A stretch of 28,113 bases of DNA from a virus. The position numbers and the translations under genes were made by a program. Each line of letters starts with the position of its first letter. Position 1 is the stretch's first letter. The notes below the pieces were generated by a model. The model was not told where the DNA came from, ran no database searches, and saw only the letters and a program-made list of their open reading frames with translations. This document shows, piece after piece, positions 1 through 28,113 of this stretch. The DNA lies in the IMG/VR virus record IMGVR_UViG_3300040751_001912, positions 1-28,113 of that record; one strand, given 5' to 3'.

Positions 1-1
1 C

Positions 2-3000
2 TATGGTGATTTTGCCAGCACGTCTATAACAAATTACATGAGAGCCAACCGTTTTGAAATGGGTGGCCCAAATGAATATATTACTCGTGCAACAGGAAAC
101 TATGGTACGATTAGAGTTGACGGTGTTTCAGGCTCTAGCGGTACTTGGGCTGGTTATGCTATCCGTGATGACTGGGTCTTTATGTCAAACGGAGCAAGTG
201 AAGCTGGTATCTACAATGATACAGATAATGAGTGGGCAATACTTGCAGCACGGAATTCTGATGTACAAATTTACTATAATGGCACATGGGAAGAGCGTTC
301 AAGATCTGGGTATATGGAAGCTCGTGGATCTTATCGTTCACCAGTATGGTATGACTCAAACAATACCACATATCGCATTGATGGTAACGGTACATCACGT
401 CTATTAACTCTACAAGTTGATAACGTAATTCAAGGTAGCGTTGATGGTTATTCGTATTACTTACTACGTGATGATAATCGTATTATTGCTCCAAATGAAG
501 ATCCAGCAGGGCGTATGCAATTTGGTTTCACTTCTTGGGGTAATAATAACACATCACCATATGCCGATTACTTACACTTGAGATCTTATACAGATTCCTC
601 AGGTGGTTCAGACAACCTTGTAATGTTCAAGAAGTCTGGAATTGGTATGCGCATTTGGCAACAGTCTTGGAACTCAGGTACTGCGTATTCTACATATAGA
701 AACGTTGCTGTTTATAATGAAAATCCAGATGGTGGAGGTAACAACCTATATGCTGCGCGGTATTATGATGAAGATAATACTTCTTATTATCTAGATCCAG
801 CATCCACATCACAAGTTAATACTATTCAGTTTAACGGCGGTGGTGTTGCTCAGTTTGCTACATCTTCTGGTAACATTCGTGGTTATATCCAAGCAACAGA
901 AACAAATGATGCTCACTTAATTATCGCAACATCTGGCGGCGAAGATATTTCATTCCGTGATGGCGGCTTGGGTGGTCAGTGGAACATGATCATTCGGGGT
1001 AATGGTGATGTTCTAACACTTGGAACTGCGTACGCTCAAAGATTTACAGATAGAGATAATGGTAACTATTACGGTGACTTTGCTGCTACATCTGTAACGA
1101 ATACGATCGATAACCGCGGTGAAATCTACAACGATGGATGGTTCCGTAACGACACAAACGGCCGCGGTTTGTATAACACTGCAACTGCAATGCACTGGTA
1201 TTCTGATAGTAGCGTACGTTGGAGAATGTATAGTACTGGTAACACAGTAGAAATGATGATGACCACATCAGGAAATACTACACGTGGTTATGTTTATGCA
1301 AACAACTCAAACGATATTGGTTTCTTAAATAACTCTGGTAACTGGATTTTCCGTACTCGACAGTCTTACGCTGAATTGTATGGTGATCTATATGCCAATA
1401 TTATGTACGATAGAAATAACTCCGGTTATTATGTAGATCCAGCGTCTACATCTAACTTGAATAGAGTTCAAGCAACTGGTTCCGGTAGTTTTATTCTTAC
1501 AGGATCTGTATCTAATAACGATAATAGAGGTCTATTCTTTGATGGAAGCAAAGGTGGTGATAACCAACCTTATGCTATCTATAGAGAAAATGGTGGCTGG
1601 TCTTATCCATACCCAGATTTAAGAATTGCATTCCACACTGGTATTAAGTTTGGTGCAAATGCTAGCTATCAAGGTATGCGTTTCTATACTGACTATAATA
1701 TGTCTGGTCAGGTTATGTCTATTAACAACGGCAGTGACCCGCTTGGTGGTAGTAACGTATATGTTAACAATAACTTACAAGCCGGTTCTTCATTAAGAGC
1801 ACCAATCTTCTACGATAGTAACAATACTAACTATCGCATGGATATGGATGCTACAAACTCTTCACGTTTCCGCGGTGTTCAATCTGAAACAATGGCTTAT
1901 ATGGGTCTTTCTGGTCAAACAAGATCAAGCAAAGAATACTATGCAGCTCGCCCACGTATTACTGGTGATAGTAACTATTGGACCGGATCTATAGGTTGGG
2001 GTCGGATTGATATGAACACGGTTGGCAACTGGGGTTCAGGCTTCTTTGATACATGGAGTAACCCGCCAAATCAGCCTTCCGGTACATCACACTGGGTTGG
2101 TGTCCAGGCATATCATTACACTAACGGTTCCTCTCGTTATGGTTGGCAATTGGCTGGTGGTCCAATTGAAAACTTACGCTTCCGTTCATCTTGGGCTGGC
2201 TATAGAACATGGAGAACAATTCCAGTTCTAAACGTTAACGATAATAACAACGGTGCGATGTATGCAAACATTTATTATGATACTGATAACACCGGTTTCT
2301 ACTGTGATCCATCAGGGTTCTCAAACCTAAACTCTGGTCTTCGTGCTACTGAAATTTATGCTCGTAACTGGTTCCGTAATGATAACTCATATGAAGGTTT
2401 GTATAACCAAGCAACAGGTGCTCACTGGTATTCATGGACAACGGGTTATTGGGCTGCAACATCTAATAGCAACAGCCATGCTATTAGTATTCAGATGCGC
2501 GGCGCGTTTAACGGTTCAATGAAGGGATGGGTCTACGGTGATGGTTCATGGCAAGGTTTCTTAAACTCTGCTGGCTCTTGGAAAATTAGATGTATTCACG
2601 TTGATGGTTACTCTCCTTCTATTCGTTTCGAAGAAACCGGTGATGAATCTTGGACTGGTAATCCTGGAAACGACGTTGGTAAGATTGAATATCACTCTAA
2701 CCGTTTCTATATTGTTGCCGGCGGTAACTCAAACCGTATTGTTCAATTCAGACGGGATGGCTCAGATAGATCATATGTTGATAACAACGGTCTGTATGTT
2801 GGTACTGCAACTTCTGCCCGCTGGGCTGACCTTGCAGAACGTTATTCTGCAGATGACATCTATGAGCCAGGAACAGTTATGGGTATTGATCTTGATGGTG
2901 ATGCTGAAATCACTATCTGGAGAGAAGGTTTGCCAATGGTTGGTGTAATTTCTACAAACCCAGCGGTGCAAATGAATGATATGGGTATTGAACCTGGAAG

Positions 3001-3232
3001 TAATTCTAAAGAAGCAAAAATGAATCCATTTATTGCTCTTAAAGGACGTATTCCATGTAAAGTAAGTGGTGAAGATGGTGCAGTTAAAAAGGGTATGTGG
3101 TTAATTCCTGATCCTGATGCAGTTGGTTTAGCTAAGGGAGTTCCATACGGTACTCCAGGTATAAATACATTTGACATTATAGGAATTGCTATTAGTAATA
3201 GTGAAAATGGAGAAGTGGAGGTTAAGGTCTAA
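2..3232 (+). CDS. Tail fibre protein, 5'-truncated by window edge
   Basis: Long fibre-like virion protein, probably part of the host-recognition apparatus. The reading frame is open from the first codon at position 2 and already reads YGDFASTSITNYM there, matching the internal YYGDFAATSVTNTI element near 1066. The gene therefore begins upstream, and the ATG at 38 is only an internal methionine. The protein is rich in Gly, Asn, Ser, Thr and Tyr and repeats a module of the form YDxxNTxYYxDPASTSxxN, with copies beginning near 350, 764, 1406, 1811 and 2276. The last 110 or so residues change character, from ADLAERYSADDIYEPGTVMG through VGVISTNPA. This resembles the C-terminal chaperone/peptidase-G2-like region of many phage fibre and spike proteins, which can help trimerise and sometimes cleaves itself. 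Fibre identity is well supported by composition and repeats; autoproteolysis is only a possibility. The stop shares a base with the next start (TAATG). Confidence 0.85.
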   Translation, partial: YGDFASTSITNYMRANRFEMGGPNEYITRATGNYGTIRVDGVSGSSGTWAGYAIRDDWVFMSNGASEAGIYNDTDNEWAILAARNSDVQIYYNGTWEERSRSGYMEARGSYRSPVWYDSNNTTYRIDGNGTSRLLTLQVDNVIQGSVDGYSYYLLRDDNRIIAPNEDPAGRMQFGFTSWGNNNTSPYADYLHLRSYTDSSGGSDNLVMFKKSGIGMRIWQQSWNSGTAYSTYRNVAVYNENPDGGGNNLYAARYYDEDNTSYYLDPASTSQVNTIQFNGGGVAQFATSSGNIRGYIQATETNDAHLIIATSGGEDISFRDGGLGGQWNMIIRGNGDVLTLGTAYAQRFTDRDNGNYYGDFAATSVTNTIDNRGEIYNDGWFRNDTNGRGLYNTATAMHWYSDSSVRWRMYSTGNTVEMMMTTSGNTTRGYVYANNSNDIGFLNNSGNWIFRTRQSYAELYGDLYANIMYDRNNSGYYVDPASTSNLNRVQATGSGSFILTGSVSNNDNRGLFFDGSKGGDNQPYAIYRENGGWSYPYPDLRIAFHTGIKFGANASYQGMRFYTDYNMSGQVMSINNGSDPLGGSNVYVNNNLQAGSSLRAPIFYDSNNTNYRMDMDATNSSRFRGVQSETMAYMGLSGQTRSSKEYYAARPRITGDSNYWTGSIGWGRIDMNTVGNWGSGFFDTWSNPPNQPSGTSHWVGVQAYHYTNGSSRYGWQLAGGPIENLRFRSSWAGYRTWRTIPVLNVNDNNNGAMYANIYYDTDNTGFYCDPSGFSNLNSGLRATEIYARNWFRNDNSYEGLYNQATGAHWYSWTTGYWAATSNSNSHAISIQMRGAFNGSMKGWVYGDGSWQGFLNSAGSWKIRCIHVDGYSPSIRFEETGDESWTGNPGNDVGKIEYHSNRFYIVAGGNSNRIVQFRRDGSDRSYVDNNGLYVGTATSARWADLAERYSADDIYEPGTVMGIDLDGDAEITIWREGLPMVGVISTNPAVQMNDMGIEPGSNSKEAKMNPFIALKGRIPCKVSGEDGAVKKGMWLIPDPDAVGLAKGVPYGTPGINTFDIIGIAISNSENGEVEVKV
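3160..3167 (+). promoter_or_regulatory. TATAAATA late-promoter-like box inside the fibre gene end
   Basis: An exact TATAAATA lies 65 bases before the start of the small gene at 3232, inside the last codons of the fibre gene. The spacing matches that of the intergenic late promoters in this window (about 30-75 bases to the ATG). In DNA this AT-rich several exact copies are expected by chance, so function is uncertain. Confidence 0.3.
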
Positions 3233-3792
3233 TGGTCTCAGCAGGAAGTATTATTGAAAACCAAGATGCGGTGAATACGTTCGATTCTATCGTACGTAAT
3301 TCCGCTTGGGCGCAGCAAGTATATCATTACTATAACAGACACGGAACGATTGACGGCGTAACTGCAGGAACAGAACATTATTCATTTGCAAACCCTAGTT
3401 CTGGTGCTTCTGTTGCTGGTATTGGTAATAACAATACTATTATTTACGCATCAACTGTTTATAATCACTTGAATGCAGCAACGTATAACCTAACGCATAT
3501 TCGCCAAGCACGGGCAAACTTTTATCGTAACCAAAACGGCAGTTGGGTTTATCGCGGATCTATTGGTCCACGAGTTACTGTTCGCCCAACAAGTGTTCGC
3601 CAAGGTGTTCCTAACGTTAATAATGCTGGTGTTTATGCCGGCAATATTATGTATGCGTCACAGTACAATCAATATTGTACTAACTTATATAATCAGTGGA
3701 ATAGTTTAAAAAATAACAGATCAGATTTTAACGTTTATTATTGCCACACGTCATGCCACTCATCATGTCACTCATCACGTGGTCGTAGATAA
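3232..3792 (+). CDS. Fibre-associated hypothetical protein with C-terminal Cys-His repeat
   Basis: A 186-residue protein whose ATG overlaps the fibre stop by one base, so it is translationally coupled to the fibre. A GGAGG lies 10 bases upstream. The N-terminal half looks helical (for example SAWAQQVYHYYNRH); the middle is Gly/Ala/Asn/Tyr-rich. The final 16 residues are CHTSCHSSCHSSRGRR, three tandem C-H-S/T-S units followed by a basic tail. The gene context suggests a virion, fibre-tip or fibre-assembly protein. The repeated Cys-His pairs could bind metal, as His/Cys residues do in T4 fibre tips, or could be a modification site for the enzymes encoded 2.5 kb downstream. Both are inference. 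I do not recognise a named family with certainty. Confidence 0.75.
   Translation: MVSAGSIIENQDAVNTFDSIVRNSAWAQQVYHYYNRHGTIDGVTAGTEHYSFANPSSGASVAGIGNNNTIIYASTVYNHLNAATYNLTHIRQARANFYRNQNGSWVYRGSIGPRVTVRPTSVRQGVPNVNNAGVYAGNIMYASQYNQYCTNLYNQWNSLKNNRSDFNVYYCHTSCHSSCHSSRGRR
3742..3777 (+). repeat. Three tandem 12-base repeats encoding CH(T/S)S
   Basis: The three units are tgccacacgtca, tgccactcatca and tgtcactcatca. They differ mainly at synonymous or near-synonymous positions. The protein pattern is conserved while third positions vary, which points to selection on the Cys-His-Ser-Ser peptide rather than a very recent slippage event. Confidence 0.8.
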
Positions 3793-3804
3793 AGGATTTA
3801 TATT

Positions 3805-5064
3805 ATGGATTTAAAATATTATGAAGAAAAATTTCATGAAGCTGGTTTAACAATTCAATCTGCTGCCGCAGAATATACAAGAAAAGGTGATTTATCACTT
3901 TTGATGTACAAAAAACTGTCTGATGTTGGAGTTACTGCAGACGAAGTAAAGCAACTCGCGAAACATTTAGAAGAAAATGATGTAGAGATTACTGAAGAAG
4001 AAAAGAAAAAGCGGCAAAACGAAAGAATGAATAAAGTTATTCGTTCGACAGATACCGACAGCGTTTATAACGAAGAATCAACCACTGGTAAAAGTGTTGC
4101 TGAAATCGCAGAGTTTCAAGGGCGCGCAAAAGAAGAAACCGAAGAAGCTCCAGCACCAAAAGAAAAGAAAATTATTCACACAACATGTCCTCTCCCGATG
4201 GAGGTTTTAAAACAGTATTTTGAAGATAAAGAAAATACTGCTTTTGTTGTTAATTATCGTGGTGGTAAATTAGACGCTGATGCTTTAATGATTTATTTAA
4301 GTAACTTGAATCTTGACGCAGATTTTGATGAAGAAACGTATAATGATCGCGATGCTTTAAAAGAGCTTGTTGCTGCTTATATGAAAACAACAACATCCTT
4401 AGTTGATATTGAGCAATTAGCTAGAGAAGCTTTGGCGATTTGTTGTTATCATAGAAATGTTATTAAACCAGATCATATTTTTGGTCTTAATACTATAGAT
4501 GAAGATGAGTTAGATGATCTAGAAGAATGTGATGATCCTTTTACTCATTTAAGATATTTCGAAAAACTAGGTAGAGCAGAAGATTTTATTCAAGAAAATT
4601 TAGATACAGTAGAACGTTGGTGTACAATGTTAGATTCTTCTGGTGTCTATAATTTGCATTGTTTAGGAAATCCAGAATTTGATCAGTTTATTGAACAAAC
4701 TTTTGAAACAATTGATGATCCAGATTATGTAGGTATTAACTATGTAAACTTATATTCTTTAAGTTGGATTGGATATTATATTGGTTGTATTGCTCCATTA
4801 GGAGAACCTGGATCTAATCCAAAATTCTTTACAAATCAGTTTAATGAATATAGATTCAAAGGCAAAAATATGAATCATTATTTTAACACTGAAGCAAATA
4901 TTCTTTCTATTCAAACACAAGTTATGGCTTCTGGTGAGCATGATGCACTGATGGAAGAATGGGGTGAAGGCGTTGAAGTTGAACTTCCAGATTTAACAAA
5001 TCTTGAAAGACCAGCATCACAAACAGAAGAACCACAAGTAGAAAATTCCGAGGAAGAAAAATAA
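3805..5064 (+). CDS. Hypothetical acidic protein (419 aa)
   Basis: Unrecognised protein, preceded by AAAGGA 9 bases before the ATG. The first 80 residues are helical and charged (KQLAKHLEENDVEITEEEKKKRQ). A Glu/Lys/Pro-rich linker follows at about residues 105-130. A larger, apparently globular domain of about 260 residues then contains CCYHRN near residue 213 and DELDDLEECDD near 234. The C-terminus is a disordered acidic tail (EEPQVENSEEEK). No signal peptide or clear membrane segment is visible. It sits between the fibre pair and another unknown of similar size that starts at the very next base, so the two are probably co-translated. A role in the virion, in fibre assembly, or as substrate or partner of the downstream radical SAM enzymes are all open. 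Confidence 0.8.
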   Translation: MDLKYYEEKFHEAGLTIQSAAAEYTRKGDLSLLMYKKLSDVGVTADEVKQLAKHLEENDVEITEEEKKKRQNERMNKVIRSTDTDSVYNEESTTGKSVAEIAEFQGRAKEETEEAPAPKEKKIIHTTCPLPMEVLKQYFEDKENTAFVVNYRGGKLDADALMIYLSNLNLDADFDEETYNDRDALKELVAAYMKTTTSLVDIEQLAREALAICCYHRNVIKPDHIFGLNTIDEDELDDLEECDDPFTHLRYFEKLGRAEDFIQENLDTVERWCTMLDSSGVYNLHCLGNPEFDQFIEQTFETIDDPDYVGINYVNLYSLSWIGYYIGCIAPLGEPGSNPKFFTNQFNEYRFKGKNMNHYFNTEANILSIQTQVMASGEHDALMEEWGEGVEVELPDLTNLERPASQTEEPQVENSEEEK

Positions 5065-6303
5065 ATGGCATTTAATTTATTTGGGAAAGTATATGTATCT
5101 CCTGACTGGGCTTATGATAATGGATACAATAGATGTATTTTTTCGGAATGGAGAAACCAAGCAGCATACACTAGTTATGATGTATTAGATAGTCCTGGCT
5201 TTGAAGCCGAGGTATTACTATCTACTGCTTCAATCACAGATGTTATTGGTGACGGTACTTCTGCAAATACTGAACCTGTTATGGATGGTGAGTCTAATAC
5301 TGCACTATCTTTTCCATCAGATGCATATAATGGTCAATACGAAAGTATTCCTCATTTCTTAAAACATCTTTATGACGAAGGATGGGATGGCAGATTATAT
5401 TCTGATGATGTTTCTTACAATATTTTATTTTTCGTATGGCTTAAACTTGCATTTCCAAATATAGATGATGATATAGCTTTTATTTTGTATAATATTATTA
5501 AACAAAGAGAAGCTTTAATTTTTCCTGATAATACAGATGCAATAGGTTTTATTGTACCACGAATTACAGATAAAAACAATTCTTCTATTTTAAGTAAAGC
5601 AGAATTTTTGCAAGAAAAAGCAGAGTTTGATGCAGCAGATACCGCGACTCCAGAATTCTATACTGAATTTAGAAATTTAGTTAAAGATGATTTTTCTATA
5701 GAAATTCAAATGGCGTCATATCTTTCTGGAAATTATCCTATACATACACTTACTGACAAATTCAGAAGAGTTGGCTCGAAAATGGTTTATAGCCATGTAT
5801 ATGCACTAAGAGATTGGTTGCGAGAAAATATTATGTCTGAAAAAGTTAAATCTATGACAGGTATTTCTCTAAACTGGGATGACACAAATTGGGAATCAAC
5901 ATTAAGATCTCAATCTGCACAGATGGATTTTTTATTTAAATCAGATGAAGATGCTATTAGAAAATCGTGGTCCTTTAGAGAACAGATGATTGAAGAAGCC
6001 TGGTATTGGATTGATTGGGTTGTAAATAATACTTCCGATGATGATATAAATAATTATGAATTATGGAATATTAGACAAGCTTGTCTAAATAATTCAAACT
6101 GGAAAAATATTAATAGCGATGATATTAACGCTCGTTATGCTGCTACTGCTGCTCTTATGGAAGAAGATATTAATAGTCATAATGTAAGTGGCTTAGCAAT
6201 TGAACAATTAAAAGAAAAAGTTAATAGCTTTTGGATAGAATACATATATCAGCTTAAGAGGGCTGGAGATACTACTACACTCGCAAAATTAAGTCACACA
6301 TAA
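5065..6303 (+). CDS. Hypothetical protein (412 aa)
   Basis: Unrecognised. It starts immediately after the stop of the previous gene, with GAGGAAG about 9 bases upstream inside that gene's last codons. It opens MAFNLFGKVYVSPDWAYDNG, followed by a polar region to about residue 95. The rest is aromatic-rich and probably helical (ISYNILFFVWLK-like segment near 125, then YILYNIIKQREA). Trp and Asp/Asn pairs are frequent in the second half (DDTNWES, WYWIDWVVNN). The hydrophobic segments look like buried helices rather than membrane spans. Its end lies only 9 bases before the first radical SAM gene, so it may be read through into that operon. A virion or fibre-assembly protein is the most natural guess from position, but nothing in the sequence proves it. 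Confidence 0.8.
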   Translation: MAFNLFGKVYVSPDWAYDNGYNRCIFSEWRNQAAYTSYDVLDSPGFEAEVLLSTASITDVIGDGTSANTEPVMDGESNTALSFPSDAYNGQYESIPHFLKHLYDEGWDGRLYSDDVSYNILFFVWLKLAFPNIDDDIAFILYNIIKQREALIFPDNTDAIGFIVPRITDKNNSSILSKAEFLQEKAEFDAADTATPEFYTEFRNLVKDDFSIEIQMASYLSGNYPIHTLTDKFRRVGSKMVYSHVYALRDWLRENIMSEKVKSMTGISLNWDDTNWESTLRSQSAQMDFLFKSDEDAIRKSWSFREQMIEEAWYWIDWVVNNTSDDDINNYELWNIRQACLNNSNWKNINSDDINARYAATAALMEEDINSHNVSGLAIEQLKEKVNSFWIEYIYQLKRAGDTTTLAKLSHT

Positions 6304-6312
6304 AGGTTTATA

Positions 6313-7437
6313 ATGATTAATATTATTGATGTCACTGAAACACGTGACAAGTGGGGCCAAACAGACACGGCCGCAAACTTAATATTTGAAAAGAGAAATA
6401 AATCGTGTGAGATTGTTATTATTCTTTTCGAATATTGTAATTTTGCATGTACCTTTTGTCCACAAAATCATAGCAGCAAAGATGGAATGGATTATGAATC
6501 TATTGTTTCTAAAGCTGAATTGATTAATGAATACATAAATCAAAATAATTTTGCTACAGATTTTGTTATTCGTTTAATTGGCGGAGAGCCATTTAACGAC
6601 GAAATTATTGTTGGTTCTAATCTATTAAAAGCGTATCGAGAATTAGCAGATAGAGTTAGAGCTGGCGCAAATTTAAATGGAAGACCGTGCGATTTTATAT
6701 GGATTTCCAATTTTAGCATGATCGAATGCAGAAATGATGTTCTAAAATTTATGGAAGAACAAAAAGACGATACTCAATTTGTCGTTTCATATGATCTTAA
6801 AGGCAGATTCAATAAAAAGAATCTAGAAACATTTAAAGAAAATATTGAAGTTTTTGCGCCGTATATCCGCAATATCAACTCAGTAATTACAAAACAAAAC
6901 ATCGAAGCATTACTTGCTGGAGATGAATATTACGACTACTTATATAGTAGATTTGATTATTCTTGGGATCAATATATTAAAGGTGATAATTTAAATAATT
7001 ATGCTATTCCTTTAGAGTCTCAAGTATTAGAATTTTATAAACTTTTAGCAGATAAATATCCAAAAGTAGAGTATATTGTGCCTTTCTTAAGAAAGCCAGA
7101 TACCGCTACTACAATGCATACTCTATGTTCTAGAGGTAATGGAGCTGCTATTGATTGGGATAATAAAATTATTCCAGAAGGTTGTGTCGGTTCTCATTAT
7201 CTTAGAAAATTTAAAGCACCGGCCTTTGTGGGTCACAATGGTCCAGACAATTTTATTGATAATACTTTAACAAGTTTTCTTGATAAATATAATTGTCATT
7301 CGTGTGAATATTATCAACGATGTCCTATGATGTGTTTCTCTGGTATTAAAGCAGGAAACATGATTCAAGATATGGATACATGTATCAATAAAGAATTATT
7401 TAAATATGTAGACTCGAAGAGGAAGAGTAATGGATAA
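6313..7437 (+). CDS. Radical SAM/SPASM protein A
   Basis: Radical S-adenosylmethionine enzyme of 374 residues. The core [4Fe-4S] cluster motif CX3CX2C is C42, C46, C49 (YCNFACTFCPQNH), followed by the SAM-binding GGEP near residue 92. The C-terminus carries a full SPASM-type cysteine set: C272 and C291, then C328, C331, C337, C341 (CX2CX5CX3C) and C357. These would hold two auxiliary Fe-S clusters. SPASM enzymes typically modify peptides or proteins (sulfatase maturation, RiPP cross-links, epimers) or occasionally small molecules. The gene has AAAGG 6 bases before its ATG, opens the coupled operon, and overlaps the next gene by 8 bases. The N-terminal 35 residues ahead of the motif are longer than in the sister proteins here. 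Family assignment is firm; the substrate is unknown. Confidence 0.93.
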   Translation: MINIIDVTETRDKWGQTDTAANLIFEKRNKSCEIVIILFEYCNFACTFCPQNHSSKDGMDYESIVSKAELINEYINQNNFATDFVIRLIGGEPFNDEIIVGSNLLKAYRELADRVRAGANLNGRPCDFIWISNFSMIECRNDVLKFMEEQKDDTQFVVSYDLKGRFNKKNLETFKENIEVFAPYIRNINSVITKQNIEALLAGDEYYDYLYSRFDYSWDQYIKGDNLNNYAIPLESQVLEFYKLLADKYPKVEYIVPFLRKPDTATTMHTLCSRGNGAAIDWDNKIIPEGCVGSHYLRKFKAPAFVGHNGPDNFIDNTLTSFLDKYNCHSCEYYQRCPMMCFSGIKAGNMIQDMDTCINKELFKYVDSKRKSNG

Positions 7438-9379
7438 AAAATTAAGATTAGCTTTCATGTCACCCCCTCACGCAGACTGGCAAACTCCTGCGAATTTAAC
7501 ATGGATGCAACTCGAAAGTCATTACAACCACGAGGGGAAACATCCTGATCGTGTTGAATTTATACCCGCAACTTATAAATTTGACGTTTACAAAAATTTC
7601 CAAGAAATTAAAGACGACATGGACCAAGGAATTGGCGCAGATGTATATTGCTTTGGTTCATATATTTGGAATTATCATATGTGCGATGAAGTTGCAAAGC
7701 TTGTTAAAGAACAAAATCCAAATGCAATTTGTGTAATTGGAGGTCCGCATATTGGTAAAAATGAACCAAAACTTATGGCGCAAAGATTAGAACTTTATGA
7801 ATATATTTGTCAAACAACTAAACCAGGCGAAATCTTTATGAATTCTTTACTTGATGGTTATTTTGATAATAATTGTCAATGGCCAGCGCACGACGATGTA
7901 ATTTGGGAATGGCGTTCAAACAAAAAGCAGGCTCTTGATATTAGTAAACAAGATTATTCTGTATATGAAGAACACATGGATTATCTTAAAGAAATGAGAG
8001 AGTGGGCTCGTACTCAGGTACTTGAGCCTTATATGGCTCTTGAGAGTACACGCGGGTGTCCGTTTAAATGCTCATTCTGTGAATGGGGTGGAGGCATTGG
8101 TACCAAAATTTATAGAAAGCAACTAGACATTTATAAAAGAGATGTTGAAGCCCTCAAAGCTGCTGGGTTCCGAGATGCATATCTTACTGATGCAAACTTT
8201 GGCGCATTCTTAGAACGTGATATTGAAATTTTTGATTGGACATTTAAGAATGGATTTAACTTAACAGATATTTCAACATTTAAGGCTCGTGATATTAATA
8301 GAAGAAAACAACTTATCGATGCTTGGTTTGATACATTAGGAACCGGCGAAGAAAAACACTCAGAAGTATTTGTGCCAGAGCAAGGTTCTCATGCATTGTT
8401 CTTTATGGGTTCTGCAGAAAATGCTGCTATGGGAACCACCATTCATGTATTTAACGAACAAAATTATAGTCGTGGTATGATGGACGATCATAATCCTTGG
8501 CAACGAGATGAAGAAGATGACGAAAGAGCTAGACAAGCTGCAGAAGGTGAAGCGCTTTATATTTCGGTTGTTCCGACCGTAAGTATTCAAAGTATTAGTA
8601 AAGAAGCTATGAAAGTAGTTAATCGTGTTGATTTAGATCTTGAAGATAAGCTTGAACTTGCACGACATATTAATAAGCGTTGTAACAAAGAAGGTTATCC
8701 AAAGCCACCTGTAGAATTAATTCTTGGAATGCCGGGATCTACTATTGATGATTTCTATAATGAATATGAAATTTATGATAACTTTAAATCATATGGTTCA
8801 TGGAGACATGACTATATGTTCCTACCAGATTCTGAACTAACAGATCCAGCATATATTGAAAAATATAAAATCGAAACAGTAGAATGCTGGACTGATGTTG
8901 TAGAAGAAGGTGGAGCAAATAATAGATATGGTATGTATCGTGGTTTAAGATCATACTTTAAAACTATTGCTTCGTGTTATTCATTTACAAGAGAAGAAAT
9001 GCATGAAATGTGGTTTATGAATGTTTGTGGTAATATTCTTTTACAACGGCATTATGACACATTTAGAGACGTTTTAACACCTGGTCAATATTGCAGATTG
9101 TGTTATCAAATTATTCGCGACTGTATTCCAGGGTTTGATATTGTACATGAAAATATTATTGATATTTTAAATCCAGATACTCCTCCGCGTGGTCTAAAAA
9201 GAATTATCGGTAATAAATCAAGACTAGAATGTATTATGGAACTTGTAACTGGTGATAACGAAACCATTCTTTTAAACGAATTATTTGTTAGAGCGTTTAC
9301 TCCAGAATGGGCCGACAAAACTAAAAATATCGTTGCTCCTACAGAATCAGCAAATGAGATTAAATATGCAATTGCCTAA
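7430..9379 (+). CDS. Radical SAM protein with cobalamin-binding-like N-terminal domain
   Basis: A 649-residue protein with class B/B12-type radical SAM architecture. The first 190 or so residues look like a Rossmann B12-binding domain: an N-terminal LAFMSPPHADW strand and loop, GADVYCFGSYIWN near 70 and CVIGGPHIG near 100-108. The classical base-off DxHxxG signature is not seen. The radical SAM core follows, with C210, C214, C217 (RGCPFKCSFCEWGGG), TDANFG, and ELILGMPGSTIDDF in the second half of the barrel. An acidic stretch (QRDEEDDERARQAAEGE) interrupts the core near residues 360-380 and looks like an insertion. The C-terminal 180 residues are unassigned. Family members methylate unactivated carbon or phosphorus, or rearrange rings, and some do not use B12 for methyl transfer. 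It overlaps both neighbours by 8 and 14 bases. Confidence 0.88.
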   Translation: MDKKLRLAFMSPPHADWQTPANLTWMQLESHYNHEGKHPDRVEFIPATYKFDVYKNFQEIKDDMDQGIGADVYCFGSYIWNYHMCDEVAKLVKEQNPNAICVIGGPHIGKNEPKLMAQRLELYEYICQTTKPGEIFMNSLLDGYFDNNCQWPAHDDVIWEWRSNKKQALDISKQDYSVYEEHMDYLKEMREWARTQVLEPYMALESTRGCPFKCSFCEWGGGIGTKIYRKQLDIYKRDVEALKAAGFRDAYLTDANFGAFLERDIEIFDWTFKNGFNLTDISTFKARDINRRKQLIDAWFDTLGTGEEKHSEVFVPEQGSHALFFMGSAENAAMGTTIHVFNEQNYSRGMMDDHNPWQRDEEDDERARQAAEGEALYISVVPTVSIQSISKEAMKVVNRVDLDLEDKLELARHINKRCNKEGYPKPPVELILGMPGSTIDDFYNEYEIYDNFKSYGSWRHDYMFLPDSELTDPAYIEKYKIETVECWTDVVEEGGANNRYGMYRGLRSYFKTIASCYSFTREEMHEMWFMNVCGNILLQRHYDTFRDVLTPGQYCRLCYQIIRDCIPGFDIVHENIIDILNPDTPPRGLKRIIGNKSRLECIMELVTGDNETILLNELFVRAFTPEWADKTKNIVAPTESANEIKYAIA

Positions 9380-9827
9380 TCTAAGATGGACCTATAATGA
9401 TTTTGAAGATTATGTATTAAGTTATGATGCTTATATGTATGATCGCACTTTATATATTGACAATCGTGGAAAAGATGTTAAAATAGTATCAGATGATTAT
9501 AATGAGTATTTAGCAAAAGTACAAGTAAAATTAGCAGAACAGCACGATACTATAAAAGTTGAAGGTATTGAAAAAATTGCTGGATGGGAAGACGGAACAA
9601 TTCACGCATTTAGATATTGGGAAAATTCTCCATCTTTTGAAGAACATACAGATCCAGTAGACGTGATACTGCAAGTACAAGAAGGTGCTAAATTAATCGA
9701 AGTAAATGGTATCGAAAAATATATAAGTGAAGAAGAAGTGTGGTGGATTCCAGCAAATACTCCACACAAAGCTTTAAATACAGTTGAAGGATTGATGTTT
9801 AGTTATGGCGTGTCCGATACAGGATAA
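9366..9827 (+). CDS. Cupin-domain protein
   Basis: A 153-residue protein; the frame extends upstream to 9285, but the ATG at 9366 gives the usual 14-base overlap and removes a Leu/Gln-rich stretch that is only the shadow of the preceding gene. The C-terminal 75 residues fit a single cupin barrel: FEEHTDPVDVILQVQEG (H94 and E106 as candidate ligands), a beta-hairpin LIEVNGIEKYISEEE, then WWIPANTPHKAL with H134. Only one His is obvious in the first motif, so metal binding is likely but not certain. Cupins can be dioxygenases, isomerases or sugar-binding domains. Its position inside a radical SAM operon suggests an accessory or modifying role on the same substrate. It overlaps the next gene by 23 bases. 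Confidence 0.75.
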   Translation: MQLPNLRWTYNDFEDYVLSYDAYMYDRTLYIDNRGKDVKIVSDDYNEYLAKVQVKLAEQHDTIKVEGIEKIAGWEDGTIHAFRYWENSPSFEEHTDPVDVILQVQEGAKLIEVNGIEKYISEEEVWWIPANTPHKALNTVEGLMFSYGVSDTG

Positions 9828-10851
9828 TATTACTGTTTATGTTAAAACAACCGAGACGTGCAATCTAAATTGTTTTCATTGTTTCACAAACGGTACTAAT
9901 GGAGCTAAAGTTTATTTTGACCCAGTGGCTACAGCTAACTGGGTCAATCAGCTCGATAAAGGTGATAACAGAGTTCACTTTGAATATCATGGTGGTGAGC
10001 CTATGCTTGCTCCTACTAAAGACCTATTTGATTTTTTCTTTAGAACATTTGATGTTTGGGAAAATAGAGCAACATATGGTATTACAACAAATCTCACTTA
10101 CAAATTAACAGAAGACAGATTAGACTTTTTTGATCATGTTATGGATGATGGTCGAATTGGTACTTCTTGGGATCCTACAATTCGCTTCGCAAATGAAAAA
10201 CAACGAAAGCTTTGGGAAGATAACGTTAAAGAATTAGTAAGTAAAGGTTTCCATTTAAAAGCTTTTATATCATTATCTAAAGACGTTGTCAATATGTCAC
10301 CAAGGTTTATTACAGATTATATGATGAATCTTGGTATTAAAGAACTTTCTTGGGAACGTATTACTGGAAATGGTAATGCTTTATTATATGGTGATAAGTT
10401 ATATCCAACAAATAAAGAGTTGCAAGACTTCTTTATGAGATGTCATACAGAATGTGCAGATTTAAGAGGAGAATTTGAAGATGTCTTCATGGAAACAGTC
10501 TATAACAAATTTGAAAAAGGACTCTTACACCAAGGAACGTTTTGCAGAGACTGTGAACAAAAATTATTTACGATTAATGCGACTGGTACTATTGCTGGCT
10601 GCCCTAACGCTGCTCCTACCGATTATTATGGCCATATTAATCAATCAGTAGATGAAGTAATAAATACACCTAAGAGGGGAGAAGTTATAGCAAAAGAACT
10701 CTTCTTAAGAGATCCTCGCTGTTATACTTGCCCAGTCTTTGGATATTGCGGATCTGATTGCCACCAACTTGAATGGCAAGACGATGTTTGTCCAGCCCCT
10801 AAAACTTTGATGATGGAATTATTGAATGGAATTAATCATAAAGCCCACTGA
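9805..10851 (+). CDS. Radical SAM/SPASM protein B (sulfatase-maturase-like cysteine pattern)
   Basis: A 348-residue radical SAM enzyme. The core motif is at C19, C23, C26 (TCNLNCFHCF), and HGGEP near residue 72 is the SAM-binding strand. The SPASM region is textbook: C250-X10-G261-X4-C266, then C306, C309, C315, C319 (CX2CX5CX3C) and C329, with an extra C247. This is the pattern of anaerobic sulfatase-maturating enzymes and many RiPP maturases, which use two auxiliary [4Fe-4S] clusters when acting on peptides. No precursor peptide gene is adjacent. The start at 9805 lies inside the cupin gene (23-base overlap), and there is no strong ribosome site, which is consistent with coupling. Catalytic residues are intact, so an active enzyme is expected; the substrate is unknown. 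Confidence 0.94.
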   Translation: MACPIQDNITVYVKTTETCNLNCFHCFTNGTNGAKVYFDPVATANWVNQLDKGDNRVHFEYHGGEPMLAPTKDLFDFFFRTFDVWENRATYGITTNLTYKLTEDRLDFFDHVMDDGRIGTSWDPTIRFANEKQRKLWEDNVKELVSKGFHLKAFISLSKDVVNMSPRFITDYMMNLGIKELSWERITGNGNALLYGDKLYPTNKELQDFFMRCHTECADLRGEFEDVFMETVYNKFEKGLLHQGTFCRDCEQKLFTINATGTIAGCPNAAPTDYYGHINQSVDEVINTPKRGEVIAKELFLRDPRCYTCPVFGYCGSDCHQLEWQDDVCPAPKTLMMELLNGINHKAH

Positions 10852-11878
10852 GGCATGTAACTTTAAATGTACTTTCTGTTCATCAACTAACATTGATCCA
10901 AAGAAAGCAAAGTTACTTGATCACGATTATATTTTTAAATTTCTAAAACGTTATCCTGAAACTAACACCATTATTGTAAATGGTGGAGATCCACTTATGG
11001 TGGAACCTGATTACTATTGGAAAATTATTGATCATCTTGATGAACATAATTATCGTGCTAATATTAGTTTTACTACTAATCTTTGGCCTTTTGTAATTAA
11101 ACCACAAAAATGGATTGATTTATTTCGTCATGAACGTATGGGAATTTGTACAAGTTTCCAATACGGTAAAGGTAGATTAAAAGGTGATTTTACTATTTTT
11201 ACTGAAAAGGATTTTTGGAGAGCATCTGATATGATGCTTGATCTCGTTGGTTATAGACCAGACTTTATTGCTGTAATGACAGATGAAGACGCACCAGATG
11301 CTATTCGTAATGTGGAACTTGCAAAAGAAATGAATGTCGAATGTAAGTTAAATTATGCTATGGCTTCTGGAGTACAAGGATCCACATATCGTTTAAGTAA
11401 GATCTATGAAACATATATAGAAATATACGATAGAGGTCTTTGGAAATGGGAATACAATACAAAACAAATGATGAAAAGGCTGCATGGTAATGCGACGTCT
11501 TGCCCGCAAAATAGAAGGTGTGATGAACATATCCGCGCTTTTAATCCTGGAGGTGATTATTATTCTTGCGGCTCTTTCGGTGATGATGGCGATTATCCTA
11601 TCGATTTTGAATATGAATTAAATGGTGGTAAAGCAACACCTTTGCAAGATGATTTTAATATTCAAACAATGAAAAACGCTTGTTGGACTTGCCCAATGTT
11701 TGAAATTTGTAATGGTTGCAAAAAGACTGTACGTGATATGAAACGTGAAGGTATTACTGAAGCTCATTGTAAACATATGAAAACTTTAGCACCTCGCATT
11801 CTTGAAATTAACGGGTTAGATCCTAATAGTGTAACCCCATATGTGAATGAGGAAGAAGATGTTCTCTGTATCAATTAA
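10826..11878 (+). CDS. Radical SAM/SPASM protein C
   Basis: A 350-residue radical SAM protein that begins almost directly with its barrel: MELIIKPTEACNFKCTFC, with C11, C15, C18. NGGDP near residue 54 is the SAM-binding strand. The auxiliary-cluster region has C232-X10-G-X4-C248, then C286, C289, C295, C298 and C315. The fourth cysteine spacing is CX2C where canonical SPASM has CX3C. C226 is an extra candidate. The core and all seven auxiliary positions are therefore present with slightly altered spacing. It overlaps the previous gene by 26 bases and the next by 20. Its general similarity to protein B suggests family expansion by duplication, but the two are too diverged for recent copying. 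Enzyme class is firm; the reaction is unknown. Confidence 0.93.
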   Translation: MELIIKPTEACNFKCTFCSSTNIDPKKAKLLDHDYIFKFLKRYPETNTIIVNGGDPLMVEPDYYWKIIDHLDEHNYRANISFTTNLWPFVIKPQKWIDLFRHERMGICTSFQYGKGRLKGDFTIFTEKDFWRASDMMLDLVGYRPDFIAVMTDEDAPDAIRNVELAKEMNVECKLNYAMASGVQGSTYRLSKIYETYIEIYDRGLWKWEYNTKQMMKRLHGNATSCPQNRRCDEHIRAFNPGGDYYSCGSFGDDGDYPIDFEYELNGGKATPLQDDFNIQTMKNACWTCPMFEICNGCKKTVRDMKREGITEAHCKHMKTLAPRILEINGLDPNSVTPYVNEEEDVLCIN

Positions 11879-12782
11879 TCCCACCTACTTTTGTAATTTT
11901 AATTGCGATTTTTGTTATTTAAGCAAAGAGCAATTACGTGATAGACAAACAGCTTCTATCGAAACGATTATGAAACGATTAAATGAAATAAATGAAACAA
12001 TTACACATATAGATCTATACGGTGGAGAGGTTGGATTATTACAAGACGATTATCTAAATGAATTAATTGATAGTATTAAAGCAGAATATAATCCAACAAT
12101 TTCTATTATTACAAATCTTTCTGCAATCCGTGAAGTATTTTTAAGACCAGATATTGATTTATCTGTGTCATATGATTTTGATGCACGAGAAAAAGAAATG
12201 ACTGTATTTACTAATATGTTAAAGCTGAACAGGCCGTTTTCAGTATTAACATTAGCATCAGAAAAAGTTATTAATAATGATGTAGATTATATGATTAATA
12301 TGTTTAATTCTTTGACTAATTTAATTGCTGTAGAGATTAAACCATTTAGTTCTACTACACACCGTACACAATATGTTACTGATTTGCAATATGAAGAGTT
12401 TATTAAAGAGTGGATTGATAGTCCAATTCCAAAAAATTGGTTGTTTATTAATCAAGATAAAATTGAGGAGTGCCTAGATGGAAATTATAATGCTTTTAGC
12501 GATAATCATGTTTATATTACTCCTAGCGGTAATTTTGCTGTACTGGATTTTGATTTATTGGGAAATGAAAGTTTTACAGAGCTCGATACTTTCGATGCAT
12601 ATCTATCTTGGGCAAATAGAGAAAAGCAGTCAGGAGTCAGTGACATCTGCAAACAATGTAAATACTTCGGCGGATGCTTAACGGAGCATTATAAGTATGT
12701 CGCGTTTGATCCAAAAATAAATGGTTGTAACGGTTATTTTAATCTACTAGAATGGTACAATGAAGAGCCAGTACGAGTATAG
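11859..12782 (+). CDS. Radical SAM protein D with reduced SPASM region
   Basis: A 307-residue radical SAM protein. I chose the ATG at 11859 because GAGG (11849-11852) sits 6 bases before it; an in-frame ATG at 11847 would add only MRKK and has no ribosome site. The core motif is C12, C16, C19 (FCNFNCDFCYL), and YGGEVG near residue 53 replaces GGEP. The C-terminal region is depleted: the CX10GX4C element is replaced by HVYITPSGNFAVLD, which has no cysteine. Of the CX2CX5CX3C...C element, C264, C267, C273 and C290 remain, but the fourth position is H277. At most one auxiliary cluster is therefore likely. Such twitch-like forms may bind substrate differently from full SPASM enzymes or act as partner subunits. 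It overlaps both neighbours by 20 and 23 bases. Confidence 0.9.
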   Translation: MFSVSINPTYFCNFNCDFCYLSKEQLRDRQTASIETIMKRLNEINETITHIDLYGGEVGLLQDDYLNELIDSIKAEYNPTISIITNLSAIREVFLRPDIDLSVSYDFDAREKEMTVFTNMLKLNRPFSVLTLASEKVINNDVDYMINMFNSLTNLIAVEIKPFSSTTHRTQYVTDLQYEEFIKEWIDSPIPKNWLFINQDKIEECLDGNYNAFSDNHVYITPSGNFAVLDFDLLGNESFTELDTFDAYLSWANREKQSGVSDICKQCKYFGGCLTEHYKYVAFDPKINGCNGYFNLLEWYNEEPVRV

Positions 12783-13506
12783 AGTTCAATATGAACAGCA
12801 ATATAGTAGAAATCTTGAGCCAGAATTAAGAACTGCTGAAGATGGTCACAGATATGCTATGTTTGTAAAAGGAAATACTTTTAATGTTGGTGGAAGAACA
12901 TATATATTCAAAGATCATTTAGGACAATATGTTAGTACTTTTGTAAGTCAATATTCTGATATTATAGATAATAATTTAGAGCCGGGCGTTAAAGATGCTG
13001 TACTTGCCTTACACGAAAAAGGTTATTTAACTTATACATCTTGCCAAGGACATGATGATTCTAAACACAGATATATTGGTGTAGTATTCAATACTAATGA
13101 GCAAAAAAGAAAATTTATCAGAGAAGTAAACAAACTCAAGTGTGATATATATTGGTATGACCACGCAATAAATACGGTTGAAAGACCACAAACAAGCATA
13201 CCTTGGTGGTCAGACGCTATAAAATTGCATATTGTTTATAATGATAATTCTTTTGCTAATTCGGCAGTTGTTGACAGAAGAGATAAACCATACACAGATG
13301 AAGAATTAACTAAATTTTGGAATATTCAAATGTGTAGAAACTACAATTATTACGAATCAATAATTTTGTGTTTTGGTTATCCTATGGTTGAAAAAAACTT
13401 GTGGGAAAAAATTAAAAAGATATTTTTCTATAATCATTATAAAGTAACTAGTGCATATTTTAATTTTTTAAATAAAGTCAATCAATTACCGGAGTATGAG
13501 AATTAA
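12760..13506 (+). CDS. Hypothetical protein with SCxGH motif (possibly TYW3-like)
   Basis: A 248-residue protein, coupled to the preceding radical SAM gene by a 23-base overlap. Around residues 78-110 it has a helix (VKDAVLALHEKG) followed by YLTYTSCQGHDDSKHRYIGVVF, giving S94-C95-Q96-G97-H98. A TxSCxG(H/R) turn after such a helix is reminiscent of the TYW3 (wybutosine-synthesis) fold and of uncharacterised phage proteins sharing this element. Full-length TYW3 similarity is not evident, so this is a hint and not a call. The C-terminal half is aromatic-rich (IQMCRNYNYYESIILCFGY) and basic near its end. Wybutosine synthesis includes a radical SAM step (TYW1), but the radical SAM proteins here lack the flavodoxin domain of eukaryotic TYW1 and look SPASM-type. 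Confidence 0.75.
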   Translation: MKSQYEYRVQYEQQYSRNLEPELRTAEDGHRYAMFVKGNTFNVGGRTYIFKDHLGQYVSTFVSQYSDIIDNNLEPGVKDAVLALHEKGYLTYTSCQGHDDSKHRYIGVVFNTNEQKRKFIREVNKLKCDIYWYDHAINTVERPQTSIPWWSDAIKLHIVYNDNSFANSAVVDRRDKPYTDEELTKFWNIQMCRNYNYYESIILCFGYPMVEKNLWEKIKKIFFYNHYKVTSAYFNFLNKVNQLPEYEN

Positions 13507-13507
13507 A

Positions 13508-13918
13508 ATGAAAGAATGGAAAGTTAGACAGCAGTATTTCGATATGATGAATCCAGATGCAGACTGGAAAGATGATTTAAACAAAGTAGATATCGTAGAA
13601 GTTGATGCTATGGATATTATTCCCGAAGCAATTCGACATTTTGAAGAGCATGTACCAGAATGGGTTTATCCATCTAAGTCTTATGTGGTAGCAATTTGTT
13701 ATGCACATTGGATATCTCAAGATTTCGACGAAGATTTTTACGAAACATTAGCAGATCCAGAATTACTTCCCCACGATCCATATTTTGTTCCATATGAAGA
13801 TGATAAACAAACATACGATGAAATTATTGAGGCAGTAACTCCAATTGATATGATTGGTATGGTACCAGATATTTACGAATATTATAGAGAAGAAATTCTG
13901 GAGTCTTTGATTGAATGA
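13508..13918 (+). CDS. Hypothetical acidic protein (136 aa)
   Basis: Small acidic protein beginning MKEWKVRQQYFDMMNPDADW. I favour the ATG at 13508, one base after the upstream stop, with GAG 7 bases before it. An in-frame ATG at 13496 would add MRIK, but its GGAG is only one base away and too close to act. The protein is rich in Asp, Glu, Tyr and Pro (DADWKDDLNKVDIVEVDAMD; FVPYEDDKQTYDEI) with no cysteine cluster and no recognised motif. It has one Cys, at about residue 64. It ends in a 4-base ATGA overlap with the first oxygenase gene, so it belongs to the same operon. Possible roles are a small partner protein or substrate carrier for the neighbouring enzymes. No family is recognised. Confidence 0.75.
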   Translation: MKEWKVRQQYFDMMNPDADWKDDLNKVDIVEVDAMDIIPEAIRHFEEHVPEWVYPSKSYVVAICYAHWISQDFDEDFYETLADPELLPHDPYFVPYEDDKQTYDEIIEAVTPIDMIGMVPDIYEYYREEILESLIE

Positions 13919-14427
13919 ATTATGAAAAATTACAAATAGACGGTTATGACCATTTTAACGACCCACGCGTTTTTACTTATTTAGAATGGTTTTATAAAAC
14001 TCCTTTTATGATTACTTATCAAGGAGTAAAATATCCGATTACTTATTGGCCTATAGGTGTATGGCTTTTAAGAATGACGCAGAAAAAAATAGACGAATTA
14101 ATATTATCAGATGAGCTTTGCACATTTGGTAATGTGGATGCTTGGAGAGGTATAGATAATAAAACTGATGTGTGGCATACAGATCACATTGAAGGATCTA
14201 ATCTTGCATTTCTCATGTATCTTACAGATATGGATGAATCTACTGGTGGTGGTATCCAAATTAAAAGAGCAAATTCATCCAATTATGCTACAATATATCC
14301 TAAGAAATATGATATTGTTGTTTTGAATCAAAACGGCGATCAATTTAGACATAAAGTTATAAACTTAAAACAACCAATAAATAGAGATGTAGCAAATATA
14401 GAATTTAATATTATGGAAAGGCTATAA
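13915..14427 (+). CDS. 2OG-Fe(II) oxygenase (prolyl-4-hydroxylase-like)
   Basis: A 170-residue double-stranded beta-helix dioxygenase. The facial triad is complete: H88 and D90 in VWHTDHIEG and H146 in FRHKVINL, with R157 eleven residues later as the 2-oxoglutarate carboxylate anchor. LAFLMYLTDMDESTGGGIQI is the typical strand pair after the first motif. Proteins of this superfamily hydroxylate proline, lysine or other residues, or small molecules, using O2, 2-oxoglutarate and ferrous iron. The protein is short for the family and has no signal peptide, so it acts in the host cytoplasm. It is joined to the previous gene by ATGA and separated from the next by one base. It is the only one of the three local oxygenases with a classical HxD. 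Confidence 0.9.
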   Translation: MNYEKLQIDGYDHFNDPRVFTYLEWFYKTPFMITYQGVKYPITYWPIGVWLLRMTQKKIDELILSDELCTFGNVDAWRGIDNKTDVWHTDHIEGSNLAFLMYLTDMDESTGGGIQIKRANSSNYATIYPKKYDIVVLNQNGDQFRHKVINLKQPINRDVANIEFNIMERL

Positions 14428-14428
14428 C

Positions 14429-15142
14429 ATGGATAATACAAATATTATAAAAATCCATCCTACACATATTCTAGTTAAAGAAATTCCATTTACAGACGAA
14501 GAAATGGATGAGCTGCGAGTTTGTGCAAAAGCAACGTGGACAGGCTATTACGAGCAAGGATTAGATAGTCATGACTATCAATGTAATTCCGATCCTTTTC
14601 CTCTTTTTACAAAAGAAAATTTAAATATTTTTCCAATTTTAGGTAAATTAAAAAATGAATTTGAAAAAGGCTTTTATGAATTGGCCATTTCTCACGAGGG
14701 AAATACATTAACAAGAGAACAAATTTCACACATGGTTGCTCAACAGCATGGGCAAATGCCAATTATGCAACAAGGTGATCTAATTGCGTTACATACACAT
14801 CCTGGATCATTAGCTTATGGTATTTTTTATTTAGATGACGTTGATAATGAAAAAGATGGTGGTATACTTCAATTGTGGGATCCTTCATTCCATGTGAATG
14901 CTGGCATGAGAAATCCACAAATTTATGAAGTGGATACTGTAGCTAGGAGATTAGTAATTGTGCCAACATACATTTGGCATAATGTTACACAATATTATGG
15001 AAAATCTGAAAGAATTTCTGTTATTTGTAATTTGTCAATTCATCCAGATTTTGAAAGAGTTTTAACATATAGTGGTGTACAGGAAAACGGTGCATTTACT
15101 GACAAAACAAAAGGTTCTGGATTTGATCCAGCGGCGGTGTAA
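14429..15142 (+). CDS. Putative 2OG-Fe(II) oxygenase (PF13759-like), second copy
   Basis: A 237-residue beta-helix protein. The first motif is LHTHPGSLAYGIFYL with H122 and H124, followed by DGGILQLWDPS. The distal ligand is H184 in IVPTYIWHNVTQ, and R195 sits eleven residues further on, matching the 2-oxoglutarate anchor position. The HxH form with a following GxxxYL strand is usual in the PF13759 type of putative 2OG oxygenase found in many marine phages and bacteria. Whether the second His or a later acidic residue such as D151 completes the metal site cannot be settled here. AAAGG precedes the start by about 8 bases. A 35-residue C-terminal tail after the barrel is Gly/Thr/Lys-rich and probably flexible. 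Confidence 0.86.
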   Translation: MDNTNIIKIHPTHILVKEIPFTDEEMDELRVCAKATWTGYYEQGLDSHDYQCNSDPFPLFTKENLNIFPILGKLKNEFEKGFYELAISHEGNTLTREQISHMVAQQHGQMPIMQQGDLIALHTHPGSLAYGIFYLDDVDNEKDGGILQLWDPSFHVNAGMRNPQIYEVDTVARRLVIVPTYIWHNVTQYYGKSERISVICNLSIHPDFERVLTYSGVQENGAFTDKTKGSGFDPAAV

Positions 15143-15143
15143 T

Positions 15144-15704
15144 ATGGAATATAAAGATTTATGGCCTACGACAGTAGGGTTTGGAAAATTTGATTCTGTG
15201 GAATTATCTCAGTATATTCTTATGAATTACGATATGAGCAATCCTCCTAGTGATATGCAAGGTAAAAACATTTTTAACGATCATACATCATATATGCAAA
15301 AATTTCAAAATGATGTTTATGGTGCTTTTAATAATTATTTAACACATACTATTGGTAAAAAGATTAGTGATTGGAAATATCATGAAATGAAAGCTTGGAT
15401 TACTGGGCATGATTATGAATATAATATGACTATTCATAATCACTCTGGTGCTCATTTATCTGGTGTATTTTATGTTTTAGCCGAAGATCAAAAATCTGGT
15501 GGCGATATTGTATTTTCTGATCCAAGAAGCAACGCTAATAGAGGTTATGACGAATATTTTGATCCTATGTTTGATAGACTTATTCACAGACCGCAAACTG
15601 GTGATTATATGATTTTTCCAAGTTTCACGTATCATCATGTAAATCCATATTATTCAAATCTTAGAATTTGTGTTCCGGTTGATCTTTATTTGTACAGAGG
15701 TTAA
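15144..15704 (+). CDS. Putative 2OG-Fe(II) oxygenase (PF13759-like), third copy
   Basis: A 186-residue protein starting one base after the previous stop at ATG 15144 (MEYKDLWPTTVGFGKFD). The longer in-frame start at 15072 would run through the preceding gene and is rejected. PF13759 features are clear: an N-terminal LWPT segment, TIHNHSGAHLSGVFYVL with H98 and H100, GGDIVFSDPR, then DYMIFPSFTYHHVNPY with H164/H165 and R174. The order and spacing match the second copy, although the identity is visibly low. It is the last gene of the operon that begins at 6313, and a late promoter follows within five bases of its stop. Substrate unknown; phage homologues are often assumed to hydroxylate virion proteins, but that is not shown here. 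Confidence 0.88.
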   Translation: MEYKDLWPTTVGFGKFDSVELSQYILMNYDMSNPPSDMQGKNIFNDHTSYMQKFQNDVYGAFNNYLTHTIGKKISDWKYHEMKAWITGHDYEYNMTIHNHSGAHLSGVFYVLAEDQKSGGDIVFSDPRSNANRGYDEYFDPMFDRLIHRPQTGDYMIFPSFTYHHVNPYYSNLRICVPVDLYLYRG

Positions 15705-15708
15705 AACA

Positions 15709-15716
15709 TATAAATA
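15709..15716 (+). promoter_or_regulatory. T4-type late promoter TATAAATA
   Basis: An exact late-promoter core lies in the 79-base gap after the third oxygenase gene and 67 bases before the next ATG. It continues as TATAAATAGAAACA, identical over 14 bases to the promoter before the tail sheath gene. It would be recognised by the phage late sigma factor and coactivator (gp55/gp33 type), with transcription starting about 6 bases downstream. Confidence 0.85.
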
Positions 15717-15783
15717 GAAACATGAATGGTTTATGTCGACAAATAAAAAAACCAATACAAGTTAACTTAATGGAGAAAATAAA

Positions 15784-16203
15784 ATGGCTCTAACACTTAC
15801 ATATTCTGTTACTAATCTTAAAGTAAAAGATCAAGTAAACAGCGAAGGTACAACTCTTTCCAATGCAGTTTGTCAAACATACTGGAAAGTTGTTGGTGAA
15901 GACGAAAACGGCAATCAAGCAGATTGGGCCGGTGCAACTCCTTTTACAGCTGAAAATGTCCCAGCTGCATCATTTATTTCTTTTGATGATCTAGTAGAAG
16001 AAGATGTTCTTGGTTGGATTAAAGCCGTAGTAGACGGTGATCCTACTTATAAAGCTCATATCATTGATCAGCTACAAAGAAAAATCGATCAAGATGCTGC
16101 TCGTGATGCAACAATGCCTTGGGCGCCTGATGTAACACCGCCGGCACCTGAAGCTGGTGAGGCTGATCCAAATGTAGCCGATCCAGTAGACCCAGAAGCA
16201 TAA
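15784..16203 (+). CDS. Small phage protein, paralogue 1, with Pro/Glu-rich tail
   Basis: A 139-residue protein with GGAG before the ATG and a late promoter upstream, so expressed late. Residues 1-105 form a domain shared with the next gene: Y-(S/K)-(V/I)-x-N-L, then NSEG, (V/Q)xWK, AxxxPASxFI(S/N)F, VLxW(I/V). The last 30 residues are a Pro/Ala/Glu/Asp-rich tail (TPPAPEAGEADPNVADP) that is probably disordered. Short proteins with this shared domain are common in marine T4-like phages without a known function. A virion or virion-associated role fits the late promoter; no enzyme motif is seen. Confidence 0.8.
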   Translation: MALTLTYSVTNLKVKDQVNSEGTTLSNAVCQTYWKVVGEDENGNQADWAGATPFTAENVPAASFISFDDLVEEDVLGWIKAVVDGDPTYKAHIIDQLQRKIDQDAARDATMPWAPDVTPPAPEAGEADPNVADPVDPEA

Positions 16204-16219
16204 GTAGAGGAATTCTATC

Positions 16220-16549
16220 GTGAATTATACCTGGAAAATAATGAACTTAGGTACAATGGATGAATTGAATTCTGAAGGCGAAGTTCTTCCGAATTCGATT
16301 GTTTCTGTTCGCTGGAAGAAAATTGCTACAGATACAGATGGATCTACTGCAACATATCTAGGTAAAACAACACTAACTGCTGCAAATACACCAGCATCAG
16401 AATTTATTAATTTTAATAGTGTATCTCAAGATACTGTGCTCGAATGGGTTCAAAACTCTTTAGGTCCTGCCGAGATAAATACAATTAATAAAATATTAGA
16501 GAAGAAGATACAAGAAGGCAAAGTTAGAAAACAAACACCTAATTGGTAA
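16220..16549 (+). CDS. Small phage protein, paralogue 2 (GTG start)
   Basis: A 109-residue protein starting with GTG at 16220, with AGAGG 9 bases upstream. It is a diverged duplicate of the preceding gene: both have the NSEG...LxN(A/S)(V/I) segment near residues 20-30, (Y/R)WK(V/K)(V/I), the AxxxPAS-(S/E)-FI(S/N)F block and a final amphipathic helix ending in basic residues. It lacks the Pro/Glu tail and instead ends EKKIQEGKVRKQTPNW. The two are co-transcribed with a 16-base gap. Function unknown. Confidence 0.78.
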   Translation: MNYTWKIMNLGTMDELNSEGEVLPNSIVSVRWKKIATDTDGSTATYLGKTTLTAANTPASEFINFNSVSQDTVLEWVQNSLGPAEINTINKILEKKIQEGKVRKQTPNW

Positions 16550-16580
16550 CTTTTTATTATTTTTATATTATGGAGAAAAG

Positions 16581-17615
16581 ATGCACGACTTGTTTATGGG
16601 TGGACTAGCGACTTATGCTTTAAAAAGAGGTGGTACTCTTCATCCTGTTTTACTACCAAAATCAGTACTAGGAAACGAAACTGGGATTATGAATCCTTCC
16701 ATTTTTATTGACGATGGAAGGATTCTTCTCAATATTCGTCATGTCAATTATATCCTTTATCACAGTGAAGGTAAAAGGTTTCCACATCAGTGGGGACCGC
16801 TTGTTTATATTCATCCAGAAAATGACGTAACTCTAAGAACTCACAATGTAATGTGTGAGCTTGATGAGAATTTAAATCTTTTAGATGCTGGTAGAGTTAA
16901 CATGGTTTTGGATACAGAACCAACTTGGAACTTTATTGGTTTAGAAGATGCTCGTTTATTTAAATGGGATGATAAACTTTATCTTTGTGGTGTTCGTAGA
17001 GATTGCTATGATAATAAAGGCACCGGTAGAATGGAACTCTGCCATATTCATAAAACTGAAAATGGTTGGGAAGAAATTTCGCGTCATCCTATTCCAGCAC
17101 CCGGAGAAGATAATAGCTTCTGCGAGAAAAACTGGATGCCAATTTTAGATAAACCATATCATTTTGTAAAATGGTGTAATCCTATTCAAGTTGTTAAATA
17201 CAATATTGAAGAAGGAACAACAGAAGTTGTTTTTGAGAATGAAGGTGAAAGAGCTCCTTTCGATAAAGACTTTAGAGGCGGATCTCAAGTATTGAGAATT
17301 AACGAAAACCAGTATATGGCTTTTATTCATGAAACAAATCTTTTAAGAGATCCTTTTGGCCGTAAAGATGGAGACTATTCTCATCGTGTTCTAATTTGGG
17401 ACAATGATTGGAATTTAATTCACGCATCTAAAAAATTCCATTTCCTTGGTACATATTACGATCATGTAACTAATACCGATTATAATATTGAATTTGTTAC
17501 TGGTGCTACTGTACTAAATAATGACATTCTAATTTCGTTTGGTTTTCAAGATAATGCTTCATTTATTCTCAGAATTCCATTAAACGTATTTTATGATTTT
17601 TTAACTAAAGGTTGA
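16581..17615 (+). CDS. GH130-like five-bladed beta-propeller protein
   Basis: A 344-residue protein with GGAG 5 bases before the ATG. Recurrent beta-blade motifs are visible: MNPSIFIDDGRILLNIR near 37, FIGLEDARLFKWDDKLYL at about 118-135, EKNWMPI near 182, FRGGSQVLRI near 232, and EFVTGATVLNNDILISFG near 314. The NPSI...R, GLEDARLF, EKNWMP and RGGS landmarks are typical of the GH130 (mannoside phosphorylase) and related beta-fructosidase-like fold, including relatives annotated as glycosyltransferases. The E/D residues in GLEDARLF align with a conserved acidic pair of the fold. With the following FkbM methyltransferase and nucleotidyltransferase it suggests a glycan module that makes or alters a sugar on a phage or host surface structure. 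The exact activity (phosphorylase, transferase or hydrolase) cannot be read from sequence. Confidence 0.75.
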   Translation: MHDLFMGGLATYALKRGGTLHPVLLPKSVLGNETGIMNPSIFIDDGRILLNIRHVNYILYHSEGKRFPHQWGPLVYIHPENDVTLRTHNVMCELDENLNLLDAGRVNMVLDTEPTWNFIGLEDARLFKWDDKLYLCGVRRDCYDNKGTGRMELCHIHKTENGWEEISRHPIPAPGEDNSFCEKNWMPILDKPYHFVKWCNPIQVVKYNIEEGTTEVVFENEGERAPFDKDFRGGSQVLRINENQYMAFIHETNLLRDPFGRKDGDYSHRVLIWDNDWNLIHASKKFHFLGTYYDHVTNTDYNIEFVTGATVLNNDILISFGFQDNASFILRIPLNVFYDFLTKG

Positions 17616-17619
17616 TTAC

Positions 17620-18861
17620 ATGCTAGCTCTTACACAATGTTTAAAAGATGTAGTTTATGATTTTGATAATCCTGAAAAACTATATGCTCTTGGTAAAGAA
17701 TATGATAAATTAGAACAAGGGGCTGGTGCTTTTAGTTGGTATCTTAGAGCAGCAGATTTTGCTGATGGATTGACATGGTCGTCTCGTTGGATTCAGTATA
17801 AGTCAATGATTCTAGGTGCGTTTATTTACCAACGAAATGGTAATAGAGATCATAGTGTTGAAGGTCTTTTAAAAATTGCGATTGAAACAATGCCCGAAAG
17901 ACCTGAAGCTTATTACTTTCTTTCTAAATTTAAACAAGAAAGAAATGATTGGCGCGAAAGTTTAATGTATGCCCGCATTGGTGTAAATATTATTGATGAA
18001 GAAGAAACTTCTCCTCCAGATAATGATTTAGGTTATCCTGGAGATAATGCATTACGTTTATTATATGCTCGTGCTAAATGGAAAACAGATGGTCGAGATG
18101 ATTCTAAAAATCTTGCGTTTGATTTAAAATACAAAAGAAAATTAACACCACAATTAGATAAAGAAGTTACAGAACTCTTATCACAGCACGGTTATCCAAG
18201 CACTTTAAAATACACATATGGTGATGATGAGTGGTATAAATTTAAATTTGATGGAATTGAAGATATAGAACAAAACTATTCTCGTCATTTCCAAGATATG
18301 TTTGTATTATCTGCTCTTAATGGTAAAGAAAATGGTACATTTATAGAGATTGGATCTGGGCATCCAGAACTTTTCAATAATACAAAACTTCTTGAAGAAG
18401 ATTTTGGATGGAAAGGTTTATCTATTGACAACTCAGAAAGAATGTGTTATGAGTTTTCAAGAAAAAGAAAAACGCCAGTGATGTGTGCTGATGGTTCTCA
18501 ATTGGATTATAAACAAGTATTTAAACAACATTGTTTTGAACAACAAATAGAGTTCCTCAGAATTAATGCAGAAAAAGCTTCATTAGAAGTATTGAAGAAA
18601 ATTCCGTTTAAAGTGCACGAGTTTGAAGTAATTCAATTCCAACACAATGCATGTTGGTGGGGACCTGAGTTTAGAAATGCTTCTAGAAAAATACTTAGTG
18701 AAATCGGATATATATTATTAGTACCGGATGTTGCAGTAAGCCCAGTTGAAAATTATGAAGATTGGTGGGTTCACCCAAATGTTGCTAAAAAACATCCAGA
18801 AATGAAACCTAAAAAGAAATTCAATTTTGCTTGGGATTATATGATGAAGGAGTTAACATGA
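17620..18861 (+). CDS. Helical-repeat plus FkbM-type methyltransferase
   Basis: A 413-residue two-domain protein. Residues 1-190 are helical repeats resembling TPRs (AFSWYLRAADFAD; RPEAYYFLSKFKQERNDWRESLMYARIG), of the kind joined to glycosyltransferases in phages and bacteria. Residues 235-400 are a SAM-dependent methyltransferase of FkbM type: motif I FIEIGSGHPELFNNT (241-255), GWKGLSIDNSERM carrying the acidic residue that binds the ribose, then MCADGSQLDY and FLRINAEKASLEVLKKI. FkbM enzymes methylate hydroxyls on sugars or polyketides. The ATG is preceded by AAAGG, 4 bases after the previous stop. The next gene starts just inside this one. A role in O-methylating a glycan is plausible given the neighbours, but not demonstrated. 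Confidence 0.85.
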   Translation: MLALTQCLKDVVYDFDNPEKLYALGKEYDKLEQGAGAFSWYLRAADFADGLTWSSRWIQYKSMILGAFIYQRNGNRDHSVEGLLKIAIETMPERPEAYYFLSKFKQERNDWRESLMYARIGVNIIDEEETSPPDNDLGYPGDNALRLLYARAKWKTDGRDDSKNLAFDLKYKRKLTPQLDKEVTELLSQHGYPSTLKYTYGDDEWYKFKFDGIEDIEQNYSRHFQDMFVLSALNGKENGTFIEIGSGHPELFNNTKLLEEDFGWKGLSIDNSERMCYEFSRKRKTPVMCADGSQLDYKQVFKQHCFEQQIEFLRINAEKASLEVLKKIPFKVHEFEVIQFQHNACWWGPEFRNASRKILSEIGYILLVPDVAVSPVENYEDWWVHPNVAKKHPEMKPKKKFNFAWDYMMKELT

Positions 18862-19613
18862 AAGCAGTTATCGTAACTGGCGGTTTTGATCCACTTCACT
18901 CAGGTCATATCGCATACTTTAAAGCAGCCAAAGAGCTTGGATCTATTCTATTTGTAGGTGTAAATAGTGATGAATGGTTGACTCGTAAAAAGGGTCGTCC
19001 ATTTATGCCAGCTGAAGAGCGTATGGCAATTATCAAAGAGATTGGTTGTGTTGGTCACGTATTCCAATTTGACGATTCAGATGATACTGCAATCGATGCT
19101 ATTAAATACGTAAAAAATTATGTACCAAATAATACACCAATTGTTTTTGCAAATGGTGGTGATCGCACTAAAGACAATATTCCTGAAATGGTTTTTGATG
19201 ATGTCGAATTTGTGTTTGGCGTTGGTGGCGAAGATAAAAAGAATAGTTCTTCATGGATTCTATCTAATTGGGATAAACCAACTACTCAAAGACTATGGGG
19301 TAAATACAGAGATCTTGATGCTAATGGCCATTGGAAAGTAAAAGAACTTTCTATTGATATGGGTAAATCTTTATCTGATCAAAAACATTTTAAAAGATCT
19401 GAGCATTGGCACATTGTTGATGGTGATCTACAAATGGATCTTGAATTTGCAAATGGTTACAAGACTTCTAAAGTTTATAAAACTGGCGAAAGTATTGACA
19501 TTCCAAAACTTGCATGGCATAAAGCAACCAATGTTGGTTCTGCTCCAGTTAAAGTAATTGAAGTTTGGATGGGATCTGAATTATCAGAAGAAGACATTGA
19601 AAGAAGATCTTAA
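18858..19613 (+). CDS. Cytidylyltransferase-like / sugar-isomerase-type cupin fusion
   Basis: A 251-residue protein starting at ATG 18858, with AAGGAG (18847-18852) 5 bases upstream; the longer in-frame start at 18831 has no ribosome site. Residues 1-140 are a nucleotidyltransferase fold: GGFDPLHSGH with the HxGH signature at H14-H17, then FVGVNSDEWLTRKKGR and a MPAEERMAII segment, as in RfaE/HldE and glycerol-3-phosphate cytidylyltransferases. Residues 165-240 are a cupin like the C-terminal domain of type II phosphomannose isomerases: LSDQKHFKRSEHWHIVDG (172-189), GESIDIP, and H221 in AWHKATN. The canonical ISTT loop is replaced by SSSWILSNWDK. The fusion suggests activation of a sugar or polyol phosphate plus sugar binding or isomerisation, consistent with the two genes before it. 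Confidence 0.87.
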   Translation: MKAVIVTGGFDPLHSGHIAYFKAAKELGSILFVGVNSDEWLTRKKGRPFMPAEERMAIIKEIGCVGHVFQFDDSDDTAIDAIKYVKNYVPNNTPIVFANGGDRTKDNIPEMVFDDVEFVFGVGGEDKKNSSSWILSNWDKPTTQRLWGKYRDLDANGHWKVKELSIDMGKSLSDQKHFKRSEHWHIVDGDLQMDLEFANGYKTSKVYKTGESIDIPKLAWHKATNVGSAPVKVIEVWMGSELSEEDIERRS

Positions 19614-19623
19614 TATTGTTTAT

Positions 19624-19637
19624 TAGACATAAGTCTA
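19624..19637 (+). other. Small hairpin TAGAC-ATAA-GTCTA after the glycan module
   Basis: A perfect 5-base stem with a 4-base loop lies 10 bases after the stop of the cytidylyltransferase gene and 38 bases before a late promoter. There is no GC-rich stem or adjoining T-run, so it is a weak terminator at best. It may be an mRNA 3' end structure or chance. Confidence 0.2.
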
Positions 19638-19674
19638 TTATAACCATAGAATAAAAGGTTGTCAACTACTTTTT

Positions 19675-19682
19675 TATAAATA
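19675..19682 (+). promoter_or_regulatory. T4-type late promoter TATAAATA
   Basis: An exact core in the 100-base gap between the glycan module and the next virion block, 32 bases before the ATG at 19714. It lacks the GAAACA extension of the other two strong late promoters. Confidence 0.8.
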
Positions 19683-19713
19683 TTGATAAATTAGTTCAAA
19701 AAAGGAGATAATG

Positions 19714-20121
19714 ATGGCTTTTCAGTTATCAATCGACGCAAGAAATGCAACATTGCAGGCTTTAGAAACAAGTATTGGACCAAGTCCTATTCTTACGATG
19801 AGCACAGGTACAGCTCCTGCAGATTGTGCACAAGCAAATACTGGCACTGTATTAGCAACAATGATTCTACCTACAGATTGGTTAGGTACACCTAATGCTG
19901 GTAACATTAACTTATCAGGCAATTGGCAAGACCTTTCGGCAGATGATAGTGGTACTGCTGGTTATTTTAGATTATATGATAGCACAGGTACAACATGTCA
20001 TATGCAAGGTACAATTTCTGGTACTGGAGCAGGTGGCGATATGCAACTTGATAATACAAATATTGCTACAGGTCAGCAAATTACCGTTACTTCGTTTTCA
20101 ATTACTGCTGGCGGAGCATAA
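19714..20121 (+). CDS. Small phage structural-type protein
   Basis: A 135-residue protein (MAFQLSIDARNATLQALE). Two consecutive ATGs lie at 19711 and 19714; the second has the better 6-base spacing from AAGGAG (19702-19707). It is Gly/Thr/Ala-rich and predicted mostly beta, with GYFRLYDSTGTTCHMQGTIS at about 84-103 and a repeated GTGAGGDMQLDNTNIATGQQ segment. This pattern is widespread in phage and prophage virion-associated proteins of unknown role. It is the first gene after a late promoter and lies in the same block as the neck genes, which favours a virion component. No catalytic motif is visible. Confidence 0.75.
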   Translation: MAFQLSIDARNATLQALETSIGPSPILTMSTGTAPADCAQANTGTVLATMILPTDWLGTPNAGNINLSGNWQDLSADDSGTAGYFRLYDSTGTTCHMQGTISGTGAGGDMQLDNTNIATGQQITVTSFSITAGGA

Positions 20122-20140
20122 CAAGAACGGATAATATCTC

Positions 20141-20728
20141 ATGTCCGCAAATGGTGCGTTCACATCGACATTAGATTTTGATTTTATTGGTGGTGGTTAT
20201 TTAACTATTCAAGGTGGGGCCGCAGGAACAATTGATCCTGTATTAAGCTCCACCTCAAAAGTTTTTATTGTTGGTCAATCTTCCAATAACTTCATCTCGT
20301 ATGATATTGTTTCTGGGGCTCAAATGCCTCCAGCATCTGGCCGTTTAGAATACACTTTAGACTTTACCGTTTCTGCTACTGTCGAATTTGGTGTTCAAAG
20401 ATGGGCTACAGCAAATACTAGAATTGAATTCACACTAGATACTGTACCCGCATATAATCTTACTCATTCATATTTAAACAAGACACTTACTTTTACGTTA
20501 GAAAGTCTTGCAGATCAATTCTCTCTTGGTGAATTAACTGTTAGTGCTTTTGATTATAGTTTTTCTGGTAAAGCAGTAAATGTTTCTACACATGTGTATG
20601 ATATAAAAGGTTTAAATAATGTTCAATTTAGAGATAATTATAATACTGTTTCATTATTAGAACATATTAATGACATCCAATTAGTAGATAATGGCTCTAC
20701 AGATGTTAGAATTTTGTCGCCTGCGTAA
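20141..20728 (+). CDS. Hypothetical virion-type protein (195 aa)
   Basis: Unrecognised protein, predicted all-beta and Ser/Thr-rich (FISYDIVSGAQMPPASGRLEYTLDF). There is no strong ribosome site before its ATG, which lies 19 bases after the preceding stop. It ends with NGSTDVRILSPA. Position between two small virion-type proteins and downstream of a late promoter suggests a tail or head decoration, adaptor or fibre-attachment protein, but no family is recognised. No cysteine and no membrane segment are visible. Confidence 0.68.
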   Translation: MSANGAFTSTLDFDFIGGGYLTIQGGAAGTIDPVLSSTSKVFIVGQSSNNFISYDIVSGAQMPPASGRLEYTLDFTVSATVEFGVQRWATANTRIEFTLDTVPAYNLTHSYLNKTLTFTLESLADQFSLGELTVSAFDYSFSGKAVNVSTHVYDIKGLNNVQFRDNYNTVSLLEHINDIQLVDNGSTDVRILSPA

Positions 20729-20732
20729 TTTT

Positions 20733-20740
20733 AATAAATA
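20733..20740 (+). promoter_or_regulatory. Weak late-promoter-like box AATAAATA
   Basis: One mismatch to TATAAATA in the 36-base gap, 25 bases before the ATG at 20765. The position is plausible for a weak late promoter, but such strings are common in this AT-rich DNA. Confidence 0.25.
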
Positions 20741-20764
20741 AAAGTAAAATCTTTGGAGAAAAAA

Positions 20765-21100
20765 ATGGCGGCTAGTTTTTATATAAAACAAAATGATACT
20801 GCTCCCTCTATACAAGCTGTTCTTACAGATTCAAATGGTAGAGCAAAATCAATGGTAGGTGGCGCATCTGTTAGATTTAATATGTCTAAAGAAGATGGCA
20901 CAAACGTAATTTCAGGTGGTATTGGATCATTTATAGTTCCATTATCTAAAGGAATCGTTGCATATGAATGGGCTGCCGGAGATACAGCAGACGCTGGAAT
21001 TTATAACGCCGAATTTGAAATTACATATACAAGTGGCCAAGTCGAAACCTTTCCAAATAACAGTTATATCAAAGTAATTGTAAAAGAAGAGTTGGCGTAA
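20765..21100 (+). CDS. BppU-N-like Ig-fold structural protein
   Basis: A 111-residue protein. The frame can be opened by a TTG at 20753, but the ATG at 20765 has GGAG 6 bases upstream and is preferred. The sequence FYIKQNDTAPSIQAVLTDSNG, then GASVRFNMS, GIVAYEWAAGDT, AGIYNAEFEITYTSGQ and TFPNNSYIKVIV, is the beta-sandwich seen at the N-terminus of baseplate upper proteins (BppU type) and in many small phage proteins. In such proteins the domain attaches a fibre or receptor-binding part to the virion. Here it stands alone, so it may be an adaptor or decoration protein. It lies 10 bases before the neck gene with a good ribosome site between them. Confidence 0.8.
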   Translation: MAASFYIKQNDTAPSIQAVLTDSNGRAKSMVGGASVRFNMSKEDGTNVISGGIGSFIVPLSKGIVAYEWAAGDTADAGIYNAEFEITYTSGQVETFPNNSYIKVIVKEELA

Positions 21101-21110
21101 GGAGTAGCAT

Positions 21111-21854
21111 ATGGCACAGCCAACATCAAAAGACGAATTTAAAGAGTACATCCTTAGAAAGATTGGTGCTCCAGTTATTCAGATTAACGTATCTGAAGAG
21201 CAAGTAGATGACCGTGTAGATGAAGCGATTTCTTTTTGGAGAGATTATCACTATAACGGTATGCAACAAATTTATCTGAAGCATCTTATTACAGAGCAAG
21301 ATGTTGCGAATGGATATGTTAAATTACCAGATCGTCTTTTAGGTATTTCAAATATATTTGATTTTGATACTTCAATTTCTACTGGTACCGGAATCTTTAA
21401 CGTAAATTATCAGTTTGTTTTAAATAATTTAACAGATCTCACAGGTTATAGCATTCAAAATTATTGGATGACTATGTCACATCTTGCTTTCTTACAAGAA
21501 TGGTTAGTAGGCAAACCTTTAATTAGATATAACAAACACGTTAATAAGTTATTCATTGATGCTGACAAATCTTCTTTTGTCGCAGGAAAATGGATTATTG
21601 TAGAAGCATATGATATTATCGATCCTGATGCATATTCAGACGTATGGAGCGATAGATGGTTACAAAATTATGCTGCTGTACTAGTTAGAGAACAATGGGG
21701 TTTAAATCTTACTAAATTTACCAATGTACAATTAATTGGCGGTGTTTCTTTTAATGGCGAGCAAATTTTATCAGAAGCCAGAGAAGAAAGAAGAGCAATG
21801 GAAGAAGAAGCCATTAATAATCTTCAACCACTAACATACAACTTTATTGGGTGA
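21111..21854 (+). CDS. gp13: Neck protein, T4 gp13-like
   Basis: A 247-residue head-completion protein with AAGGAG before the ATG. The N-terminus (PTSKDEFKEYILRKIGAPVIQINVS, DRVDEAISFWRDYHYNG) is the conserved start of gp13 in T4-like phages. T4 gp13 is 309 residues, so this version is shorter, as in many marine relatives. In T4 gp13 and gp14 form the neck that closes the filled head and joins it to the tail. The adjacent gp14, gp15, terminase and sheath homologues in T4 order make the assignment secure. The C-terminus is a charged helix (REERRAMEEEAIN) typical of the family. Confidence 0.93.
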   Translation: MAQPTSKDEFKEYILRKIGAPVIQINVSEEQVDDRVDEAISFWRDYHYNGMQQIYLKHLITEQDVANGYVKLPDRLLGISNIFDFDTSISTGTGIFNVNYQFVLNNLTDLTGYSIQNYWMTMSHLAFLQEWLVGKPLIRYNKHVNKLFIDADKSSFVAGKWIIVEAYDIIDPDAYSDVWSDRWLQNYAAVLVREQWGLNLTKFTNVQLIGGVSFNGEQILSEAREERRAMEEEAINNLQPLTYNFIG

Positions 21855-21860
21855 TGGGTA

Positions 21861-22541
21861 ATGGCAACCAATGTATACTTCAGTAACTACGATAACTTCA
21901 ATGAACAAAATTTAATTGACGATCTAGTAATAGAATCAATTCAAATTTATGGCATTGATGTAACGTTTATTAGTGGCACGTTCAATAATATTGATACCAT
22001 CTTAAATGAAGATGATACGCCACTATACGATCAATCGTTTAAATTTGAAGTATATGTTAAAAATGTTGATGGCTTTGAAGGAGAAGGCGACTTCCTATCT
22101 AAATTTGGTTTACAAATTAGAGATCAGATTACGTTTACTGTTGCTATTAGAACATTTGAACGTTATGTTACTCGCACTTGGCAAGATAAAATCAGACCAA
22201 AAGAAGGTGATGTTATATGGCTACCACTTAATCAAAAGATGTATCGTATTACTTATGTTGAGCACGAGTCTGTATTTTATCAAACTGGCGCTTTACAAGT
22301 TTATGATATGCGCTGCGAGCTTATGGAATATTCTGGTGAAAGATTTGAAACTGGCATATACGAAATAGATCATTACTTTGATGGGCAGAATCAAACTACA
22401 ACATTTGTTACAACTCTTGCAGATGTTGCTAACAACGATCCAATTGCTCAAAACTATGACTTCGAAAAAGTCGCTGATGATATTATCGATTTCTCAGAAA
22501 TTGATCCATTCAGTGAAAGCATTTCAATACAGGATTCATAA
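21861..22541 (+). CDS. gp14: Neck protein, T4 gp14-like
   Basis: A 226-residue protein (T4 gp14 is 256) opening MATNVYFSNYDNFNEQNLIDDL, the usual gp14 start. Recognisable blocks are ESIQIYGIDVTFI, EDDTPLYDQSFKFEVYVKNVDGFEGEGDFLSKFGLQIRD (in part) and RPKEGDVIWLPLNQKMYRITYVEHESVFYQ. It acts with gp13 in the neck ring at the head-tail joint. It starts 6 bases after gene 13 with a weak ribosome site, indicating coupled translation. Confidence 0.94.
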   Translation: MATNVYFSNYDNFNEQNLIDDLVIESIQIYGIDVTFISGTFNNIDTILNEDDTPLYDQSFKFEVYVKNVDGFEGEGDFLSKFGLQIRDQITFTVAIRTFERYVTRTWQDKIRPKEGDVIWLPLNQKMYRITYVEHESVFYQTGALQVYDMRCELMEYSGERFETGIYEIDHYFDGQNQTTTFVTTLADVANNDPIAQNYDFEKVADDIIDFSEIDPFSESISIQDS

Positions 22542-22544
22542 AGA

Positions 22545-23450
22545 ATGGCAATTGCAAATTATTTCTATAACAAAACAACGAGAAAATATGTAGCACTCTT
22601 TGGTACTATTTTCAATCAGTTGACTGTTGCAAGACAAGATAATGCTGGGACTACAGTACAATCTATGATTGTGCCTTTATCTTATGCGCCATTCCAAAAG
22701 ATTTTATCAAGAGTTGTAGAAGATCCGGATCTTTTAAATAGCTCAAGATCTGCAATTAGTTTGCCTCGTATGTCTTTTGAAATTACTTCGATTATATATG
22801 ATCCTTCTCGTAAAATTTCATCTACTATAAAAATGCGCAAAGATGGTAAGTCTGAGGCAAATAAGTCTCGCAATTTCTTATACGCTGCAGTACCATACAA
22901 TTTAGATTTTTCTTTATATATTATGACAAAATATCAAGAAGATGCTACTCAGCTGATGGAACAAATTATTCCTTTCTTTACACCGGACTGGACATTTAGT
23001 GCCACAATGGTACCAGATTTAGATCCAATTGATATACCAATTGTACTAAACTCTATTACAAATGAAGAATTGTATGAAGGTGATTATACTGAAAGACAAA
23101 GCATTTTATATACACTAAACTTTACTTTAAAAGGCTATTATTTTGGCCCAGAAAAACAAAGAAAAGTTATTAAATTTATTGAAATGGATTATGCAACGAC
23201 AACTACGGCAAACGCTGAATTTGAAGAAACAGTTAACGTATTCCCAGTTAATCTTGCAAACACAGACATGATTTGGTCTGAAGTACAATTTGACGATAAT
23301 TGGGTAGCAAATACAGAATACGAAAATCCGTGGGGAGCAACACAGCCGTTTGAATTAGATATCTTTACATCAAATACAGATTTACAAACTGCAAATAGTG
23401 CTGCTATAGACCTTGGCTCTGGCTATGCAATAGATGATCTAAATACATAA
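22545..23450 (+). CDS. gp15: Tail terminator / proximal sheath stabiliser, T4 gp15-like
   Basis: A 301-residue protein starting 3 bases after gene 14. MAIANYFYNKTTRKYVALFGTIFN, then PLSYAPFQKILSR, SLPRMSFEITSIIYDPSRK and VPYNLDFSLYIMTKYQED are hallmark gp15 sequence. T4 gp15 (272 residues) forms the hexameric ring that ends tail-tube and sheath polymerisation and docks the neck. The C-terminal 60 or so residues, with Asn/Thr-rich stretches such as TTTTANAEFEE, extend beyond the T4 protein and look flexible. The stop codon overlaps a CATAAATA box. Confidence 0.94.
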   Translation: MAIANYFYNKTTRKYVALFGTIFNQLTVARQDNAGTTVQSMIVPLSYAPFQKILSRVVEDPDLLNSSRSAISLPRMSFEITSIIYDPSRKISSTIKMRKDGKSEANKSRNFLYAAVPYNLDFSLYIMTKYQEDATQLMEQIIPFFTPDWTFSATMVPDLDPIDIPIVLNSITNEELYEGDYTERQSILYTLNFTLKGYYFGPEKQRKVIKFIEMDYATTTTANAEFEETVNVFPVNLANTDMIWSEVQFDDNWVANTEYENPWGATQPFELDIFTSNTDLQTANSAAIDLGSGYAIDDLNT

Positions 23451-23453
23451 ATA
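23446..23453 (+). promoter_or_regulatory. Late-promoter-like box CATAAATA
   Basis: One mismatch (first base) to TATAAATA, overlapping the stop of gene 15 and 28 bases before the ATG at 23481. Placement at a gene junction before a fibre-like gene makes a weak late promoter reasonable. Confidence 0.4.
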
Positions 23454-23480
23454 AAGATAAAACTATAGGAAACAGATTCA

Positions 23481-24524
23481 ATGGCACAAACGCTACAACA
23501 TAGAAGAGGAACCACTGCCCAGATAGCTCCACAAACTGGAACTATTGGTGAGATTCTTATTGATACAACAAAAAATACTGTAGTTGTAATGGACGGCTCT
23601 ACTATTGGTGGTACTCCACTTGCAAAAGAGTCTGATATTCCTACTGCAGTTTCTCAACTAACAAATGATTCTGGTTACTTTACAATCGGTTATTGGAATA
23701 CGGTTAAATTTAGTAAAGATTATAATGATCTTACTAATAAGCCAACATTATTTAGTGGTGCATACGCAGATCTAACTGGCAAACCAACATTATTTAGTGG
23801 CGCATATGCAGATCTAACAGGTAAGCCTACAACTGTTTCATCTTTTACAAATGATTCTGGTTATTTAACAACAGTATCATTTGCTGATTTAACAGGAAAA
23901 CCAACAACAATTTCTGGATACGGTATTACTGACGCATTCGATGGACAATATTCATCGTTAACCGGCTCTCCAACCATTCCAGCTGATGTTGCCGATTTAA
24001 CAGATAATACAAATCTATTAGATCATTTTAGTGGTGCATACGGCGATCTAACTGGTGCACCCACAATTCCAGCTGATGTTGCAGATTTAACAGACACAAC
24101 AAATTTATTAACTCAAAACATTTTTGATCAGAGTTTGAATAGTGCTAATAACGTAGTATTTGCAAACGTTGATACAAATTATGTTTATGGTAATGGTCTT
24201 GGTTTAGAAATTTCAGGTGGTAGAAATACTTCTGGGGCAGGTGGTACACTTACTATTGTGGGTGGTACTTCCACTGGCGCAAAAGGTGGAGATCTCGTAA
24301 TTGACGCAGGGCCAGGAGCAGGCGGTAATATTGGAGATATTTTATTTGGATCTGCATATCCTACAGATATATACATTGGCACTACAGGTGGCACAACAGA
24401 CCTCGCTGGAACTATAAATGTTTCTGGCACTTTAACAGGTTATATTAGTATTGCTACATTACAAAGTGTAGCTGCTTCTGCAAACACATATGCTGAATTT
24501 GCTGCTGCTATTGCTGCATTATAA
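23481..24524 (+). CDS. Fibre-like repeat protein inserted between genes 15 and 16
   Basis: A 347-residue structural protein. Residues 1-50 (LQHRRGTTAQIA, GTIGEILIDTTKNTVVVMDGST, GGTPLA) match the N-terminal attachment domain common to phage fibre and tropism-determinant proteins (Mtd-N type). Residues 55-215 are repeats built on (Y/F)-x-DLTGKPT, including two nearly identical LFSGAYADLTGKPT units at about 88-115, and SPTIPADVADLTDNTNLL-type units later. Residues 230-290 are Gly-rich and predicted beta. T4 has no gene between 15 and 16, so this is a lineage-specific insertion. It may be a neck whisker or side fibre. AGGA lies 10 bases before the ATG. No reverse transcriptase or template repeat is present in the window. 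Confidence 0.82.
   Translation: MAQTLQHRRGTTAQIAPQTGTIGEILIDTTKNTVVVMDGSTIGGTPLAKESDIPTAVSQLTNDSGYFTIGYWNTVKFSKDYNDLTNKPTLFSGAYADLTGKPTLFSGAYADLTGKPTTVSSFTNDSGYLTTVSFADLTGKPTTISGYGITDAFDGQYSSLTGSPTIPADVADLTDNTNLLDHFSGAYGDLTGAPTIPADVADLTDTTNLLTQNIFDQSLNSANNVVFANVDTNYVYGNGLGLEISGGRNTSGAGGTLTIVGGTSTGAKGGDLVIDAGPGAGGNIGDILFGSAYPTDIYIGTTGGTTDLAGTINVSGTLTGYISIATLQSVAASANTYAEFAAAIAAL
23742..23825 (+). repeat. Two tandem 42-base repeats in the fibre-like gene
   Basis: Two adjacent 42-base units beginning ccaacattatttagtgg, each encoding the 14 residues PTLFSGAYADLTGK. They differ at only a few third-codon positions, so they arose by recent in-frame duplication. Further diverged copies of the DLTGKPT core follow to about 24110. 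Confidence 0.85.
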
Positions 24525-24534
24525 AGGTGATTAA

Positions 24535-24975
24535 ATGGATGATGATAAGATTTCATCTGCTCTCGGTATTAGGCCGTTAGCAGAAATTAGTGAAGAGGAA
24601 AAAAATCTACCGGCCGAAACAGTAGATGTTACACCTCTCCCTTCTGTTATGTCTGAAGATGATGATGAAAATATTCAAGACTTAGAAACGGTTCGTCAAA
24701 ATATTCAAGGAATTATTGAAACTGGTAATGATGCAATGCGCGAAATGTTAGAGATTGCAAAACAATCTGAACAACCAAGGGCATTTGAAGTTGTTTCTAC
24801 TTTAATGAAAACAATGCTAGATGCCAATAAAGATTTTGCTGATGTTTCAACTAAAAAGAAATTCGCTAAAGAAGAAATTAATGCTCCTAAGCAAGCTGCT
24901 CAAGTAACAAATAACAATTTGATAGTCTCAACTGCTGACTTATTGAAAATGATTAAAGGTAACAACGATGGGTGA
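24535..24975 (+). CDS. gp16: Small terminase subunit, T4 gp16-like
   Basis: A 146-residue protein (T4 gp16 is 164). The acidic N-terminal 55 residues are probably disordered. The core has VRQNIQGIIETGNDAMREMLEIAKQSEQPRAFEVVSTLMKTM at about 60-102, the conserved central coiled-coil helices of gp16. In T4 it forms a ring that regulates gp17 ATPase and selects DNA for packaging. AAAGGTGA lies before the start, and the gene overlaps gene 17 by 8 bases, ensuring coupled expression. Confidence 0.92.
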   Translation: MDDDKISSALGIRPLAEISEEEKNLPAETVDVTPLPSVMSEDDDENIQDLETVRQNIQGIIETGNDAMREMLEIAKQSEQPRAFEVVSTLMKTMLDANKDFADVSTKKKFAKEEINAPKQAAQVTNNNLIVSTADLLKMIKGNNDG

Positions 24976-26554
24976 TGGATACTTAGGTAATTCGCATCTT
25001 AAAAAAGTAGATCAGGAAATCGAATGGACTCCTGAGCTATTAAAAGAGTATATGCGTTGTGCTGAAGATCCTATTTACTTTGCCAAAACATATATCAAAA
25101 TCGTTCACGTTGATAAAGGTCTAGTACCTTTTGATATGTACGATTATCAAAAAGAAATTTGTGATAAAATCTTTAATAATCGCCGAGTTGCAGTTTTAAC
25201 TGCTCGTCAGTCTGGTAAGACAACAACTGCGGTTGCTGTTATTCTTCATTACATATTGTTTAATGAATTTAAGACTGTAGCCATCCTTGCAAATAAAGGA
25301 GATGCCTCCAGAGAGGTTCTTGCCAGAATTAAATTAGCATATGAAGCATTGCCGAAGTGGCTGCAGCAGGGCATAGAAGAGTGGAATAAGGGTAATATTG
25401 CATTAGAAAATGGTTGCCAAGTATTGGCTGGTACTACATCTTCATCAGCAATTCGTGGTAAATCTGTAAACTTTCTATATCTGGATGAGGTGGCATTCAT
25501 CGAGGGATACGACGAATTCTTCGCTTCAGTGTACCCAACCATTTCTTCTGGTGAATCCACGAAGCTTCTGATGACCTCTACGCCTAACGGATTAAACCAT
25601 TTTTGGAAAACGTGTAAAGGTGCAGAAGAAGGAACTAACGGATACAAATTTGTTAGAGTTATGTGGTATGATGTACCAGGACGAGATGAAAAATGGCGCA
25701 AAGAAACTATTGAATCGCTTGATCATGATGAAGAAAAATTCAATCAAGAATATTGTTGTGAATTCCTTGGATCATCTGGTACACTAATTAGTGGTAATAA
25801 ACTAAAACAACTATATCCAGATAATCCTATTCAACAGGGTGAAGGTTTCTTACAATACGAAAAGCCTACTGGAAATCATCAATACGTTATTACTGCAGAT
25901 GTTGCAAGAGGTAAAGGATTAGACTTTTCTACTTTTACGGTATTTGATATTACTGAAATGCCATATAAACAAGTGGCGACATTTAGAGATAACTTTATTG
26001 GCCCAATTGATTTTGCATCTGTATTATATAGAATTGGTAAATTATACAATACAGCTGGAATTCTTGTAGAACTTAACGATATTGGTGGACAAGTTGCAGA
26101 TGTATTATTAATTGATTATGGATATGAAAATCTATTATATACTCAAAACTCAGGTAGAAGTGGTAAAGTACTATCTGGTGGTTTTGGTAAAAACGTGGAA
26201 AATGGAATAAGAACTACAAAACTTACAAAAGGTACTGGTTGCTCAATGCTAAAAATGCTAGTAGAGCAAAATCAGCTTTTAATAAGAGACTTTGAAACGA
26301 TACAAGAATTGAGTCGTTTTTCCAAGAAGAAAGAATCTTATGAAGCTGAATCTGGATTTCATGATGACCTTGTAATGAATCTTGTTATTTTTGCTTGGAT
26401 GACAGAACAGCAATACTTCAAAGATATGACAGACATAAATACATTAATTAAACTTCGAGAAAAAACTGATGAACAAATTGAAGAGGAACTTTTACCCTTC
26501 GGCTTTATTGATGATGGCGCGGAATATTATGAAGAAGATGGACTTGTGCTATAA
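24968..26554 (+). CDS. gp17: Large terminase subunit, T4 gp17-like
   Basis: A 528-residue packaging motor (T4 gp17 is 610). The ATPase domain has Walker A ARQSGKTT at residues 79-86 and Walker B FLYLDE at 169-174, with catalytic E174, followed by the coupling motif TSTPNG near 203. The nuclease domain (RNase H fold) has D311 in VITADVARGK, E368 in ILVELNDIGG and D466/D467 in GFHDDLVMNL, matching the acidic metal site that makes the headful cut. All active residues are present, so the enzyme should be functional. AAAGG lies 7 bases before the ATG. The C-terminus is acidic (EYYEEDGLVL). Confidence 0.97.
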   Translation: MGDGYLGNSHLKKVDQEIEWTPELLKEYMRCAEDPIYFAKTYIKIVHVDKGLVPFDMYDYQKEICDKIFNNRRVAVLTARQSGKTTTAVAVILHYILFNEFKTVAILANKGDASREVLARIKLAYEALPKWLQQGIEEWNKGNIALENGCQVLAGTTSSSAIRGKSVNFLYLDEVAFIEGYDEFFASVYPTISSGESTKLLMTSTPNGLNHFWKTCKGAEEGTNGYKFVRVMWYDVPGRDEKWRKETIESLDHDEEKFNQEYCCEFLGSSGTLISGNKLKQLYPDNPIQQGEGFLQYEKPTGNHQYVITADVARGKGLDFSTFTVFDITEMPYKQVATFRDNFIGPIDFASVLYRIGKLYNTAGILVELNDIGGQVADVLLIDYGYENLLYTQNSGRSGKVLSGGFGKNVENGIRTTKLTKGTGCSMLKMLVEQNQLLIRDFETIQELSRFSKKKESYEAESGFHDDLVMNLVIFAWMTEQQYFKDMTDINTLIKLREKTDEQIEEELLPFGFIDDGAEYYEEDGLVL

Positions 26555-26559
26555 TCGCG

Positions 26560-26567
26560 CATAAATA
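26560..26567 (+). promoter_or_regulatory. Late-promoter-like box CATAAATA upstream of sheath gene
   Basis: One mismatch to the core, 24 bases upstream of an exact TATAAATA. It could be a secondary late promoter for the highly expressed sheath gene. Confidence 0.35.
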
Positions 26568-26583
26568 ACCAAATCAATTAATT

Positions 26584-26591
26584 TATAAATA
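26584..26591 (+). promoter_or_regulatory. T4-type late promoter TATAAATA for the tail sheath gene
   Basis: An exact core, 56 bases before the sheath ATG in the 93-base gap after gene 17. It continues as TATAAATAGAAACA, identical to the promoter at 15709. Strong late expression of the sheath protein is expected. Confidence 0.88.
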
Positions 26592-26627
26592 GAAACAGTG
26601 ATATATAAATTAAAAAACGCGTTTCTA
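26590..26627 (+). repeat. Inverted repeat TAGAAAC...GTTTCTA in the sheath leader
   Basis: Seven-base perfect arms (26590-26596 and 26621-26627) separated by 24 bases. Pairing extends by AAA/TTT with one bulged base. The left arm overlaps the promoter and the likely start of transcription, so an RNA hairpin would form only in read-through transcripts from gene 17. Confidence 0.35.
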
Positions 26628-26647
26628 ATTTAATAAAGGAGAAAAAC

Positions 26648-28113
26648 ATGGCTTTTTCCGTAAGTCCTTCGGTAATAGTTCGTGAAGTGGATGCAAGTCA
26701 AGCCGTACCAGCCGTTGCAACTCCACCTGCGGCTATGGCCGGAATTTTTAAATGGGGTCCAACTAATGACCCGATTTTAATCACATCTGAAAATGATCTA
26801 GTTGATCGCTTTGGCAAGCCAGACGGTGGAAACTATGAAACATTTTTCACTGCTGCAGATTATCTATCATATTCGAATGCTCTTTGGGTTGTTCGCGCAG
26901 ATGATGGCTCTGCTACTGCTTCTGGTACAACTCTTGTCTACGATGCAAATAACGACCTAGTTGTTGGCGACAGTACTTATGGTGCATTTGATGCAAAGTA
27001 TCCTGGCGCATTAGGTAATGCTGTTGAAGTTGCTTGGGTAACCGCGGGTTCATTCTCAAATGAACTTGCAACAGTAGGTCAAATCCCAGCAGATAAAGTA
27101 TCTAACACATCAGTAAGTCAAACAATTGCATTTAACTCAAATGAAATGGGCTTTGAAGTTGCAAATACTGCGCAGCTTGCAACACAACCAAGTGTTGGTG
27201 ATATTCTTGTTATCGGTAATAATAGTGTTGGATACCAAGAGTTAGAAGTTGCTTCATTTACAGAAACAGAAGTTGAAGAAACATTTGGTTCAGGCAATAC
27301 TGCTGTAACTGCTACTATTGCTTATCAGTACGACTTGACATTTACATCAAGATATACTCTTGCAGAAACAGATCTTTCTAAGATTTCTGTAACAAGAAAA
27401 TGGAGACATAGCTCTATCTTCAGTGGTGCACCATCTGAAAATCATTTGCATGTTGCTGTTATTGATAAAACAGGTGCTATTTCTGGTGCTGCAAATACAG
27501 TACTTGAAAAATTTGAAAACCTTTCAACAACATCCGGTGCTGTTACAGCGCAGGGTGCAACAAACTATTGGGTAAATGTAATTGAAAACATGTCTTCATG
27601 GGTTCAAGTTGCAAATACTGCAGTTGTTGGTACTGCTTCTGCAGCTATGGCAAAATATGAGCAAATGGCAAATGGTACAGATGCTACTACAGAATCAAGT
27701 GCAACACTTAGTGCATTAGCATTTGCTTGGGACACATTGAAAAATAGCAATGAGCTTGATATTTCTTTTGTTCTACAGGGTAAAGCTGACGATGCAGGTG
27801 TAAGAGCAAACTATATTGTTTCTAATATCGTAGAAACAAGAAAAGATTGTGTTGCATTCCTATCACCATCTAAAGAAGCTGTTGTGGATGAAGTTAAATC
27901 AAATGCTAAGATGGAAAATGCAATTGCTTATCGTAACAAAATTCAAAACTCTTCTTACTGGTTCATGGATTCCGGTTATAAGTATCGTTACGACAAGTAC
28001 AATGATATTTACCGCTGGACACCTCTAAATGGTGATATGGCAGGTCTTGCCTCAAGAGTAGATGCTTGGGAATCACCAGCTGGTTATAGAAAAGGTGTTA
28101 TTAAAAATGTCGT
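26648..28113 (+). CDS. gp18: Tail sheath protein, T4 gp18-like, 3'-truncated by window edge
   Basis: The first 488 codons of the contractile sheath gene; no stop is reached (T4 gp18 is 659 residues). AAAGGAG sits 6 bases before the ATG. The N-terminus (MAFSVSPSVIVREVDASQ, AMAGIFKWGPTNDPILITSENDLVDRFG in part, YLSYSNALWVVRA) is the conserved gp18 start. Farther on, VTRKWRHSSIF and HLHVAVIDKTG, then KYEQMANGTDA and RKDCVAFLSPSKEAV, belong to the sheath core domains, and WFMDSGYKYRYDKYNDIYRW matches the conserved C-terminal core. It polymerises around the tail tube and contracts on infection. It follows gene 17 in T4 order under its own late promoter. Confidence 0.97.
   Translation, partial: MAFSVSPSVIVREVDASQAVPAVATPPAAMAGIFKWGPTNDPILITSENDLVDRFGKPDGGNYETFFTAADYLSYSNALWVVRADDGSATASGTTLVYDANNDLVVGDSTYGAFDAKYPGALGNAVEVAWVTAGSFSNELATVGQIPADKVSNTSVSQTIAFNSNEMGFEVANTAQLATQPSVGDILVIGNNSVGYQELEVASFTETEVEETFGSGNTAVTATIAYQYDLTFTSRYTLAETDLSKISVTRKWRHSSIFSGAPSENHLHVAVIDKTGAISGAANTVLEKFENLSTTSGAVTAQGATNYWVNVIENMSSWVQVANTAVVGTASAAMAKYEQMANGTDATTESSATLSALAFAWDTLKNSNELDISFVLQGKADDAGVRANYIVSNIVETRKDCVAFLSPSKEAVVDEVKSNAKMENAIAYRNKIQNSSYWFMDSGYKYRYDKYNDIYRWTPLNGDMAGLASRVDAWESPAGYRKGVIKNV

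Follow-up and report, generated by a model that had tools for sequence, protein, structure and literature searches.

We propose that a fibre-associated structural protein of a T4-like phage carries, in its C-terminal [Cys-His-Xaa-Ser]3-RGRR, the substrate of a radical SAM cassette. We consider this reading probable, with the modification, its chemistry, the location in the virion and the role at the host all inferred; what was computed is a conserved tag, its genetic linkage to the enzymes in both directions, the kinship of one enzyme (rSAM-A) to peptide maturases, and the fibre genes nearby. The window, that is, the whole stretch of viral DNA that we analysed (28,113 nucleotides), is a T4-like phage fragment with a terminase at 24968 and a sheath gene at 26648, both assigned from translations; Rfam gave zero matches in it. 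Its tag protein (TAG) and cassette genes are listed in Table 1.

Table 1. Tag protein, putative modification site and cassette genes of the window.
Feature	Coordinates	Strand	Basis or remark
Tail-fibre-like protein, 5' end outside window	2..3232	+	Repeats such as YYDxDNTSYYLDP; groups with fibre-like genes preceding other cassettes
TAG protein, 186 aa	3232..3792	+	Variable N-terminal body, conserved C-terminal repeat
Three C-H-x-S units CHTS-CHSS-CHSS, putative modification site	3742..3777	+	C-H-x-S-C-H-x-S-C-H invariant in family
Terminal RGRR; R-x-R-R end near-invariant, then stop	3778..3789	+	Family alignment
Partner protein, phrog_20767	3805..5064	+	Family in 39/41 mapped regions, usually directly after TAG
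Unknown 412-aa protein	5065..6303	+	Position of 364-aa cassette protein; not clustered by BLAST
Radical SAM enzyme	6313..7437	+	phrog_1802 E 1e-27; PF04055 weak
B12-binding radical SAM enzyme, KedN5-like methyltransferase type	7430..9379	+	NF033712 E 4e-27; PF02310, PF04055
JmjC-like cupin, HxD...H iron triad	9285..9827	+	True start probably somewhat downstream
rSAM-A, SPASM radical SAM enzyme tracking tag	9805..10851	+	Motifs and co-occurrence
Radical SAM enzyme, nearest models anSME and DynA	10826..11878	+	PF04055 over cut-off
Radical SAM enzyme	11847..12782	+	PF04055 over cut-off
Unknown 248-aa cassette protein	12760..13506	+	Cluster 20
Unknown 140-aa cassette protein	13496..13918	+	Cluster 8; family in 26/41 regions
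2OG-Fe(II) oxygenase-like protein	13915..14427	+	PF13640 below cut-off; cluster 7
2OG-Fe(II) oxygenase	14429..15142	+	PF13759 over cut-off
2OG-Fe(II) oxygenase	15072..15704	+	PF13759 over cut-off

The C-terminus of TAG is CHTSCHSSCHSSRGRR, and its residues before the stop read ...DFNVYYCHTSCHSSCHSSRGRR-stop; the three C-H-x-S units and the RGRR that the preliminary description had read at the end of this protein are exactly as claimed. Searched as DNA, the two-unit pattern has two matches in the window, both within the repeat, and none in 100 dinucleotide-preserving shuffles. At the protein level TAG matches a PHROGs family of unknown function, phrog_35144, over residues 66-186, up to the last residue; Pfam holds no model for TAG. 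The fold is only moderately predicted (pLDDT 69), and searching with the structure model found no PDB match and, among viral models, only the protein's own family.

We scanned 2.9 million viral contigs for the pattern TGYCAYNNNTCNTGYCAYNNNTCNTGYCAY, and it was present in 72. The motif forms the end of a protein in about 44 of these; in nearly all of them the first Cys opens a stretch of 16 residues that ends at the stop, with the consensus CH[AST]SCH[ST]SCH[GS]S-R-[GS]-R-R. The other 28 were chance readings rather than conserved ORF ends and served as controls, unmatched for virus type. The 43 scored tag proteins, including that of the window, form one BLAST family, in whose alignment the only invariant positions are Met1 and C-H-x-S-C-H-x-S-C-H, with R-x-R-R nearly so; the remainder of the proteins shares 17-34% identity with the window protein. 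More widely, the tag takes the form [CHxS]3-R-[G/S/A]-R-R-stop on otherwise divergent proteins of 125-310 aa, and with a second scan and enzyme-led searches the distinct viral contexts bearing it now number about 140. Homology searching failed here: neither the window protein nor a marine TAG (L110) matched any isolate phage by tblastn, and a relatives scan with the window TAG protein was equally empty. We attribute these blanks to the divergence of the body and to the BLAST low-complexity filter, which apparently masked the tag (matches stop at residue 170 of 186). The relatives were recovered instead by the tag DNA pattern and an enzyme profile.

The preliminary description had also argued from third-codon variation that selection acts on the peptide. 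Within the window this is weak: the units (TGC CAC ACG TCA / TGC CAC TCA TCA / TGT CAC TCA TCA) are almost identical, with a single synonymous change. The argument does stand across 151 distinct homologous tag DNAs, where Cys is a mixture of TGT and TGC, the conserved Ser uses both AGY and TCN, and Arg uses both AGR and CGN, while the residues stay constant. The constancy of Cys, His and Arg in this set was partly imposed by the selection pattern; that of the Ser positions in the tags found through the enzyme was not. Since Ser remains constant despite the use of both codon classes, and the Cys, His and Arg codons vary, we infer selection on the peptide and not on the DNA. The variable tag positions are mostly occupied by Ser, Ala, Thr and Gly.

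Some relatives depart from the standard end. A 240-kb virus encodes a long array, CHTSCHSSCHSNVPVCHSSCHSNVPV...CHSARGRR (L350, 7831-8515), adjoining a cupin and rSAM-A. In another TAG (L049, also L103; 1-1239, minus strand) Hint (intein-like) domains directly follow the tag and replace RGRR, and in a third (L015, also L083; 9128-10072, minus strand) a C-terminal Peptidase_S74 chaperone follows four Cys-His units. Tags followed by Hint or S74 have no RGRR end but retain the repeat, with radical SAM genes still present. Hint and S74 are self-processing domains, and either could free or activate a C-terminal tag; no protease that would release a tag core, as from a RiPP precursor, was seen, and two TAGs have Hint or S74 after the tag. 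The long array and the Hint and S74 variants may reflect a substrate core, possibly repeated.

The tag is strictly linked to radical SAM genes. Radical_SAM genes were found in all 45 true-tag records of the first set, which go down to 7 kb in length, mostly with three to six such genes each, and in 48 of 50 further tag records, for a total of 93 of 95. In each of the two remaining records the tag gene has as its immediate neighbour a gene for a CxxxCxxC protein that has diverged too far for the Pfam model to recognise. None of the 28 controls, which bear only the chance pattern, has a radical SAM gene. The tag records include close relatives, so these counts are not of independent events. We take the viral records L011 and L047 to be Ralstonia phages RSF1 and RSL2. 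For the reverse direction we took the best 80 rSAM-A relatives in viral contigs and scanned 46 whole records for the tag. It was present in 29. The 17 without it break off short of the position that the tag has in their group, or at the very edge of that position; every record covering it (29/29) has the tag.

Isolate phages agree. Seven records of six phages contain rSAM-A, namely Burkholderia phages FLC6, FLC8 and vB_BgluM-SURPRISE13, Agrobacterium phage Atu_ph07 (two records), Sinorhizobium phage Phosso and Pseudomonas phage pPa_SNUABM_DT01, and a tag-protein gene adjoins it in all of them. The complete tag was read in FLC6, Phosso, DT01 and Atu_ph07; for FLC8 and SURPRISE13 the protein alignment reaches only as far as the masked tag.

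The position of the tag relative to rSAM-A follows three layouts. In one the tag lies downstream at 1.6 kb; in a second, to which the window belongs, it lies upstream by 5-6 kb; and in the third, tandem pairs of tag genes are found on the opposite strand, 11-13 kb downstream. In one marine T4-like group (L209, L211, L213) two tandem TAG genes of about 130 aa and the radical SAM genes are on opposite strands and separated by 11-13 kb, and a third tag lies elsewhere in the genome of G116 (L212). In many marine phages the tag genes, about 12 kb away and on the other strand, are therefore not in one operon with the radical SAM genes. That the tag and rSAM-A stay together after the operon breaks argues against mere hitchhiking. 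The preliminary description took the repeat for a possible target of the SPASM radical SAM enzymes encoded nearby, with position alone to link them; co-occurrence in both directions now supports this idea, with modification itself unproven. Wide occurrence of the repeat without any radical SAM gene would have spoken against it; we looked for this and did not see it.

The enzyme that tracks the tag is itself of a fitting type. In an alignment of 32 rSAM-A sequences the CxxxCxxC cysteines (C19, C23, C26) and those of a SPASM CX2CX5CX3C motif (C306, C309, C315, C319) are invariant, and rSAM-A passes the SPASM model TIGR04085 (31.1 bits, cut-off 27). Members of this alignment match several peptide-maturase models: PapB (32/32), DynA (31), anSME (31), CbpB (28) and HxsB (27). 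Scores are far below the cut-offs where these are shown (34.8 bits against a cut-off of 370 for HxsB, which is not passed), and we therefore view rSAM-A as a new branch of peptide maturases and a member of none of the named families. On the substrate side, a few tag proteins show weak matches to the radical SAM target models FibroRumin and CXXX repeat.

We mapped the cassette in 41 regions of up to 20 kb each. Usually a fibre protein comes first, followed in turn by the cupin, rSAM-A, TAG, the partner (about 238 aa), a 364-aa protein, a radical SAM enzyme, further oxygenases, often a B12-binding radical SAM enzyme, two radical SAM enzymes and small proteins. rSAM-A directly precedes TAG in 34 of the 41 regions and the partner directly follows it in 32. 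The window cassette has the same parts in a different order, with TAG 6 kb from rSAM-A; the start of its 412-aa protein, MAFNLFGKVYVS, resembles MFHLFSKVYVT by eye. In the cupin the H, D and H of the triad are invariant in 33 sequences; a relative (L110) reaches 24.1 bits to JmjC_2 against a cut-off of 22, and the window cupin matches only Cupin_2, weakly. A partner relative was modelled with high confidence (m6fba0c021968, L110:8688-9407; pLDDT 91), with no significant PDB match; the second-look list includes chains of anSME, SuiB and CteB, with Z values of 2.3-3.2, and a protein missing from that list carries no weight. These values give a faint hint that the partner is a degenerate, cofactor-less radical SAM barrel, and are too weak to claim it.

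Other genes lie in or near the cassettes. Inside the cassette of Burkholderia jumbo phages are two genes annotated as dihydrofolate reductase (gp77-gp78 of FLC6; L118 17695-18908), whose products perhaps act as reductases in the tag pathway and not in nucleotide metabolism. At 15784-16549 the window encodes a tandem pair of small proteins that are related to each other, of which the first has DUF7936. After the cassette, at 16581-19613, come a 344-aa protein, a 413-aa protein that is FkbM-methyltransferase-like by eye, and a cytidylyltransferase-cupin fusion; the genes at 18831-19613 are of sugar-nucleotide type, and the whole segment suggests sugar or glycerol-phosphate decoration.

The tag is not confined to viruses. 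In a scan of 84,980 species genomes we found the same tag with the same enzymes on Bdellovibrionota chromosomes, amid housekeeping genes; several other hits look like phage contigs binned with bacteria. Among 241 Bdellovibrionota genomes the tag profile was found in eight and rSAM-A in 13, with all eight falling within the 13. In four of the five remaining rSAM-A genomes a variant of the tag lies close to rSAM-A or directly next to it, with the sequence CHGNFPPPCHGSRGRR in three and CNSNFICHSNCYTPPPKSRSRR in one; no tag was present in the 9 kb examined of the fifth (G277). Two of the tag-profile genomes carry the tags CHSSHSSHSSHSSRGRR and CHSNHCSHSNHGSRGRR (L374 4309-4918 and L375 11560-12169), which stand between the Cys-His and the pure His-Xaa-Ser types and approach HxsA repeats; uninterrupted HxS repeats occur in one Bdellovibrionota genome.

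Fibre-like genes with a Peptidase_S74 chaperone adjoin the bacterial cassettes, and two of the four tested have a pilin N-methylation motif (the S74 fibre loci are L355 12653-14323, L357 9627-11528, L360 13504-15148 and L371 425-2110). The bacterial S74 fibre gene is followed by a protein of about 200 aa ending in [R/G]HWVKVK or similar. The label "fibre-associated", which had been given to TAG on position alone, is strengthened by these fibre genes adjoining the cassette in phages and bacteria, and it follows that in both settings the tag occurs with fibres that could meet another cell. In Atu_ph07, TAG is gp170, directly beside the radical SAM protein gp171, and the capsid protein is gp215 in the same numbering. 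Virion mass spectrometry of this phage is reported to assign most virion proteins to clusters CDS 31-76, 170-215 and 284-329 (PMC6102473). One cluster starts exactly at CDS 170, suggesting that gp170 was detected; this is inferred from the cluster boundary.

How the tag might be made and used can be sketched. Attachment to the fibre would fall to the variable N-terminal body, which bears the tag. Cys, His and Ser side chains would be altered by rSAM-A together with the cassette's further radical SAM enzymes, its partner protein and its iron hydroxylases, with the modified residues expected on the TAG C-terminus CHSSCHTSCHGS. The simplest chemistry would be cross-links from the regularly spaced Cys or His together with hydroxylation, and methylation may be added where the B12 enzyme is present. 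The phage tail fibre would then end in a compact tip that may bind metal; in the predatory bacteria the same tip would sit on a pilin-anchored fibre, and in either setting it would be used on the envelope of host or prey. The data are compatible with a Cys- or His-centred cross-link to Ser or to the backbone, with hydroxylation, and also with metal binding before or after modification. PapB cross-links Cys to Asp or Glu acceptors (PMC9413430). A thioether of that type we reject for the tag, where neither Asp nor Glu is among the commonest residues at any position; thioether linkage as such remains possible. We more tentatively suggest, as an idea that deserves serious consideration without our being able to call it probable, that phages and predatory bacteria share a dedicated multi-enzyme pathway (three to six radical SAM enzymes with JmjC-like and other iron oxygenases) by which a fibre protein's C-terminal Cys-His-Xaa-Ser repeat becomes a chemically new tip that engages the envelope of another cell.

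A substrate role for the tag has no direct evidence of modification behind it, and no known chemistry fits the motif exactly. Also counting against it are the relatedness of the records and the unmatched controls, the marine tag genes that lie outside the operon, a TAG fold of moderate prediction quality without known relatives, a virion location inferred from a cluster boundary, and the tagless 9 kb of G277. An objection might be that the tag is an unmodified metal-binding tip, with three Cys-His pairs per chain holding Zn or Fe, and that the cassette acts on another fibre protein or on a glycan. Histidine-rich fibre tips do bind metal and Cys-His pairs are good metal ligands, so the repeat suits such a function on general grounds, and the sugar-nucleotide type genes of the window fit a cassette acting elsewhere. 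We nevertheless find this explanation unlikely, because it accounts neither for the strict two-way linkage with rSAM-A, which is kept when the genes move apart, nor for the placement of TAG inside a maturase cassette, and because variants exist in which Cys is lost and His-Xaa-Ser is kept. Still less can be said for a sorting or assembly signal, in which RGRR and Cys-His would be bound by the partner as chaperone while the radical SAM enzymes make a small molecule. The partner is almost always beside TAG and the R-x-R-R end is almost fixed, as such a signal would have it; however, rSAM-A resembles protein and peptide maturases rather than small-molecule enzymes, and the tags followed by Hint or S74 keep the repeat and the radical SAM genes without RGRR.

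The preliminary description had named formylglycine as a possible chemistry, and a single-residue oxidation of this or another kind at the last C-H-x-S-R by an anSME-like enzyme would yield a reactive aldehyde tip. One radical SAM enzyme of the window (10826-11878) and most rSAM-A relatives do match the anSME model, and the last Cys has an Arg at position +4, the spacing found in sulfatase sites. The sulfatase formylglycine site, C/S-x-P/A-x-R, has Pro or Ala two residues after the Cys, whereas in the 151 tags that position is never Pro and rarely Ala, with Gly, Ser and Thr prevailing; the core Pro/Ala is thus missing from a tag that reads C-H-[G/S/T]-S-R. Three conserved units and several enzymes would also go unexplained, and we have accordingly dropped formylglycine as a realistic candidate. 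We are equally disinclined to accept plain hitchhiking, in which TAG and the radical SAM genes would be unrelated and merely spread as one accessory module. Such a module does occur in T4-like phages, jumbo phages and bacterial chromosomes, but the linkage outlives rearrangement, since different groups have TAG adjacent to rSAM-A, upstream of it by 5-6 kb, or on the opposite strand at 11-13 kb downstream, and in the window itself TAG lies 6 kb from rSAM-A.

In a literature search that excluded subscription papers and preprints, we found no name for the tag and nothing tying it to phage radical SAM genes. Such genes have been noted repeatedly: one T4-like marine genome has 12 (PMC5332604), the eight of Aeromonas phage 332-Vera were called highly unusual (PMC12390700), and those of Ralstonia and Burkholderia jumbo phages went unexplained (PMC5468394, PMC8066314, PMC11898562). 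They have so far been listed as Fe-S metabolism or as oddities (PMC5332604, PMC12390700, PMC5468394, PMC8066314, PMC11898562). For the tag-bearing phages these genes now have a specific, testable candidate substrate, and FLC6, SURPRISE13 and Atu_ph07 offer culturable systems. The prediction is a new type of protein modification on the virus particle, such that viruses may bear a chemically modified tip so far undescribed, and the enzymes may supply new Cys, His and Ser chemistry. The finding connects phage fibres with the surface fibres of predatory bacteria; if true, such maturation of a virion part would, as far as could be found, be without precedent, and two unrelated kinds of bacterial predator would use one device.

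Several known systems invite comparison. Fibre proteins that trimerise with a C-terminal Peptidase_S74 chaperone include those of the endosialidase type and the Bdellovibrio MAT fibres; S74 occurs in one TAG, and the bacterial cassettes have it in the neighbouring fibre gene, whereas most TAGs lack it and both the tag and its link to radical SAM genes are foreign to that family. The CXXX-repeat and FibroRumin targets (TIGR04115, TIGR04117, TIGR04135) share with the tag a Cys at every fourth residue and a radical SAM/SPASM maturase. Those targets are free small peptides, while the tag repeat ends a larger fibre-linked protein and has His after each Cys. PapB (NF047865) is the best model shared by rSAM-A (best E 3e-16, in all 32 members), although with scores far under its 340-bit cut-off. 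The anSMEs (4K36-4K39) likewise combine radical SAM and SPASM domains, and the rSAM-A profile matches the solved anSME, but the tag lacks the C-x-Pro/Ala-x-Arg site.

The His-Xaa-Ser system (models TIGR03976-TIGR03979) consists of the substrate HxsA and the radical SAM maturases HxsB and HxsC (Haft and Basu 2011, via PMC9062424). The tag resembles it in having short HxS units (as C-HxS, C-HxS, C-HxS) and several radical SAM enzymes, in the matches of rSAM-A to HxsB (27/32), and in the pure HxS repeats of Bdellovibrionota variants. It differs in that the HxsA repeats, HRSHSSHRSHSSHSSHYS, are internal and followed by a peptidoglycan-binding-like domain (named by eye), and in that their units have no Cys and no R-x-R-R end; none of the aligned TAG proteins matched the HxsA model TIGR03979 at E 1. 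With modification itself unproven, we conclude from these comparisons that the tag stands outside the Hxs, PapB and anSME substrate families and works like a radical-SAM-matured peptide.

Follow-up and report, generated by a model that had tools for sequence, protein, structure and literature searches.

A phage radical SAM operon and the conserved C-terminal tail of a virion-linked protein, its likely substrate

The closest described counterparts of the locus analysed here include the Hxs system (substrate HxsA; HxsB, HxsC and HxsD; PMC9062424), which it resembles in placing a repeated H-x-S protein beside paired radical SAM (rSAM) genes. In RiPP pathways of the polytheonamide (proteusin) type, one peptide is the target of an iron hydroxylase and of multiple rSAMs, among them an epimerase and B12-type methyltransferases. 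The rSAM enzyme anSME works on a protein substrate and relies on a catalytic Asp that follows a SPASM cysteine. As regards phages, CP220 and CPt10 of Campylobacter share with the present locus a large number of rSAM genes per genome, encoding 11 and 12 rSAM proteins, respectively, with a five-gene module (PMC2853527), and one T4-like marine genome encodes 12 rSAM proteins (PMC5332604). In a predatory bacterium, the MAT fibres of Bdellovibrio are phage-fibre-like adhesins, many with S74 domains (PMC10769870).

The window, meaning the whole stretch of 28,113 nucleotides that was analysed (virus record IMGVR_UViG_3300040751_001912), contains five rSAM ORFs at 6313-12782, all on the plus strand and all with an intact CX3CX2C motif. 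They comprise r1 (6313..7437, 374 aa), r4 (9805..10851, 348 aa) and r5 (10826..11878, 350 aa), which display full sets of SPASM cysteines, r6 (11847..12782, 311 aa), which has a reduced auxiliary-cluster region and whose closest solved relative by profile is YydG, and a B12-type rSAM (7430..9379, 649 aa), whose closest solved relatives by sequence are the methyltransferase TokK (7e-21) and CysS; a cupin gene is present in addition. All five matched PF04055 (E 2.8e-9 to 3.2e-4), the Pfam cut-off being passed only by r5 and r6, and a PF04055 search of the whole record returned exactly these five places. Across relatives, r1, r4 and r5 keep the CX3CX2C motif and a seven-cysteine C-terminal SPASM set, while r6 keeps four C-terminal cysteines (268, 271, 277 and 294); r5 is the most conserved among the four aligned rSAM types. 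TIGR04085, the general SPASM domain model, was passed by r4 only (31.1 bits, cut-off 27). For the B12-type protein, the match to PF02310 was weak (22.4 bits against a cut-off of 32.1); the KedN5 methyltransferase model NF033712 was matched at 3.6e-27, yet with 94.9 of the 700 bits required, and tblastn of this protein against named phages gave zero matches. NCBIfam matches of window proteins also include MoaA-, BioB- and QueE-type models, all far under cut-off. An earlier note, made from the sequence alone, had described five rSAM genes with intact core motifs in this interval, four with full or reduced SPASM regions and one of cobalamin type, within a T4-like structural region. All of this held, the structural setting being supported by downstream PHROG matches to head closure, tail sheath stabiliser, terminase and sheath proteins. 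The same note had called a tandem rSAM set with auxiliary-cluster domains unusual in phages, which requires correction, since phage rSAM arrays are already in print (PMC2853527, PMC5332604).

Upstream of the five rSAM genes, and outside the interval to which the earlier note was confined, lie the genes of the probable substrate and of two conserved partners. The gene of TAG (tagged protein; 3232..3792, plus strand; 186 aa; phrog_35144, of unknown function) lies directly behind a tail-fibre-like gene, its ATG overlapping the fibre stop codon by one base, and its product terminates in CHTSCHSSCHSSRGRR (3742..3789, plus strand), the putative modification site. This (CHxS)3-RxRR tail consists of three Cys-His-x-Ser repeats followed by Arg-x-Arg-Arg; the tail of Sinorhizobium phage Phosso, which infects S. 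meliloti, is CHTSCHASCHSSRSRR. A pattern search of IMG/VR contigs revealed 140 matches in 119 viral stretches (one of which yielded no match on re-scan by script), ending frames of mostly 120-370 aa. The pattern demanded no stop codon, yet 136 of the 140 matches are exactly C-terminal, with a stop directly after them. Dereplication reduced 143 tail loci to 122; the tails, made distinct separately, numbered 134. The C, H and R positions of this tail-first set are predetermined by the pattern; in a body-first search, using a query devoid of the tail, all 55 complete relatives terminated in the tail (one ORF that was cut and two loci without a scorable ORF were excluded). Thirteen columns are invariant among the 48 distinct body-first proteins, 10 of them in the last 16 residues, and over 68 sequences, found through or beside the tail, the mean majority-residue fraction is 0.87 in the tail versus 0.415 in the body. 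No NCBIfam model matched the TAG protein and its structural model had no match in the PDB (Foldseek and VIA), while tblastn against named phages found neither the window TAG protein nor a 20-aa tail, and a related-locus search with the window TAG protein alone was unproductive.

TAG is probably a virion-linked protein. The TAG model presented five matches at E <=0.001 in a viral structure library, one of them an Atu_ph07 protein of the length of gp170, and gp170 of Atu_ph07 is the TAG protein. Three clusters hold most of the Atu_ph07 virion proteins identified by mass spectrometry, one of them CDS 170-215 (PMC6102473), which places TAG at the start of a gene cluster delimited by virion mass spectrometry; detection of gp170 itself is inferred from the cluster boundary given in the text of that paper and not from its protein list. 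A location of the tail at a tip is inferred from gene order alone, the TAG model being without a PDB match.

Genes surrounding TAG and the rSAM set, all on the plus strand, include the tail-fibre-like gene (2..3232), which runs off the 5' end of the record and whose product has no Pfam match of its own; its neighbour family, 'fib4' (neighbour cluster 4), was found at 61 of the 122 distinct tail loci. The two partner proteins, both of unknown function, are family A (3805..5064), found at 103/122 of these loci, and family B (5065..6303), which displays an 'HLFxKVYL'-type start and was found at 57/122; the family A model had no clear fold match (Foldseek) and Pfam gave only scattered weak matches on family B. 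A cupin-like ORF (about 9354..9827; Cupin_2 19.5 bits, cut-off 27.2), missing from the gene list of the earlier note, sits between the B12-type gene and r4, and the HxD...H triad of its product is invariant in 66/66 relatives. Further along are P7, an unknown protein (12760..13506; family in 14/50 operon regions), the 2OG-Fe(II) oxygenase-like OGb (13915..14427; PF13640 24.9 bits, cut-off 27) and two 2OG-Fe(II) oxygenases OGa, both above the PF13759 cut-off (14429..15142 and 15144..15704, the start of the latter taken at an ATG inside ORF 15072-15704). A sugar-type gene occurs further downstream, at 18831-19613.

The tail and the rSAM genes co-occur in searches started from either side. PF04055 was matched in all 76 searched records with a true tail (1-8 matches each) and in one of the four searched records whose pattern match is no C-terminal tail; this search covered only 80 of the 119 stretches. 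Among random viral records PF04055 was found in only 1/50, as a single match below cut-off, and the rSAM set is thus more than chance (50 records used from 80 listed loci, 120 found, longer records preferred). An rSAM gene was present in all 56 scored body-first loci. For 96 of 135 tail ORFs an rSAM frame lies within the fetched stretch, on the same strand in 94 of the 96, with a median gap between open frames of 5 nt. Starting from the rSAM side, the tail was found in 27 of 38 records of at least 20 kb with an r4 homologue, and the reversed pattern in none of the 38. In 19 of the 27 the tail is on the other strand, 10-12 kb away; the tail of 19 relatives is 10.3-12.0 kb downstream of the r4 homologue, and the 11 records without tail stop 1.75-10.9 kb downstream of it. 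Among named phages, r4 and r5 occur in one and the same set of six, all of which carry the tail (FLC6 and FLC8 scored by a full-length match of 88%). Of 21 terminase relatives, six have the tail, all six with rSAM genes; of the 15 that lack the tail, seven contain rSAM genes. Three of those contigs begin inside the array, but one, of 218 kb, has two isolated rSAM genes. Both the distant tails on the opposite strand and these tail-less rSAM carriers count against the pathway proposed below. Three further relatives already known to carry tail and rSAM genes were left out of this comparison.

The genes form a recurrent operon, cupin-r4-TAG-A-B-r1-r5-r6. Within 50 regions, r1, r4, r5 and r6 occur together in 40, family A in 50, family B in 34 and the B12-type gene in 19, and r4 is directly 5' of TAG in 42, the window being an exception. 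These regions were selected for tail and rSAM genes and are informative only on co-occurrence among rSAM types; the count considered tail-strand genes only and an rSAM type call needed 80 bits to a window protein, such that the 10 regions lacking a type may still encode it on the opposite strand, past the cut or in too diverged a form. Absence of co-occurrence in relatives, which the earlier note had set as refuting its proposal, was therefore not seen. No pattern linking a tail residue to the B12-type gene is claimed; by eye alone, the tails of operons that have this gene overlap with those of operons that lack it.

The system fulfils the definition of none of the tested families. HxsB or HxsC models are among the NCBIfam matches of r1, r4, r5 and r6, but the scores are far under cut-off (r4-HxsB 34.8 of 370 bits, r5-HxsC 27.7 of 267.9 bits) and identity with the Hxs system was rejected. 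H-x-S is found in every repeat of the window tail, but within a CHxS unit, and the fixed RxRR end, the four to five rSAMs and the phage fibre context differ as well. Unlike in proteusins, what is probably modified here is a virion protein's tail, and relatedness to the Poy enzymes is not established. anSME is the widest-covering solved-structure match for r4 (6.6e-9) and r5 (1.8e-6), but the TIGR03942 cut-off of 349.45 bits was not met (r5 44.8, r4 24.4). The sulfatase motif resembles C-H-x-S-R, and formylglycine formation at the last repeat was considered; it is not favoured because the Asp after the SPASM cysteine of the aligned anSME is replaced by Pro in 45/48 r4 and by Gly in 40/41 r5 sequences. 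YydG is the sole solved relative found for r6 (7.3e-9), whose C-terminal cysteine set is reduced, but the match spans only about the first 130 positions of r6, and the 24.6 bits obtained do not meet the TIGR04078 cut-off of 300. No Campylobacter phage was among the seven records with r4 or r5 homologues, although the presence of CP220 and CPt10 in the collection is unconfirmed.

These data show that the operon is conserved, that the tail hardly varies and sits exactly at the C-terminus, and that it co-occurs with rSAM genes. The probable explanation is a RiPP-like pathway in which the tail of TAG is modified step by step; substrate role and chemistry are inferred and no modification has been shown. 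Two features of RiPP-like rSAM maturation are met, as the substrate gene adjoins and co-occurs with the modifying enzymes and a conserved core peptide contrasts with a variable remainder. In this model, TAG would be co-produced with the tail fibre as a component of the virion, and its (CHxS)3-RxRR tail would be recognised after translation and processed stepwise by the rSAM enzymes. Crosslinks, oxidations or other radical modifications of Cys, His or Ser may be the work of the SPASM enzymes r4, r5 and r1. Inversion of residues may fall to r6, whose closest match is the epimerase YydG; in those operons that encode it, the B12-type rSAM would transfer a methyl group; and the cupin and 2OG oxygenases would hydroxylate. 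Families A and B would be dedicated partners or carriers, and the matured tail is predicted to form a rigid non-standard tip on fibre or baseplate for surface contact. That the tail is what the enzymes act on, which reaction each of them performs, what A and B do and what the product is for are all inferences. The earlier proposal of a multistep pathway for a virion protein, a peptide or a sugar is thus supported, its chemistry unproven, and the protein option is favoured because the rSAM set is constantly accompanied by a virion-linked protein whose tail is strikingly conserved. Nothing tied that set to sugars, the sugar-type gene occurring at 6/122 tail loci (many stretches short). Neither observed here nor found reported in the open-access literature searched, tail modification is without direct evidence. 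A CHxS tail or rSAM modification of a virion protein was likewise not found described there (most subscription papers lay outside the search), and the two RGRR tail strings did not occur in the papers inspected for them. In one literature search, the nearest passages on phage rSAM concerned single genes.

Three rival explanations were weighed against this reading. The tail might be a mere recognition handle, a C-terminal follower or docking peptide, with the rSAMs modifying the TAG body, the fibre, A or B. It is common for RiPP enzymes to bind at one segment and act at a different one, docking could be served by the fixed RxRR end, and family A (50/50 regions, B in 34/50) is as constant as the rSAMs. 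However, conservation of the TAG body is low, leaving few constant residues to modify, most invariant columns falling in the tail, and the regular Cys/His repeats look, in our judgement only, like targets rather than a docking site; this alternative appears unlikely. Less probable still is that an unmodified tail binds a metal ion, in the manner of the iron-binding HxH tips of T4 gp37 and P2-like spikes, while the rSAM set makes a cofactor or a surface glycan. The regular Cys-His spacing suits metal binding and the window does contain a sugar-type gene (18831-19613), but that gene was found at just six of the 122 tail loci (many fetched stretches being too short). In addition, a passive metal tip would not need the constant company of rSAM genes seen in 76/76 searched tail records versus 1/50 random ones, with direct adjacency common.

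The remaining possibility, that the five genes are ordinary auxiliary metabolic genes for host small molecules with TAG adjacent by accident, can be almost discarded. A metabolic role has been suggested for phage rSAM genes (PMC2853527), and the MoaA-, BioB- and QueE-type matches, far under cut-off as they are, point the same way. Against it, r4, TAG, A, B, r1, r5 and r6 occur together in most phage regions examined and partly in bacterial contigs.

Dozens of other viruses, along with a small number of bacteria that belong to predatory families, carry an almost identical tail (a 29-aa frame, L420, was excluded as tail from the bacterial matches). Bacterial contigs keep r4, TAG, A, B, r1, r5 and r6 as neighbours in part, in other orders, and a Halobacteriovoraceae contig also carries the five rSAM types of the window. 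At three non-viral loci, S74 proteins lie 2-6 kb from TAG genes, a likeness to the MAT fibres with their S74 chaperone, and one of the three displays a prepilin motif above cut-off; the word 'radical' is absent from the main text of the MAT fibre paper (PMC10769870). A bolder reading, for which the case is balanced between acceptance and rejection, is that phages and predatory-family bacteria sharing fibre technology possess an enzyme-built contact tip, a virion or surface protein on whose C-terminal (CHxS)3-RxRR tail four to five rSAMs plus iron hydroxylases carry out crosslinking, epimerisation, methylation and hydroxylation in series. To our knowledge, no earlier virion protein is matured by radical chemistry, and this reading would imply a class of protein maturation of its own.

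Orphan phage rSAM arrays thereby gain a defined substrate that is open to testing, carried by a particle amenable to purification and mass measurement. Of interest to rSAM enzymology, a single stretch of 16 residues may be the site around which four conserved enzymes work. Should the tail prove to be modified, virions would bear side-chain chemistry outside the genetic code, probably at the point of host contact, with a bearing on host recognition, and phage proteomics would be affected as standard peptide searches would miss the tail. The proximity of TAG to genes of S74-chaperone proteins in Bdellovibrio-like bacteria suggests a shared attack device.

The five tandem radical SAM (rSAM) genes that the earlier note had placed at 6313-12782, within a T4-like structural region, were all confirmed as real and correctly positioned. 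They comprise r1 (6313-7437), a B12-type gene (7430-9379) matching TokK and CysS, r4 (9805-10851), r5 (10826-11878) and r6 (11847-12782). The full SPASM cysteine set is kept across relatives of r1, r4 and r5, and a reduced set across those of r6. Pfam detected the rSAM core in all five proteins, with the cut-off exceeded by r5 and r6 only. The B12-type gene and r4 are separated by a cupin-like gene, the set is followed by three 2OG-Fe(II) oxygenase-like genes (13915-15704), and head, connector, sheath and terminase genes lie downstream; the window, 28,113 bases long, makes up an entire virus record. The surroundings also encode a small phage-conserved protein of unknown function whose gene separates the rSAM set from the oxygenases (phrog_20737; 13496-13918), a tandem pair of phrog_7802 proteins, also of unknown function (15784-16203, which matches DUF7936, and 16220-16549), two large ORFs without family match (16581-17615 and 17620-18861) and a cytidylyltransferase-cupin fusion (18831-19613).

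The likely partner of the rSAM set sits outside the interval covered by the earlier note. It is TAG, a 186-residue protein encoded at 3232-3792, directly behind a tail-fibre-like gene (2-3232), whose C-terminal end, CHTSCHSSCHSSRGRR, carries a (CHxS)3-RxRR stretch, termed here the tail. Between TAG and r1 lie families A (3805-5064) and B (5065-6303), both of unknown function. TAG belongs to phrog_35144, also without known function, which is matched by 60 of the 68 members aligned. Among 48 distinct proteins recovered with the body, the remainder of TAG, 10 of the 13 invariant columns fall within the last 16 residues, including the serine at -13. The structure model of TAG has a mean pLDDT of 81, with the tail of low confidence, and revealed no structural match in the PDB; in a viral structure library, three larger proteins (504-660 residues) of Myoviridae sp. 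ctijX18 match it. The same tail type ends otherwise dissimilar proteins in loci fetched with r4 alone and in three named jumbo phages. Variants include one locus (L119, record G030) with four CHxx repeats instead of three (CHSNCHSNCHSNCHTNRSRR), in a record with six matches to the Pfam rSAM model PF04055, and a group (L063, L071, L163 and similar) with two tandem tagged proteins of ~130 residues behind the fibre gene and more divergent rSAM genes.

The association of tail and rSAM was approached from three sides. Searching viral contigs for the DNA pattern CHxxCHxxCHxxRxRR, without demanding a stop codon, recovered at least 119 stretches; a stop codon directly follows 136 of 140 matches, spread over 114 stretches, while the other four are not C-terminal and one of the 119 stretches gave no match on rescoring. 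True tails were present in 76 of the 80 stretches examined (out of at least 119). All 76 of these records contain PF04055, 64 of them with 3-6 matches; one of the four records lacking a true tail has a single match, and among 50 random viral records PF04055 was found in one, below cut-off. Size ranges are unequal (5.6-490 kb for tail records vs 12-118 kb for random ones), and the smallest tail records still match PF04055. The body-first query, built from eight aligned TAG proteins with the final 16 residues removed, recovered 58 loci. The strict tail ends all 55 complete ORFs (one further ORF is cut and two loci have no scorable ORF), and rSAM is present in 56/56 scored loci. The tail was absent from this query, yet some contigs are common to the tail-first set. 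Starting from the enzyme, 27 of 38 records of at least 20 kb with an r4 homologue carry the tail, and none carries the reversed pattern. The tail lies 10.3-12.0 kb downstream of the r4 homologue on the opposite strand in 19 of the 27; in the other eight it shares the strand and is no more than 7 kb away.

The remaining 11 r4-homologue records show no tail even when two mismatches are allowed. Each of these records stops 1.75-10.9 kb past the r4 homologue on its downstream side, so truncation before the tail position can explain them, although for the record with 10.9 kb (L032) this is borderline. Of 21 terminase relatives measuring 20 kb or more, six carry the tail, all six with rSAM; seven of the 15 tail-less relatives also have rSAM genes. 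In three of these (G170, G174, G177) the contig opens with the array, while a 218-kb record (G183) lacks the tail yet carries two isolated rSAM genes. Since the contigs are fragments and related to one another, none of these counts represents independent events.

Across 122 distinct tail loci, the main rSAM cluster occurs in 104, family A in 103, the cupin in 66 and family B in 57. The upstream labelled neighbour of the tail ORF is a main-cluster rSAM gene in 77/129 cases, and the downstream one is family A in 85/134. Fifty longer regions, selected for the presence of tail and rSAM genes, were typed by the best match among the window's five rSAM proteins (at least 80 bits, tail strand only). 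Family A is present in all 50, r1, r4 and r5 in 46 each, r6 in 45 and the B12-type in 19; r1, r4, r5 and r6 occur together in 40, and ten lack one or more of them as scored. A common arrangement starts with fibre genes and continues with cupin, r4, TAG, A, B, r1, (B12-type), r5 and r6, oxygenases being interspersed and also following. These parts all recur in the window, but cupin and r4 are shifted behind the B12-type gene, as in its close relative L536.

Homologues of r4 (E up to 1e-5) and of r5 (E up to 1e-10), sought in 50,697 records of named phages, fall in the identical seven records, representing Burkholderia phages SURPRISE13, FLC6 and FLC8, Agrobacterium phage Atu_ph07 (two records), Sinorhizobium phage Phosso and Pseudomonas phage pPa_SNUABM_DT01. 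Each of the six phages carries the tail, FLC6 and FLC8 as judged from a full-length 88% match. Two genes annotated as dihydrofolate reductase lie within the SURPRISE13 rSAM cluster (L006:14397-15574). The TAG protein of Atu_ph07 is gp170. Mass spectrometry identified 131 virion proteins of this phage, and CDS 170-215 is one of three clusters containing the majority of them (PMC6102473). The cluster boundary at CDS 170 implies that gp170 was detected; location of TAG on the virion is thus inferred from that boundary and not from the protein list.

Profile searches of the PDB matched r4 to an unnamed rSAM protein (8vpo), the anaerobic sulfatase-maturating enzyme (anSME), 5wgg (CteB) and ChlB; r5 weakly to anSME and MoaA; and r6 to YydG, while r1 had no match at 1e-5. 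The general SPASM domain model was passed by r4; no NCBIfam maturase model was passed. The set is not assigned to the His-Xaa-Ser system (Hxs), to anSME or to any further family that was tested. Formylglycine is not the first choice of product because the Asp of anSME has no counterpart in r4 or r5 homologues. For r4, r5 and r1 the favoured reactions are crosslinking of Cys, His or Ser or their oxidation, and epimerisation, methylation and hydroxylation may be further steps; each assignment is inferred, with no chemistry shown. The cupin residues H121, D123 and H161 are kept in 66/66 relatives and resemble a triad that binds iron; one cupin relative exceeded the JmjC_2 cut-off.

The same pattern, run over 84,980 prokaryote genomes, gave 91 matches in 88 stretches. 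The 71 that are not C-terminal are likely to be chance; of the 20 C-terminal ones, one is in a 29-residue frame and the other 19 are distributed over 16 loci, several of which resemble phage contigs. Three (L538, L539, L541) have a bacterial setting, with pyruvate kinase, cbb3 oxidase and FeoB genes nearby. Sources of non-viral C-terminal tails include Bacteriovorax, Bdellovibrionaceae, Bacteriovoracaceae and Halobacteriovoraceae, families that include predators. A 382-kb Halobacteriovoraceae contig (L537) encodes r4, TAG, A, r6, a second r4, r5, r1 and a B12-type gene. Scanning of selected neighbours placed a protein bearing an S74 fibre chaperone domain 2-6 kb from the TAG gene at L418, L495 and L537, the first and last being from Bdellovibrio-like bacteria. 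Its prepilin methylation motif is above cut-off at L418, below it at L495 and not listed at L537; pilus-borne fibres are a possible, tentative reading.

Phage rSAM arrays have been published (PMC2853527, PMC5332604), as has the FLC6 content of cupin, Fe-S oxidoreductase, rSAM and 2OG genes (PMC8066314); no substrate link was found in the open-access literature searched or the sections of those papers that were consulted. By inference, no chemistry having been shown, the set is read here as an undescribed form of protein maturation by rSAM enzymes that follows a RiPP-like logic. With S74 proteins near three TAG genes outside phage contigs, the tail accompanies surface devices of a fibre-like kind in phages and beyond them.
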